DNA of 64,000 nt from Diplonema papillatum (lineage: Eukaryota > Euglenozoa > Diplonemea > Diplonemida > Diplonemidae), in the NCBI GenBank assembly GCA_030068145.1, contig JAPJBO010000646.1, positions 62,001-126,000 of the forward strand, given 5' to 3'. A program made the position numbers and the translations under genes. Positions 1 to 64,000 of the stretch are shown piece by piece. Position 1 is the stretch's first letter; each line of letters starts with the position of its first letter. The notes under the pieces are model-generated. The model did no database searches. It was not told the DNA's origin and saw nothing but the letters and a program-made list of their open reading frames with translations.

Positions 1-2544
1 CTTCACCTGTTCCCTGAACTCTCGTACGGTCTCCCGAATCTCCTCGTTCTCCCTCCGTTGTTCGCTGAGCTCTCTCCTTATCTCCTTCATTTCCTCCAGG
101 CTGGCTTTGAGCCCCTCGTTTTCCTCCTTCAGGAGCCGCATTTCCTTCCGCATCTCTTCCATTTGCTCCCTCTGCCTCTCCACCTCCGCCCCATTCGTCG
201 TGTCCACTTCGCCCATCCCTGTGTCTCTCTCTCCTCTGCCGGTTAAGCACGCCGTCAGCTTTGTTGCGAGCCCCTCGAAGAGTCCCTTGAGCATTTCTTC
301 CATCGCCACCGTCGAACTCCCTGCACCCCCGGCCGCTCCCGGAGGGATGTTTCCCCAGCCCCCTCCTCTGTCGTTTTTTGCGCCGTCGTTTTTTGCTCCT
401 TCCCGCGCCTTGCTCCCCGGCTGCGCCGCACTCCCCAACACCGGAAACTCCTCTCTCCGAAACACCCTGCCCTGCCCCGTAGCGGGTTGGACCTCCTTCC
501 GCCCCGTCTCCCATTTTTTCATGAAAGACCGAGACCCGTCCCAGACCGACCCCCGCGCCACCCCGGCCGACATCGACTGACTCACGAGCCAAAGCTCCCC
601 CTGCACTTCGAGGTCCATTGCCGGCGGCGCTGTCAGTGCCTCGACCAGCCACACTGCTCTTCCTCTCCTGCTTTCTCTCGCCTCCCTTGCCTCTGCCTGC
701 CAACCCTGCTCCCCCAATGACCTCACGACCTCATCCGCCGTCATATCCAGAGGGGGCCCCTCGACCGTAAACTTCCTCGTCCTGCCCAGCGCTCTGCAAG
801 CCTCGTCCATCTTCCCCCTCTCCACACGCACTGCCACCTTCCCGTCCGCTCCCTTTCCGAGGCCCATCGTCGCAATACCTCCGCTCTTCAACACACCCGC
901 CATCTTCGACGCCTCCTCCTCAGAATCCACCCAAACCATTCCCAGGCGGCTCCTCTCCTTGTCCTCGTGCAAGGCCCTCACGAAGATCCCACTCTCCCCC
1001 GAGCTCTTCAACACCTTATCCGCCTCCGCCGGCGAGACGAAGCAGATGCCCTCAGCTGTCGAACCAACCAGCCTGAACCTGGTTAGCACCCGCTTGCAAT
1101 GCTTCGACATCCTGAGGTAGACCCCTTCTCGTGTCTCCCCCTCCCCCAACTTCGTTTGCACCACGACCTGGGCGCTCTCTCCCCGGCAGCTCCTCTTCGG
1201 CTCCTTTGCGTCGTAGAACGCCTCTAGAGGTGCCTGCGACGACACCCAAACTGACAGCGTCCTCGCCGTCCCCTCGCCCCTCCAGGTGATGCTCCGCTCC
1301 TCGGAGTGCTGCACGGGAACCGGGAATGTGGTCACCACTGCCGCCCGTGCGTTCTTCCGTGCGAAGGCGGTAGCGCCCAGCGCTTCGCCACGCCACACCA
1401 CTACTCCGGCCGCGTTCCGGTTGTAGTGTTCGGCCTCCCCCGTCTCTACCTTCCACTCCGCTCCGCGCAGGCAGCCTATTGGAAGACGCCGCGTCGGCCT
1501 TTCCGGTCCGCTGTTGTTCGTCCTCAGGGGGAGCCCCACGTTCAATTGGGGCGTAACCTGCGCCACGTGTACCGGCGCCGCCATCCCTTCCTCCCTCCAA
1601 CGCACAGCCCTGTAGTGCGACCCGGTGTAACTGAGCTTGATGTCTCGCTCGTCCAGCACCAGGTCGCCTATCTTCCCCGTCTCTCCTGGCCACAGCACTG
1701 TCGCGCGCATGGTGTCGTCGGGCGCCAGCTCGAACACCACCACCCGTCGCCCGACTTCCCACGCCAGCGCCTGCAGCGTGAGGTGGTCGCCCCACGTTCC
1801 AAGGCGCGCCATCCTCGCCAGGTACTGCTTGGCGCAGCCTTCGACCCGGCCGGTGATGTCTCTGGCGGCCAAAGACTCCACCGCCAGCCTCCTCAGCTGG
1901 GCGTGGTGAGCCGCCGTCCCGTGTATCGCGTACGATACCGCACGAAACTGACAGTCGCCCTGTGCCCCCGCGTCCCGCTCCTCCAGACCGAACATGTCGA
2001 GTCTTTCCTCCAGATTCCTCTTCCGCGTCTCGCGTTGCCCGCCCTTGCACGCTGCCTCCACCGCTCTTTCCCGCACCTTCCCATCCACATCGCCCTCTGT
2101 CCGGGGCATCTCCACGCGCGTCTTGCGCCTGGCTTCCCCGAGCAGCTGCTGCGCGCGCCTCGTCCTTCTCAGCAGCCTGTGCGGGCACGCCACCTGCCGC
2201 AAGATCCAGAGTCTAACTCTGTCCATCCCGCCCACCAGCTTCACCGCGCCTCCCGGTGTCACCCTCTCCAGCGCCACGCAGGCCGCTTCCAGCTCCGCCT
2301 CTTCCATGTCGAGGCAGTCGACAGCTTCTTCAAAGGTCCACGACTCGTGGTCCTTCTTTCCTTCGGCGATGACGGCGATGCCAATCTTGCCGTCTTCGTT
2401 TTTCGCCGCGCCGTATCGAACCACGGCCGACCCGTCCCCTCCCGCACCCGGATACCAGGCTGACGCCCTCTCAGCCACCACCGGAGTGGTGCCCAGGATC
2501 CGCCACTTGGAGGCGGGGCGTCTCGACCGGAGAACACTCTTCAT
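1..2544 (-). CDS. OTU cysteine protease-containing retroelement-like ORF, open at the left edge
   Basis: Read on the minus strand from ATG at 2544-2542, this frame has no stop for 848 codons and runs off the window, so its C-terminus is unseen. Residues about 190-315 form an OTU deubiquitinase-like domain: GDCQFRAVSY with the nucleophile Cys198 (codon 1953-1951), WGDHLTLQAL starting at Trp251, and SHYRAVRW with the catalytic His310 (1617-1615). The Cys-to-His spacing of 112 residues is normal for OTU proteases. A basic segment precedes the domain. Near residue 590 there is a Gly-Pro-Pro patch that could be a degenerate RRM-like fold, and the last 70 or so visible residues are a charged coiled coil. 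OTU proteases are known in some non-LTR retrotransposons (Dualen/RandI type), so I infer the N-terminal part of a retroelement polyprotein, with any endonuclease or RT beyond base 1. A host deubiquitinase is the alternative. Confidence 0.7.
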   Translation of the reverse strand, partial: MKSVLRSRRPASKWRILGTTPVVAERASAWYPGAGGDGSAVVRYGAAKNEDGKIGIAVIAEGKKDHESWTFEEAVDCLDMEEAELEAACVALERVTPGGAVKLVGGMDRVRLWILRQVACPHRLLRRTRRAQQLLGEARRKTRVEMPRTEGDVDGKVRERAVEAACKGGQRETRKRNLEERLDMFGLEERDAGAQGDCQFRAVSYAIHGTAAHHAQLRRLAVESLAARDITGRVEGCAKQYLARMARLGTWGDHLTLQALAWEVGRRVVVFELAPDDTMRATVLWPGETGKIGDLVLDERDIKLSYTGSHYRAVRWREEGMAAPVHVAQVTPQLNVGLPLRTNNSGPERPTRRLPIGCLRGAEWKVETGEAEHYNRNAAGVVVWRGEALGATAFARKNARAAVVTTFPVPVQHSEERSITWRGEGTARTLSVWVSSQAPLEAFYDAKEPKRSCRGESAQVVVQTKLGEGETREGVYLRMSKHCKRVLTRFRLVGSTAEGICFVSPAEADKVLKSSGESGIFVRALHEDKERSRLGMVWVDSEEEASKMAGVLKSGGIATMGLGKGADGKVAVRVERGKMDEACRALGRTRKFTVEGPPLDMTADEVVRSLGEQGWQAEAREARESRRGRAVWLVEALTAPPAMDLEVQGELWLVSQSMSAGVARGSVWDGSRSFMKKWETGRKEVQPATGQGRVFRREEFPVLGSAAQPGSKAREGAKNDGAKNDRGGGWGNIPPGAAGGAGSSTVAMEEMLKGLFEGLATKLTACLTGRGERDTGMGEVDTTNGAEVERQREQMEEMRKEMRLLKEENEGLKASLEEMKEIRRELSEQRRENEEIRETVREFREQVK

Positions 2545-2567
2545 TTTGTTTATTTTGTTGATAATGT
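2545..2567. other. 23-bp junction between two divergent ORFs
   Basis: Only 23 A/T-rich bases separate the minus-strand OTU start codon from the plus-strand USP frame. The plus frame has a TAA at 2562-2564, just before it opens. The spacer is too short for two ordinary promoters, so it is either a very compact bidirectional start region or the breakpoint of an inverted insertion. Confidence 0.6.
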
Positions 2568-4544
2568 GTGTTGAATCCCTGCGTAGGGGATGCAACTTTC
2601 CTTGGCATACGGATACGACATGAGGTCTCCGGCGCGTCTGGAAGGCGATACATGCGACTGTCGGTCTTGGACAAGGCGAAAGCCTACCCGTACCGCCCCC
2701 TCGCGTACACGTCAGTCCTGTCTACGGCCCCGTCAAACTTCGGTTCGAGCATCCTCATTGGGGCCCTCGTTCGCAACGGTAGGATCGCCAACAACATATA
2801 TGATTTCAAGACCGAAATGAACAACACGGTCTTGAAACTCATGCGGCGTGGTTACCGGAAAAGCGTTTTGAAGAGTGGATTCCGCAAATGGCTCCTGGAC
2901 ACATACCCAGAGGCCAAATTTGGCGAGCATTGCGGGAAGGTGCGGAGGCACTTCTTCTGGCTCATTCACGAGGTGGAACGCACTCTATCACTGCCAGAGC
3001 CGGCCGCGATGGACCTTGCGATCGAGCGCCTTCTGGCTGAAAGACCCTTCGTGAAATACAATGGCCGCCCCCAACCTGTCCCGGAAGCTGAAGATGACGC
3101 CCCCCGATCACCGCCCACCGAAGCACCGACCCGACAGGCTGACACGACCGCCCCCCGTGAGTCCACGCGGAAAGGCCACAAGCGAAAGGCTGAAGAGGAC
3201 GAACAACGGGCTTCAAAGCGACGCCGCTCGAATGTCCACAAACCGGTTCTAACAGTTGCCCCTCCATCCACGTGCTACCGATCAGACGTTTGTACACACC
3301 CGCCTTCCGTGAGGCATGATCCGACGCTGTTTGGCCCCGCCGGCCTCCCGAATCTGGGGAACACGTGCTTCTTTGGTGCGGTGCTGCAGCTCCTGCTACG
3401 GGTTGGGCCGATCAGAGAGATGTACTGGAGCCTTGCGCAGGACCTCCCCAACTGCCGTGGATTTCTCGGGGACTTCCTGGCTTACTTTGCCATGCTGTCA
3501 AGCTCTCGCGACAGTGGTGACCAGCGTAGCCGGGATTGTCGGAGAATGGGTGTCCAAGCCATCCTGAGCATGTTCGCAAACTTCTGCGATGCACGGCAGC
3601 ACGATGCGCACGAAGCTCTGGTAGCGATACTCAGCGCGACTAGTGCGACGCTGGGTCCGGACGAAACGGGGACCCCCTGCCCGGGCTACCAACTCTTCGT
3701 AACATGCTTGGAGAACGGCTGGACCAGCTCAGTACGATGCAGTGCATGTGGACGCACTTCTTCCAGCAGTCAGGTAATGCAATGTTTGCAAATTCCTTGC
3801 GGAAGGAAGCTGGAAGACTCTCTCCACGTGCACGGGTTTGTGAATCCGGAGAGAGTATGCGACTGCAAGGCTGTAGGTACGGTGGTTGAAAGCATGGATC
3901 TCCGTCTGACAGCTGAATGTGTTCTGATGCAGTTTGGCATCTACACGAGAAACGGTGCCAGGCGCCAGAATGACGTGAAACTGCCCCCCTTCTTCGGACC
4001 GCCGGACCATCTGCTACGCCTCGCGGCCGTCGTGGTGCACATGGGGGAGGATACGGCTAGCGGGCACTACGTCACGTACGTTGCGCAAGACACGGGGTGG
4101 ATCCTCTTCGACGACCTGCACGTCACCTCTGTCGACGACATTCCGTGGGGTGACGTTTACCTCGCGGCCTTTGTCCGGATCCCCCGGAATGCCCACGACA
4201 TGACTGTCCGTGCCCCGTCACCCTCCATGGTGCTTCCCACTCAGGATCGGCTACCCGACTTGCCTGCACCCCCAGGTTCAGCCGGTAATTTGATGAGCCG
4301 GCAGTCGGAAGGATCACCTGACTCCTTCTGCCCCTTTGGTAATTCGCCACCCTGCCCGCCCTTGCCGGACTCCCAATGTCTGACACCGCATGGTCAGTTG
4401 TTTGAACAGCAGTTAACAGGTTCCCCGGTGCTGCGATGTCAACACTGCTCCGTCGAATGCACGAAGGATGGCCAGACGTTCCAAGGTCTGAGGGGACTCC
4501 GCGCGCATGAGAGACGTTGCCACCTCGCGGGTGTGAGATTCTGA
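2568..4544 (+). CDS. RT-associated C-terminal domain fused to a USP-type deubiquitinase
   Basis: The frame is open from 2565. The first ATG is at 2652, and no upstream ATG exists before the TAA at 2562, so the ORF looks 5'-truncated. Residues about 10-130 resemble the region that follows the RT in some retroelements: FLGIRI, then DKAKAYPYRP, GALVR and RRGYRKSVL. A proline- and lysine-rich linker follows. Residues about 258-545 are a USP/UCH protease: the Cys box GLPNLGNTCFFGAVLQ with Cys267 (3366-3368), a QHDAHE motif, a CxxC zinc pair, and the His box ASGHYVTYV with His500 (4065-4067) followed by ILFDD. The C-terminus carries a C2H2-like finger (CQHC ... HERRCH, from about residue 624). The predicted activity is removal of ubiquitin from proteins. 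Catalytic residues are intact over 658 codons, which argues for recent constraint. A host USP gene that captured retroelement sequence is the alternative. Confidence 0.72.
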   Translation: MLNPCVGDATFLGIRIRHEVSGASGRRYMRLSVLDKAKAYPYRPLAYTSVLSTAPSNFGSSILIGALVRNGRIANNIYDFKTEMNNTVLKLMRRGYRKSVLKSGFRKWLLDTYPEAKFGEHCGKVRRHFFWLIHEVERTLSLPEPAAMDLAIERLLAERPFVKYNGRPQPVPEAEDDAPRSPPTEAPTRQADTTAPRESTRKGHKRKAEEDEQRASKRRRSNVHKPVLTVAPPSTCYRSDVCTHPPSVRHDPTLFGPAGLPNLGNTCFFGAVLQLLLRVGPIREMYWSLAQDLPNCRGFLGDFLAYFAMLSSSRDSGDQRSRDCRRMGVQAILSMFANFCDARQHDAHEALVAILSATSATLGPDETGTPCPGYQLFVTCLENGWTSSVRCSACGRTSSSSQVMQCLQIPCGRKLEDSLHVHGFVNPERVCDCKAVGTVVESMDLRLTAECVLMQFGIYTRNGARRQNDVKLPPFFGPPDHLLRLAAVVVHMGEDTASGHYVTYVAQDTGWILFDDLHVTSVDDIPWGDVYLAAFVRIPRNAHDMTVRAPSPSMVLPTQDRLPDLPAPPGSAGNLMSRQSEGSPDSFCPFGNSPPCPPLPDSQCLTPHGQLFEQQLTGSPVLRCQHCSVECTKDGQTFQGLRGLRAHERRCHLAGVRF

Positions 4545-4699
4545 TCCGCGTCGTTTGAGCCTCATCGGATTCTTGATTGCTGGCTGGTCTATATTTCACT
4601 CCGCACCCGTTTACCCTGACTAACGGGAAAAACTCGAAGTGTCTGTACGAGTGAACGCACACTAACATGAGAGGATGAAGGCACGTATATGCCGCCTGG

Positions 4700-5060
4700 C
4701 CCTGTGCTAGGCGTAGTTTGAGGTTGTACTTATTTCCGAACAACCTACCACGAGCTTATCCACCCACACCCCCATTTTTCCCCTTTCTTTTTATTTACTT
4801 TTTCCCGCCCGATGTCGCTGATGACTAACGGACCGTCGGACCCGTCCCAACGGGGGTGCTTATGGAAGCTGCAATGAAGGCTTAGACCGGTACGGGCTAC
4901 ATGGCAACCCCTGCTCAACATGTAGAACGTGGGGGGCCCTTGATCACATTCATTACGGGTGTGGTCGTGGTGTCGGTCGCAATAGTCGCTTTGCTAGCCA
5001 AAGAGAGAGATAGAGAGAAAAAGAGCGCCAGAGAGAAAAGAAAAGATAACGTTATCTTCC
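4700..5060. repeat. Dispersed repeat family R1, copy 1
   Basis: This stretch shares blocks such as TACGGGCTACATGGCAACCC, GCTCAACATGTA and GCTAGCCAAAGAGAG with copies at 30495-30880, 36853-37170, 37180-37500, 41753-41885 and 46112-46172. It follows the USP ORF in the way copy 36853-37170 follows a LINE ORF, so it could be a retroelement 3' end or a separate short element. The flank 5061-5597 holds a poly-C run (about 5208-5226) and AT-rich sequence and no convincing gene. Confidence 0.6.
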
Positions 5061-5462
5061 GGAAAAGAAGGGTTACGCGAACCCCCGAAAAAATAATTAC
5101 CCCCCAAAAAAAATATACAGAAAAAAATAAAAACACAAACCGACGGTGACCCCCAAAACCTTTTTCAACCTTTCCAACACCCTTCAAGCTAAACCATTAT
5201 ACAACGACCCCCCCCCCCCCCCCCCCTTCGAAGTTGTGTGTTTGTTTCCTGTGTTCTTGCTGCTGGTCTCCGCAACCGCAATGACCAAGTTCGCAACGAC
5301 TGTTATGTGCAAGAATAGAAATACTAAGAATACGAAGCAATACTAAGGATACTGAGTATTTTCATTGGAAAACGTTCACCCGCACCCCACCCGCACCCCA
5401 GACGGACTCACCCCGATTCCGTGTAAGTCCGTGTGGGAGTATTTTTAGTCCGTGTAAGTCGG

Positions 5463-5490
5463 GCGGAATGCGGCGGACTGCATAGTATGA
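5463..5490. repeat. 28-bp motif shared with 11701-11728
   Basis: A GC-rich block containing GCGGAATGCGGCGGACTGCA followed by TAGTATG occurs here and again beside the YR-element repeat at 11701-11728. Both are followed by AT-rich sequence. It is probably the edge of a further dispersed repeat. Confidence 0.5.
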
Positions 5491-5597
5491 TAAAACACAA
5501 TAAAATTAAATACAATTAAATACAGAATAAAAAACAGACCCTGTAGGCTACAGTGCAGCTGCCTTGATGTTTTTGACATGTCTTTGACTCTAAATGA

Positions 5598-5707
5598 TCA
5601 CTGATTCTCGAGGTCTACATCGACGACTTTTGCCTTGGCTTCAGCCTGCTGTTCCTCGCGCTTCTTCGTTTCCTCGGCAGCTTTGTTTTCCCGGTCAATA
5701 TCGGCAA
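5598..5707 (-). CDS. Possible terminal exon of a minus-strand gene
   Basis: On the minus strand a pyrimidine-rich stretch ending TTAG (acceptor at 5709-5708) precedes a 35-codon frame rich in Glu, Lys and Ala that ends VDVDLENQ and a TGA at 5600-5598. The composition suggests a charged coiled-coil tail. Upstream exons were not identified; the frame also stays open upstream of the acceptor to 5879. Function unknown. 5715-6370 otherwise shows no clear gene. Confidence 0.3.
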
Positions 5708-6370
5708 CTAACCCGGTTGAAAGGAGTGGGAGTCCACGTTCACTTACGTGGGGAGTTGTAGAGTACGGAAGGAACCGGAAATCTCCGGAAAACAGGTACC
5801 CGCGTTCCAACTCGTCTCGAGTCGACGACCGTATGCAGGTGGTAGAGGCCCTGGGACTGCGAAGGCGTGACCACCCCATAAGGAGGACTCTCTATCTTTG
5901 CGTTATCTCTCTGTCCCAGTCGCCATAGCAACCTTATCCTCGGCCAAACATCATCCTGCAATCCTGCTTTCAGGATGGCCATCATGCCTCTCATTTTGGT
6001 TATCAACTTTACTCTCGCTCGAATTGCCGTCTTCGACCGTCACTGCCCCTGGTCCTGGTGGTTAGGGTTAGCACTGTGGCGATAATCTGCATCTGCTCTC
6101 TTTCGTGACTACCTCTTCGTGCCACCTCTCTTCGCCACTGGTACCTTATCTTGCACCGCTACCCGCCGCGGAGTGCACGTCTCTGTCTTCGATGATGGCG
6201 AGTCCTTACACCGCAAAGGAAATACCCGAAACTCCCTGAATTTCCCCGAGTTTCCCGATACTTCCCGATATTTTCGTCTGGACCAGGTGGATACAGGCAA
6301 GATAAAGACATGTCAAACTACAGGCAAATGGGATTCCAAATACAGACTTGTATTAAATACAAATTCTCCA

Positions 6371-6567
6371 GAATAATAAGCATTTATTCGGCCGAATAAA
6401 TATCGTTTATTTCACCGAGGGGTCGTTTTTAGTCCCGAGGGAGGGTTTTCAACCCCGAGCCCCGAGCGGGAGCGAGGGGCGAGGGGTTGAAACCCCTCCC
6501 GAGGGACTAAAAGCGACCCCGAGGTGAAATAAACGGTATTTATGGCCGAATAAATGATTTTATTCTG
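6371..6567. repeat. Foldback (inverted-repeat) element
   Basis: Arms of about 85 bp at 6371-6456 and 6484-6567 are imperfect reverse complements separated by a GC-rich loop. The arms contain TTTATTTCACCGAGGGGTCG and its complement. The right half recurs at 15722-15830. No coding capacity; a MITE-like foldback element is the best label. Confidence 0.7.
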
Positions 6568-6576
6568 CAAAATAAA

Positions 6577-6690
6577 CGCCCGAGACTCAAAAGAAACACC
6601 CCCATCATCCGGCAACCGCCCGAGACTCAAAAGAAACAACCCCATCATCCAGCAACCGCCCGAGACTCAAAAGAAACACCTCCAATAAAC
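6577..6690. repeat. 40-bp tandem repeat
   Basis: A unit beginning CGCCCGAGACTCAAAAGAAA is repeated about two and a half times, directly right of the foldback element. The same unit follows the second copy of that element at 15838-15945, so the two travel together. Confidence 0.7.
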
Positions 6691-7307
6691 GCCTCCTCCC
6701 ACAGGCGCGAATCGACGTGCTTGACGCCCGCCCTGCGGGCTTTTCTCCACACTCTCATCTCCTCCGTGCTCGGCTGGCCGCAGGTGTCCCGCTTCTCTCC
6801 CAGCCGCACCAGCTCCTCGAGTCTTCTGCAGGAGCCGAGTCTCGCCCTCGTGTCCCGGTCATCCGCATCCGCCTCTCCGTCAACTTGCCTCGCCGCAGGG
6901 CTGCGCACGCACTCTCCCGCCTGCTGCCCTCTCCCGACGTATTGGCGCGGCTTCTCCAGTAGCCCTCCACTCCTCTCCAGCAGGTACTGTTCTGCAGCAT
7001 CGCACACCGTCTTCCATTTCGCGTCGACCCCCTGCGCGGCTCGATACCGGTGTGCAGCTTCCTTGGCCCATTTCTCCGCCATGCCGAATTCTTCCTCGGG
7101 GTCCATCGCGCTCCAATCGAGCCTTGATTGCGCTGTTGCATTCCTTCCAGTCACAAGGATGGCGTGTGTTGGGTCATTTGGATTTCCGCTTGTCAGCATT
7201 GAAATCACTGATCCGGCTGGTGTAGCATATTGGTAGGTTGCTCCTTGTCTTTGCCTAAGTCCCATACATAGACTCGCTCCACACACAATAGTGGCGACCG
7301 GAGGCAT
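6645..7307 (-). pseudogene. LINE fragment (endonuclease-RT linker-like ORF)
   Basis: A 220-codon minus-strand frame. Its middle has charged helices and a segment RRLEELVRLGEKR followed by WRKARRAG, typical of the linker between endonuclease and RT in non-LTR retrotransposons. No endonuclease or RT motif is present. The last 15 or so codons read into the neighbouring 40-bp tandem repeat, so the ORF is truncated by that repeat. Identification rests on general pattern only. Confidence 0.4.
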
Positions 7308-8631
7308 CCTCCTTAACTCGGCGCGTTGCGCCCTACGAAAAACAGCTGGCTAGGCAGTTTTCGTTTCTTGTGCAATGCTTGCAGTTCTTTCGGGGTTCCC
7401 CTGGTGTATTGCGACGGCCGAGTAGCATGCCCAATTCATTCGCCTGTCATCGTGCCAACATGGCCATGTACATCCGTGCCTCAGCCACAGCTCCATCGCA
7501 CCGGGGGGCTGTCCTCACCGTCGAATATAACAGCTATTTGACACGCGCCGTTTTCTTTGTTATGTGCTCTTGTTTGGCACATAATTGGGGGGATGCAACA
7601 TGGAACTAAAGTGTGTCGCGTCAATTTGGGAAGCAAGTGCGCGGTAGAAATGAACGTGTACCGCAAGCGGTGAAGTCGATGCAGGTGCCGCATCCATTTC
7701 GCATCGCATCCAGTTTGTTTCGATGCAGGTAGCATCCGTTTCGCATCCAGTCTGATGATCTTTCATGCCTGGCTGAGGAAGACAAGAGACCCAGGCGTTG
7801 CTCATCGATTCTGCTGCTTCTCACGCTCATCGAAGCTGCTGCCCGGTTGCATGCCGACTGTGGATTCTCCGTCGTCATTTCAACTCGCTGCGTTCAAGAC
7901 GTCCGGCGTTGCCCTGGGCGTATTTTGTCCTCAAGCAATGTCTGTTCATCTGTGGGTACTTCTCGGACAAAGCAAAATGTCGATGTGTCGAGCTGCAGCG
8001 TAGTGCGAGACACCTGCATGATTCCTACAGGTAAGGTAGGAAGACAAGACTCACCCTTTCCACCCTTGTGCCTCCTCGGCGCAGCGTCCCACCTTGCCGT
8101 CCGCCTCCGCTGCTCTACAAGGACACCAGGTACCTGTGGGAGTGGTCGGTACAGTTTTCTCCCACCCCGCTTGTCTGCTGAAAGCTGTTTCTAAACTCAG
8201 AATTCAGAAGCGAGGACAAGACGATGATGAATCAATCACCTAATCCTTGAAATCTGACCTTGCTGAAGAAGCTAAGATATGCATGCAACCCACTGACTTG
8301 CGCGAAGCATGCTTCAAGTCGCAGCTTTTAGACGTGAACACAGCACGATGATGGATCAATACCTAATCCTTGGAATCTGCCTTGCGGAAGCTAATTCACT
8401 ACTGCTAATCCATTGCAGATGGCACTCGAACTCAGGCGCCCTCGTGAATTGGGACAGTCCGGATGCGTCTTTTCTTGAACCACGAAAATGAAACCGTTAC
8501 TTCGATAACTTTCACCGGCGTATTCTTACTTGACGAAGCCCAAAGAAAATAGGAGCATATTTTTCAGGTACCACCGTTTCCTCAGCCGATCACTGATCTG
8601 GTCCAGGAGCGTACGCAAGTGTTTCTTTTTT
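7308..8631. other. Non-coding stretch, no feature recognised
   Basis: Short frames occur on both strands without recognisable domains. Around 7675-7755 a motif GCATCC(G/A)TTTCGCATC is repeated a few times. Two similar sentences near 8225-8270 and 8345-8395 (both with CACCTAATCCTTGAAATCTG-like text) suggest a small duplication. Nothing else can be supported. Confidence 0.4.
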
Positions 8632-8635
8632 GGTG

Positions 8636-8805
8636 TAATTCCCTTATATCCCAACACTTGAAATTTTGTTCCCTTATATCCCAATGGGATTACCTTGGGC
8701 AAGGCAATCCCATTGGGATATAAGGGAACAAAATTTGTTGGTTGGGATATAAGGGAACAAAATTTGTTGTCCCATTGGGATATAAGGGAACAAAATTTGT
8801 TGACC
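8636..8805. repeat. Left inverted terminus of the foldback element
   Basis: It contains CCCTTATATCCCA on one strand twice, a central GATTACCTTGGGCAAGGCAATC palindrome-like core, and three reversed copies ending AAAATTTGTTG. The reverse complement of this order is found at 10523-10718. Confidence 0.75.
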
Positions 8806-8835
8806 ACAGAACCTGGCCACCAGTCAGTCCGACCA

Positions 8836-9015
8836 GCCTGGACAGACCTGGACAGCCTGGACAGCCTGGACAGCCTGGACAGCCTGGACAGCCTGGACAG
8901 CCTGGACAGCCTGGACAGCCTGGACAGCCTGGACAGCCTGGACAGCCTGGACAGCCTGGACAGCCTGGACAGCCTGGACAACCTGGACAGCCTGGACAGC
9001 CTGGACAGCCTGGAC
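8836..9015. repeat. 9-bp minisatellite (CCTGGACAG)n
   Basis: About 20 near-perfect copies of CCTGGACAG, followed to about 9226 by degenerate versions. Because the unit is a multiple of three, frames through it look like collagen-like Pro-Gly-Gln or Leu-Asp-Ser repeats, which I treat as artefacts. Confidence 0.9.
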
Positions 9016-9493
9016 TGACCAGACAGTCCGACCAGCCTGGACAAACCAGACAGCCTGGACAGCCTGACCAGACCAGTCAGTCCGACCAGCCCGGACTGAC
9101 CAGACAGCCCGGACAGCCTGGACAGACCAGACAGTCCGACAAGCTTGGCAGGCTGGAGGCTGGAGCCTGACCAGTCTAGTCCGGCTGACCCAGAGTCCGA
9201 CCAGCCTGGACTGCCTGACCAGACCAAGCCCTGGCGGTTGGTGCTGCAAGATCAACAGGAAGGGTGGGTCTTCTAGGTCCTTGGTTTCTTTCAATGGGAA
9301 GAACGGGAACAAAATTAGTTACCCAATGAACAGATGCAGAACCTGTCCTGCTGTAGGAAGGTACAAGGTTGTTAAAAGTCCACACGAATCACAGGAGGTA
9401 GAACATGATTCATGGATTAAGTTTGAAAGTACGAATCACAGGACGTGGAACATGATTCGTAGGACCGCTGAGCACAAAGTTACCAAGTTTTCA

Positions 9494-9625
9494 AAACACC
9501 GCAACGGAGCAGGCGCCCGGCAGGCAATAGGCTCGGTCAGGACTGATCCCTCACACCGAAGTGATCACGGGTTGCCTTGTGAGCGTAGATGCGCGGGGCT
9601 GAACTCAGGCTGCATGAGTGGGTTT
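9494..9625. repeat. 130-bp direct duplication, copy 1
   Basis: Almost identical to 9768-9897, including ACACCGCAACGGAGCAGGCG and GTGAGCGTAGATGCGCGGGG. Both lie inside the foldback element. The few differences show that the duplication is recent. Confidence 0.85.
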
Positions 9626-9767
9626 TGTCAGGTAACAATGGCCCTCCACACCGGATCTCAAGAGTAAGCTTCGTTTCCAAAAGTCGTGATCAAGTCTGTA
9701 TACCCACAGAAGGCGCGAACTTAACGCAAGGACCCTTCAGACGTGGAACGCATTGGTCAGAAAAGCA

Positions 9768-9897
9768 AACACCGCAACGGAGCAGGCGCCCGGCAGGCAT
9801 TAGGCTCGGTCAGGACTGATCCCTCACACCGAAGTGATCATGGGTTGCCTTGTGAGCGTAGATGCGCGGGGCTGAACTCAGGCTGCATAGTGGGTTT
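9768..9897. repeat. 130-bp direct duplication, copy 2
   Basis: Second copy of the block at 9494-9625, offset by about 273 bp in the same orientation, with only a few differences. Confidence 0.85.
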
Positions 9898-10522
9898 GCG
9901 GAACTGCCGTAGCATCGATCAGCGAGTAAACGTATCCATCCCTGGCCGTGGCGCTCGATGGCTTCGGTAAACCGCATCGCGTATACAGACGAGACTTGAC
10001 TCCGTACTTAGAGAGCGAATTCCGTCGATCATGGTGCAGATGACTTTACGCAGGACGATGCAATATTACCCCTCCCTTCCCTCTTTGCCCTCCCGAAAAG
10101 AAAAGGCGTCGTTGAGCAGAGTGTAAAAAAGGATACGGGTGCACGAGCACGCGGGGCTCATGCAGATGGAAAAAATCGGCCAATTTATCCGTAACGTAAA
10201 ACACGCAACATGCAAGAAGCTGCAGCGCAACCGGATGCGAAGTAGGGCAGTGCTAAACATGTGCTGACTGCTTCCAGGATTGAAATTGCTGGTGCTGGTC
10301 CTGCTGCCAATCTTGTTACGACGGTTGCTTCCTCTTCCTCTGGCCGCATGACCACAAGGGCCGAAGTGGCAGTAAAATTTGAGAAATTGAAACCTCATTT
10401 TGGAGGTAAACGCAGCCTCAGAATTGGAATTTTTTTGTTTCAACGGCACCAAACGTCCCCGAATGATCACTTTGACCCCCGGGAAAATTTTTAAAGGGGT
10501 CCCCCAAAAATCGTCATGACCA

Positions 10523-10718
10523 CAAATTTTGTTCCCTTATATCCCAATGGGACAACAAATTTTGTTCCCTTATATCCCAACCAACAAATTTTGTTCCCTT
10601 ATATCCCAATGGGATTGCCTTGCCCAAGGTAATCCCATTGGGATATAAGGGAACAAAATTTGTTGTCCCATTGGGATATAAGGGAACAAAATTTGAAGTG
10701 GTGGGATATAAGGGAAAT
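10523..10718. repeat. Right inverted terminus of the foldback element
   Basis: Reverse-complement counterpart of 8636-8805 with the same subunit order (AAATTTTGTTCCC, CCCTTATATCCC, central GCCTTGCCCAAGGTAATC). Confidence 0.75.
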
Positions 10719-10778
10719 TCACCTTCTTTTTTTCTCGGGTTGCTCGTAGCGAAAGACAGTTGGCAGTTGGTGACTGTA

Positions 10779-11510
10779 TCATCGGAATCGCTTACGACGT
10801 GCCGGAGGCCGAATTATACCCTCGTTGACAATCTGGGAACCGCTTCGTCTCCTTTTTTGCTGTTCTGTGTGTCGGGGCTCGCCGCAGCAGCCAGTGACTG
10901 GTGCGCGCCTGAACATGATTAAAGTGTAATCTATTGCCACCGCGTAGCGGCGCGCCAACTCGCCGTACACAACGGCTCTCTCTTTCCCGTCGAGGGTCGT
11001 CCAGGCTTGCGGCTTGAGAGCCTGCAGGCCCACAGCCAGACCCCCGGGTCCAGCGGACCCGGGGCGCTGGCCGTTTTTTGCCTCGGCCAGCTCAGCTCGT
11101 AGGGCCGCCACTTCCTTCCTCATCTCCGTGAGAAGAGAGGCCACCCCTGGCTCCTCGGCGGCCGCCTCGCCGTCGGCCGCTTCGCCGTCGGTGTCTTCTT
11201 CTCCATCGCTCGACTCCTCCTCAACCAGTACGCCTTCACGCTTAAGCCACGTCCGGGTGACCTTTTCCTCCCACAGGCTCAACAGCCAGCAAAGATGCCA
11301 CTGTGCTGCTCTTTGGGGGACGTCCTCGAAACCCAGCTTCCCTAGCGCCGCGCGCATCTGGCCCGCCCTGTCCGTTGCATCCGCGAACAGCCCTTTCATC
11401 TGGACCACTTCCCTCGCGTCCTTTTCCCAGGATGGGAACCTCAGAACCTTCCCTGTTCCCGTGGCCACGGCCTCAGCCAGGGCTTTCGCGGCGGATTCGT
11501 CCAAGGCCAT
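10779..11510 (-). CDS. Gag-like ORF1 of a YR retrotransposon, inverted fragment
   Basis: A 243-codon frame starting at ATG 11510-11508, nine bases inside the terminal repeat at 11527-11686, which is the position of ORF1 in DIRS-like elements. It has an Ala-rich helical N-terminus, a WHLCWLLSLWEEKV segment and an acidic Glu/Asp/Gly stretch, then a coiled coil (LLTEMRKEVAALRAELAEA). There is no zinc knuckle. The frame ends in what looks like unrelated sequence near 10800, so the element is truncated. It is oriented opposite to the YR and RT genes at 12.9-15.5 kb. The gag-like role is inferred from position. Confidence 0.5.
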   Translation of the reverse strand: MALDESAAKALAEAVATGTGKVLRFPSWEKDAREVVQMKGLFADATDRAGQMRAALGKLGFEDVPQRAAQWHLCWLLSLWEEKVTRTWLKREGVLVEEESSDGEEDTDGEAADGEAAAEEPGVASLLTEMRKEVAALRAELAEAKNGQRPGSAGPGGLAVGLQALKPQAWTTLDGKERAVVYGELARRYAVAIDYTLIMFRRAPVTGCCGEPRHTEQQKRRRSGSQIVNEGIIRPPARRKRFR

Positions 11511-11526
11511 TTCCCAGTGTTTTTAT

Positions 11527-11686
11527 TATATGGAAAGAAGAAGGTGTTTTTATTCTTCGCTTTTTCTCACGAACGGGGGGGTCGGTCCTGCTTTTGGCTT
11601 TGTAGGTTCTCCCGACTCCCCTATTCGTGGTCAGCACAAACTCAAGAGGTCTAGTCAACTATTCCCTGCAGTATTGGCATACTTTC
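11527..11686 (-). repeat. YR-element terminal repeat, inverted copy
   Basis: The reverse complement of this segment matches 15523-15634 nearly perfectly (block A, starting GAAAGTATGCCAATACTGCA) and then about 47 bp of block B (GTTCGTGAGAAAAAGCGAAG). It precedes the gag-like ORF at 11510. Confidence 0.85.
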
Positions 11687-11862
11687 AAAAAAAAAATCTG
11701 CGCGGAATGCGGCGGACTGCATAGTATGTTTTATTATTGAATTTGTATTTAATTATTTGACCCTTGTATTATACCATCTTTGGGGGGCGTGCACCTTCAA
11801 GCTTTTCTTTCGGATCAATGTCATCTGCATCCCACTAACCAGTGTTGTTGGGGTTTTGTAAA

Positions 11863-12018
11863 GGGGGGGGGGGGTCGAATAATAACACTGTGTTGTTATT
11901 CGATTTGTCGAATAATAAAAAAAGCTCCGGGTAGCCGAACAGTAGCAGGATCAAATAGTGGTAGTGTTTTTAGACAACCAGACGTGTGTCAAATAACTGT
12001 TATTATTCGACCCCCCCC
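11863..12018. mobile_element. Short terminal-inverted-repeat element (MITE-like)
   Basis: GGGGGGTCGAATAATAACA at about 11867-11887 is the inverse of TGTTATTATTCGACCCCCC at about 11997-12015. About 155 bp with no ORF, directly adjoining the hAT remnant; it may be the hAT element's 3' end or an independent MITE. Confidence 0.55.
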
Positions 12019-12341
12019 CCCACCTTTACTTTCCTGAGAGGTTGTCGTCCAAAACTCGCAAGTTTGTGTACTTTGTCAGAGTTGAGCCGGCACCGCTTCC
12101 CACTGGACATCCACCCCATTACCGAGAAGACTCTTCCACACTGAGAGGAGTGAGGTTCAACTATGCTTATCTTCTTGGCCAAAGGTGCCAAAAGAGACTG
12201 GGGGTGCGTTCTTCGTATTGCCCCCCACCATGCTTCGGGTGGCTCTGTGTTAGCCAAAACCCGAAACCCGTCAAATGTGCCGCTTCTTGTTTCATATTCG
12301 ATAAGCGGTTGCAGCAACGACCCACGCCTTCCATGTGGCAC
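12003..12341 (-). pseudogene. hAT transposase C-terminal (dimerisation) fragment
   Basis: The frame reads PPEAWWGAI, then LLAPLAKKI, then GRVFSVMGWMSSGKRCRLN and KVHKL. This order is the C-terminal dimerisation region of hAT-family transposases (WW, LAxxxLS, ERxFS, KRxRL). The usual ERxFS is GRVFS here. Similarity begins at about 12315 and runs to the stop at 12003; the catalytic core is absent. It lies between the inverted and direct parts of the YR element, where it is cut by the start of the plus-strand part. Confidence 0.7.
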
Positions 12342-12712
12342 AGGGTGCCGACTGGCAGGGGGGTCCTCCGAAGGGAGCGCAGGGCCACGAGACCGAGGCC
12401 CACCTCAAGACGTTGGGCATCGTCCTGGGGGCGATTGGAGAGACGGAGACCGCATTCGACGCGGACGAGGCCTTGCGGAAGGTGGCGGAAGCGGTTCTCA
12501 GGCGTCTGGAAGTGGTCCGCATCGGGCAGACGGCCGGGTGGCAGGAAGCGGAAGCTGCGGCCACGGCGTGGGAGGAGGACGAGGCGCCCGATTTCCTGAA
12601 GAAGGGGCTGGCTGCCGCCGAGAAGATGCGTCGCAAGAAGGAGAAGGCGAAGCAAGGCGGGAACGCTTTTCAGAAGGCAAAGTCCAGTCGCGGTGGCGAA
12701 GGAAGGAAGTGA
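12335..12712 (+). CDS. Possible C-terminal part of the YR-element ORF1
   Basis: A 125-codon frame, Ala/Glu-rich and helical, ending in a basic tail (MRRKKEKAKQGG). It sits directly upstream of the recombinase gene in the same orientation. Its composition fits the coiled-coil end of a gag-like ORF1, continuing where the inverted fragment at 10779-11510 breaks off. No recognisable domain. Confidence 0.4.
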   Translation: MAQGADWQGGPPKGAQGHETEAHLKTLGIVLGAIGETETAFDADEALRKVAEAVLRRLEVVRIGQTAGWQEAEAAATAWEEDEAPDFLKKGLAAAEKMRRKKEKAKQGGNAFQKAKSSRGGEGRK

Positions 12713-12864
12713 AGGCTTCCTACTGTGGGGATGAGGACACTGGGACGGGAAACTGGAGGCGGGGCTGGCGGGGCGTGAGCCGCGAGTTCCGTTCTTCCGT
12801 TTCACGCCTCGGGAGACCGCGGAAAGAGGAGCCTCTGCTTCAGCGGCAGGAGCTCTCTTTGGTG

Positions 12865-13701
12865 ATGGGGGACGCGAGGGAGCTGATGCAGGCGGCTCTC
12901 GCTCCTTCGACTTGGCGGGGTATGGAATCTGTTCACCGCAGGTTCCTGCAGTTTCGGCGCATGCTCGACGTTCTGTCACCGACGGAGACGCCGACTGCGT
13001 TGCTGCTGTTCATCGCGAGGCTGTTGCGTCGGGGGGACATTTCGATTCCGTCTGCCCTGACCTACGTCAACTCGTTGGTGTCAGCGGAACGCCGCGTTGG
13101 CAACGATCTTCAGGGATCGATCGTCATAAAGGACCTCCGTCGGGCTTTGCGGCGTTTAGGTGCGAACAAACCGGCGAAACAGGCGGTTCCGGCGACGAGC
13201 GCCGAGGTTCACGCTGTTGTGGGTCGGTCGACGGATCGGGCAGTGGCGATGGCCGTCCTGGTGGCATGGAGGTCGGGAGCGAGAGTAGGCGACGTAGTTC
13301 GTCTGCGCCCTCAGGACGTGACGTTCACTCCGGGGGGTGCGAAGATCTCATGGTGGATCACGAAGTCGGATCCATTTCACATGGGGGCCCTGTCGGCGAT
13401 AGCCCTGTCGGCGCGGGAGACGGCGGAGCTGAGGGCGATGGCGGGGTGTGCAAGAGAGAAGCTCTTTCCGACGACCTTCGGAAGCGTGGGACGGGCGCTG
13501 CGTCGGGAGAATCCGGAGCTGTCGTGCCATTCCCTGCGAAGGGGCGCGTTAACGGAGCTACTGCGGGGAGGAGTGGGCCTCAACGAGATTCGGCAGTTTT
13601 CGGGCCACTCATCGGAGTCGGCCCTGCTCCGGTATCTTCCGATGGCGGAGTTGAGCCATGTGCGAGAACTCCTCCAGATCTCGCAGAGGCTGTGCTGCTG
13701 A
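12865..13701 (+). CDS. Tyrosine recombinase of a DIRS-like retrotransposon
   Basis: The frame is open from 12163, but ATG 12865 is the best start because homology begins just after it. The N-terminal half is the helical core-binding domain (STWRGMESVHRRFLQFRRML). The catalytic half shows Arg I in AWRSGARVGDVVRL, a Lys after the beta hairpin (WWITKSD), HxxR as CHSLRRGALTELL, a GHS motif (QFSGHSSES) and the nucleophile Tyr in LLRYLP. All catalytic residues appear present. In DIRS-type retrotransposons this enzyme inserts a circular cDNA without target-site duplication. The gene overlaps the RT ORF that follows. Length about 278 codons is typical. Confidence 0.85.
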   Translation: MGDARELMQAALAPSTWRGMESVHRRFLQFRRMLDVLSPTETPTALLLFIARLLRRGDISIPSALTYVNSLVSAERRVGNDLQGSIVIKDLRRALRRLGANKPAKQAVPATSAEVHAVVGRSTDRAVAMAVLVAWRSGARVGDVVRLRPQDVTFTPGGAKISWWITKSDPFHMGALSAIALSARETAELRAMAGCAREKLFPTTFGSVGRALRRENPELSCHSLRRGALTELLRGGVGLNEIRQFSGHSSESALLRYLPMAELSHVRELLQISQRLCC

Positions 13702-15467
13702 GGCGGCCGGCTTTTCCGCAGGGCTGGCTGCGGCGGGCGAGGCGTGCTGTTCCCCTATTCGCCTTCTGGACGGATTACGTTGGAGACGACGTGCTGGAGG
13801 CGCCGGAGCCGGATCGCGAGGCGGATGAAGGATGCATATGGCAGGAAGGGTACTCGGGTCCCGAGTGGGCCCTTCCGGTGGACGGAAAGAAGCCTTCAGT
13901 TGTACCTTGCTACGACGGCGAGATCGCCCCGATCTCATCGAATTCAATCGACCTTGCCTTTGTGGAAGAGTTGGATGAGACGGGCGAGCTGGCGCGTTTG
14001 CTGCAGGTAATCGGATCGGTGGAGGTCTTTCGGTCTTTGTTGAAGCCGGAATGGGAGGATCAGCCGGGGAGGCTCCGTTCGACGTCTCGTAGGATGTTGC
14101 GACATGCCAGCGTGCTCCAGGCGTGTGGCCTGCTGCAGCCGACCAGCCTTCGGGAAGCCCAATTCGTGTTGCCGGTGTTTACCGTACCGAAATCGTCTGG
14201 GGGGTTGCGCGTAATAGTTGATGGGCGAAAGATCAACGACGTGTTTGCGCCTCCGCCTCCGATGGGCCTTCCGCGCTTGGAGGACGCAGTGGCTGCGCTC
14301 CTGTCGTGGAAGTGGGTGATCTCATGCGATGCACGGTCCTTTTTCTTCCAAATACCGATGGACCGAGCTGTGTCGCAGTTCTTCTGCGTGAATCTTGCAG
14401 CGTCCCGGGGTGGTTTTGAATCCTTTGTCCTACGCAAGCTTCCAATGGGCTGGTCTTGGGCACCTGCGATCGCGCAACGCATCGCGACTGTGCTGGCGCA
14501 TCAGGTCCAAGGTTTTGCGTGGGTGGATAATTTTTTCTTTGGCGCGGAGACAGAGGAGGCGTGCTGGGCGAAGGCTCGAGCGTTCAGAGCGCTGATCGAG
14601 AAGGCTCGGCTGGAGGTGAAGGAAGACCTGGTGCCGACGCAGAGGCTGAAGGCGCTGGGCATGGAGTTCGATCTCACGGAAGGCTCGGTGAGAATGGATC
14701 CGGCGTGGGTGAAGACGCTTGACCTTTCGTGGTTCGAAAGAGGACCGCGCATAACAGCGCGCACCGTGTTTGGTTGGCTCGGAAGGATCGCATGGCGGTG
14801 TTTCGCGATGAAGAGGAGACTCTGCGCACGGCAAGGTTTGATGGACGTTGCCCGTCGTCTGGCGGGTAGGATCGGAGTTCGGTACGAGCTCTGGGATAAC
14901 TGCGTGGAGCTGTCCCTGAAGGAAATCGGGGAGCTCGAGCGGGAGGTTCTGGAGATTCGAGCGAATTACTGGTTTCGTCCGGTTAGACCGTGCCGCGAGT
15001 GGATAGTGGGTTGGAGCGATGCTTCGGACGACATGTGGGCCGTGGCTCTCGAGGTGGGACCTGGTGTGGTGAAGGCAGGATTTTTTCACCATCTCGAGGG
15101 TATCTTCTCGAAGGAACTGCTTGCGGTAGTCAGGGCCGTCGAATTGGCGATCGAGGTCAGGGGTTCGGGAATCGGAATCGACATGATGGTCGATAACATG
15201 GGTGTAGTCCTGGCGATTCTGAAGGGCCACTGTCGACTCTTCGTGGGAAACGTGCTCCTTTCAAAGTTGTTTAAATTGCTGGAGGGACACGGGGCCACGT
15301 TGAGAGTCAGATGGGTGCCAACCCATTTGCAGGCGGCGGACCCATACACGCGAGGCTTACACCCGTCGAATACCCTTGTCGTCCCGCAGTCTACAATTGA
15401 CGAGCTCGCTAATCTGCGGGGGCCCTTAGGGACCCTAATCCCGTTCGTGAGAAAAAGCGAAGAATAA
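12912..15467 (+). CDS. Reverse transcriptase-RNase H of a DIRS-like retrotransposon
   Basis: The frame opens at 12912, but its first 260 codons overlap the recombinase in another frame and look like shadow; RT homology starts near 13700, so expression may use an internal start or frameshifting. The RT has VLPVFTVPKSSGGLRVI, motif A CDARSFFFQIP, RKLPMGWSWAPAIAQ and, in place of the YxDD box, WVDN at 14520-14531. RNase H follows: WSDASDD, SKELLAVVRAVE, VDNMGVVLA and WVPTHLQAADPYTRG. The ORF is uninterrupted. Its stop lies inside the first block B of the terminal repeat. The Asn for the second catalytic Asp is shared with the element at 21-24 kb. Confidence 0.85.
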   Translation: MAGYGICSPQVPAVSAHARRSVTDGDADCVAAVHREAVASGGHFDSVCPDLRQLVGVSGTPRWQRSSGIDRHKGPPSGFAAFRCEQTGETGGSGDERRGSRCCGSVDGSGSGDGRPGGMEVGSESRRRSSSAPSGRDVHSGGCEDLMVDHEVGSISHGGPVGDSPVGAGDGGAEGDGGVCKREALSDDLRKRGTGAASGESGAVVPFPAKGRVNGATAGRSGPQRDSAVFGPLIGVGPAPVSSDGGVEPCARTPPDLAEAVLLRRPAFPQGWLRRARRAVPLFAFWTDYVGDDVLEAPEPDREADEGCIWQEGYSGPEWALPVDGKKPSVVPCYDGEIAPISSNSIDLAFVEELDETGELARLLQVIGSVEVFRSLLKPEWEDQPGRLRSTSRRMLRHASVLQACGLLQPTSLREAQFVLPVFTVPKSSGGLRVIVDGRKINDVFAPPPPMGLPRLEDAVAALLSWKWVISCDARSFFFQIPMDRAVSQFFCVNLAASRGGFESFVLRKLPMGWSWAPAIAQRIATVLAHQVQGFAWVDNFFFGAETEEACWAKARAFRALIEKARLEVKEDLVPTQRLKALGMEFDLTEGSVRMDPAWVKTLDLSWFERGPRITARTVFGWLGRIAWRCFAMKRRLCARQGLMDVARRLAGRIGVRYELWDNCVELSLKEIGELEREVLEIRANYWFRPVRPCREWIVGWSDASDDMWAVALEVGPGVVKAGFFHHLEGIFSKELLAVVRAVELAIEVRGSGIGIDMMVDNMGVVLAILKGHCRLFVGNVLLSKLFKLLEGHGATLRVRWVPTHLQAADPYTRGLHPSNTLVVPQSTIDELANLRGPLGTLIPFVRKSEE

Positions 15468-15715
15468 AAACACCTTCTTTTTTCCATCTATCTTTGTCAA
15501 GAGCTGCAACTCAACTATTCTTGAAAGTATGCCAATACTGCAGGGAATAGTTGACTAGACCTCTTGAGTTTGTGCTGACCACGAATAGGGGAGTCGGGAG
15601 AACCTACAAAGCCAAAAGCAGGACCGACCCCCCCGTTCGTGAGAAAAAGCGAAGAATAAAAACACCTTCTTTTTTCCATCTATCTTTGTCAAGAGCTGCA
15701 ACTCAACTATTCTTC
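15442..15715 (+). repeat. YR-element 3' split repeats B1-A2-B2
   Basis: Block B (about 81 bp, starting CGTTCGTGAGAAAAAGCGAA) occurs at 15442-15522 and again at 15634-15715, flanking block A at 15523-15634. Block A also occurs inverted at 11575-11686. An A1 ... B1-A2-B2 arrangement is the split-direct-repeat layout known for PAT/Ngaro-type YR retrotransposons. Confidence 0.8.
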
Positions 15716-15721
15716 CGCCGA

Positions 15722-15965
15722 CGACGAGCGGGAGCGAGGGGCGAGGGGTTGAAAACCCTCCCGAGGGGCTAAAAACGACCCCGAGGTGAAATAAACGGTA
15801 TTTATGGCCGAATAAATGATTTTATTCTGCAAAATAAACGCCCGAGACTCAAAAGAAACACCCCCATCATCCGGCAACCGCCCGAGACTCAAAAGAACAC
15901 CCCCATCATCCAGTAAACGCCCGGGACTCAAAAGAAATTGTCGACCGCACAAAAATACCCCCATC
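15722..15965. repeat. Second copy of the 6.4-6.7 kb foldback/tandem repeat
   Basis: It shares GAGCGGGAGCGAGGGGCGAG through AAATAAACGGTATTTATGGC and the CGCCCGAGACTCAAAAGAAA units with 6466-6690. Only the right arm of the foldback is present. It directly abuts the YR-element end at 15715. Confidence 0.8.
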
Positions 15966-17066
15966 ATCCATCCTGCGTCTTAACCTCGCTGCTACACTCC
16001 ATTCCGGCAAGCATCTTTGGCTTTGGCTTTCTCTTTCACCGCGGCAGTACGTGGGAAAATAACGGTTTGCAGAAACGTGCCGGGAATTTGTAGCGGAAAT
16101 GATGAAAACTCTCGGTGCTCAGGCAGTCCATTGCGGAAGTGCGGAAAGATTGATGTTGTAGTTCACGGTTTACGTAGGTTTTTGGGTGGCCATAGATGCT
16201 GCTGGCATCGGGAGGTTCGGCGCCAGGCGGGGCTGGTTCGGGCACTGTTGTGGCTTTGGTGCTGGTGGACGAAGGCTGCAGTTGTGTTCTTCATCCTTTG
16301 ACTGGCGGATATCTCCGCCGCTTCGTCTCTTACGCTTGGCTGACATTTCTGGCAGCATTTTTGGCCAGGTTCTTGACCCGAAAAAGAGTGTAGGTTTCCT
16401 TACTGGTGTTGGGAGTTTCCGAAAGTAAACTTGAGTGTCAGGGCTACAACGCGGTCGCTTCCGAGACGTTGAGCGGGTCATCGATATCATGTTGTGTTTC
16501 CGGCGATAATCGCGCAAATTTTTTTGAGTTTTTTTTTTTGGTGATATTTTTTGGTTGCCGAGAATTTTTTTTTTTTGGAATTAGACTAGGGGCAGCAGTC
16601 AGTTGTGAGACTGGCAGGTGAGCAGCGTCACCTCCCCTAGCGAGCTCTCGGATCAAGCTGCGTCTGATGCAGCTGTTGTATGGATCGCCTACTTACACTC
16701 AGCCGCGCGTGCCTTCATTGCGAAGGTTACTGCTGCGGCCTTCTGGGTGGCAGCTGTGTCAGGTCAAGTAGCGAGATCTGAGGCCCTGTGATGGCTGAGT
16801 GCACACCTAAGCAGGGCTGCATCCTCGTGTTGTAGCCGTGTTGTGTACAAGGCTTCGTGGGGGCCTGGTCAACCACCTCATCACTATAGGGCACAAACCT
16901 TTCTCGACAGTGATTGGACAGTCGGGATTGCCGGGGGCGGGTCTCCATGAAGAAGAGAATTGTAAAGCAAGACCTGCCCCCTGCGCCTGCTGTCTCCGGC
17001 TGCTCCGTCGGCAGACGACACATACTACTACTACTACTGGAATTAGACTAACCCAAAACACGTGTA
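15966..17066. other. Non-coding stretch, nothing recognised
   Basis: Frames on either strand are short. A basic minus-strand frame ending at 16170 (MSAKRKRRSGGD) has no recognisable domain. T-rich tracts occur at 16518-16580 and a TACTAC microsatellite near 17025-17040. Confidence 0.35.
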
Positions 17067-17157
17067 AAAAATAAACGAATTTATTACACGCACTTTTCTG
17101 AGAGTATCTCAGTGTAAAAACGCGTCGGGGCAATAAACGAATTTATTGCCCCGCAGA
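17067..17157. repeat. Pair of palindromes around AATAAACGAATTTATT
   Basis: GTGTAAAAAATAAACG/AATTTATTACAC (about 17063-17090) and GGGGCAATAAACGAATTTATTGCCCC (17129-17154, shown split as stem GGGGCAATAAA and TTTATTGCCCC) are consecutive palindromes with the same core. They are probably parts of a MITE-like repeat. Confidence 0.55.
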
Positions 17158-17280
17158 CCCCAGTTTATTTCACGCTCCCACACGTTTTGGATGTAATCAT
17201 GCGGGACAACGCCGATTTACCGCCCCGCATCCCAACACATTTTGGGTCGAGGGCATTTATTTTGCAGAATAAAATACAAT

Positions 17281-17443
17281 AAAATACAGGTGTATTTTAT
17301 TACTGCCATCCTTGCCGCCCCCCCCTTTCCCACTCCATGACCGTGTCGCTCAAGAGCGACACGGTCGCGACCCTCGGGTCCAGCTCTCGCTGGTCCGTGT
17401 GGGGGGCGATCCCCCACCCGGTACCAGTTGACCAGCAACTGGT
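17281..17443. other. Run of about six consecutive hairpins
   Basis: Six stems follow one another: AAAATACA/TGTATTTT, GACCGTGTCGCT/AGCGACACGGTC (17339-17366, perfect 12-bp stem with CAAG loop), GACCC/GGGTC, CCAG/CTGG, GTGGGGG/CCCCCAC and ACCAGTTG/CAACTGGT. This could be a structured RNA or a cluster of small palindromes from a foldback element. 17444-18400 shows no supported feature. Confidence 0.4.
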
Positions 17444-18367
17444 CCGGTCCCAGTCTACCTCGTACTGCTTCTTGCGTGAGTCGATAGACTTAACACTCGT
17501 GTCGAATCTGGGTGCTGTTATCTGCGATATCAGCACTGGACAATTTCAGCTCTGAGAGACCTTGTGTCAGTGTGCTTTTTAGCTCCAAGGTATGGCACCT
17601 CAACTGTTGCATGAAGAACGAACCCTGGGGCGAGCATCCCAGCCAATGCAGCATTGTTGCGCCTCTCCCTTCCGCATTATCCGTTTTTCAGCTCCTCGGG
17701 ACTCACTCCGGAGACTTGATCAAAGTCCGGTGTGAGACCGGTGGTGGGTCCTTCTGGGATCCTGGCTTTTTTTTGGCGGGACGTTTTCCGGCCGGTTTTC
17801 CAACCTGCACTGAGGTAGAGCAAGTTATTTTGTGATTTTCTGGGAGCACAGGGGTTTGTCATCACTTCGTCCTCATAGCGCGTCCGGCTCTTGCGATCCA
17901 TCGTGGGAATTCCACAAAGGCAAACGAACGCTCTCCAGGAATATATCGGTTGGCCGGGTAGGAATTTCTTTTTGCTGGAAAGACAGAAGCATGTGCCCAT
18001 GCCTGAGTGAGTAGCCGGCGGAGAATTCTCGTCGGAACTCCGTCCTCCGACTTTTCTGGACCGGTCCCTCTGGGTCCCCGCAAGGGCGTGCGTATCTCTG
18101 CGCGCCGCCTTTTCTGAGCGAGTGCGGAGTATCCAACTGTCGCACGAGATCGACTTGTTGGATGATTATCACGTCTCCGTGTCCTGGTCGTCTTGTGTTG
18201 TGGCGTCCATGCCTCATTTTTGTGACCTTCAATGTTCGCTTTGAAGGTTTGCGAGCTCCATATCCTGCTTCCAGGAGGATGCTCAGTTCTGGGTTGCTGT
18301 CATTGATGTCCTGCGCGGCGCCTCCCCCTGCGGAAGCTATGCGTACGCAATCAACTAACTGTTGTCG

Positions 18368-18780
18368 ATATTCGGGCGCGGGGGGGGGGGGCAGCGCTCT
18401 TGTTAAGGATCAGCCACTTTGGCCGGATGGCCGGATAAACCAGACCCCCCCCCCCCCCCCTCCCCCCCCCCCCTCCCCTCTACAGTGCAGTTGCCTTGGA
18501 GGCTGGGTGGTCAAATTCTCTAAGGTGAAATGGTCAAAATTCCCTGCCAAAAGTGGGCCCACAAAAATTTTCCAAAGTGTGGTATTTGGGGTATTTGGGG
18601 CAAAAAAAAATTTTTTTTTTCTGACCGCCCACCGTGGTGACCACCTTAGAGTGTGACAGGTAGCGTCTCCCCCCTCCACAGTGAAAATAGCCTGGGGGGG
18701 GGGGGGGGGGGGGGGTCAGCCGGCTGATGGATGGATGGATGGTTCTTAACAAGATGCCTGGGGGGGGGGGGGGGAGACAC
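18368..18780. repeat. Homopolymer-rich repeat region
   Basis: Long poly-G and poly-C runs (about 18382-18391, 18445-18475, 18695-18714, 18759-18772) separate blocks that recur inverted at 62475-62530 (GGTTCTTAACAAGATGCC and its complement) and, loosely, at 62860-63050 (tracts with CTAAGGTG, poly-A/T). Assembly across such runs may be unreliable. Confidence 0.6.
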
Positions 18781-18892
18781 TCGACCATCAGGTGCGGGGA
18801 GGGCTAGGTATGGCTACCATCGCTTTCATCGTTCCCCTTCACACATTGGGAGCCACCGGCCTCATCCTTGCAAGCAATCAAGGGCACGGAAG

Positions 18893-18972
18893 GGTGCGGA
18901 CCCTGCAGAAGAAGCTGGCGTCCCTCGTCGAGATCACAACAAGGCCGTCAAGCAGCAGAGCACGCTCCTTTC
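18893..18972 (+). pseudogene. Fragment duplicated from COG3 exon 1
   Basis: The block GTGCGGACCCTGCAGAAGAA ... CCCTCGTCGAGATCA ... GCCGTCAAGCAGCA closely matches 19803-19882 inside COG3 exon 1, with small differences and an indel that breaks the frame. It lies 500 bp upstream of the gene in the same orientation, so it is a partial duplicate, not an exon. Confidence 0.75.
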
Positions 18973-19397
18973 TATGCGCGGTGTGCACTGGCATGCGAAG
19001 GAACTACAGCCTTGTAGTGGACCAGTGCTGCCAGGTGCACCACCACCCGGACGACGGCCTGCGCTTTCAGTGCTGCCGGGTGCATCGGCTGACGCGATGC
19101 GGGACCTGCCCGAACGCCGACGCGTGCTGCGGACGGGGGCCGCGACAGCAGCAGTGGCGACGGGGGTGGCGGTGGTCGTGGCGACCGCTGCCGCGGCCGT
19201 GGCTGACACCATTTTGCACGCAACCAGGGTTACGAAGACGTACGCAAAACTAGACACAAATATAGCTCAAAGCTTCTGCAACAAAATAACACGAAAATCC
19301 TCTAAAACATGTAGGGTGCCAGGAGGGGGTCCAGCTGTTAAAAAGCAGGGAGGAGGGGTGTCTGTGGTCTGTGTGTGTGTACGTATACACGCACACG

Positions 19398-20180
19398 ATG
19401 ACGGCGTCTCTTGGGTTCGATGCCCCGTTAGGGGAAGACGTGCGGTGCGCGTTGGAAGAGCTGCAGGCTGTGTGCAAGGAGTTGCGCCCCGTGCCCAAGC
19501 ACTTGGCGGCGGAAGCAGACGCCGACAGAGACGCGCTGAAGCGGTCGACGCGGGACCGGCTGGAGGGCAGCACGACGACGAAGAAGGCCGACGAGCAACC
19601 GGCGAGCGACGACCCCGCCGCAGCGGGGACCGCGGACGAGTACTTCGCCGCCATAGCGCTGCCGGAGCACCTGTCTTTGGACGCCCTGCAGGGTGACAAG
19701 CACCGCCTGCGCACGGGACAGGGCCAGCACATAGCCAGGCTGAGCGCCTGGGCACGGAAAGTGCACCACTGGATCTCCATCAGCGACCAGGTTTCCGGTG
19801 ACGTGCGGACCCTGCAGAAGAAGCTGGTGTCCCTCGTCGAGATCAACGGCGCCGTCAAGCAGCAAAGCACCTTCCTCTCCTCCCAAGCCAGCTCGCTCAT
19901 AACCACCAGCGAGAGCTGCCAAGCCCTCTGCAACGGCATCGAAGAGCGACTGCAAAATTTCGCCACCGTCGACCGGCTGAGCAACGAGTTCGGATCCGCG
20001 TCGCTCAACCCGACGAGCGTTCGCTTCCAGGAGCTGCTGAAGGAGATGGACGCGACTGCGGCGTTTTTGTCGGCGAACCTCCACTTCAAGTCGGCCGCCC
20101 AGTACCTGTCCCGCATGCACATCACGCAGCAGAAGGCGATGGTCCTCATGCGCGACCGCTGCATCGCCGCCATCAACAAG
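19398..20180 (+). CDS. COG3: COG3 exon 1
   Basis: ATG at 19398 begins MTASLGFDAPLGEDV. An upstream in-frame ATG at 19371 lies in a TGTG/ACAC repeat and is less likely. 261 codons with the Sec34 N-terminal pattern: LQKKLVSLVEINGAVKQQS, SESCQALCNGIEERL and AAQYLSRMHITQQKAM. The donor is AAG|GTATTTTC at 20180/20181, phase 0. Confidence 0.9.
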
Positions 20181-23100
20181 GTATTTTCTTCGGGCTTCAG
20201 TTTTTTACATACCGAAAACAGTGCTCCCGCTTACCTCCGAAGTGCCGGAGGAAGCCTAAATCAGGAAAGGTATTTTTTTGTCGCGGTGTCGCGCTTTTTT
20301 TAGCAGTGTCTGTCAGTGCTCCCACGGTGAGCTGGAGTTAGAGATGGGTTGCTCCACCACAACCAAAATGCGCGTGAATCTGCACCACACGCGCTTTTTT
20401 CACTGTAGCTTTGACTCCAGCTTCTGAGATTGGATCGCACCGCCAACCCCGACATGTCGGAGGAAGCAAACACCAGCAATTTCATGCTGTTCGCTTGAGG
20501 TGCTGGCGAGCAACCCATAGGAAGCCGAGTAAACCTGCGCTTCGAAGACCCGACTCTGAACGAGAAAAACTTTCTCACTGAGGCCGGCAGCAAAAACTGA
20601 TAGAAGAAACCTTTAGCGTCATTCTCACAAACGAAGTTACCTCGCATGAGTTTCAGCAGCATTGAGTTGTACGAGGAGAGGTGGCATGGCGGAACCAGGT
20701 GTCCCGACATTCTCACCGCTTCATTCACACCCTTGCATGAGAGAATGAACCTGAGTACCCCGGCCTTCTTTTTTGCGATATTCAGTAACCACCTTAGTGA
20801 GCATACTTGTTACAGCTAAAAAGGAACGTTGGCAGCGGTTTAACCTGAACGCGCACAGGTCAAATCGCACAAACAAAAATTGGGCGCTCGTGCCGAAACA
20901 TATTTACTAAAATGTCCGTGGACCTGAAGACGTTCGACTGGGCTCCGGTGCCCATCCTTCAGGTGCGATGAGGATAGGAGGGACCTGTCAAGACGGCGGT
21001 TCTCGCCTTGGCCGAGCAAGTCCGCCTGCAGAACCGTCTCCTGTTGGAGCCCGCCGTGCCCTCGGACCCCATCGACCCTCGCCGAGTCATTACTTGGTTG
21101 GGTTACTTAGCTACTCCACAAGGGAGGCAGCTAGTGCTTACAGAGGTGAAGCAGCGGTACGGGTATAGCGAGATACCGGAAAGTCCGCACGAGAAGGCCA
21201 CCGCTATGGACCATGAACGCCGAGTCCACTTTAGCACCTTGGGGGCCCTGCTCGGTATGGCCGATGGTTCTCCCACTGTGCTCCGGGTCTTGCACCAGTT
21301 GGTGGTACGCCTCGAAGGGCTGCGGCTGCGGGCCTCACACGGGTTAGAGCACCAGGTGGCGTGGGAAACACGCTTTGCCCCTATGGAGCACGAACTTTTC
21401 TCGAGGACGGCTTTAGTCCTAGGAAACAAGCTCCTCGCGGAGCTCGCAAAAAAGGAGAGCAGGGAGAGGCTTCCTCCCGCCAAGAGGCCGAGGAATTGAA
21501 CCGCGGAGGGCGGATCGGCACTCCCAGAAGGCCTCTGGAAGGAAGCGATGGTCGAGGCCCGACCTCGCAAACAGGATTTTGCCGTCTCCGATCAAGATCG
21601 GTTGCGGAAGGACCGCCAGGCCCTTCTACAGACGATGCGGAGGTGCTACAAGAGCACTCCCGTCATGCTGTCTGTGATGAGTCGTGCGCAGAGGTACGCC
21701 GAGCAGGCTCGCTGCTTCGATCCCACTCTGTCGGACGAAGCGGCCTTCTTGATGTGGGTGAACCGCAAGCTGGCCTCGGGCCAAATCAAGGCCGACTCCG
21801 CCCTGCAGTACATGACGTACTTCCGGATGTCCCGAATCGACTGGCTCGGGGCGTACCGGCGCTCGGTCATGCTCGAGATGACCCAGTTCGAGGATCGTCG
21901 GTCTCGCGACGCCGGGAGGACGCCTACGAAGGAGGAGATCCTGCGGGTGGTCTCCCGCGAAAGCGGCGTGCTCTCGATGGCGCTGCGGCTCCAGTGGTCC
22001 ACAGCGTGCCGGTTCGTGGACTTGCAACGACTGAAGTTAGACCACATGTGGTCTGTGGGAGCGAACCAGGTCATGATCCTGTTCGTTGGAGGGAAGACAG
22101 ATCCTACCTCGAGAGGACAGGGTCTGCTAATTCCCCGGAGCGGTCCCTTCCTGACGAATTTCTGGCAGTGGATTGCGCTCCAAACCCAGGGTTTGGGCAC
22201 GAAGGAATGGGTGTTCCCCGGCCTGTCGCGACAGGCGTACAACAACTTTCTCCAGGAGAGGTTGGGGGTGCCCTCACATCGAGTCAGGCATGCGGCTCTG
22301 ACCCGGGTGGCCCAGGTGGAAGGCGAGCGGTCGGCGATGAACGTGGGTCGGCATCTGAACCCCCGCACCACCCGTCGTTACACTCCCCATCATCTCTGGC
22401 TGCCAGTTCAGGAGACGATTTCGGGCACGGCTGCCCTGCAGGCCGAGTGAGCTCGAGCCACTTAACCGATGTCCCGCCTAGACCTGGCCTGTGGCCTCGC
22501 CATCTGGATAAGGTCCTTCAGGGCTACGATTACGCCTCCGGGTGGCTTGATGCCAGCAGTGGCAAGCGGGTAACGAAGGCGTCGTACGAGGGCGAGATTG
22601 CTGCTACGGCACCGACGTTCGATCATGAGGCTCTGCTGCGCGACTTCCCCGCTCTTTGGGTTAACATGAAGTGGTTGCTAGATCCTGGGTTCATACAGAG
22701 CAGTCTCCAACCCGGTGTGGGTGTAGTCGGTCCCGGACCGAGAAATGTGCGGATGAAGCCTCACTTTGAACGCTTGATGGAGTTGGAGATTGTTGAGCCC
22801 ATTCCCAAGGCGGCTTCATCGCGCTGGCTTTCACTGGACAAGCGGGATCCAGGCCAGCTGCGCTTCATCCTGAGCTGTCAGTCGCTCAATCGAGCTACGG
22901 CGCACGTGCCTCTGCCATCCTGCGATCTGCCGAGTTACGCTACAGTAGTTACGACCGTTTTGTCCCGGAAGTGGGTTACAGAATTCGACTTCCGGTCGTT
23001 CTTTTTCCAGTTCTCTCTGCCACCAGAGGTGAGGAAGTATTTCTGTTTCAGAATTGACACACGGCTACTCTGGATGACACGTCTCCCCATGGGATATCGG

Positions 23101-26100
23101 GGCGCACCGCAGGCGGCTCAGGCGGTTTCACTGGCGCTGGGAAGGAACTCAGTCCAGGGTCTGGACGTTGATGTCTTGGCGTGGATTGACAACGTGTTCT
23201 TTGCTGGGGATACAGAGGCGAGTGTTGTTGAGGCATCGGCTCGATTCATGGCGTTGGTATCAAGGTACGGTTTTACGATCGGCCGATCCTCTGGGCCGGT
23301 ACAGAGAGCGACGAAGGTTACGCCCCTCATAGCGCAGATTGTTGCATTGCAGGAGGCGCCCGTGCGTATATGGTGGAAGCTCACCGGCTCGCTGTTGTGG
23401 CGTCGACACGTGATGGCTTTCCCGCTTCATGAGGTTCTCACTCTTTTGCGGTGGATGTCGGACCTGGCCTCGGGAAGTTCTTCATACGACAATTCGTTTT
23501 GGGATTCAGTATCCACTTGTCCGCCGTCGGTGAGGGAGGGCCTCGTGAGTCAATTTAACGAGCTGCAGGATAATGCTTGGCGGTGTTGGTCCTTACCGTC
23601 ATACTCCAACTCCCGTGACATGGTATGCGATGCCAGCATGTCAGCGTGGGCATTCGTCACTGAGGGTCAGTTCGCCTACGGGCCCTTTCCCGAGGAGCTG
23701 ATGGACGGTGACATTTTCTTGAAGGAGTTATACGCAGTAGTTCGGGCTGTCTGCTATGCAGTGCGGTGCAGCACCAACACCCGCATCAAGCTCCTCTGCG
23801 ACAACAAAGCTGTGATAGGGTGCGTGCGCCGTGGATACACCCTTCGACTGGAGGCCATGCGCTGGATCACGGTGATAAACTGGGTACTCTCCGTCTCCAG
23901 TAGCCGCCTGGACGTCCTATACGTCCCTTCAGAGCTAAATGCAGCTGACCAGTTCACGAGACTGGATTGATGTTTAGTGCTGACGATCAACAGACCGCTT
24001 TGTCGAGCCCTCGTCGAGCAGGGTTGATTCTTTCTCCGCGTGGCATACAGCTACCACGGTAGCAGTCAACGTTTTGAAACAGTCTTTTATCGGATACAAA
24101 TATTTTCCTTTATTTTTGAGGGAGGGAGGGGGGAACAAATAGGGGCCGCTCGTGCTCCGGTGCCTGTTCCTTTTTGCGATAACCAGTAACCACCTTAGTG
24201 AGCATACTTGTTACAGCTAAAAAGGAACGTTGGCAGCGGTTTAACCTGAACGCGCACAGGTCAAATCGCACAAACAAAAGGCGCCGTGGAACCAGGATCT
24301 TTTCCGCCTCCGACCGGGGAACCGCCTCACAGAGACCGATTTCCTCTAGTCTTTTAACGTGCTGTTCCAACTTTGGTGTTAGGGGGGGCCTGGGGCGTTC
24401 TTGAACTCGGTCGACAGGATATCCTCGAGGAAAGCGGGATTTCAAAACCAAGTTGATCTCTAAGGCAGGGAAGTCTCGTAGCAACAGGTCAGTGTCCACC
24501 CATGATTCAGTGATGCTGTCAACGAGGCCCTTGTGGCACGGGAGCCTCGGGGCATCTCGTGGTGCACCCACCTCCACCTCATGGCGTAATCGTATGTATG
24601 CAGTTTAGTTAAGCTGTGGGCCACATTGGGAGCCCAGAAGGGGCGGTCGAAACCTACTGCAGAATTCCGGCCCCCTGGATTGTCCCGCTCGTCGACTCCC
24701 AAGTCTCCATCGGGGTATAGAACCTCACGTTCTTCACGTCTACGTGAAGAACTTGTTCGCCACCCACCCGGGCGATCTTGGTGAGTGCACTGTGTCGAAT
24801 CATGTGACTGGTGATCCCAAGATGGTGTCTGAGCCACTGGGTGGCCAACCCTGTGGATTTCGCCAGCAGTCCAAGAACCTGGCTCTTGGAGACCAGTCCA
24901 GGAGTTGTAAATTTGTTGCATTAGTGTGTGGGCCTTTGAAGCGTGGATGATGCCTCTCGCGCTGCTCCCCTTGAGGTTCCTGGCTCATGCCAAAGCGCCG
25001 CCGCCCGGGTTAAGGGGTTGCGGCATCACTGCTGGATGAGTAGCTGAGCCCGAGTTACCACCAGGTGGTGTCTTCGTAGCACTCGGCCAGCGTTCCCAAC
25101 GTCTCCTGACGCAGCCCCTGGACAGCCTCGGGGCTGATCAGGTAGTCAGCCTTCTGGGGGCGGCCCCGACTCCGCTTCAGCGGTTGGAAAGGACTTGGTG
25201 CGAGGGGAGTCGTTCATACGGACTTCCGCCCGTTTCCCGACTTCGAGAGGGTTTCGGTCCTTCTCCTCTTGGAAAATTCACCTTCGGGGCTCTCTTGAGC
25301 CCGTCCGTGTTCCTCCTCCTCCTGTCCTCCTCGTTGGCCACCTCGACAGCTCGCAGGGCGTTTCTTAACACTGTGCGAGAGAACTCAGAGGCATCTACCA
25401 ACTGCAGCTTGGACTCCCAAGCCAGTTGTTGAGGCATACCCTGCAGCTTGCGGATTCTTAGGGCCTCGAGGCAAACCAGCAGTTGACGGGCAACCTGTAG
25501 GACTTGTCTCGAGTTCTTTGGCACACATGTCCAAGACAGAAAACAGGACACGGGTCTCGTGCACGTACGCAGGTACACTGGCCTTGAAGTCTTGTTCAAT
25601 GGGCCCGTATCGGTAGCGCACTTCGGTCATCATCTGACTCTTCTGGTTAGCGGTTGCAACCTTCGGTACCCACGAGTTTGCCATTCGTATGGCAAACTCT
25701 CCAATTCCCTCTTGGGGTTTGGTTTGGGCAAGAAGATGTTCCACGAGCGCCTTCAAGGGCCCTGGTGGTGTTTGTTCGAGCAATTCGTCGACGCCGGCGA
25801 TGTTCGAGTCCGGGTTCGGACGGCTCTCGAGTACTGCGTCCACGCCTTCCGTCTCCCGATCGTCCTCAGACCCACTCGTCTTCCCCCATTCGGTCCACGA
25901 AGCCCTGAGCAGTGCTCTTGCACCCTAGGTTTGCCTTCAGGCAATACGCGATCGCCGTGAGGCCGCATCTGAAGCAGTTCCCCGGCATGGCTCTTTGAGC
26001 ACATCGGGAAAATGCAAGCGCATCTTCCTCAGCTCGGTTAATTCCCGCGGGCACTGTCACCTTCGTCTGGTTCGAAGACCAGTCGAAAGAGCCCCCGTCG

Positions 26101-29100
26101 GAGTCGCTTCTCAGAACGGACATATTTTTAGCACAGATGTGTGCGAAGGACCTGGTTTGTATCTTTACATGGCTGCCAACTTTTTTTGTGTACTGACATG
26201 TCCAGTGTGGTATGTTGTTCCAAAGAAAATATGCCGAACCGGGTAAAACCTGGGACACCCAGCCCCAGTTTTGTGGGTGTCCCAGGTTTCACCCAATCCA
26301 ATTACGGCAATTGGAATAATGTTGAACTGGACTAAAGCTGGGACGGGTAAAATGACAGACCGGGTAAAACCTGTCACCTGCGTGAGTGCACCAGTTGTGG
26401 TCCTGCAGCCTCCTTTGACAGCACCATCTAGGGGCGCGCCGAACGTTCCGACAGTTCCGCGAGAGAACGAGGGAGACTCACCGGCTACGACATCACATGG
26501 AACCGCATCGTGGTCCGTAGCCGGCCTGCTCGGGGAAGGCGGGGATCGTGGGGCCGTGACGGAGGCCAGCTCGGCGTGGAAGATCAACAGGTGCGCCGGA
26601 GCGCAGGAGAAATACGGCACCGAGTCAGCTGATGTTGGCAGTCTATCGCTGACGGTGCTGCCTGGCGGTCGGGCACGGCTTCCGTTCTGTCTCTCTCTGT
26701 AGCGTTCTGTCTTCCGTGCACGTGTCTTTGTCGTGTTTCCTTTGTTGGGGACTTCTTTCACCGGGGAGACCGGTACCGCTTTCCTCACAAGCCCGAGGGA
26801 GGTGGGTGACCACGGTAAGCCACGCTGATTTTCTTTTTTTTTTTTTTTTTTTTTAGGAGCGCGAGGCCAGAACTCCAGAAGTGCGAATACTGCCGACGCG
26901 TCACTGCTGCTGTGTGCGCTCGGATTGGCGCTGCTCAAGCGGCCACCTTAAGTCACTCGTTTGTTTGTAAAGATTGCTCCGTTCTTCTCCCTGACTTGTT
27001 CCCGGATTAGGATGACACATACTACTACTACTGGAGCTCGAGGCATTAAGGTCTACAGTGCTGCTTCCCGAGGTTGCAGAGAAAGCGGCTCCGCTTCGCT
27101 GACACTGCCTGAGGGCGGACCAGCCCGCGTCGAGTGTGCTTCTTGCAACGACGCGTCGAAAGAAGAAACGCGGTCGACCTCCGCTTTCTTATCTCGATGT
27201 GCTCCAACGCGACCTCGGCATGTCCACAGAGGAGATCCGGGAGCTGATGGCAGACAGGGTAGCATGGGACGCGAAGGTCCAGCGGGTGGTGGAGGCCACC
27301 AGGCAGAGAACCGTGCGGCCGCCGCGGAAGACGTGGAAAGGCATGAAGGCACGTGGGACCGGATCCGGACGACCTCGGAAGCGCGTGATCTCGCAGACTG
27401 CAGAAAGTTCGCGGGTGAGAGGCCCAAGAATTGTCGAAAATGGTCGCCGTATGCCTCCCTCGAAATAAAAAACCATTCATCCGGCAAGATAACTGCCGTC
27501 TATTTTGCGCGGCGTAGCAACTATGCATTGTCAACACGACAGAGAACGCTGGCAGCGTGGGAGAAGATTGCCCAAACGATCCTATTCACTCACTATCATT
27601 CACTAACAGGCCAATCCTCCTCCGGCACGTACCCACAAACTCACGCCTCTTCTTTTTCCCCTCTGGAGGCAAAGTTGGCGGAAGTTATTGCCGCATCAAT
27701 GCTTATTATTTGCGTTCAATGCAGTGTATTTTCTAAGTCCACAAAAGAGGCCATTCATTTTCCACACATACATACAACGTTATGAATTACAAATTATTAG
27801 GTGACTCGGTCTGTAGCCGAAGACGCGCGCTTCATCGAGATCGTGAAGCGCACGCAGAAGGAGAACCGGTGGTACTCCTTCTTGCGCAGCGTCTCGACCG
27901 CCCCCGCGCCGCCCGTGCCGACGACGCCCGAGGGTCCCTCCGCCCCCGCCAGCTTTTCTTCGGACCCGCGGCCGGTCGGCGCCGGCGTCCCCGCCGACGT
28001 CCTCAACGCCAGCTCGCCCCCCAGCTTGGGCAGCTTCGGGCTCGGGTCGATCCTCTCCGTCGAGTTCCAAGCGAAGCTCAACGACGCGATCCCGCTGTTC
28101 ACCTCCCTTCAGGCCCGGTGCCAACGGGAGGACACGAAGGTGTTCCTGCAGGACGTCGTGCACAGCTACGTCCAAGCCCGCCTGAGCCTCCTCACCCCGG
28201 TCTTCCTCGACTACCTCGCACCGCACCTCCAGCCGAAGCGACGGACATCCGGCGGAAAACTGCCGCAGGCAGACACCCATGCGCTCGAGAGGATGGGTTC
28301 AACCATGAGCTTGACGAGCTTGACTAGCTCCGTCAACCCCCTCGCATACGCCAAGGGCGTTGCCCCGGAGGAGATGCGGGAGATGCTCAACGAGATGATC
28401 GCGCACGGCACGACGTATCTCCTCGCGTTAGCGACCGATGAACAGCAGCTCTTCCAGAGCGTGTGGCAGAACCCGCAGGCGGCGGGCGAGGTGAAGGAGA
28501 TCGTCGACAGCGTGGCGCTCGTGTTGTACGACGCGTTCCGCGCGACCGTCGTGCAGGAAGACGACATGGGGACGCTGTGTTCGATCATCCACACGATGAA
28601 CAGCACCGTGCTCTCCCGCCTGCAGGCCGCGGAGGGCCCGGGGGAGTTGATCGCGAGCACGCTCTCCCGGATGTGCCAAGACGCGCAGGAACGGCTGACG
28701 TTCCGGTCGCAGGTATTCATCAAGGACACCATCCGGCCTTCGTCCTTCTCGGCTGACGACGTGCTTCCGTACACGCACAAGGCGGCGGCGCCGCCGTCGG
28801 AACCGGAGACGGCCGCGTCGAGCCCTGCCACGCCGAACGACGAAGACGGACAGCTGCTGGCCCCGCGGCCGCAGCAGCGCGCCGGCGGCGCCGCCGCTAG
28901 GATGGACAAGCCGTCGCCTTACTTCCCAGCGCTGCAGAACACGCTCGATCTCCTGGCGTCGCTGTACCCAGTTCTCGACAAGGGGGTCTTCGCGTCGCTC
29001 GCGCAGGAAGCCATCGGCGCGTGCATGCATACGCTCGCGCAGGCGGCCGCCGTGGTCCGCGCCGTGCCGCGTGCCGTGCTGCCGCTGCCGGAGCTCGACA

Positions 29101-32100
29101 GCAAGCTGTTCCTCGTCATGCACCTGCTGCAGCTGCGCGAGCAGATCACGCCGTTCGAGGTCAGCTTCCAGGTGTGCGCGCTGCTGCCTTTGCTGGGTTC
29201 TCCTCCCCCTGTTCCCCCCCCTTTCCTGCAGTGGGCATTCACGCTGTAGTGAAGCAGTACAGTAGGTGATCCTGTGACATACACACTGTTGTGACAGAGG
29301 AGTTATCCTGTAAGGAGATACACACTGTTGTGACACAGTGCAGTAGGTGATCCAGTAGTGACATACACACTGTTGTGACAGAGGTGTTTTCCTGTAAAGA
29401 GATACACACTGTCGTGACGCAGTACAGTAGGTGATCCAGTAGTGACATACACACTGTCGTGATGTGCTGGGTTCTCCTCCCTCTGTTCCCCCCCTTTCCT
29501 GTGGGGGGCATTGTAAAGACAGACGCACTGTCGTGACGCAGTACAGTAGGTGATCCTGTGCAGCGGAGTGATCCTGTGGTGACATACACACAGTCGTGAC
29601 GGTGATGCAGTAATGGCGTACACACTGTTGTGACAGAGGAGTGATCCTGTAAAGTCATGCACAATGTCGTGACGCAGTACAGGAGGTGATCCTTATACAC
29701 TTTAACACACAAGCACACGTACTGCCACCACCGCAGATACGATAAGCATACCAGTATACGATATCTTAAAGGAACCTGGTCACCCGGAGGCTTTAAAACC
29801 CCCGATTTCTAATCCTAAGCGAACTTACACTCTAAAACTGGTCCGCAAACCACACACTTCCCCAGGTTGTCGAGAAGCACGTCGACTTTTCGAACATCCG
29901 GCGGCGCGAGCTGTCGATCGCGGCCACGCAGCACGACACGAAGAAGGACCTGGAGTCGGTCCTCAAGCAAGTGTGCGAGCAGTTCATCGCGTCCGCCTCG
30001 CAGCAGACCAGCGGATCCTTCGTGCGCTTCGCGAAGCTGCTCAAATCGAGGACTCGCGACCCGTTCACCGCCACGCAGTCCCTCGAGAACCTCCTCGAAA
30101 CCGTCATCGGCGGTATCCAGGCAGCCGCAGAAGGTGTGTTTCGACTTCGAATTGCTTTTGTCAATCTTCCACACCTGAGGGGGCCCACTTAGAACCAGGA
30201 TTCTACGTCAAGGTTCAATGCAGTAACCCCTCTGCTCACGCCCATTTAAAGTTTGAGAATAGGTCGAGGAAGCGATTTCCCCAATGCCTCCAATCATTTG
30301 CTTTACCTGGCGTGACTCCTGTTTTGGTTCTAGCTATCCTGAGGAACCAGCTACTAGATGGTTCGATGGGTCTTTCGCCCTTATACCCAGCTTTGACGAG
30401 CAGACGGAGTAGGGATGTCTCGTAGGGAAACCGCCCCCCCCCGGCCTCAGTGGTGCAAGCACCACGCGCTCTTCAAACCCAAGAAACCCACCGGCCCATA
30501 GGCGTAGTTTAAGGTTGTACTGATCTACAAACAACCACTAACGAGCTTGTCAACCCCACTGATTTTCTACTTCGTTCCCCCTCCCCCTTTTCGACGTTGC
30601 TGTTGACTAACGGTCGGACCCTTCCCCGGTGAACATCTCATCAAAGTAACAGTGTTGACTCAGGCCGATACGGGCTACATGGCAACCCCTGCTCAACATG
30701 TATGCACGTGTATGCTCAGTGCTCGCCTGCCTTGATGGCACTTGCACCTTAAAGAACTCAATGCTCAACAGTGCATGCTAATCCATGTGGTTCATGTACT
30801 CAAAAGAACTCAATGCTCAACATGTATGCACGTGGGGGGCCCAGGGCCACATTCATTGCGAATGTGTTCGTGGTGTCGGTTTTACTTTGGCGTTCGACCA
30901 GACGGTTTGGCGGTACCGGTTGCCGCGGCCGATTCAGGTCAGACCGCTCCAACAGCAATTGGCCACGGTGGAAGAAGACTCACACGTCAACTCCTAGAGC
31001 AGTCGAGGTTTGCCCAGGCAGTGGAGATCGACGAGGCGTGGCGAGAATGGTCTGCAACGGCGGAAAGGCACCTGCCGGACTTGTGCCAAGTTCAGACGTC
31101 AGAACGCCGGCGTTTCACAGGACGAGGTCGTCTGCTGGCACCAACGCGGCGACAGCGAGAAGTTCCAATGACGGCACAGGAGCAGCCTCGGGTGTTCAAC
31201 TCCGACTGCGCAACACCATCCATCGCCTAGAGCAGCTAAACCGGCACCTTACGAACCGAGGGGGACCACAGTCGACGCCGAGTCAGATGCAGAACTGCTG
31301 GAAGAACTGTAGGAAGCTCGCGAGTGAGTGCGCAGAGCTACGCGGAAAGCCGATGACGGCATGGGACGAATTGCCCGGTCTCCAGGAGTGCAGCAGTGCC
31401 TGACAGCGCCGCCGATAGCACATTCGTGTTGAGCAGTGTGAGCTTGATATGCAGGGTAAGCTTGCATTTGTCATAGGCTAGGGTTATTTGAATACGTCGT
31501 CCGAGGACGATCTCAAAGCGGACGAGGACGGTGAGAATAGGCTGGTGGAATCCAGCTCCATTTTCCGTTTGTTGCGCTTTCGCGCCGGCTGTCCTGCCGA
31601 AGCAGTCGCTCGAGGGGGCGATCCTGACATGGATGAGGATGAAGTCGAGGTGGCAGGGCTGGTGATATCCAGCTCCATTCTCGAAATGTTGCGCTTTCGC
31701 CGCGTGCTTTTTTCCGGGTTTTCCCACCGGGTCATTCGGTGGTGTCGGGAGTCGGGCTCTTTTCTGCCCCTTTCTTGGTGGTGTCGCTCGGGCCGGCTCG
31801 GTCGGAGCGTGCTTTTTCGCCATCTTGGCCGCCTTTGGGGACGCTTGACGCGTCCTCTTCATGCGCGGTTTCGGGCATGCGGAGGCGGGGCCGGGGCTGG
31901 AAGCCGGGTACGCTGCTCAGGCCTATGAACGACAAGGCTGTCGTTTGCAACTTGAAGTCGCCAGGGAGGCACTTGCCGAGTTGTTGTTGCACGGCCAGCT
32001 TGTTGATTGCGCTCAACATGCAGCGCATCCCGTTGGCCTTCTCCCGATGCGTCTTGGCCGCCTTGCTAGGTGCCTTGATGTCGAGGCCCGAGAACAGCTC

Positions 32101-35100
32101 GAAGTCGATAGCTGCCTCTACCGCTGCCATGTCGCCATCCGATGACCATTCGAGGCCCGAGAGCCAGTCGATCGCTGCCAGGAATGTCCTTTCGTCCCAG
32201 TAGCGTAGCCACGCCCAGGCCGGGGCGATGCGCCGGAACGGGAACTCGCGTTTCGCCGTTGGCATCTGCGCGCAGCGCTCCCAGGGGGTCGCCGCCTTTC
32301 GTTCTAGCCATTTAACGTTGACCCGGCGCGCCCGCTCCGCCAGGATCTCTGCCATCAGCGCTTGTACCGGCCCGGCAAATTCCCGTGTCGCCGGCGTCAC
32401 GATTCCGTGCTCCCGCAGGCAGCTCGGCCAGAGCCTCCTGTCGGACTGTGCGATCCCCGCGTACTCGGGCTTCGTGCGTATGTTCTCGAAGGCCGTGCAA
32501 TCCCAGTAGACGTGGTGCTCGTCTTCCAATGCTCCCGAGTCACACAACGTACAGGCGGGGCTTCCGCCTTGGCGAAATCTCGACGTGTATTCGGCGGTGT
32601 TCACGCCACCTGCGAGGGCAACCCTGATCAGCAGCGCGTTCTGGGGCGGACAGTGGCGCGTTGTCCATAGAGCGTTGGTGGACTCGATCGCGATGTTGGT
32701 GATGCCGGAGAAGCTTGGCCGTCGTGTTTCCAACCGCTTCCACAGTCGGTTCCGCAGGTTGTCGCGGATGATGTGATTTCGCTCGGAGGCGGACATTGCC
32801 AGGGGTCGGAGTGCAGCTCCGTCCAGGTTGACGGACGACGGCGGGCCGCCGTTCCACGTGTGGCCGCAGGGTTGCAGGCCGTGCCTTACCGCGGTTCCCA
32901 CCGGGCCAAGGGCTGCGGTCACTCGTTCGCCGTATAGGCGCCGGACTTCCGTCATCAGCGGCATCAGGTGCGGCAGTCTCCCACAGGCGCTGTAGAAATC
33001 CGCGGTTATTCGGTACGCCGTCGCCGTCGCAGGGTGCGTCAAGTGGGCTTTTTCGAGGACTCCCAAGACTACTTCCGAGGAGCGCTTCGGATTCTTCGGC
33101 CCCCAGATCGCTAACGTTAACGCTGTCGCCAGCTTCTCCACGGCTTCAGTCGTAGGGGGCGCGAACGATATTCTCGCGAGAGCGGCGGGCAGGATGGCTG
33201 ATTGAACGAATGAGGGTTTTCTGCTGCCTCGGAATTGGGACGTGCCGTAGGTTCCGAGCTGTGGTTGCTGCTGCTTCAAACCGGGAAGAGTCAAAGTGGT
33301 CGCGGCCGCTGCGTGAGGTGCTCACCTTAGCCCCCAGGCACTTCAGCGATTCCTTCTGTGCGAACTGCTCGCCCGTGCTGCTGCGGAAGATCTTCGTCCT
33401 ACGGCCCAGCCCCGTCGCGAACGTTACCGTCTTCTCCATGTTCAGCGACATGCCGGTCAGCGCGCAGAACTCATCGACTAAGTCCGCGCCCCGCCAACAA
33501 ATTCGCATCGTCTGCGTACGACTGCGTCGACACGCCTGGTGCCTCAACTTATACCGCCTTCATCAACACTGACAGCAGCGCGTTGATCAGGATGACCGAG
33601 ATAAAGCACCCTTGCAGAATGCCGTTCGTCACCTGAAACTCCTTTCCGACCCCGAGGGGGAGCTTGAACCGCCTGACGAGGGTGTCGTAGATGGACTTCA
33701 GCGGTTTCAGAATCCGGGAGTGGAGCCCGAGGTCCTGCATGAGGCGGAGTGCGATTTCCCGCGGGACGCGGTCAAAGCACTTCGAGAAATCCAGAGATAG
33801 CCCGCACAGTGGCTCGCCGCTCAGCAAGGCGCGTTCGATCTCGAGCGTCATTGTAAACAACGGGTCCTCTCCCCGGTGGCCAGGTCGGAAACCGTGTTGA
33901 CCCTCCTCGACCCAACTCTCCTGCCACACCGCAACATCCTTCAGACGCCGGCAGGCCCAGAGGCGGTACACGCAGGATGTCACCGTTATCGGTCGCATGT
34001 TGAGCGGTTGCCCGTCGTCGCCCTTCGGAATCATACTCACGAGAGCTGTTCGCATTGCCTGCGGCCAGATCCCCGTTCTCTCGACCAGGTTCAACAGTGT
34101 GGCCAGGGATTCAAGGTACAGGTCGGGGAGTGCCTTCAGCTCAGCCATCCTCCAGCCGTCGATCCCGCAAGCACCCTTGACGCCTTTCTTCGTTAGCCGC
34201 GCACGTAGCTCTGTCCCAGTGATCTCGCCTACTTCCTGAGGGTGTCCATCGATGTAGCGCTGGTACCGGCCAGCAAAAGGTGTGTAGGGCGGCTCGGGAC
34301 CGTCCTTGTAGGCGCGGAAGACCGGATCCCATGCGTCCTGAAGCACTGCGTCCATTTCCTCTGCGTTTGCCGTGGTCCGCTCACCTTCCAGCGTGGTCGT
34401 TTCCTGCCGGTGTTGCCGTCGGCACCACGCTACGACACTCCGCCTGTTTTCGTCCGCTCGCTTTGTCGCTCCGGTGAAGTATTTTGCACGTCGAGTCTCC
34501 ATGCTGGCCTTTCCGATCGCTCCGTTCCTCTCCCGGACTGCCTGCAACAGACTTGCTCTTTCGCGTCGAAGGTGGCGATGAAACGGCTGACGACGTCGGT
34601 GATGGGACTGATCTGGGGTGGATCCAACCCGAAGCGCGCGAGGGAGATGGTCCTAAACTTTTAGGAGAAGAGCCACCTGACGGATCCCGGTACATGCCTA
34701 GCGTATAGGGTGACGACAGCGTTTTACGCGGCGTGCGAGAGGTTGCCACGACTGCTGCCTCTGATGGAGAGCATCCGGGGAAGATACGCCGAGGGGGACC
34801 TACCCCTGGGGCCAGTTGGGCTGGCGATGAGGAGCATGGAGGAGTGTGGACACGTATGGGGACCCGGGCCCCTGTCTCGCACACTGAGGAATGGTGCAAC
34901 ATTTGACCCGTTAGCCGCGGCACCTTCGAAGAGGGGACATGAAGTTAGGGCGGACTTGAGGGCGAAGACGTGGTCCCGACTGGTGGCGAGGCGGCCGGGA
35001 TTTGAGGGCATACAGAGAGCCGACCTGGAGCGGACGAACACCTTCTGGAGGATGCGTGAATGTCCCGCGCACACCGCGAGGCTAATACGTGTAGCGTTGG

Positions 35101-38100
35101 CGGGGGGGGTGAACACGGCTGAGTACACGTCGCGGATGAGAGCTGAGCCGCAGGCGCCCAGCTGCAAGCACTGTGGAAGCGGCGACACCGAGGACGAGAA
35201 ACACGTATTCTGGGACTGCGGAGCGTACTCGCACATACGGCGACGAGAGGCACATGCCGAGCTGATGGCAGCCAACCGGGCCGACTGGCCCAGATGCACG
35301 CTGGAACACGGTGTGGTAGTACCCGAGAATGCCCAATTCTCGAGGCGGCTCCAGGAGATGATGGCTGAAATCCTTGCGGAACGGGCTGGGCTCGAAGCAC
35401 GTGGCTGGGTGGCCAGGAACCCCACGACCCCCTGGTCGAGAGCGAATGCGATGCCTGCCGAGAAATTTGACCACCCCTTCGCGCGGATTGCCCCGGCATG
35501 GACGTGGGAGCGGAACAAGACCTGGGGACTACCGACGTTTTATGCGTTGGTAGCGTGGCTGTCGGACATGCAATGGACCGAGAACGGGCAGGCGTCAATG
35601 CTGGAGCTTGCGATCGACTTTGAACTCTTCTCGGGCCTCAGCATGCCGCTGCACGGGAATGCGCCGAAGGGGGTGAGAGAACGGGGAAACGTCCTGCGCT
35701 GCATGATGAGCGCGTTGGACAAGCTGGCGGCACAGCAAGGGCTGGGAAGCTGCATGAGAGGAGAGAGGGTGTGCCCGACGACGTCGCTGTCGTTCATGGG
35801 CATCACGGGGATATCGGGTATACGGCCCAGGCCACGCTTTCGCGAGGCACACACGGGGACGATACTTGAGGAACAAGTGAAAGGAAGCGATGTAGGGACG
35901 CAGTGCCCGACGTACCCTGACTGGACGATCGGGAGAGCGGCGAGGTGGGCCCTGCCTGCCCCACCACAACTGCACCCAGACCCCGTGCATATGCCGGGTG
36001 TCGGTATAGAGAAGGCACTCGTCACGTGCGCGACCCATCACAAAGGGAAGTGTGAGGCGTGCAGAGCACTCGTCCGAAGGGACGTTCCCACGGTAGAGAT
36101 GTGCTGCCGGCACCATCACCACGCGAACGATGGGCAGCCGATCGCGGTGTGCACAGAGCACAGCACGACGAAGTGCGGCGAGTGCAAGACGGCGGCGGCG
36201 TGTTGCCGCAGCGGGCATCATGCCTGCCGCACGCATGGCAGAGGAACCTGCCAAGAGTGCAAAAGGCTCCCTACGCTGACGCAGAGGCGACCGGCGGCAT
36301 GTTGCAGCCGCGGCCACCACCAGTCCAACAAGCCGAACGTCCAGTCAACCCCCGGACGCAACAAGAAGAAGAGGCCCTCCTCACCCACCCAGGTGGGTGT
36401 ACAGCGGGAAACGCCAGTAGGAAAGCGAGCGGCGCGAGCGCCGCTCGCGGCAACGAAAAAGGAGACGGCGACGACCGGACGGGCGACCAAGAGGCCGCCA
36501 CCAACGCCAGGAACCAGCGAACGACCAGCGCTGAAGAAGAGGGTGCTCGGCACCCCGAAGGAAGGCCCGATCGCCGGCCGCAAACGGAAGAAGACGAAGG
36601 CGACCACACCCGACTCAGGGGTGCATCGAAGGAAGAAGAAGGTAACGAGGGCAAGCAGCTCTCCGAAACGACCGGGAACCACGGGCACACCAATGCCCTC
36701 GAAAGTGGAAAACAGGCACTCCTGCCCGCCCTCGTACTCGCCGACTCAGTCTTTGGAATCGCAAGAAAGCCAAATCCCGCTAGCGCCACAAATGCTCGAC
36801 CTTGACGACGCCATGGCAGGTGACGACGTCATCCGATAACCTGGCTATCGAGGCAGTGCATGCTAATCCATGTGGTTCATGTACTTAAAAGAACTCAATG
36901 CTCAACATGTATGCACGTGGGGGGCCCAGGGCCACATTCATTGCGAATGTGTTCGTGGTGTCGGTCGCAGGAGTTTCCTTTTTTTTGGCTAGCCAAAGTG
37001 AGAAGAAGAGTGAAAGAGTACGTATAGTAGTGAGAAGAGAAGAGAACGAGTGTAAAAGAAGTTGGCGGTAGCACAAACTACCGGGCCAGCGGGGACGACC
37101 ACCGCAAAAAGAATTCTAATGTTTCCTTATCCCTCAAAACCAGCACCAATAACAACGACCCCCCAAACCCACCCCGGTGAACATCCCATGAAAGTAACAG
37201 TGTTGACTCAGGCCGATGCGGGCTACATGGCAACCCCTGCTCAACATGTATGCACGCGGGGCTCAGGGCCACATTCATTGCGAATGTGTTCGTGGCGTCG
37301 GCCGCAGAAGTCTTTTCTGGCTAGCCAAAGAGAGTAAAAGAGTGAAAAAGTACGTACAGTAGTGAGTAGAGAAGAGAACACGAGTGTAAAAGAGCGGAGG
37401 TAGCACAAACTACCAGACCAGCGGAGGCCACCGCAAAAACATTCCTTACCTTTTCCTTATCCCTCAAAACCAGCACCAATAACAACGAACCCCGTCTCCA
37501 GGCAAAACCCCCCGTTTATCGCAGAGTATCCGCTCCTTTATTCAATAGGAGTTGAGACTCTCCGTCAAGATGCTAGCCGCTGCCATAGGGCGGGCTATTG
37601 CCTAAAGGAGGAGAGCCCGTGACACAACGTGTCGACACACGCCTGCCAGGCGGCCTCGCCTGTCAGTCAGAACGCCCACGGCTGCGCCACCATCGGTGCA
37701 ATCATCATCTATGACAGGGCCGCGCCTCGCACCACGCCGCCGTAGTAGTACGGGAAGTCGTGGGGCGACGGGATACTCCCCGGAGAGATGGTCCCTGCAC
37801 GCTAGCTCGTCTCTCTCTCTCTCGGGAAAGGTCAACGCGGTAGCGGTGACCACGAGAACACATAGCGAGACTAACCCCGTCCCTGTCCCTTCCAGGGAGG
37901 CACCCGGAGCTAGCCTAGCCCACCTGACGGTGGGGGCCCACCTGACGGTGGAGACCCACACCTTTTGACTTGTTTTGATGTGTTCTCTCTCTCTCTCTCT
38001 CGCATTTCCTTCCGCGTTCAACAGCATCAACCGGCCCTACAGCATCTGCCGCTACCCCGTCCCGCGTTCCGAAGCAGCCGCAGGGTGAAGACGACACCGT

Positions 38101-41100
38101 TCCGGCTGGCGCGATGCTTGACCTGCTGCCTGACGAGAGCGCCGATGCTGCGCAGCTGACGGAGGAAGAAGCCGCCGAGCAAGCGAAGAAGAAGTCGGAC
38201 ATCGAAAAGGGCGAACAGCTGCTGAAGCAGGTGTGCCGGCTCTCTCGCTCTCTCAGCAGGAACCGTTCGCCCCACGCCTTCGCACCGGAGGGCCGGTGCC
38301 GAACAGATTTATACGCTACGTGGGACTCCCTCAATGCAGGAGTGGACTCCCTCATGCAGGAGTGGACTCCCTCATGCGGGAGTGGGACTCCCACAATGCG
38401 GGAGTCCACTCCCGCATTGAGGGAGTCCCACTCCCGCATCGAGGGAGTCCCACTCCCGCATTGAGGGAGTCCCACTCCCGCATTGAGGGAGTCCACTCCC
38501 GCATTGAGGGAGTCCCACTCCCGCATTGAGGGAGTCCACTCCAGCATTGAGGGAGTCCCAGTGGACTCCCTCATGCGGGAGTGGACTCCCTCAATGCGGG
38601 AGTGGACTCCCTCAATGCGGGAGGGACTCCCTCAATGCGGGAGTGGGACTCCCTCAATGCGGGACTGGGACTCGGGAGAGGGGAGGTGACGTTACCCACC
38701 TGGACAGGGTGTCCTGCTGCCCCTTGTAGTAGTGGATGGCAAGAAGACTTGATGCACTAACATGCATGCACGACAGACCGTCCTCTCAACAAAGTCCCCC
38801 CCCCCCCCCCCCCCGGAACGAAAGAAAAAACAGAAACGGGAAAAAAAGAAAAAAAGAAGAAAAAAGACTCTGCATTCCGCGAAGAAGACTTGATGCTAGC
38901 ATCAAACACTTAGAGGCAAGTAGCGCCTGAACACGAAACTAAGATTTTCCCCCCAAGAGTCCACACACGGTGCAGTAGTAAAGGCTTTCACTAGTAAATG
39001 TACTAGTGGTTTTACAAGTGAAATGGTTTACAAGTGCCACTTGTAAAATTTACAAGTGCACTTGTAAAATTTACAAGTGCACTAGTAAAATTTACAAGTG
39101 ATTTCAGGTGTTTTGGCAGGTGTTGTGGGGTAAAACAAGAAGAAACTGTGGCAAGTGAAGCACACATTCAGAAACCGGCTTCTTTTTCACCTAACTCATC
39201 AAAATGGGGCTGGGAGAGCATAGCAAAGTGCCAACGCAGTGCTTGAGAGCCCCGCGCTTAGGCAGACCGCGTCAATCCAGGTTTCCCCCACTCCAAGGCA
39301 AACGTGAACACTCGAACACGACCCCCCTTTGGCTCGATGCGGTGGGAACACGGGACAATAACATCGGAACAGACGGAGCGCGAGGGAGGAGGCGTCCTTG
39401 TCCTCTCAGAGCAGAGTCGTGCACAGGTACGTCCTGGTACCAGAAATAGATGGGCGCCATTGCACGGCAAAAGATGCTCTGGTATCTTGCGTTTGGCCCA
39501 GGAGGTTACGAATATCTCTGCCTGCGTGCGTCTTATGCCGGACAGGCTTGGCATCCATTTTTTGGACTGAGTCGTGGGCAACAGTGCGGTCAACTCTGAA
39601 AGGCAAACACCGTAAACGGAAATAAGTTGGACCGGACAAAATGTTCCAACTCACCTATTTTGGGCTCTGGTGGTCTAACTTTTGTCCGGCCAACTTTTTT
39701 CGGGGGCTTCGTGCAGTTTTGCGGCTGGCACTCCCTCCACTCCGTAGTCGCGCATGGGTCCGCCGCCAGGAGTTCCCGAACACTGCGCGGCGCTGCGTAA
39801 CCCGCTGAGTTCCCTCCAGCAACTTGCACTGGAATCACAAGATCTTCCTTGCGTGGAAGGATGTTTGATCGCGACCGGTTGCGGTTGGTCAGTGCCGAGG
39901 GTGGACCAAGATGCGTCCACCGTCTGTCCCATTGCTTTGGTAGAGTGCAAACGCAAAAATGCAGAGTGCAAACGAGGAGGCTCGAGGTTGGCTGACCGTG
40001 AAGGAAAAAGTATGAGCCGCCAATAAACGACGATCTTAGTACGCTCAAGAAGAAACCCACGCATCTCTCGCGCCTGACTACCCATTTGTCACGGGACATT
40101 TTTTTACCTCATGCCCATCGACCCAACCCCGCCTAAGTGGATACGTGCCTACGGGCGGAAATATGTTGGACCGGACAAAATGGTCCAATTGTTTTGGTCG
40201 TCCGCGGTCCAACCTTTGTCCGGTCCAACATATTTTCGGTCCAACATATTTCCGGTCCAACTTTCTTCTGCTTATGGTATGGAAGATTCACGGGGGGTTT
40301 CGAGGACTGGAGGATTCTTGTCACACGAGGGTGCTGGGGGAAGTTGTTTGGGCTGTTGCCGTGAGATTAGTACTTCTTGGGGTTTGGTGGTTGCTTGGTC
40401 GGGTCGGGGTGTTGGGAACGAACGCGGTGTGCCTACTGCTTCATTTTATTGTCGTTGATTCTTGGGGTGTATGCTTGTAGGGCCCATGTTGCCCATTCAG
40501 CGCACTTGTCTCCCGGGCAACGCGTAGAGCCACTCTCCGGATTACCGCGTGGTTCCCTTCGCATAGGCGTCCAGGGCCTGCATTCGGGTGGGTGCCCGAA
40601 CACCGGCCTTTGGTCCGCCTCCGGCTGAAACCATCTAAGGTGCGCTGTCGCCCGCTGTCAGAATGTGTTGAGAGGTGGCCTTTTCGTTGCACCCTAAACC
40701 ACATATCTCCGTTGTGCCGTTTTGTAGAATCGATTGCCTCACTAGCGCACTGCTCCGCTGGACCTCCGGAGTTGGTGCAGCGTCTTGCCGTTGATGCTGC
40801 TCTCGGAGTCTGCGGTTCCTCTGATGCTCGAGGGTCCCCCGTGCAAACCTGCCGATCTCTTCCATCTGCACTAGGCCGGCGGCATCTTGGGCGCATACAT
40901 ATTGGAGGCCTGCATCATGGTAGACCGATTCACATCAAAGACGCTTCGTCCGTTCAGCACTCTTCCTGCTGCCTCGTCCGCTTTTTCATGTTTACGAAAC
41001 CTCACAAGTTTCTGACTACTATGGTCGAGCCCGAGTGTTACATTGATGGGCTGTGTGGAACTCCTTACTGCGGCAACAACAATGTCAAGATCCCTGCTTG

Positions 41101-43233
41101 GGCAAAGCCCGTGCCGAAGCGTGTCGGGAAGTGGCAGGCATGCTCGGACCGACTGGAAGTATTCGCAACAGTCAGGTGGTCGCTTCTGCCCAGGGTTCCC
41201 CGCTCCCCGCTCACGTCGCCATTGTAGAGTGTGTTTCACTGTTGTGAATTTGGCACGACACCACTCACAGTGCGTCTCTCTTGCCTCTGTTTCTTCTCAT
41301 TTTGTAGACGCTTTTCCTCGGCAGCTGTCAACTAGCTCAACAAAAGTCTCAGGGTAAAGGGGCTGGACAGTGCGCACAGTTCCAGTTGGGTGCGCGCCGC
41401 TCCTCTCATCCTTTTTCAACGGCGCGGCTGTATATCAGGGGAGATGATTCCCATAAAGGCTCCCAACAACCCTGCCCAACTCAGTCCGAGGGGTAGTGCA
41501 CATCGACCAAACCTCCCCAGTTTTCGATCTCGCAGTTTTTCACGCAAAACCCCCTACAAATCACTGTTTTGGACTGAAAAACACCTGAATTCACTTGTAA
41601 TTTTTACTAGTGCACTAGTAAAATTTACAAGTGCACTAGTAAAATTTACAAGTGCACTTGTAAATTTTACTAGTAAAAGTGTAAATTTTACTAGTAAAAA
41701 TCTTTACTAGTAAATTTACTAGTAAAAGGGTCATTTTACAAGTTTACTACTGCACCGTGCATGCAACGCTCGTGCTGTCGGTCGCAGGAGTCTTTTTTTT
41801 TGGCTAGCCTGAGAGAGTAAGAGAGCGAAAAAGTACGTACATTAGTGAGTAGAGAAGAGAACACGGGTGTAAAAGAATGCCTTGGCGCTTCACTTGCTGA
41901 GTTCATCATGAACTGCGCTACTGCGCTTCGCGTGCGCTTCACTTGATCGTTGCATTTCTCAGAATGCTTCTGAAATTCACTCATTGCGACAAAGAAAGGG
42001 GAAGAAGAAACAGGGGTTCACGTACGATGGGGTAACCCCCTGAGCCACTGATTTTGTGAGTGAACAGGCTAGCCCAGGAAGTCACGCGGACGGAGGGTGG
42101 GAACCCAGCTCCCCTGGACCTCGCGGATACCGTGGACTGATAGGATAGCAAGCAGCGAATACCAAGATGTGGGTGGGTGGGAACTTTAGACTTTGTGTTG
42201 CTAAAACCCCAATGACCTGCTGTTTGGTCGTTACGCTGAAACATTCCCACGATGAATCGTAAGAATGGAGGTAGCACAAACTACCAGACCAGCGGAGGCC
42301 ACCGCAAAGTATTTCTTACCTTTTCACAATAGGCACCAATAACAACGACCCACAGGCAACGCAAGAGTACGAGCTGGTTCTTCACCAGTTCGAGCATTCG
42401 ATCCCCATCCTCGTCCGGAAGATGCGTTTCTACCTCAGCAACCAGTTCACGATGGGAATCCTCTTCAAACCCGTGCGCGGAAACGCCATCGAAGTATGCC
42501 GTGGCCAATAGTGCTCTCGTTTCCTTTATCTGCGTCGAATAGGCGTGCCGTATACAAAAGCAGTGCTATTCTCGTTCATGACAGCCTGTTGTTTTTACAT
42601 AAGCACCAGCGGAAAATGCTCGACGAAGCTGCCAGACAAGGAACCGAAGGGATCACAAGTGCTGTAACTACTGAACCACGTGTTGTTGAACGGACGTGAG
42701 GTCATGCGGGCCACCCCTACACGACAAGCCACAACAACAAAAAAAGCAGGAAACAAAACAAGCAAAGAAACAAAAGTCGTCAGGCATCAGAACGACGTAT
42801 ATCGTCGACCGCACAAAACAACCGGGGAAAAAGTACCATAAACGCTTGAAAAGAAAACAACACGCGGTGATGTAAGCGAAGAACAAATATTATGTTTGTT
42901 TTGTATTTGCCCCTCTACCTCTATTCCTCCCTTCAATTCGAGTCAAAACAGACTACCGCCGAGTTTTTCCGCCCTTACTCTGAATGGCTTCTTGTGCGAA
43001 GGTGGCCCAGGAACGAGTACCCACCGCGCCTTTTCTTGCTCCCATGAAAATGCCCTAAATCACAGTCGTACTCGGACATGCACAGTTCCCTCGTGGCGTA
43101 CCTCAGTGCGCTGACCCAGCGCGCTGGCCTGCCCGCCACCGCGAAAGATGAGCTGCTAAGGAAAGTTTGGGATCCCTCGAAGCTGGTCCAGTGGCTCAAG
43201 GTATGCGTCTGCCTGTTTGCTTCTTCCCTATAG
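19398..43233 (+). CDS. COG3: COG3 (Sec34), conserved oligomeric Golgi complex subunit 3, six exons with transposon-filled introns
   Basis: Six exons (19398-20180, 27801-29171, 29866-30133, 38025-38230, 42356-42493, 43066-43233) join in frame with phases 0, 0, 1, 0, 0 and GT-AG borders. The predicted protein is about 978 residues, somewhat longer than the 828-residue human protein. COG3 is a lobe A subunit of the COG tether, which holds retrograde vesicles at the Golgi. Family blocks appear in order: an N-terminal coiled region, the CQERL-type block seen as CQDAQERLTFRSQVFI, the segment LASLYPVLDKGVFASLAQEA, LREQITPFEVSFQ, and the C-terminal RFYLSNQFTMGILFKPVR. Introns are 7620, 694, 7891, 4125 and 572 bp, and the three largest carry retrotransposons or a foldback element. 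The final exon reads through to TAG at 43231-43233; a further short intron there cannot be excluded. Confidence 0.9.
20300..20770 (-). pseudogene. Reverse-transcriptase piece of YR element 3 (distal part)
   Basis: Read on the minus strand from about 20770, the frame gives KKAGVLRFILSC, ENDAKGFFYQFLLP (motif A), RKFFSFRV and TRLPMGCSPAPQA, matching the RT at 22.9-23.1 kb. It breaks off near 20300 before the catalytic DN box. It continues exactly where the minus-strand RT piece at 24285 stops, so both belong to one element split by the insertion at 20771-24284. Confidence 0.8.
20771..20878 (+). repeat. Terminal direct repeat, left
   Basis: About 107 bp, from TTTTGCGATA to CACAAACAAAA, nearly identical to 24172-24278. 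A diverged third copy is at 57128-57238. It marks the left edge of element 2. Confidence 0.88.
21008..21499 (+). CDS. Gag-like ORF1 of YR element 2
   Basis: 163 codons, helical and charged, with a basic tail (ESRERLPPAKRPRN). The block AHGLEHQVAWETRF-like (ASHGLEHQVAWETRF) matches the decayed minus-strand ORF at 25177-25599 (QQLAWESKLQ), so it is a conserved element protein. An ATG at 20912 starts MSVDLKTFDW, which matches the start of the element 3 protein, but a TGA follows after 19 codons, so the true N-terminus may be joined by splicing or may have decayed. Role inferred from position. Confidence 0.6.
   Translation: MAEQVRLQNRLLLEPAVPSDPIDPRRVITWLGYLATPQGRQLVLTEVKQRYGYSEIPESPHEKATAMDHERRVHFSTLGALLGMADGSPTVLRVLHQLVVRLEGLRLRASHGLEHQVAWETRFAPMEHELFSRTALVLGNKLLAELAKKESRERLPPAKRPRN
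21361..23970 (+). CDS. Reverse transcriptase-RNase H of YR element 2
   Basis: The frame is open from 21361, but its first 360 codons overlap the recombinase and look like shadow; RT homology starts near 22450. Motifs: QLRFILSCQSLN, motif A EFDFRSFFFQFSLP, RLPMGYRGAPQAAQA and WIDN at 23182-23193 in place of YxDD. RNase H follows with VCDASMSAWAFV, LKELYAVVRAV, LLCDNKAVIG and YVPSELNAADQFTRLD. Uninterrupted. The overlap with the recombinase suggests internal initiation or recoding. Same Asp-Asn variant as the element at 12.9-15.5 kb. Confidence 0.87.
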   Translation: MGNTLCPYGARTFLEDGFSPRKQAPRGARKKGEQGEASSRQEAEELNRGGRIGTPRRPLEGSDGRGPTSQTGFCRLRSRSVAEGPPGPSTDDAEVLQEHSRHAVCDESCAEVRRAGSLLRSHSVGRSGLLDVGEPQAGLGPNQGRLRPAVHDVLPDVPNRLARGVPALGHARDDPVRGSSVSRRREDAYEGGDPAGGLPRKRRALDGAAAPVVHSVPVRGLATTEVRPHVVCGSEPGHDPVRWREDRSYLERTGSANSPERSLPDEFLAVDCAPNPGFGHEGMGVPRPVATGVQQLSPGEVGGALTSSQACGSDPGGPGGRRAVGDERGSASEPPHHPSLHSPSSLAASSGDDFGHGCPAGRVSSSHLTDVPPRPGLWPRHLDKVLQGYDYASGWLDASSGKRVTKASYEGEIAATAPTFDHEALLRDFPALWVNMKWLLDPGFIQSSLQPGVGVVGPGPRNVRMKPHFERLMELEIVEPIPKAASSRWLSLDKRDPGQLRFILSCQSLNRATAHVPLPSCDLPSYATVVTTVLSRKWVTEFDFRSFFFQFSLPPEVRKYFCFRIDTRLLWMTRLPMGYRGAPQAAQAVSLALGRNSVQGLDVDVLAWIDNVFFAGDTEASVVEASARFMALVSRYGFTIGRSSGPVQRATKVTPLIAQIVALQEAPVRIWWKLTGSLLWRRHVMAFPLHEVLTLLRWMSDLASGSSSYDNSFWDSVSTCPPSVREGLVSQFNELQDNAWRCWSLPSYSNSRDMVCDASMSAWAFVTEGQFAYGPFPEELMDGDIFLKELYAVVRAVCYAVRCSTNTRIKLLCDNKAVIGCVRRGYTLRLEAMRWITVINWVLSVSSSRLDVLYVPSELNAADQFTRLD
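21548..22450 (+). CDS. Tyrosine recombinase of YR element 2
   Basis: 300 codons from ATG 21548. The core-binding half contains YMTYFRMSRIDWL. The catalytic half shows Arg I in WSTACRFVDLQRLKL, a Lys in VGGKTDP, HxxR as SHRVRHAALTRVA, then VGRHLNPRTTRRYTP with His and the Tyr nucleophile. All expected catalytic residues are visible. It would integrate the element's cDNA by strand exchange without staggered cuts. It overlaps the frame of the RT ORF. Confidence 0.87.
   Translation: MVEARPRKQDFAVSDQDRLRKDRQALLQTMRRCYKSTPVMLSVMSRAQRYAEQARCFDPTLSDEAAFLMWVNRKLASGQIKADSALQYMTYFRMSRIDWLGAYRRSVMLEMTQFEDRRSRDAGRTPTKEEILRVVSRESGVLSMALRLQWSTACRFVDLQRLKLDHMWSVGANQVMILFVGGKTDPTSRGQGLLIPRSGPFLTNFWQWIALQTQGLGTKEWVFPGLSRQAYNNFLQERLGVPSHRVRHAALTRVAQVEGERSAMNVGRHLNPRTTRRYTPHHLWLPVQETISGTAALQAE
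24172..24278 (+). repeat. Terminal direct repeat, right
   Basis: Near-identical to 20771-20878. Immediately to the right, minus-strand RT homology of element 3 resumes at about 24285, which marks the insertion border. Confidence 0.88.
24285..26260 (-). pseudogene. Degenerate YR retrotransposon (element 3), proximal part
   Basis: On the minus strand, in order: gag-like sequence from about 26120 (MSVLRSDSDGGSFDW, then CFRCGLTAIAYC) through frames 25385-25843 and 25177-25599; a recombinase remnant 24654-24848 (SHMIRHSALTKIARV and VRFYTP, with about 350 bp missing before it); and the RT N-terminus 24285-24577 (LLRDFPALEINLVL). Several frameshifts separate these frames. The RT continues at 20770 after the inserted element 2. 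It is a clear relative of element 2 but older, and not functional. Confidence 0.8.
26240..26372. repeat. Small inverted-repeat pair
   Basis: AAACCTGGGACACCCA (26246-26261) is the inverse of TGGGTGTCCCAGGTTT (26275-26290), and CCGGGTAAAACCTG recurs at 26358. Probably a MITE. The flank to 27000 holds a poly-T run (26828-26853) and no supported gene. Confidence 0.5.
27136..27468 (+). pseudogene. 3' end of a LINE ORF2
   Basis: 110 codons: RKKKRGRPPLSYLDVLQRDL, then ELMADRVAWDAKVQRV. The pattern of a GRP motif, a hydrophobic helix with DL, and DRxxW is the usual C-terminal end of many non-LTR retrotransposon proteins. A basic Pro/Arg-rich tail ends at TAA 27466-27468. RT is absent, so this is a 5'-truncated insertion in COG3 intron 1. 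Confidence 0.6.
27801..29171 (+). CDS. COG3: COG3 exon 2
   Basis: Acceptor TTATTAG at 27800, phase 0; the alternative AG at 27816 would break the frame. 457 codons that carry most of the conserved Sec34 region, including FQAKLNDAIPLFTSLQARC, MCQDAQERLTFRSQVFI and DKGVFASLAQEAIGACMHTL, ending LREQITPFEVSFQ. A low-complexity Pro/Ser insert sits near the start. Donor CAG|GTGTGC at 29171/29172. Confidence 0.92.
29240..29700. repeat. Minisatellite filling COG3 intron 2
   Basis: Interleaved copies of GTGACATACACACTGTTGTG and CAGTACAGTAGGTGATCC form an irregular 30-60 bp tandem array. A 45-bp block starting GCTGGGTTCTCCTCCC appears both at 29195 and 29465. It occupies most of the 694-bp intron. Confidence 0.8.
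29778..29842. repeat. Dispersed repeat R7, 24 bp before COG3 exon 3
   Basis: GGTCACCCGGAGGCTTTAAA followed by GCGAACTTACACTCTAAAAC. Similar copies are at 53092-53160, 56272-56335, 56803-56860, and partial ones at 43715-43742, 57605-57640, 57885-57950 and 58755-58800. Confidence 0.7.
29866..30133 (+). CDS. COG3: COG3 exon 3
   Basis: Acceptor CCCCAG at 29865. 89 codons plus one base, starting VVEKHVDFSNIRRREL and containing KKDLESVLKQVCEQFI, the counterpart of the KKDVDRHLKSACEQFI block in the human protein. Donor AAG|GTGTGT at 30133/30134 leaves phase 1, matching exon 4. Confidence 0.9.
30495..30880. repeat. Dispersed repeat family R1, copy 2
   Basis: Shares the long order of blocks seen at 4700-4985 (GGCGTAGTTTAAGGTTGTAC, TACGGGCTACATGGCAACCC), then an internal near-duplicate of AAAGAACTCAATGCTCAACA. 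Confidence 0.7.
30890..31400 (+). pseudogene. Possible LINE linker fragment
   Basis: Two overlapping frames (30742-31230 and 30771-31403) contain EAWREWSATAERHLPDL and RRFTGRGR, then LRNTIHRLEQLNRHL and NCWKNCRKLASECAELRG. This resembles the helical linker upstream of RT in non-LTR elements, with a frameshift between the parts. It could be a remnant of the plus-strand LINE at 34567-36839. Low certainty. Confidence 0.3.
31732..33294 (-). pseudogene. LINE C-terminal domain with RT-associated zinc motif
   Basis: 520 codons after the RT. LIRVALAGGVNTAEYTSRF precedes the C-x2-C ... H-x4-C zinc motif. Two later blocks, LAAIDWLSGLEWSSDGDMA and EAAIDFELFSGLDI, are conserved with the plus-strand copy (AMLELAIDFELFSGLSM-like), showing that both copies share a long unnamed C-terminal domain. 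Confidence 0.85.
33549..34547 (-). pseudogene. LINE RT domain, N-terminal part
   Basis: 332 codons including the linker (LQDAWDPVFRAYKDG), GVKGACGIDGWRMAELKALP and RT motifs up to TNGILQGCFISVILINALL. It stops one motif before the YADD box, which remains in the same frame past the TAA. Confidence 0.85.
34567..36839 (+). pseudogene. LINE copy, plus strand, 5'-truncated, with Cys/His-rich tail
   Basis: Homology to the minus-strand copy starts at about 34567 (KVAMKRLTTSVMGLIWG). An in-frame TAG at about 34661-34663 sits where the other copy has Leu; the frame is then open from 34710 to the stop at 36839 (709 codons). It has LIRVALAGGVNTAEYTSRM, the zinc motif CKHCGSGDTEDEKHVFWDC and IDFELFSGLSM. 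Past residue 420 there is a distinct tail with repeated Cys/His modules (CATHHKGKCEAC, CCRHHHH, CTEHSTTKCGEC, CCRSGHH, CRTHGRGTCQEC, CCSRGHH), then a long basic segment. RT is absent. It meets the minus-strand copy head to head. Confidence 0.8.
36853..37170. repeat. Dispersed repeat family R1, copy 3
   Basis: Begins CAGTGCATGCTAATCCATGT, 13 bp after the LINE stop codon, and runs through TTTTGGCTAGCCAAAG and GGTAGCACAAACTACC to CACCAATAACAACGAC. It is the longest version of R1 in the window and may be the 3' region of the LINE or a separate insertion. Confidence 0.75.
37180..37500. repeat. Dispersed repeat family R1, copy 4
   Basis: Tandem neighbour of copy 3 in the same orientation and block order, ending CACCAATAACAACGAA and CCCGTCTCCAG. 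Confidence 0.75.
37597..37990. repeat. Dispersed repeat family R5
   Basis: The left half (GGAGGAGAGCCCGTGACACA to GGATACTCCCCGGAGAGATG) recurs at 59628-59800. The right half (GGGAAAGGTCAACGCGGTAG to TTTTGACTTGTTTTGATGTG) recurs at 47120-47345. It ends 35 bp before COG3 exon 4. Confidence 0.8.
38025..38230 (+). CDS. COG3: COG3 exon 4
   Basis: A CT-rich tract and acceptor CAACAG at 38024. Two bases complete the split codon from exon 3, giving Ala, then STGPTASAATPSRV and a charged helix ending SDIEKGEQLLKQ. Low conservation is expected in this linker. Donor CAG|GTGTGC at 38230/38231, phase 0. The phase match on both sides supports the exon. Confidence 0.75.
38318..38672. repeat. Palindromic minisatellite in COG3 intron 4
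   Basis: A 21-22 bp unit (GGAGTGGACTCCCTCAATGC) is repeated in one orientation at 38325-38400, in the reverse orientation at 38400-38560, and in the first again to 38672. The unit is nearly self-complementary (GGAGTGGACTCC), so the array can fold into long cruciforms. Confidence 0.85.
39614..39700. repeat. Palindromic repeat GTTGGACCGGACAAAA, copy 1
   Basis: GTTGGACCGGACAAAATG is followed by an inverted TTTTGTCCGGCCAAC 60 bp later. The same structure is at 40158-40262, both inside the foldback element. Confidence 0.65.
40158..40262. repeat. Palindromic repeat GTTGGACCGGACAAAA, copy 2
   Basis: GGAAATATGTTGGACCGGAC pairs with GTCCGGTCCAACATATTTTC, followed by an extra CGGTCCAACATATTTCCGGT unit. 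40263-41250 otherwise shows no supported gene. Confidence 0.65.
41753..41885. repeat. Dispersed repeat family R1, partial
   Basis: GTGCTGTCGGTCGCAGGAGT and TTTTTTTGGCTAGCC followed by AGTACGTACATTAGTGAGTA match the middle of R1 copies 3 and 4. The 3' block of R1 lies at 42262. Confidence 0.6.
42262..42355. repeat. R1 end block that supplies the exon 5 acceptor
   Basis: GGTAGCACAAACTACCAGAC to CACCAATAACAACGACC is shared with 37064-37165 and 37393-37485. Here it ends in CCACAG, the acceptor of COG3 exon 5. Confidence 0.7.
42356..42493 (+). CDS. COG3: COG3 exon 5
   Basis: 46 codons, phase 0 on both sides: ATQEYELVLHQFEHSIPI, then RFYLSNQFTMGILFKPVR. The human counterpart reads SLYLSNKDTEFILFKPVR at the same place, which makes this exon unambiguous. 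Donor GAA|GTATGC at 42493/42494. Confidence 0.92.
42585..42985. repeat. Dispersed repeat R4 occupying COG3 intron 5
   Basis: TTTTTACATAAGCACCAGC to TCGAGTCAAAACAGACTACC matches 53303-53600 over its whole length (CACAAGTGCTGTAACTAC, GAACGGACGTGAGGTCATGC, GTAAGCGAAGAACAAAT). It takes up about 400 of the intron's 572 bp. Confidence 0.8.
43066..43233 (+). CDS. COG3: COG3 exon 6 (terminal)
   Basis: Acceptor CACAG at 43065. SYSDMHSSLVAYLSALTQ, then KVWDPSKLVQWLK, fitting the last helix of the family. A donor-like GTATGC follows at 43201, but reading through gives 10 more residues and a TAG at 43231-43233, so this is taken as the end. The 33-bp stretch also ends in TATAG, so a tiny intron is a formal alternative. 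Confidence 0.75.
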   Translation, partial: SYSDMHSSLVAYLSALTQRAGLPATAKDELLRKVWDPSKLVQWLKVCVCLFASSL

Positions 43234-43269
43234 TTCCGTAGGTACGGCCGTGCACTGCTGTGCACTGCC

Positions 43270-43465
43270 GATGTTCAACGTTCAACGTTTAATGTTCAAC
43301 GTTCAATGTTCAATGTTCAATGTTCAATGTTCAATGCTCAATGCTCAATGTTCAATGTTCAATGTTCAATGTTCAATGTTCAATGTTCAATGTTCAATGT
43401 TCAATGTTCAACGTTCAACGTTCAATGTTCAATGTTCTGTTCAATGTTCAATATCCAATGTCCTT
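43270..43465. repeat. 7-bp minisatellite (TTCAATG)n
   Basis: About 26 copies of TTCAATG with a few CTCAATG and TTCAACG variants. It follows the COG3 stop closely. Frames through it look like FNVQCSM repeats and are not genes. Confidence 0.9.
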
Positions 43466-43974
43466 TGTTCAATGTTCAACTACACAATTCATCGGGAAAG
43501 GGCTCACAATGCCGATCTGGAGACCTGAGTGAGGACTGCAGCTGAACAGAGCACCGAACAAAGTGCGTTGAGTACTTGGTTCGGGAGCACTGGATTCCGG
43601 ACTCCGTCACTTAATGCGGACCCCCACACTCAACACACAGCCACAACAGCACTGGCTACACACTTAAGCTCTCCACAAACACTCGACGTACCATTCTACA
43701 AGAAAATACCGGAATCTCAAGCGAACTTTAACTCTAAAACACCCCGCAGTCGCTCGAACCGACAAGCACCCGCAACTTGTCGCCCAGCGCCGAGTGAGGC
43801 CGATCCTCTGTGTTCCTGCGAAGGGGCGCACGAGTAGTGCGCATGTTGGTTAGCTCCTTGCCAGCACGAGTCTCTCATTTTGAGAGCGCTTAGCGAATCG
43901 GCAGGTGTCCCCTCTGCTGCCAGTTGCGAAATCTCAGAGGTCCACTGTCGTTTCCGAGGAGGGAAATGTGCGGT

Positions 43975-44116
43975 AGCCCACACGAACGAAACACAGGCAA
44001 ATCTGGACTTGTGGCGGGCGTCAGCGTTTCGACAAAAAGACAGCCCACTTCGTGGTTGCATTGTTTCTTCCCCTCCCTCTAGCCTCCTTCGAAGTAAGCA
44101 CGAGGCAGTCCCTACG
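43975..44116. repeat. Dispersed repeat R3, partial copy
   Basis: Shares GAAACACAGGCAAATCTGG and CCTCTAGCCTCCTTCGAAGT with 48296-48515, 49196-49385 and the inverted copy at 55510-55724. Confidence 0.75.
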
Positions 44117-44196
44117 AGTATTTTCGCATCGCCGCGCCCCCGGTGCGAACACACGGTTGTTGGGGCCTCCTCCCCGTGACGGATGCACGGGTGGCC

Positions 44197-45172
44197 CTGG
44201 CTGTGACGAGCTACAAACAGCCGCCTGGCAAACCAGACTCACACTCAGGTTCCGCGCTGATGATATCCGCCTTATGTGTCCGTGGCTTAAAGCACCGAAA
44301 CCCGGCGCAGACGGGACCAGTGCGGTGTTGAGTGCGTTTCCGTACCAAGCACGTTCTTGCAAGCCCCCGGTGCGAGCTCTTCGGAAAGAACAAACCCCCT
44401 TGCCCCCCCCCGCCTCACAAGTCAAACGGAGACTTCAAAAAACCGACCGCTTACTTCAAGAAACAGTCTAGAATAAAACAAAACCGCGCATCTTACTTCT
44501 AGCCCACTATACACACGCACGCGCGCATCCAAAAGCCAACACGGCTGCAAGTGAGTGTAGCCTCTGCCTAACAAAGCTTCTCCCCCCCCTTGATACCTGG
44601 TAATATGACCGTATCCCCGATACTAGCTGCTAGGATGTGTGGTGTACACACACACACGCCTGATTCAGGGGGCCCTAGGACCACCAATACCATTCATACG
44701 TTCCAAGCATGTTCTTGCAATCCCCGTCCAGCTTTGAGGAGCCGCCTGGCGAATCAGACTCACGTCGGTGTCGTGTCTGCGGGCACTCTCTGGTGCTGTT
44801 GAAGATCCGCTTCAGCTTAAAGGACCAAAACACGGCGCAGACGGGACCGTTGAGCACATATCCACGTAGGGAAGATATCTACACATGTACAGGTGCTTGT
44901 GTGTAACGGGCCATCTGGATCGTATCCTTGATACCTGGTAGTATAACACTGGATGTGTGGTGTACACACACACAAGCATGGTTCAGGAGGCCCTAGGACC
45001 ACCAACACCATCCATACGGTCCAAGCATGTTCTTGCAATCCCCCCCCCCCCCAGCTTCGAGAAGCTGCCTAGCGAATCAGACTCACGTCGCTGTCGTGTC
45101 TGCGGGCACTCTCTGGAGGACCGCTTCCCCTTAAAGGACCGAAACACGACGCAGATAGGACGGTGTTGAGCA
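44197..45172. repeat. Cluster of three R2 repeats
   Basis: Three copies (about 44197-44372, 44700-44860, 45020-45172) of a 150-190 bp unit containing CAGCCGCCTGGCAAACCAGA, GTGGCTTAAAG(C/G)ACCGAAAC and GGCGCAGACGGGACCAGTGC, ending near CAAGCACGTTCTTGCAA. Others: 53965-54160, 58073-58196 and 62650-62830, all the same orientation. SINE-like or MITE-like; no Pol III box was recognised. Confidence 0.8.
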
Positions 45173-45174
45173 CG

Positions 45175-46100
45175 TAACCACCCCCCCCCCCTGGTCTCGC
45201 AACCCACACCCCCCCCCTTCTGGTCCCCACCTTAGCACGAATCGTTCGACCGACCAGTTCGTTTGCCTTGTTTCTTTTCCCGCACCAACCTGCGCTTCCT
45301 TTGCTTGTGCGCTGTTCCAGCGGATCAGACGGCGAAAAGAGTCCAAAAGTGCAGGCAGCCGACATCAGCCGCACTCGCAGGACTGTGTATCAGGAGATAA
45401 CTGAAGAAACCTGCCGTGACAGTCTGCCTGGCGGCTACTGGCTGTTGCTCGGCAGTTACTGGCAGCGCACAGACCTGTCAAACGCCCCACAGAGTCAAAG
45501 GGCGGGAAAAGTGGTCGGACGCTCGTTTCGGCTGAAATAATGGCTGCAGAATGCGAAAACAAGGCCAAATCACTCCCACAAGCCAGTTCCTAGGCAATTC
45601 CTTAAGGAAAAACATCAAAACCCAAACCGCAGACACAAAAAACAGCCCAATGAACACAATTGGCGAATAAGCCTGGTGCCACCCCCAGCGGTAGTTCCAG
45701 CACTAAATCGCTATATTAATGCTGCTGCTGTTAAAAGGTCCTCGTTGGATCCGGAGCTCAGGTTGCAAGGTGGCCCAGTTTGCTAGGACTTTCGACGCGG
45801 GTTTTCTGTAGTCGATGCCTGCATGAACCACGAGGCCGACGGCCTCTTCAATCTGGGAAGACACCACATCCGAACACACGACGCTGCGGCCCTGAAGCCG
45901 ATCACGCCTATCCACGTCGTGTGATTCTGCGAATAGTTCGCTTCGGCTTGAGCTCTCGGGATGATGGCACCTCCCTTTGAAAAAAGGTTGAGCTTTGCGG
46001 CGCTTTCCGCGCGGAGAAGACTACCTTGCGCTCGCGGAAGGTGTCGTTCGGCTGTGCTGGGCGCCGGGGGCGCGGCCGTGCCGCGCAAGTGTGATGAACC
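45175..46100. other. Unassigned stretch with exon-like frames
   Basis: A plus frame 45268-45540 and a minus frame 45703-45915 (containing VVHAGIDYRKPASKVLANW) look more protein-like than the surroundings, but no family was recognised and no consistent splice sites were found. Confidence 0.25.
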
Positions 46101-46661
46101 TTTCCGCCGCTGCTCAACAGTGCATGCTAATCCATGTGGTTCATGTACTTACAAAAGAACTCAATGCTGAGCCGCACTCACAGTGGGCGGCACTCCCAGC
46201 AGAGATGCATCATCCGGCTACGAACCGGTACGTCCCAGACCCGGCCCCGGGCTGGCAACTGTAGTAAATTTGTTGCATTAGTGTGATTGTCAGGCCTTCG
46301 ACTACCCTGAGCAACGCACTATGCCAACTGTAACTTGCGACCCAAGTTGCAAATCACCAACCACGACACAGTGCATGCAATCCATGTGGTTCATGTACTT
46401 AAAAGAACTCAATGCTAACCAAACACAACGTGGGCGGCGCCGAAGCTTTACCAGCTTCGGCTGACACCATTTGCGCACTTAACCACGGTTAAGAAGACGA
46501 CTGAAAGCACAGACACAAAGATAGCTCAAAGCATTTGCAAAATAACACGAAAAGCCTCCAGGGAAAAATCCCGTTTTCACATTTCTTCGGAGGGGCTCAC
46601 GCACTCAAAGTTCGACTTATACGCAGCCGTGCCGCATCGACAACGCGGCGGTTGTGGGCAC

Positions 46662-47026
46662 TGGAGTTCTTCTTCGTACGCTGCGAATCGCGTTTTGGTC
46701 CCGGTCTCTTCGTGTTTGCCGAGCGCAGACGGATTAACTCCCTTCTTCGTACGCTGCGAATCGCGTTTTGGTCCGGTCTCTTTGTGTTTGCTGAGCGCTG
46801 ACGGATTAACTCCCTTCTTCGTACGCTGCGAATCGCGTTTTGGTCCCGGTCTCTTCGTGTTTGCCGAGCGCAGACGGATTAACTCCCTTCTTCGTATGCT
46901 GCGAATCGCGTTTTGGTCCCGGTCTCTTCGTGTTTGCCGAGCGCAGACGGATTAACTCCCTTCTTCGTATGCTGCGAATCGCGTTTTGGTCCCGGTCTCT
47001 TCGTGTTTGCCGAGCGCAGACGGATT
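46662..47026. repeat. 73-bp tandem repeat, five copies
   Basis: A unit starting CTTCTTCGTACGCTGCGAAT and ending GCAGACGGATTAACTCCC is repeated at about 46669, 46742, 46815, 46888 and 46961. The last copy runs into YR-element RNase H sequence without the AACTCCC end. Confidence 0.9.
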
Positions 47027-47120
47027 GTCCTGCGCCCTGACTGGGTGCCGTCCCGCGGACAGCTGGCGGACCCCTACACGCGGGAGACCTCGTTGCCTCG
47101 GTTCCCGGCGCAACTTCCGC
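47027..47120 (+). pseudogene. RNase H terminus of a YR retrotransposon (remnant)
   Basis: The frame LRPDWVPSRGQLADPYTRE matches VRWVPTHLQAADPYTRG at the end of the RT ORF at 15.3 kb. Only this last RNase H motif is left. It is a fourth trace of YR elements in the window. Confidence 0.7.
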
Positions 47121-47345
47121 TTTCGCGGTCACGTGCAACACCCTTTGACTTGTTTTGATGTGTTCTCGGGAAAGGTCAGCGCGGTAGCAGTGACCCACGA
47201 GAACACATACAGGTGGGTGGGGAGAGGCCCTGGGACTGCGAAGGCGAGACTATAACCCCGTCCCTGTCCCTCCCAGGGAGCCACCCCGGAACTAGCGTAG
47301 CCCACCTGACGGTGGAGGCCCACACCTTTTGACTTGTTTTGATGT
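47120..47345. repeat. Dispersed repeat R5, right half
   Basis: Matches 37820-37985 (GGGAAAGGTCAGCGCGGTAG, CCACCTGACGGTGGAGGCCC), with CACCTTTTGACTTGTTTTGA at both ends of the copy. 47346-48100 shows no supported feature. Confidence 0.8.
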
Positions 47346-48104
47346 GGCCAATCGGCACAACAACAACCAACAACAACACCCACCATCCAAACCCAGGATA
47401 TTGCCGGTTGGATGCGGGCCACTGCACCTTCGTACCACCGACACCCTCTGGGTTGTTGTTGTTGCTTTCAGCTGACGTCAATCGGGAGTTTGAAACATGA
47501 CGATTACTATAAACAAGCCCGCACCCACGCGGCGTTGACTGAGGCTGATCTTTGCAAGGGCTGCTGCTTGATGTGCCTTTGGTCAAACCCACGCTAATCT
47601 GAAACCAACCCAGGCCAATACGCCCGTTCTGCACTTGCTTTTTCTTGTCCTCCACGCTCCCCCCTCCCGTACACACCTCTCCGCACTCTCTCCCAAGCGC
47701 GGCGGAAACACGCATCCTTTTTGTTTCTAAAAAGAAGAAGGATTGTCGAAGGAAAAAGCGCAAAAAAAAAGAGAGAGGGAGAGAGAGCGAGCGAGACAAC
47801 ACCAACGAGGAAAGACGCAGGCCTTTTCAATCCAATCCCGAGAAGAACCGAGGACACAATAAAATACTCAAATACACGACAACGAAAAAGCGAACACGAC
47901 AACGTAAGACCTTTCCTCTCCCTGCCACGGAGGCTTGCTTACTTGAAGAACGGTCGTTTCTTTTTCTTGTAGCTAATTCGCAGCGAGCTAGGAAGATATT
48001 TTGGCTGGGAAGAGAAAAACAAAAAAAGCCATCCTCGGGCTCACCACTCAGCTGTAGGTCCTGTCTTGTTCTTCGTACTCCAGACCTCGTTTGTCTCTTT
48101 TGCA

Positions 48105-48283
48105 ATGGTCAACATCGCTTCCCCGATCGTGCTCAGTGAGGACGAGCTGGCGACACTGAGGACCATCCAGCGCCGCAAGGCCGAGGTGAAGACGGCGATG
48201 CTCGGCCTGAAGTGGAAGGAGCTCAGGGCGTCCTTGGGATCGGACGCGATTCTCGACAACAGCAAGATGACCTGCGACGAATC
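48105..48283 (+). CDS. Unrecognised gene, exon 1
   Basis: ATG at 48105 starts MVNIASPIVLSEDELATL, then a charged helix (TIQRRKAEVKTAMLGLKWKE). 59 codons plus two bases, donor ATC|GTATGC at 48283/48284, phase 2. GC-rich codon use and a helical, Lys/Glu-rich sequence resemble the host exons. No family recognised. Confidence 0.5.
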
Positions 48284-48295
48284 GTATGCTTCTTT

Positions 48296-48515
48296 TTTTT
48301 GTATAAGCACCTGCTTTGTAGGAAATGGTCGAGGAGACTGCCAGTTGCGATAGATCAAAGGAGGTAAGTGTGTTGTAGCCCACACGAAACACAGGTAAAT
48401 CTGGGTTTAGCGGCGGGCGTAAGCGTTCAACAAAAAAGACCCACTTTGTAGTTGTATTGTTTTCTCCCCCTCTAGCCTCCTTCGAAATGAGCACAAGGCA
48501 GTCCCTCGTAGCTAT
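48296..48515. repeat. Dispersed repeat R3, copy in the intron of the 48-kb gene
   Basis: TGTATAAGCACCTGCTTTGT to CACAAGGCAGTCCCTCG, about 215 bp. It begins about 12 bp after the exon 1 donor and takes up half of the inferred 400-bp intron. Confidence 0.85.
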
Positions 48516-48683
48516 TTACTCAACGAGAGAAAAGTCGTTTTCTTGCAATCTGGAAAACCCGAGTGCAAGAAAACGACGTTCTCGAGTTAGGAAGATGGCT
48601 TTACTGCCGCTCCACTGACTTTTCTGCATCACGTGAAGCTACTACGCACCAGGAGAGGGCGGGGCGGGATGCCAAAATCGAAG

Positions 48684-48954
48684 AAGGAAAGTATGGCGCA
48701 AGCCAACCAAGCTCGAGAAGGACTGCTCGGAGGCGAGCAAAGGCAAGTACGAGAAGAAGTACGCCGAGCTGATCGTATTCATGCGCACAACGAGGAGGAT
48801 CAGAGCCGTGAACCCCAAGCCCCGGCGTGGTGTACAACATCACAATGGGATCAGGTTGCACCCTCAACCTTGGCAGCATGCCAGCAATGCAAACGTCCAT
48901 TGCAAGAGAACCTTCCGAGTCGGTCTCTTCCGAGTCGGTCTCTTCCGAGTCTGA
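48684..48954 (+). CDS. Unrecognised gene, exon 2 (terminal)
   Basis: An acceptor TCGAAG at 48683 gives the phase needed by exon 1. The frame reads RKVWRKPTKLEKDCSEASKG, then KYAELIVFMRTTRRIR, and ends in a basic tail at TGA 48952-48954. The first half is convincing as a coding helix; the last 40 residues contain a GLFRV repeat and may be wrong if another splice occurs near 48800 (a second frame ends SESVSSESDG at 48961). Function unknown; predicted protein about 149 residues. Confidence 0.4.
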
Positions 48955-49195
48955 CGGCTAGTGCCCTGGCATGCTCTCGCCACCTTCTTTTATCCTTTAG
49001 ACTCATCAAATCATTTCAAGACAGCTCAGGATGGCTCACATATGTGTTTCCTTGCCCTTCCACCCCCGTTTGCGCACCGGTAATCCGCTATGTCCTGAGT
49101 ACAGAAAACTCAGCCCGTAGTACAGAAAAGTCCGCCTGTAGCAGAAAAGTAGCCTTCCAGTGATGCAGAAAAGTCAGTGGACCGGCAGTAAAGTA

Positions 49196-49385
49196 TTTTT
49201 GTATACGCACCTGCTTTGTAGGAAATGCTTGAGGAGGCTGCCAGTTGCGATATATCAAAGGAGGTAAATGTGCTGCAGCCCACACGAAACACAGGTTATG
49301 CGTAGGCGTTCAACAAAAAAGACCCACGTTGTAGTTGTATTGTTTCTAGCCTCCTTCGAAATGAGCCCAAGGCAGTCCCTCGAGT
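49196..49385. repeat. Dispersed repeat R3, second copy
   Basis: Same order as 48296-48515 with an internal deletion of the AAATCTGGGTTTAGCGGCGG block. Confidence 0.8.
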
Positions 49386-49667
49386 ATTTCATTAGTACTC
49401 CCGTGAGCTTCCTAAGTGCTTCCCGAGCACACCCCTTGTACACCCAAGCAGTAAGGATTGGAACCTGCACGCACACACCCACACACAGGAGCTTGCAAGA
49501 AGAATGGGACTACGTTGGCTATCAGATGGGCTACGCATGCGCGTGCTAGCTTGTCGCCTCCGGCTCCGTACATGAGACGCAGGCGAGCCTTTTTGCTTTC
49601 GGAAGTCGGCGAACCGTCTAAACCCTCAGGCGACGCTCCGCTGTGAGCTGGTTGTGCACTTCAGTCT

Positions 49668-50090
49668 ACGATGTGATGAACTCGTCGATGCAAAGTTCTG
49701 GCTTGTACTTGGCAAGTCCGGGTCTCTGGGGTGTGACAGACAAATTGACTGGTGAAGGGTCTGCATTCGCCATCCATCTTCGGTGTGATGAACTCGTTGA
49801 TGGAAAGGTCTTGCTTGTGCTTAGCAAGCAGGTTTCGGCGCCTGGCAGACAAATTGACTGGTGAAGGGTCTCCATTCGCCGTCCATCTTCGGTGTAACGA
49901 ACTCGCTGATGAAAAGGTCTTGCTTGTGCTTGGCAAGTAGGTTTTGGCTCATCTGGGGTGTGACAGACAAATTGCTGGTGAGGGGTCTGCATTCGTCACC
50001 CATCTTCGGTGTGACGAACTCGTTGATGAGAAGGTCTTGCTGGTACTTAGCAAGCAGGGTTCGGCGCCTCCGTGCTGCCAGCGGCAAGTA
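49668..50090. repeat. About 112-bp tandem repeat, four copies
   Basis: The phrase GTGATGAACTCGTTGATG recurs at about 49675, 49786, 49895 and 50013, each followed by a TTGCTTGTGCTTAGCAAGCA-type block and by GACAAATTGACTGGTGAAGG. 50091-50550 holds nothing else supported. Confidence 0.85.
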
Positions 50091-50549
50091 AACGGAAATA
50101 TTTGCGTGCCCCGGATCGTTCCTGGTTCCTTGTTTTTCAGACAAAATATTCCGGCGCCTATCGAGCCGACGCCTCGCGATGTTTTGATGTCAACATGCAG
50201 AGGATCTGTGGCGATGGTCTTCAGCCACTTCGGTGCCCACTACTTCCCACGCATCGAGTCGTGTTTGCACCCGTTCACATCGTCGTCTTCGTGCGGTAGC
50301 GTGGCGTCCTTTCCTCGTCTGCACGCGATATACCATGCAACCCGGCATCAGTTTGAGATGATAATGCAGAATAAAATCTGTAGCGATGGCATTGGTCACT
50401 AGGTGACTGCCTCCTCGATCGTACCGCGTCGTGCGCTTGCACTCATTCGAGGCATCATCTTCGCGCGGTGGCGTCCTTTCCCTTCGTCGCCGTGCATGCT
50501 TCTGCGATTCCTGCCTTCGATTTCACGCGTTGCGCTGGACACTTCTTCT

Positions 50550-50690
50550 TCTTCTCATAAGCCCCAGCTTGGAAGTCGACAAAGCTGCCTGACAAAGAAC
50601 CGAAGGCATCCCCCAAGTGCTGTAACTACCGAACCAGACGGACGTGAGGTCATGCGGGTCCTACACGACAAGACACACTACCGCAACAGG
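50550..50690. repeat. Dispersed repeat R4, partial copy
   Basis: CATAAGCCCCAGCTTGGAA, AAGTGCTGTAACTACCGAAC and GGACGTGAGGTCATGCGGGT match 42588-42710 and 53310-53430. Confidence 0.75.
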
Positions 50691-50771
50691 CCAAAATCAT
50701 CCCTCCATGGCGGAGAAACAGGTCGCGACAAAGACCTTTTTGCGCATGCATGCGCCCACTCTTCACCCACC

Positions 50772-50962
50772 CACACGGTGGAGTCCAGCGTCAGAAGCTG
50801 GAGTTAAAGCTCGAGTAAAAATGAACGGTCACACGGAGACCCTAACTAAAGAAAGCGGGTGTGGATTTGATTGAGGCACACCTGCTTTTTGGATGCAGCT
50901 CGGGCACACCCTCGTTAACTCCAGCTTCTGAGGCTGGACCTCACCGTGTATGCAAAGGGGCT
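50772..50962. mobile_element. 190-bp MITE with CACGGTG termini
   Basis: CACACGGTGGAGTCCAGCGT with CAGAAGCTGGAGTTAA at the left is inverted at the right as TTAACTCCAGCTTCTG with GGACCTCACCGTGTATGC. The arms are about 40 bp. A relative lies at 20325-20440, inside the old RT fragment. Confidence 0.75.
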
Positions 50963-50981
50963 CACAGAACCACCTGGCTCT

Positions 50982-51260
50982 TCACGCCACAGATAGGTTC
51001 ACACGTGCAACGAACGTGTTGAACGCGTGTCGGAGTTCACGTCCAGAGAATCCTCGGTTGCGTAGTCTGTAGTGTACCTTCATGATCTCGACTTTCAAAT
51101 CTGGCATGTTGTTGCACATGCGCGCTGCTCGAATCAGAGCGCCTTTGAAGATCGAGGTTCCGGTGTTCTGTGGTACCGTTGATTCGACGTCCCCAGAGGG
51201 GTATCGGATTGTTGTCGGCGGGGACCAAAATTTTCAATTCGTGTAGCTTCGGGAATGCTG
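50982..51260 (-). pseudogene. Second copy of the RT-associated domain seen at 2.6 kb
   Basis: Read on the minus strand, the frame gives TIRYPSGDVESTVPQ, then FKGALIRAARMCNN, RLRNRGFSGRELRHAF and a TGA at 50984-50982. It aligns with YPYRPLAYTSVLSTAP, LIGALVRNGRIANN and LMRRGYRKSVLKSGF in the USP-fused ORF. Upstream RT sequence is not recognisable within the window, and here the domain ends without any USP. Confidence 0.65.
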
Positions 51261-51689
51261 TCCAAACCCCCCGTCCAAAATCCCCACGGAGCATTGCACG
51301 GAGGGTTTTCACGGGGTTTCGGGCGTTGCCGACCACCTGCACACCTCTGGCTTTTTTGGGCTCCGGAGCTATTCAGGGCCGAGGTCATCCTTCTATCGGT
51401 TGCCCGGGATGCATTCCAGGATATCGGATGCGAGGACCGTGGCTTCTCAGAAGCTGCACTGCAGTTTTTTGACAGGAAGATACCGTGGCTTCTGCACACA
51501 CTTTCGGCAGCAGGGAGCCGTGGCTTCTGCACACACTTTTGACAGCAGGACACCCACTTTTGGCGAGCAGCTGGGAAGTAGCTCGTCAGGCCCATTAATG
51601 CGAGGGTGTTCCGCCCGGCTCATTTTCTTCAGTACCAGCAGCCTTGTGGACTGCCCTACGACGCATTGTGCAGTTAGAAAGAAGAAGAA

Positions 51690-51800
51690 GAAGAAGAAAA
51701 AGAAAAAGGCCGCTCCTGGTCCAGGAACGTGACGGTCGACTACAGCTTGCAAAGCTTGAGTCGGAGGCAGCACAGTGCCACAACCCCGTCCGCTCTGCCC
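51690..51800. repeat. 95-bp dispersed repeat, copy 1
   Basis: GGCCGCTCCTGGTCCAGGAA to CAGTGCCACAACCCCGTCCG matches 54233-54330 with few changes, both after GAAGAAGA-rich sequence. 51801-53090 shows AT-rich and unassigned sequence only. Confidence 0.8.
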
Positions 51801-53302
51801 TGTTGCTGACCGTCTCGACGAGCTTGTGTTCAGTGCAAGCGCCAAGCCCCAAGGTGCGCCACGTCTTGATGCTTTGGTTTGGGAAATCGGTAGCCACTTG
51901 ACCCGTAGGCCCGTGGCTCTGCAGTACCGCCGAACACGTGAAGCTTGGCTCCCGTGCAGCAGGCTTTCCCTGGTACCATGTGCAGCTAAAAAAATCATAG
52001 CCAATTTGTTCTCGGTGTCGGGGGGTTGCCACTGTCCGCTGCCGGTCGGTGGCATAAAAACACGGATCCTTGAAACTCGAAACAGTCTAAACAGTCTAAA
52101 AAGAAAGCTTCCGCATTGGCACCTCTGGCCGTGGTCTTTTCAAAGGATTCGTGCGTTTGGGCGATTCCCCGGAGCCACACCGCCACCGTAAAAAAACGAA
52201 GTCCCCTAGGGCTGGTTGTATTATGTATGGAATTAGTATTATTTGTAGGAAAAGAAACTTGCACCACATTCATGTGGTCAGCAGCAAGATTAGCAGCTTT
52301 CTGGCTCCACCTTTTACTCCAACCATACGGCGCGCGGCAAGCAGAGCAGGAGCGGTGGACGAGAGTGACAGACAAGCATAGGAGTGAAGATTTTGTTATT
52401 AGTATTATTGTATTATTGATTATAAATAACGCTATAAAGTTTCCCATTTTATAATAAATACAAATAGTACAACCGTAGACTGTGTCTCGTGTCGTGTCCC
52501 TCATTTGCCACGGAGCGGAGCGTCATTTTCCTGTGTGAGAGGGCTCACACAGCCTTGCTACAAACACGGAATTTTCGCTACATGTATACAAGGATCACGA
52601 AACAACGAAAGGTTAGAGGAGAAAAGCTAACCTCATGTCCACTGTGTATTATTGTATCATTGGATCATTTGTATTAGTCGTATATGATCGCAGATCTTAG
52701 AAGATTAATATATCCGACGAATACCTAACACTCGTACAAGGTTAAATAACCCCGTCGCTATCCCGAAAACATCGTAACTTCACCCCTCGCTAGCCCACCC
52801 ACCCTTACCCCCTCTTTTCTGAAGCGTGTCCTGAGGCGTCACGACGATTGTGACAAACACACCGAATCACTGCCTGACCTTTCTACTTTCGATTTATGCA
52901 TCATCCGCGACGGTGAAGACGAAGCAGCAGACGGAGCCAGTATACGCAGTAGGAGGAGGATGTATTATTTGTATTATAAACGGCCAGCTAAATAATACTT
53001 CCAACCCTAGTCCCCCCAAAAGGACACTATACGGACAACCGATACCCCCCTCCCCACCCCTCCCCAAAAAAAAGATTCTCCGCAAGCCTCTCCACGGTCA
53101 GCCGGAGACTTTAAAATACCGGCCTTTCAACGCAAATAACGCTTAAAATACACGCCAAAAAGAGTCCATTTGTCACCCGAGACTCGAAGGAGTCAGTTCA
53201 GGCGAACTCACACCTTCTTAAAAAGAAAAAAAGCTTCTCCTCAAAAAAAATTAAAAATAAAAAAGTTTCAGGGGTAGCTACCCTTCGCCGTTTACCACTC
53301 CT

Positions 53303-53600
53303 TTTTTTTACATAAGCGCCAGCTTGAAAGGAAATGCTCGACGATGCTGCCTGACAAAGAACAGAAAGGAATCCAAGTGCTGTAACTACCGACGTGTTGA
53401 ACGGACGTGAGGTCATGCGGGTCTACCCCTACACGACAAATCACAAACACAACAGGTCAAACTCCTGAGTGAGAAACAGCACACGGTGGTGTAAGCGAAG
53501 AACAAATCAGATTGTATTTGTATTGTATTTTGCCCCTCTACCTGTATATTTCCTCCCTTCCATTCGGAGTCGAAGCAGCTACGTCGAGTATTTCTTTTTG
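53303..53600. repeat. Dispersed repeat R4, full copy
   Basis: Same extent as the copy in COG3 intron 5: TTTTTTACATAAGCGCCAGC to CATTCGGAGTCGAAGCAGCT. Confidence 0.8.
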
Positions 53601-53964
53601 CTTTTCGGAAAGGGAGAGATGTGCCAGAACTTCGTGAATGAAGTGAGAGAAGTTCTGGACGAGCTTATACCGAAGGGCAGACTTGGCGTGCGGGGGGGGT
53701 GAACTGTCGGTCAAGTACGAAAAAGCACAAAGACCGCAGGTGCACACAGCAACCCCCCTCCCGAGAGTCAACCTCCGCAGGTCGTTAAATAGCCCATTTC
53801 TTATATGCCGGAAAGTTGGGATACGTGTCGAAAACAGCTTTCAAGGGCGGGAATGAAAATATATGTGGCGTATCTCTGTACTCCCGCCCTTGAACCTCGG
53901 AAATCCCGCTCCCCTCGAGGGCCCGTGACGGATTCGCCTGTGCTCTAGTAGCACGGGTGGTCCT

Positions 53965-54160
53965 GGCTGTGACGGCCTACGAACAGCCGCCTGACAAACC
54001 AGACTCACACCGCAGTCCTGTCTGCAGACACTCAGGTTCCACGCTGATGATGGTCCGCCTTATGTGTCCGTGGCTTAAAGGACCGAAACACGGCGCAGAC
54101 GGGACCAGTGCGGTGTTGAGCACATACCCATTTCAAGCACGTTCTTGCAATCCCCCTCGA
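53965..54160. repeat. Dispersed repeat R2
   Basis: The most complete R2 copy, including CAGTCCTGTCTGCAGACACT, near-identical to 62650-62830. Confidence 0.85.
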
Positions 54161-54232
54161 GGAGTCGACAAGGTGCCAACCGGACGTGACCAGGATTAGA
54201 CCCAAACCCCCGGAAAAGACGAAGAAGAGCAA

Positions 54233-54330
54233 AAGGCCGCTCCTTGTCCAGAAACGTGACGGTCAACCACAGCTTGCAAAGCTTGAGTCGGAGGCAGCAC
54301 AGTGCCACAACCCGATCCGCTCTGCCTAGC
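54233..54330. repeat. 95-bp dispersed repeat, copy 2
   Basis: Counterpart of 51705-51800 in the same orientation. Confidence 0.8.
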
Positions 54331-54609
54331 CACACCCGCAGATTGGACCGCACCGTTCAACTCCCCCACGTGAGAGGCAGTGCTCTGCCTTAAAACATTA
54401 AACTAAGATTTTCCATCCGGTGCGGGGTTCCCGTGTACGGGTCACCCCCCTCCCCGCCCCCCCCCCCCCCTTTCCTTTTTTGAAAAGACAACGCATCCAC
54501 GCAAGAGCGTAACGGGAACGCAAAATACGACTGTTTTTTTTTGCCTTTTGCTCACCTTCTCAGGTGATGGAAATCCCACCCCCTGCACGCTGTTTTTCCT
54601 TTTATTTGA

Positions 54610-54890
54610 GGGTACATTTACTGTACTGACGGGAACATTTCCGGAACAACGGTTTGCACATGAAAGAGAAAAAAAAAAAAAAAAAAAAGAACACAAAAAC
54701 AACGAAGTCAACGAAAAAATGTGCTCGTCCAGGAAAACTCACTCCGCCCCAGAGAGGTTTATACCCTGTACACGCGAAGAACAAGGAACCCTGGCCGTTT
54801 CGTTTTCATGACGGGTTTGGTCAGTTGATGCTGATCATCCGTTGCTTCGGTTGTCAGTGCAAGTCCCAGCTTCGGAAATGTTCTTGCCCT
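54610..54890. repeat. Dispersed repeat R6, copy 1
   Basis: CTGACGGGAACATTTCC, GAGAGGTTTATACCCTGTAC and TTGGTCAGTTGATGCTGATC match 57505-57800. A poly-A run interrupts it. Confidence 0.8.
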
Positions 54891-55509
54891 TCCTCCCTTA
54901 CATATCAAACAATCCATTTTTTTTGCGTCGCTTGGATGGAGGTGGTTCATCTCAGGTTGCCTGAACGAGCCTCAAACCTGGTGAGACCTACCGGTCGAGA
55001 GAAAGATTTTTGGCCTCTTTTTGTGAACCGTGAAATTTCTTAGCCAACCAATTTCATTTTGTTGGCTAAGCGGAAAACCACTGGACCTTGGTCGACAACA
55101 ATAGTAAAATAACGCAACAAGACTGCGCATATATTTACCAGAACATGGAAACAGACAGGCCTCCTCAGTTTCGCACTCGGTGCACCAGCGGCAGCCCGTC
55201 TCCTTACGATTATGATGGAAGCGGAAACGGAAAACGTTTCCGTTTGCTTGCCATCTCAGGGGCCTGGTTGGGGTTGGGCATTGCTTCGGCACTTTTCCCA
55301 AGGGGCGGCAGACAGACCCTGGGCTTCGCTCCCGACCCCCCTAAAAAGTGGGGTTGGCTCGACAGAGCTATTGGGCATACCTCTAGCCTCGGAAAATTGG
55401 ACCAAAGTCAGGACGCAAAATCCACACAGGAACCGTGTGGGCAAAAACGTAGCAACCGTACCGTTTTGGGCAAAAACTTAGATCTTCATACCCGTTATGG
55501 GCAAAAATA
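54891..55509. other. Unassigned stretch
   Basis: A plus frame from 55088 (DRPPQFRTRCTSGSPSPYD and later LGIASALFPRGG) has no recognised domain and runs into an R3 copy, so it is not called as a gene. Confidence 0.3.
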
Positions 55510-55724
55510 CTCGAGGGGCTGCCTTGTGCTTACTTCGAAGGAGGCTAGAGGGGGAGAAACAATACAACTACAAAATGGGTCTTTTTTGTTGAACGCTTAC
55601 GCCCGCCACTAAACCCAGATTTACCTGTGTTTCGTGTGGGCTACAGCACATTTACCTCCTTTGATCTTTTGCAACTGGCAGCCTCCTCAAGTATTTCCTA
55701 CAAAGCAGGTGCTTATACAAAAAA
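55510..55724 (-). repeat. Dispersed repeat R3, inverted copy
   Basis: Full reverse complement of 48296-48515. Flanked by two ATACCGTT(C/T)TGGGCA-like phrases that recur at 55455-55510 and 55735-55780. Confidence 0.85.
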
Positions 55725-56444
55725 AAAACTTAACGACCATACCGTTCTGGGCAGAAACTCGGAACTTCATACCGTTTAGTGTCGCCTCCATCCAAACACG
55801 TTTTTGACGGCTGGGAATTCTTAGCTCTCCCCACCACCCCGCCCGCCCTACCACACCCACCCATCCCCTGCCCCCCAGTCCCGCGCTCTACTGCAGGCAC
55901 CTTCCTGTTGATCAGCCAATAATACCTTCGCATCCGCGTTTCTACGCTCAGGTACAGGTGCAATTGGCCGGTCCGCAGAAGTGCGGTGGGCATAGACACA
56001 CGCAAGAGACATCTTTTTCCGAGAAAGCTGTAAGCAATCGCTTTGCACCATTCTAAAAACACTGGGAGAAAAAAGTGCCTTGGGGGACTAGTCCCTGTGG
56101 GAAATGTGTCCAAAGGGGCCTAGTTTCTTTTTTGCATTACAATTCTTGGTTCCAGTCCCCAAGATTTTGCAAAAAAAAAAAAAAAAGCACACGCACGAGT
56201 ACAGCAGATACGATACGTACACTGACATACTGCACCTTAGGGGAACCTGCACCTTCGGGGAACCTTTACGACAATGGTCACCCGGAGACTATGAAACACC
56301 GGATCCCTGAGCGAACTTGCACTCTAAAATAAAAGTTGCTGAGTGCATTTCCCAACAATTCCCCACTGTACCTTGTGCCTTAAACAGGGACTGGTCCCGT
56401 TGGACAAACACTCTAGTTACCCGACTTTTTGCCGAGGGGAACGC

Positions 56445-57290
56445 AGTTTTACATAAGCGCCAGCCAAGAAGGAAACGCTCGACGAAGCCGCTAGTCAATC
56501 GAATCGGGTCCAAGTGTTGAACGGATGTGAGGTCGTGAGGGTGTTACTCCTATCCGACAGGACACACTAACCCAACAGGTCAAAGTCCAAAGTGAGTAAG
56601 AAAACGGTCAGACGGTACCAAGAAGACAGACAGTCACCTACTGCGGCACCATACTGAGGAGGGCCTACCGTAAGTAAGGTATGTGGACAATGGCCGAAAC
56701 CACCAATGACCAACAACCAAGGTACCCACCGATCCTCTTCCCTCGCGCAACCACCACTCTTACGACACTCAGAGCACAAAGAATATCTTCCCTTAACGAC
56801 GAAGGTCACCCGGAGACTTTAAAACCCCGGAGTTTCAAGCGAACTTTCACTCTAAAACAGCACACGGCGTGAGTTGTGAGTTGTGTGACCGACAGACCTA
56901 ATGCTGAATATTGCTGTTTCCGATTGGTTATCGTACCCCGAATATGCCCAGTTTGACGAACCTACGGGGTAGGTGTTCTTCGGCGCAACACAGTCCAGTG
57001 GGGGAGCAGCTGACTGGGCGGGAGTGGTAGGCTTTGCACCGCCTTCTGGGCGAATAAGGCGATGCTCCCTAGGTGTAAGCGAAGAGCAAAAGAGATTGTG
57101 TTTGTATTGGGCTTGCCCCTCTACTTCTATACTTTGCGATAACCAATTTCTGCTTCCCTGGAGACAGTATTTGTTACAGCTAAAAAGAACGTTGGCAGCG
57201 GTTTAACGAAACACATGCAGGTTAAATCGCACAAACAAATCCATTCCATTCGGAGTCAAAGCCCGCTGCGTCGAGTGTTGCCCTGGCAAA
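56445..57290. repeat. Dispersed repeat R4, interrupted copy
   Basis: The left part (TTTACATAAGCGCCAGCCAA, 56447-56585) and right parts (GTAAGCGAAGAGCAAAAGAG at 57075; CATTCGGAGTCAAAGCCCGC at 57245) are in R4 order but separated by other repeats, including R7 at 56803 and a YR terminal repeat at 57128. This shows nested insertion. Confidence 0.65.
57128..57238 (+). repeat. Diverged third copy of the YR element 2 terminal repeat
   Basis: GCGATAACCA, TTGTTACAGCTAAAAAG, AACGTTGGCAGCGGTTTAAC and AAATCGCACAAACAAAT match 20771-20878 and 24172-24278. No element genes adjoin it, so it resembles a solo terminal repeat. Confidence 0.75.
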
Positions 57291-57489
57291 CAGTCGAGAA
57301 GAAGACAGTATTTCCCGCAGGAACTGGTCCCCCCAAAGGTGCATTGCCCAAAAATGATGGAAAAAAAAAAATAAGTAAATGCAAACACTCCGTTCCCCGC
57401 CCGACACACACCGCCGCCGCCACCGCTGCGCACGGCAACCCCTGCGGAGTTTGCTTCGCAGATTGCGACCTTTTTTTTTTTTGTGTTTT

Positions 57490-57800
57490 TTTTTAAACAG
57501 TACATCTGTACTGACGGGAACATTTCCAGAACAACGGTTGCACATGAAAGAGAAAACGAAGCCAACGAAAATTCAAGCGAACTTTTCACTCTGAAAAATC
57601 TAAAATCCCGGATTCTCAAGCGAACTATAACTCTAAAAAGTGCTAATGCAGGAACCCCCCCCAGAGAGGTTTATACCCTGTACACGCGAACAACAAGAAA
57701 CTTTTGCCTTATCATTTTCATCACCATTGGTCAGTTTATGCTGATTGTCCGCTGCTTCGTTTATCAGTGCAAGCCCCAACGCCGGAAGTGTTCTTAAAGA
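57490..57800. repeat. Dispersed repeat R6, copy 2
   Basis: Counterpart of 54610-54890 with an inserted R7-like fragment at 57570-57640. Confidence 0.8.
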
Positions 57801-58190
57801 AACTTACAATCATGGTTAGCCGTAGTTAAAGTGTATAAGCATACCTACTACCCCCATACCACCCGCCTCACAACCTCAATGGTCAACCGGAGACCCTAAA
57901 ACACCGAACCTCTAAACCACAATAAACGCTAGAAAAGAAGCCGTGCGCGCGGACTAGGGGAGGCGCTGCCCCACAACTACGGGGGGCGGGTGCCCTGAGT
58001 TTTTTTAACTGATTGCTTGGGCAAGGGTGGGTTCGGGGGGCCTTTCATGTGCCTCTGCTCTGGCGGCAAGGGCGACTCCGGCGAGCCACGAACCGCCGCC
58101 TGACAGACCCGCTGTCCTGTCTGCGGACACTCAGGTTCCGCGCTGATGATGGTCCGCCTTAGTGTCTCGTGGCTTAACGGACCGAAACAC

Positions 58191-58560
58191 GGTACACGGT
58201 GAACTCCAGCAACTTTTTGCTCGAGTGAAACCAGACCCTCCAAAAGCGGGTGTGCCACACCCGGAAATAGGGTGTGCAATACCCTATTTCACACCCTATT
58301 TCACACCCTATTTCACACCCTATTTCACACCCTATTTCACATCCTATTTCACACCCTATTTCACACCCTATTTCACACCCTATTTCACACCCTATTTCAC
58401 ACCCTATTTCCCACCCTATTTCACACCATATTTCACACTCTATTTCACTCTATTTCACACCCTATTCCACACCCTATTTCACACCCTATTTCCGGGTGTG
58501 GTCACACCCGCACTTGAGGCCGGACTTTAGCTAGCAAAAGTTGCTGGACTTCACCGTGTA
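58191..58560. mobile_element. 370-bp MITE with internal minisatellite
   Basis: TACACGGTGAACTCCAGCAA (58191) is inverted as TTGCTGGACTTCACCGTGTA (58541-58560). An inner inverted pair, CACACCCGGAAATAGGGTGT and ACCCTATTTCCGGGTGTG, flanks a 12-bp array. The termini share ACACGGTGA and CCAGC with the MITE at 50772. Confidence 0.78.
58272..58500. repeat. 12-bp minisatellite (CACACCCTATTT)n
   Basis: About 18 copies inside the MITE at 58191-58560. The inner terminal repeat of the MITE contains one unit (ACCCTATTTC), so the array probably grew from it. FTPYFTPYF-like frames through it are artefacts. Confidence 0.9.
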
Positions 58561-58961
58561 GATAGGACCCCAACGCCGCGTTGAGCACACGAATGACCCC
58601 GACGGCACGTCCGCGGATACACACCGCCGCACGGCCTACCTCTCACATTTTCTAATTCCCTCTCGCCCATTCACGGTGCGCTAGTCATTTGGCTAGACGT
58701 AATGAACGTGTGTACTCATGCCTACATCCCGCATACCACCCGCCTCACAGCCTCAACCGGAGACCCTAGAACAGCGAACCTCTAAACCGCAACAAACGCT
58801 AGGAAAACAGCGTAACGACTAGTCATATGACTACTGAAAAGCGCTGACTACTGACTTTGACGTGACTAGTCATATTCCTACGGAAGAGTGCACTTACTAC
58901 TGCAGTAGCAAGAATGGCTACTGCAGTAGTCATTCTTACTAGACTTACTTTGCTTTTGGAC

Positions 58962-59229
58962 CCAAATATTGGACCCAAATTGTGGACCCAGATTTTGGAC
59001 CCGAATTTTGGACCCGAATTTTGGACCCAGATTTTGGACCCGAATTTTGGACCCAGATTTTGGACCCGAATTTTGGACCCGAATTTTGGACCCGAATTTT
59101 GGACCCAAATTTTGGACCCAAATTTTGGACCCCCAAATTTTGGACCCCCAAATTTTGGACCCCCAAATTTTGGACCCAAATTTTGGACCCAAATTTTGGA
59201 CCCCCAAATTTTGGACCCAAATTTTGGAG
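58962..59229. repeat. 13-15 bp minisatellite (TTTTGGACCCAAA)n
   Basis: About 20 copies of TTTTGGACCC(A/G)AA with some CCCCCAAA variants. Frames through it spell FGPK/ILDPNFGP and are not genes. Confidence 0.9.
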
Positions 59230-59627
59230 AAGCTCTGACCTCCTGCCCGACACCCCCACCCCACCCCCTCAGGAGCGGGGGTGGGTGTTGGAGAATGCCG
59301 GCAAGATAGGTGACCTTCTCTCATTGGGGAATAATGAACATCCCCCGCATACACGCACTCTCTTTCCCCCCCCCTCCACACACCCACACACTCAAAAAAA
59401 AAAAAAACACATACACACACTCGTTTCCCTTTACCCTTGATTCCCCCCTTCTTTGCGGTTCATTCGTCTCCAGCAACAAAGAAGTTCCCATCCTACCAAC
59501 TCCAATCACCTGTGTGGCAAGTGTTCGTCGCCAGCAGCCAGGGGGGTTTCCTACGGGAGTGGGGGGGATTGAAGGTCAGGCACTGCTTCGTGTCGAGCAC
59601 TTTGATGCGACTCAAAATAACTCAACT

Positions 59628-59830
59628 CTTGCCAAGAGGAGGAGAGCCCGCGACGCCACGTGTCAACACGCGCCTGCCAGGAGGAGAGCCCGTCAGTCAG
59701 AACGCCCCCGGCTGCGCCACCAGCGGTGCAATCATCATCTATGGCACAGTAGTGGGGCGACCGGATACTCCCCGGAGAGATGGTCCCTGCACTCTATCTC
59801 GTCTTTCTCTCTCAATCCTAAGCGCAATTG
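59628..59830. repeat. Dispersed repeat R5, left half
   Basis: GAGGAGAGCCCGCGACGCCA to GATGGTCCCTGCACTCTATC matches 37605-37805. Confidence 0.8.
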
Positions 59831-60913
59831 CACGAGGATTCTATGGCTGGGCCCAGCGACCACGGAGTAGCTTTCGTACATTCCTTAGCAACAGACCGTT
59901 CTTGTTACAAATAGAGAAGGAATGTTTTTGCTTCCGGGGGAATGGGGCTCGGCCCGCGTATTGACCGGTCGAAGCGAGGAATCGTTTAGTTGCAGGAACT
60001 CAGCAGAAAGAGTGCCCACACTACTCTATCTACACAGTATTTATTCACCAGAAACCCCAACTACATGTACACGGTACGCCGGCAGCCGCTGCTGTACTTC
60101 GTTTTGAGGGTCTGAGATTACCCCCTCAGGGGGCACCACTGCTTTATCTTTAACCATACTTCCCTTACTTCAACATTCTTGAGTGACATGTATACGCGGT
60201 CTTTTCCTCCCAGGCTTCATTGCCGCAAAGGAATCCCCGCGTGCATCGGCGGCAGGCAACCACAGCACATGGAACCAAGCGCCAATTAGGGGCTTCAAGC
60301 TCATCGATACACAAAACTGTCCTGGAAAATCCCGATTACGGTTGAGACGTCTGGACCTATTCGGATCGTCCAAGCTTCTGTTGCGAGACGGCTTGCCGGC
60401 TGCCTCAGTTTTGCTCGGATCGACCAGGCTAGGAATGAGTTGAGGAGGTGACCCGCGGCATCGTCAGCGAAGGGTAAGTGTCGGCGTCTTCGGACAACGT
60501 CCTTGCTCCCGATGGCCTGACGTGGTTAAACGCTCGCAGGCTCATGTCAGACACAGCGATCTTCTACTACCCGTCTTGAAACACGGCCCCGGGTATATAT
60601 GTCCAGATGATCGGAGTTACCACTGCATCGTTAGTGCGAAAAGCAGGTGAGTTCCGCTGGTGCGCAACGCACAAAGGAAAGGCTTCGTTCCGCCGGAGTA
60701 GGACCCTCTGACCATGATCAACTGCCACCCGAACTCTTCCATCAGAGTTCGGGGGCAGTGCGGTCAACAGAAGTCTTTAGCCATACTACAACACTCTTGT
60801 TGTCCTGGCTTCATTCTTCTCCTCTCGCGGTACAGGTGGTTGAAGGGAAGTATGCTCCCTTCTTCCTCCTTTCCCCGAAGGCCAACCCCTGGATCCTGGA
60901 AAATCCCCTGGCA

Positions 60914-60946
<33 letters not shown>

Positions 60947-61159
60947 ACAAACTTCCACCCTAAAAAAATGAAGAGAATCTAGACCTTTTGCCGAATCTTC
61001 TGCCTACTCCCCACCTTTCTTACACTTCACAATCTTGCGGGGGGGAATATAAAGGGGAAAGCTGAAAAAGACGTAGCCAACATGTTTCGGTAGGTTGATG
61101 GTATTTCCCAACACACTAAATGAAAAAGCGAAACAAAGGTGGCGAACGAAAGAAACACC
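59831..61159. other. Unassigned stretch with a CA microsatellite
   Basis: A (CA)n run is at about 60917-60940. Exon-like frames at 60183-60443 and around 60830-60910 (VVEGKYAPFFLLSP after a CGGTACAG acceptor-like site) were not assignable to a gene. Confidence 0.3.
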
Positions 61160-61690
61160 TCGCAACAGCTGGAGCTAATAGCTGGAGCTAATAGCTGGAG
61201 CTAATAGCTGGAGCTAATAGCTGGAGCTAATAGCTGGAGCTAATAGCTGGAGCTAATAGCTGGAGCTAATAGCTGGAGCTAATAGCTGGAGCTAATAGCT
61301 GGAGCTAATAGCTGGAGCTAATAGCTGGAGCTAATAGCTGGAGCTAATAGCTGGAGCTAATAGCTGGAGCTAATAGCTGGAGCTAATAGCTGGAGCTAAT
61401 AGCTGGAGCTAATAGCTGGAGCTAATAGCTGGAGCTAATAGCTGGAGCTAATAGCTGGAGCTAATAGCTGGAGCTAATAGCTGGAGCTAATAGCTGGAGC
61501 TAATAGCTGGAGCTAATAGCTGGAGCTAATAGCTGGAGCTAATAGCTGGAGCTAAAAGCTGGAGCTAAAAGCTGGAGCTAAAAGCTGGAGCTAAAAGCTG
61601 GAGCTAAAAGCTGGAGCTAAAAGCTGGAGTTAAACGCTGGAACTAAAATCTAGAGCTAAAAGCTGGAGATAAAAGCTGAAGCTAAGGAGT
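61160..61690. repeat. 13-bp satellite (AGCTGGAGCTAAT)n, about 40 copies
   Basis: About 30 near-perfect copies to about 61550, then AGCTGGAGCTAAA variants that decay to 61690. The unit resembles AGCTGGAGTTAA in the termini of the MITE at 50772, from which it may have been amplified. Confidence 0.92.
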
Positions 61691-61833
61691 AATCTCTGCT
61701 GCATGAGTTCGAAACAAAGGGCGGTGTTATCGCATCAAACCCGTGCAACTAAAAAGAAACGCACCAGGCCTCGCAACGCTGGGGGGTGGGAGGGTGGTGG
61801 GCAGCACACAATACAATTCTACCGTTCCTGAAG

Positions 61834-62178
61834 CGACGCGGCCGCGATGAGAAGAAGGCGGAACCCGAGGTGAGGCCGGCGCAGGCCGAGCACTATGCCT
61901 CCGCCGCGACAAGCGGAGAGCACCCGACCGTCCGGCAGCCGAAGGCGCACCGGTTCCTCGGGTTCCGGCTGCTCGACAAGTCGGTCTCGGCGTGCACCAG
62001 TTGCAAGGCGGGTTTCACCGCTTCGAACAAGCGGCACTGGTGCCGGCGATGCGGCGGAATCTTCTGCGACGCCTGCACGCACAAAAAGCAGCAGCTCTAC
62101 ACCGACGGCCCCTTCCTACGAGTCTGCACGACGTGCGCTGCGCCCGTGCTGTTCCGGCTGCCCCTGCCTCTCTTGATG
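61834..62178 (+). CDS. FYVE-type zinc-finger exon
   Basis: The frame reads RRGRDEKKAEPEVRPAQ, then a FYVE finger: LLDKSVSACTSCKAGF, NKRHWCRRCGGIFCDAC and LRVCTTC. The eight zinc ligands are in the usual C-x2-C, C-x2-C ... C-x2-C order. FYVE fingers normally bind PI3P on endosomes through WxxD, R(R/K)HHCR and RVC motifs; here the Trp of WxxD is not evident and the second His is Trp, so lipid binding may differ. The acceptor GAAG at 61833 is in phase; the donor is uncertain (ATG|GTGTGC at 62178 assumed). Other exons were not found. Confidence 0.8.
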
Positions 62179-62474
62179 GTGTGCTGCATGCATTTCGAGC
62201 CGGGCTATTTTTTTTTATCGAGAGGAAAAACACGAAGACTTTTTCCCGGAAGGTTTATTATCCTGCCAAAAACAGGTAACCACCCATACACACCTCTTTT
62301 TCCCTTTCCTGTGGTTTGCGACGTCTTTTTTCTTGACCCGCAGGTCAGAAACATTCTTTGAAGTCCCCTCCCACCCTCCCAGACGGGGAGAGCCTTAGAC
62401 GTTAAAAAACCCTTGCGGCCAGGATGTTCTGACGTTTTTTTCGGGCATGTCTGATGTTTCCTTCCGCGTGCAAT

Positions 62475-62530
62475 CACCCCCAGGCATCTTGTTAAGAACC
62501 ATCCATCCATCCATCAGCCGGCTGACCCCC
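62475..62530. repeat. Inverted copy of the 18.7-kb repeat
   Basis: GGCATCTTGTTAAGAACC and CATCCATCCATCAGCCGGCT form the reverse complement of 18718-18762, again beside a poly-C run. Confidence 0.85.
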
Positions 62531-62649
62531 CCCCCAGTGCTGATGCTAAGGCCCTAAACTCGGCATCGTTGTCAGCCGGACGGCAACGAGGGGTGGGTGG
62601 GTACCCCCCCCCCCCTAAACACCCCCCCCCCCCCCCCCCCTCCTGCAGG

Positions 62650-62830
62650 GCTGTGACGAGCTACGAACAGCCGCCTGACAAACCAGACTCACACCGCAGT
62701 CCTGTCTGCAGACACTCAGGTTCCACGCTGATGATGGCCCGCCTTATGTGTCCGTGGCTTAAAGGACCGAAACACGGCGCAGACGGGACCAGTGCGGTGT
62801 TGATTCCAAGCACGTTCTTGCAATCCCCCC
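62650..62830. repeat. Dispersed repeat R2
   Basis: Near-identical to 53970-54160, flanked on both sides by poly-C runs and CTCCTGCAGGGC. Confidence 0.85.
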
Positions 62831-63066
62831 CCCCCTCCTGCAGGGCCTGTGTGCAGCAGGGTGGTGACCGCTCTAAGGTGGTTTCCTCAGCAGCGACCAA
62901 GAAAAAAAAACTTTTTTTTTGGCCCAAATCCTCCCAAAAAAGCACTCGAAAAAAAGTTTTTTAACCCACTTTTTCCACCATTTCACCTTAGAGAATTTAG
63001 CTAAGGTGGGTCCCACAGTAAGTCCACAGTGGGTTGCACCAGGAGGGGGGGGGGGGGGGGGGGTGG

Positions 63067-63530
63067 TGTGGGGTTCGTTTACTTTTGGAAGGTTCGTTTC
63101 TAGTTTTGGAATCGGTTCGTTTACTTTTGGAAACTTCGTTTCTAGTTTTGGAATCGGTTCGTTTACTTTTGGAATCGGTTCGTTTACTTTTGGAATCGGT
63201 TCGTTTACTTTTGGAAACTTCGTTTCTAGTTTTGGAATCGGTTCGTTTACTTTTGGAATCGGTTCGTTTACTTTTGGAATCGCTTCGTTTACTTTTGGAA
63301 GTGGTTCGTTTACTTTTTCGAAAAGTTACGAACCACTTCCAAAACTAGAAACGAACCGATTCCAAAACTAGAAACGAACCTCTTCCAAAACTAAAACGAG
63401 ATCGGCCGAAATTCCAAGGGAATCGTGTCAAAAATCGACTGCGACCACCAGAAACGAACCTTTCCAAAACTAGAAACGAACCTTCCAAAACTAGTTTCGA
63501 ACCTTCCAAAACTAGAAACGAACCTGCGAA
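63067..63530. repeat. Palindromic minisatellite (GGTTCGTTTACTTTTGGAA)n
   Basis: A 19-21 bp unit is repeated about 12 times in one orientation (63067-63320), then about 6 times as its complement (CCAAAACTAGAAACGAACC, 63330-63530). Together they can fold as one large hairpin. Frames through it are artefacts. Confidence 0.88.
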
Positions 63531-64000
63531 GAGGGTCGAAAGAGTTCCCCCCAAAAAAAAGACGCCAGATACGCAAACTCTTTCGAACGCTGCACACGGG
63601 TATCCTTCAAGTGACCTCTAACTATCTGTTGCATACGCGTATCCGGATCTGAAAGCCGAAGACTTCGTAACACTTTACCGCAACCGAAGTCGCGAACCGG
63701 GTTCGGCTTGCACTGCAAAAGCAGCATAATCGTGTCTTGCGCCCGAGCGCGGAAATCCGCCACCCGCCATTCGGCTAGAGTGCAAGAACACAATTGCGAA
63801 GCGTACTACAAACGGATAGTGTTACAAAGGCGAACGAATCATGCGAGAACCTATGGAGGGGCCCCTCGACAGCTTTCAGAACACGGCATAGTAAGTCAAG
63901 AGTCGGATAAGCGTGTGCACATTCTACTCCCGTTTGATCTGCATTTTCCACCTTTGCCCCCCTTTCTTTGATCTGCTGTGTGTATTTGCGGACAATTTTA
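63531..64000. other. Right edge, nothing recognised
   Basis: A minus frame 63512-63793 and short plus frames have no recognisable domain. No repeat shared with the rest of the window was noticed. Confidence 0.4.

What the first reader, a model, noticed from the sequence alone, without database searches (positions are those of the whole stretch)
1..4544. Two different deubiquitinases (OTU and USP) back to back on retroelement-like ORFs
The sequence shows an OTU protease ORF (C198/H310, minus strand) and a USP ORF (C267/H500, plus strand) whose 5' ends are 23 bp apart, both with catalytic residues in place. OTU domains are known in some LINEs, but a USP on a retroelement-type ORF is not something I know of. 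Inference: either one element encodes OTU ... RT ... USP and was inserted with its 5' part inverted (as in LINE twin priming, which joins 5' ends head to head), or there are two elements or genes with a shared start region. A mobile element with two deubiquitinases would be new.
Basis: partly seen in the sequence, partly recalled or inferred. Interest (0 to 1): 0.85.

Follow-up and report, generated by a model that had tools for sequence, protein, structure and literature searches.

The report
Deubiquitinase-carrying jumping gene, interrupted by another
The two back-to-back ubiquitin-removing enzymes belong to two different jumping genes, one of which landed inside the other; the notable part is that the interrupted one, a young Penelope-like element with many copies in this genome, carries a USP-type deubiquitinase fused to its reverse transcriptase.

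Summary
Both ORFs are real: OTU (PF02338, Cys198/His310) and USP (PF00443 E 2e-21, Cys267/His500). They are not one element and not a twin-priming product. Left of base 1, on the same contig, the USP element resumes: an intact copy from elsewhere aligns to both sides of an 8.8-kb insertion in opposite orientation, bounded by a target duplication (15 bp, one mismatch). The insertion is a LINE: OTU in ORF1; AP endonuclease, RT and zf-RVT in ORF2. The interrupted element's 1585-aa ORF has an N-terminal GIY-YIG endonuclease, an RT-like part (RFIDDLL) and a C-terminal USP: the layout of a permuted Penelope-like element plus a USP. One search scored 67 USP-ORF matches (window copy included): 33 of 67 are 100% by rounded identity, 0 of 67 have stops in the matched part, 14 of 67 lie in a 1585-aa frame. 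The USP is under purifying selection (dN/dS 0.21, one pair of copies). 'One element, two deubiquitinases' is refuted; 'a USP on a retroelement ORF' is confirmed. The RT assignment rests on motifs read by eye; profiles and AlphaFold gave nothing. OTU-LINE copy number could not be obtained.

The parts
1..2544 (-). OTU-LINE ORF1, 888 aa from ATG at 2544; runs about 120 bp beyond base 1 into the contig; coiled-coil-like C-terminal part (by eye)
1621..1962 (-). OTU cysteine protease domain (PF02338 E 8e-5; Cys198, His310 of ORF1)
   Evidence: nearest solved structure OTUD3 4bou E 0.0037
2545..2579 (-). 5' UTR / 5' end of the OTU-LINE (28 nt by the blastn boundary, plus the 7 bases GAATCCC, which may be LINE or target)
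2580..2594 (.). right copy of the target-site duplication (TGCGTAGGGGATGCA); left copy TGCGTAGGGGATGCG at C646:55768-55782, outside the window
2573..5217 (+). 3' part of the Penelope-like element, 99.85% to L023:5993-8637; the rest of this copy lies at C646:55146-55782
2589..2990 (+). end of the RT (FLGIRI motif) and thumb-like region of the PLE ORF (read by eye)
   Evidence: PLE ORF; related fragment at 51009-51188 (-)
3342..4139 (+). USP (Peptidase C19 / UCH) domain; GNTC Cys267, SGHY His500, LFDD Asp
4437..4523 (+). C-terminal CxxC...HxxxxH-like zinc finger (read by eye; Pfam gives only Zn_SUZ12 at E 0.069, below cut-off)
4545..5217 (+). PLE 3' UTR and 3' end (ACAACGACCCCC)
6690..7118 (-). 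fragment of another OTU-LINE copy (ORF2), 99.5% at the nucleotide level

Best explanation
Shown: an 8.8-kb LINE (ORF1 with an OTU protease; ORF2 with AP endonuclease, RT and zf-RVT) inserted, in opposite orientation and with a target-site duplication, into the RT region of an already present, 5'-truncated copy of a second retroelement. Shown: the second element is multicopy, with near-identical copies, and about 7.5 kb long. Its single 1585-aa ORF reads GIY-YIG endonuclease, RT-like region with a DD motif, basic linker, USP deubiquitinase, zinc-finger-like end; copies end at one 3' end, start at different points, and in 9 of 17 readable cases have a C-homopolymer at the 5' side. Inferred from domain order and motifs: it is a Penelope-like element with permuted domains. 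Inferred, most likely mechanism: the element copies itself by target-primed reverse transcription, and the USP, fused in cis to the EN-RT protein, strips ubiquitin from that protein or its RNP (or from host proteins at the insertion site), which protects the complex from the host's ubiquitin-proteasome control. The OTU of the LINE would do a like job in an unrelated element of the same genome. The confidence given is for the nested insertion and an element-borne, working USP; the choice of substrate is much less sure and overlaps with the first mechanism among the rivals.
For: Nested insertion: L023:5378-6014 = C646:55146-55782 (100%) and L023:5993-8637 = C646:64573-67217 (99.85%); the intact target and both junctions show a 15-bp duplication with one mismatch; a second OTU-LINE copy at C646:43242-46637 has its own exact 15-bp duplication TGCAGCGTTATCGCG and the same 3' end. 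LINE: PF03372 3e-7, RVT_1 1.1e-16, zf-RVT 1.1e-3 (below its cut-off). PLE-type element: GIY-YIG E 1.6e-5, 25.6 bits against 22.6 on the fragment, USP E 1.5e-20 in the same ORF, RFIDDLL at aa 904. Multicopy and young: 67 scored matches, window copy included; 33 of 67 at 100% by rounded identity, 0 of 67 with stops in the matched part. Selection: dN/dS RT .054, USP .213, zinc finger .148, linker .308, USP-to-finger stretch .539, at dS .44-.74. USP Cys/His/Asp motifs intact in 30 of 30 loci that cover all three (24 of the 67 places). C-runs of 8 or more in 9 of 17 readable 5' flanks against 0.8% of window positions.
Against: No profile in Pfam, NCBIfam or PHROGs recognises the RT part, no solved structure matches it, and the AlphaFold model failed (pLDDT 29.4). 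The whole 1585-aa ORF scores GIY-YIG 22.4 bits, just under the 22.6 cut-off. No hammerhead or other Rfam match in L023, L028, L029 and no self-repeat within L023, though these occur in at least one canonical PLE. The USP has about four times the dN/dS of the RT, and dN/dS is one pair of copies. The duplication can also be read as 22 bp with 3 mismatches, or 15 bp with 1. Some of the 67 places may be duplicate contigs or haplotypes: L010 and L011 start at the same base with nearly the same 5' flank. Frames are broken upstream of the RT part in L031 (1 stop), L032 (2) and L006 (1). No activity was tested.
Confidence: 0.8

Rival explanations
1. One element encodes OTU...RT...USP and was inserted with its 5' part inverted (twin priming).
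For: Head-to-head 5' ends about 23 bp apart.
Against: The PLE resumes on the other side of the OTU-LINE with a target duplication; the OTU-LINE has its own EN-RT ORF and its own 3' end, seen again in a second copy; intact USP-element copies have GIY-YIG, not OTU, upstream.
Confidence: 0.01
2. The USP acts on chromatin or repair proteins at the insertion site (for example ubiquitinated H2A/H2B or PCNA), with the C-terminal zinc finger for targeting, rather than on the RT protein itself.
For: Zinc-finger-like end with dN/dS 0.148; Bao et al. 2010 (PMC2836005, passages read) suggest that transposon-encoded OTU and Ulp1 may act on ubiquitin-controlled DNA repair.
Against: No substrate data; nothing here separates this from cis-protection of the RT.
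Confidence: 0.3
3. The USP is a captured passenger domain without a role, carried because the element is young.
For: Higher dN/dS in the USP than in the RT (0.213 against 0.054); near-identical copies say little about constraint by themselves; a related thumb-like fragment in the window has no recognisable USP behind it.
Against: At dS about 0.6 the USP keeps its frame, its Cys/His/Asp motifs and dN/dS well under 1; motifs are intact also in the copies at about 95%, 92% and 85% nucleotide identity (L031, L032, L029).
Confidence: 0.12
4. The OTU and USP are host genes that share a promoter.
For: Divergent arrangement.
Against: The USP ORF has 67 scored matches and the OTU-LINE at least two further partial copies on this contig; the USP part is cut mid-ORF by the LINE.
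Confidence: 0.01

Closest known systems
Penelope-like elements with permuted domains (Craig et al. 2021; only its title seen, in the reference list of PMC11167929; that GIY-YIG is N-terminal there, the clade names Naiad/Chlamys and their insertion at simple repeats are recalled)
   Same: One ORF, GIY-YIG before the RT, RT-like motifs (RFIDDLL), 5' truncations, insertion next to a simple repeat
   Different: Carries a C-terminal USP deubiquitinase and zinc-finger-like end; many copies sit at C-homopolymers. The 2021 paper is not held, so an earlier description of a USP there is not excluded
Canonical Penelope/Poseidon elements (PMC11167929, passages read)
   Same: GIY-YIG plus RT in one ORF
   Different: There GIY-YIG is C-terminal and the element studied has pLTRs and a hammerhead ribozyme; here GIY-YIG is N-terminal, no hammerhead found, no self-repeat within L023
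Ulp1-bearing LINEs NeSL and Utopia-1_TSP (PMC4640811, passages read)
   Same: Retroelement ORF with a cysteine protease of the ubiquitin/SUMO-protease type
   Different: Ulp1-like domain at the N-terminus of a LINE with restriction-like endonuclease; here a USP at the C-terminus of a PLE-type ORF, and an OTU in ORF1 of an AP-endonuclease LINE
OTU or Ulp1 in Ginger1 transposons, OTU in Helitrons/Helentrons, Peptidase C19 with transposase_11 in a T. vaginalis protein (PMC2836005 and PMC4067079, passages read)
   Same: Deubiquitinase-like domain fused to or carried with the mobility protein, including one USP-type case
   Different: DNA transposons; here retroelements

Membership tests
Penelope-like element | GIY-YIG endonuclease in the same ORF as the RT | tested here: met
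   PF01541 25.6 bits over cut-off 22.6 on L023:3507-4583; whole ORF 22.4, just under
Penelope-like element | RT of the PLE/telomerase-like group | tested here: inconclusive
   Motifs read by eye (YLYGTLKLHK, DFTTMYD, GIPMGAN, RFIDDLL, FLGIRI; their meaning recalled); no Pfam, NCBIfam, PHROG or PDB match; AlphaFold failed; no RT tree could be made
Penelope-like element | Canonical order RT then GIY-YIG | tested here: not met
   GIY-YIG at aa 172-215, DD motif at aa 904: permuted order
Penelope-like element | pLTR or tandem arrangement | tested here: inconclusive
   No self-repeat within L023; but L029 holds a second partial copy behind the first, and L030 holds 3' pieces of another copy before the element, same strand
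Penelope-like element | Hammerhead ribozyme | tested here: not met
   No Rfam match up to E 1 in L023, L028, L029, L022
USP deubiquitinase (Peptidase C19) | UCH profile and Cys/His/Asp catalytic residues | tested here: met
   PF00443 E 1.5e-20; motifs in 30 of 30 loci that cover all three, 24 distinct places
USP deubiquitinase (Peptidase C19) | Ubiquitin hydrolase activity | not testable with these tools
   needs a biochemical assay
LINE (AP-endonuclease non-LTR retrotransposon), the OTU element | AP endonuclease, RT and zf-RVT in ORF2; target-site duplication; 5'-truncated copies | tested here: met
   zf-RVT is below its Pfam cut-off (20.0 against 27.5); truncated copies seen: one with duplication (C646:43242-46637), one short fragment (window 6690-7118)
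OTU protease | OTU profile and Cys/His | tested here: met
   PF02338 23.6 bits against 23.3; Cys198/His310; activity not tested

The most novel reading that the evidence does not exclude
Two unrelated retroelements in one genome, a Penelope-type element and a LINE, each acquired its own deubiquitinase (USP and OTU) fused to or encoded with its replication proteins, because this host restricts retroelements through ubiquitin. The USP-bearing Penelope element would be a new architecture that makes this testable.
Probability: 0.4. Interest if true: 0.8.

Novelty: new variant of a known kind. Interest (0 to 1): 0.62.

Why it matters
Cysteine proteases of the ubiquitin/SUMO-protease type recur on mobile elements, but their role is unsettled. 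A multicopy element with near-identical copies and an intact, selected USP in the same chain as its endonuclease and RT gives a clean test of whether retroelements fight ubiquitin-based control. That a LINE in the same genome carries an OTU suggests, if the OTU-LINE is also widespread (not counted here), that the pressure is general.

Tried and rejected
Twin priming, and my own extension of it (notes: several units ending in the shared 3' tail have an antisense retro-sequence upstream, hence perhaps two-template insertion): dropped for this locus once the two-sided match was found; the other two places were not tested. Reading the shared tail as a LINE tail: it is the 3' UTR of the USP element, with relatives elsewhere in the window.

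Searches without a result: viral contigs with the USP ORF, the tail and the OTU ORF (in 32, 25 stretches matched a pattern and none was confirmed), phages by tblastn, genome contigs with the USP ORF (66; 12 stretches matched a pattern, none confirmed), solved structures with the N-terminal part of the window ORF and with the RT part (38, 92), Rfam on the element (83), PHROGs. These collections hold few or no eukaryotes, so their silence says little. AlphaFold on RT plus USP with two sequences: pLDDT 29.4, not used (107). Genome-wide count of the OTU-LINE: asked, never answered; divergent PLE families and host USPs: not asked.

Literature: ten searches, listings seen. No paper on a USP-bearing retroelement showed in the listed titles and abstract starts; some searches listed only part of what they found, and the library lacks most subscription papers, among them Craig et al. 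2021. Passages only were read of PMC4067079, PMC2836005, PMC4640811, PMC11167929 and PMC6875170 (in the last, OTU means operational taxonomic unit).

Full report
Observation. The minus ORF contains an OTU domain (PF02338 E 8e-5, just over the curated cut-off) and the plus ORF a USP domain (PF00443 E 2e-21). The coding signal changes strand near 2550-2700. The best solved-structure matches are USP12, USP36 and USP46 for the plus ORF and OTUD3 for the minus ORF (E 0.0037).

Where the window lies. It is G000:C646:62001-126000, in a 271-Mb, 2910-contig assembly with no name given. It is eukaryotic by its content: for example a COG3 coding stretch at 27801-29246 and a eukaryotic LSU rRNA fragment.

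The USP ORF is the end of a much longer one. The genome search scored 67 matches out of 1308 first-look candidates, the window copy included. By the rounded table 33 of 67 are 100% identical and 10 of 67 form a 78% subfamily; 0 of 67 have stops in the matched part; 14 of 67 lie in an open frame of exactly 1585 aa and 4 of 67 in one of 1590 aa. The tool calls such counts lower bounds; on the other hand some places may be duplicate contigs or haplotypes (L010 and L011 start at the same base with nearly the same 5' flank). The six 1585-aa copies fetched whole (L023-L028) have no stops and are 99.9-100% identical at the protein level. The protein has a GIY-YIG endonuclease at aa 172-215 (25.6 bits on the fragment), an RT-like part with RFIDDLL at aa 904, a basic linker, the USP at 1186-1451, and a zinc-finger-like end. 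No library profile and no solved structure recognises the RT part, and the AlphaFold model was useless (pLDDT 29.4). The RT reading therefore rests on motif order and on my recalled knowledge of Penelope-type RTs.

The element as a mobile element. Most compared copies end at ACAACGACCCCC or ACAACGGCCCCC (in L008, L010, L012 and L032 the match stops earlier, at the contig end or inside the 3' UTR) and start at different points. The longest shared stretch, L023 with L028, begins at L023:1181, beside a C-run in L023, so full length is at least about 7.46 kb with a 5' leader of about 2 kb. Of 18 places examined, one (L004, contig start) had no 5' flank and was dropped; 9 of the other 17 have a run of 8 or more C within 30 bases, against 0.8% of window positions on the same strand. 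Two of the 9, L010 and L011, may be one insertion.

The join. Intact copy L023 matches contig C646 in two pieces: 5378-6014 at 55146-55782 (100%) and 5993-8637 at 64573-67217 (99.85%). Between them lies an element in the opposite orientation. The intact target holds TGCGTAGGGGATGCG; it is present left of the insertion and, with one change, right of it; a 22-bp reading with 3 mismatches is also possible. The inserted element has a 28-nt leader (plus perhaps 7 nt), ORF1 of 888 aa with the OTU, ORF2 with AP endonuclease, RT and zf-RVT, tandem repeats in the first part of the ORF2 frame, and the 3' end GATCGACTTATA. A 5'-truncated copy at C646:43242-46637 ends at the same point and has its own exact 15-bp duplication; a short piece lies at window 6690-7118. 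Of the 32 loci held, OTU-LINE sequence occurs only in the 3 that come from contig C646; the other 29 (23 distinct places of the 67) have none at E 1e-10. The remaining places were not fetched.

Selection. One 1585-aa copy (L023) against one 1590-aa copy (L029): dN/dS is 0.357 for aa 1-165, 0.162 for GIY-YIG, 0.065 for aa 276-480, 0.054 for the RT part, 0.308 for the linker, 0.213 for the USP, 0.539 between USP and zinc finger, 0.148 for the zinc finger, 0.154 overall, with dS 0.32-0.74. The USP is thus constrained, though less than the RT. The GNTC, SGHY/F and LFDD motifs are intact in 30 of 30 loci that cover all three (24 distinct places). L031 (1 stop), L032 (2) and L006 (1) have broken frames upstream of or early in the RT part.

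Mechanism. Shown: multicopy spread, shared 3' end, 5' truncation, in-frame fusion, constraint. Inferred: target-primed reverse transcription, and a USP working in cis on the element's protein or on ubiquitinated host proteins at the insertion site. Bao et al. 2010 (PMC2836005, passages) made a similar proposal for DNA transposons and noted a Peptidase C19 together with a transposase domain in Trichomonas; Ulp1-like proteases are known on NeSL and Utopia-1_TSP LINEs (PMC4640811, passages) and OTU on Helentrons (PMC4067079, passages).

Verdict. The 'two deubiquitinases on one element' reading is wrong: it is a LINE inserted into another retroelement. The underlying surprise, a USP on a retroelement ORF, is real: it belongs to a multicopy Penelope-type element, and an OTU-bearing LINE coexists in the same genome. 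No such element showed in the ten literature searches named in Tried and rejected, but the key PLE paper was not readable here.

Noticed in passing
window 30190-30348 (-): Fragment of eukaryotic LSU rRNA (RF02543, 94 bits) in antisense upstream of a PLE-type 3' tail (30480-30890).
   Followed up: partly
window 31735-34652 (-) and 34518-36836 (+): Two LINE fragments (about 48% aa identity in the zf-RVT region) head to head; the minus one is 44% identical to the OTU-LINE ORF2 around the RT. The plus one is followed by PLE-type 3' tails at 36840-37500.
   Followed up: partly
window 51009-51188 (-): Decayed 60-aa piece 38% identical to the PLE thumb-like region: probably a second, older PLE-type family, with no USP recognisable by eye behind it.
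   Followed up: partly
window 12735-15464 (+) and 21235-23967 (+): Two ~910-aa frames with RVT_1 hits and RNase-H-like ends, DIRS/Ngaro-like by eye.
   Followed up: no
C646:54104-55003 and C646:67490-68346 (window 5490-6346): Direct repeats of 85-88% identity on both sides of the PLE+LINE block; unexplained.
   Followed up: no
L021:4612-8913 (-): A further LINE frame of 1434 aa with endonuclease and RVT_1 hits, left of the window.
   Followed up: no
window 27801-29246 (+): COG3 (conserved oligomeric Golgi subunit 3) C-terminal domain, E 1.3e-47: probably a host gene between the mobile elements.
   Followed up: no
window 8775-9197, 58233-58530, 58915-59242, 61034-61800: Tandem arrays with units of 9, 12, 13 and 13 bp.
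   Followed up: no
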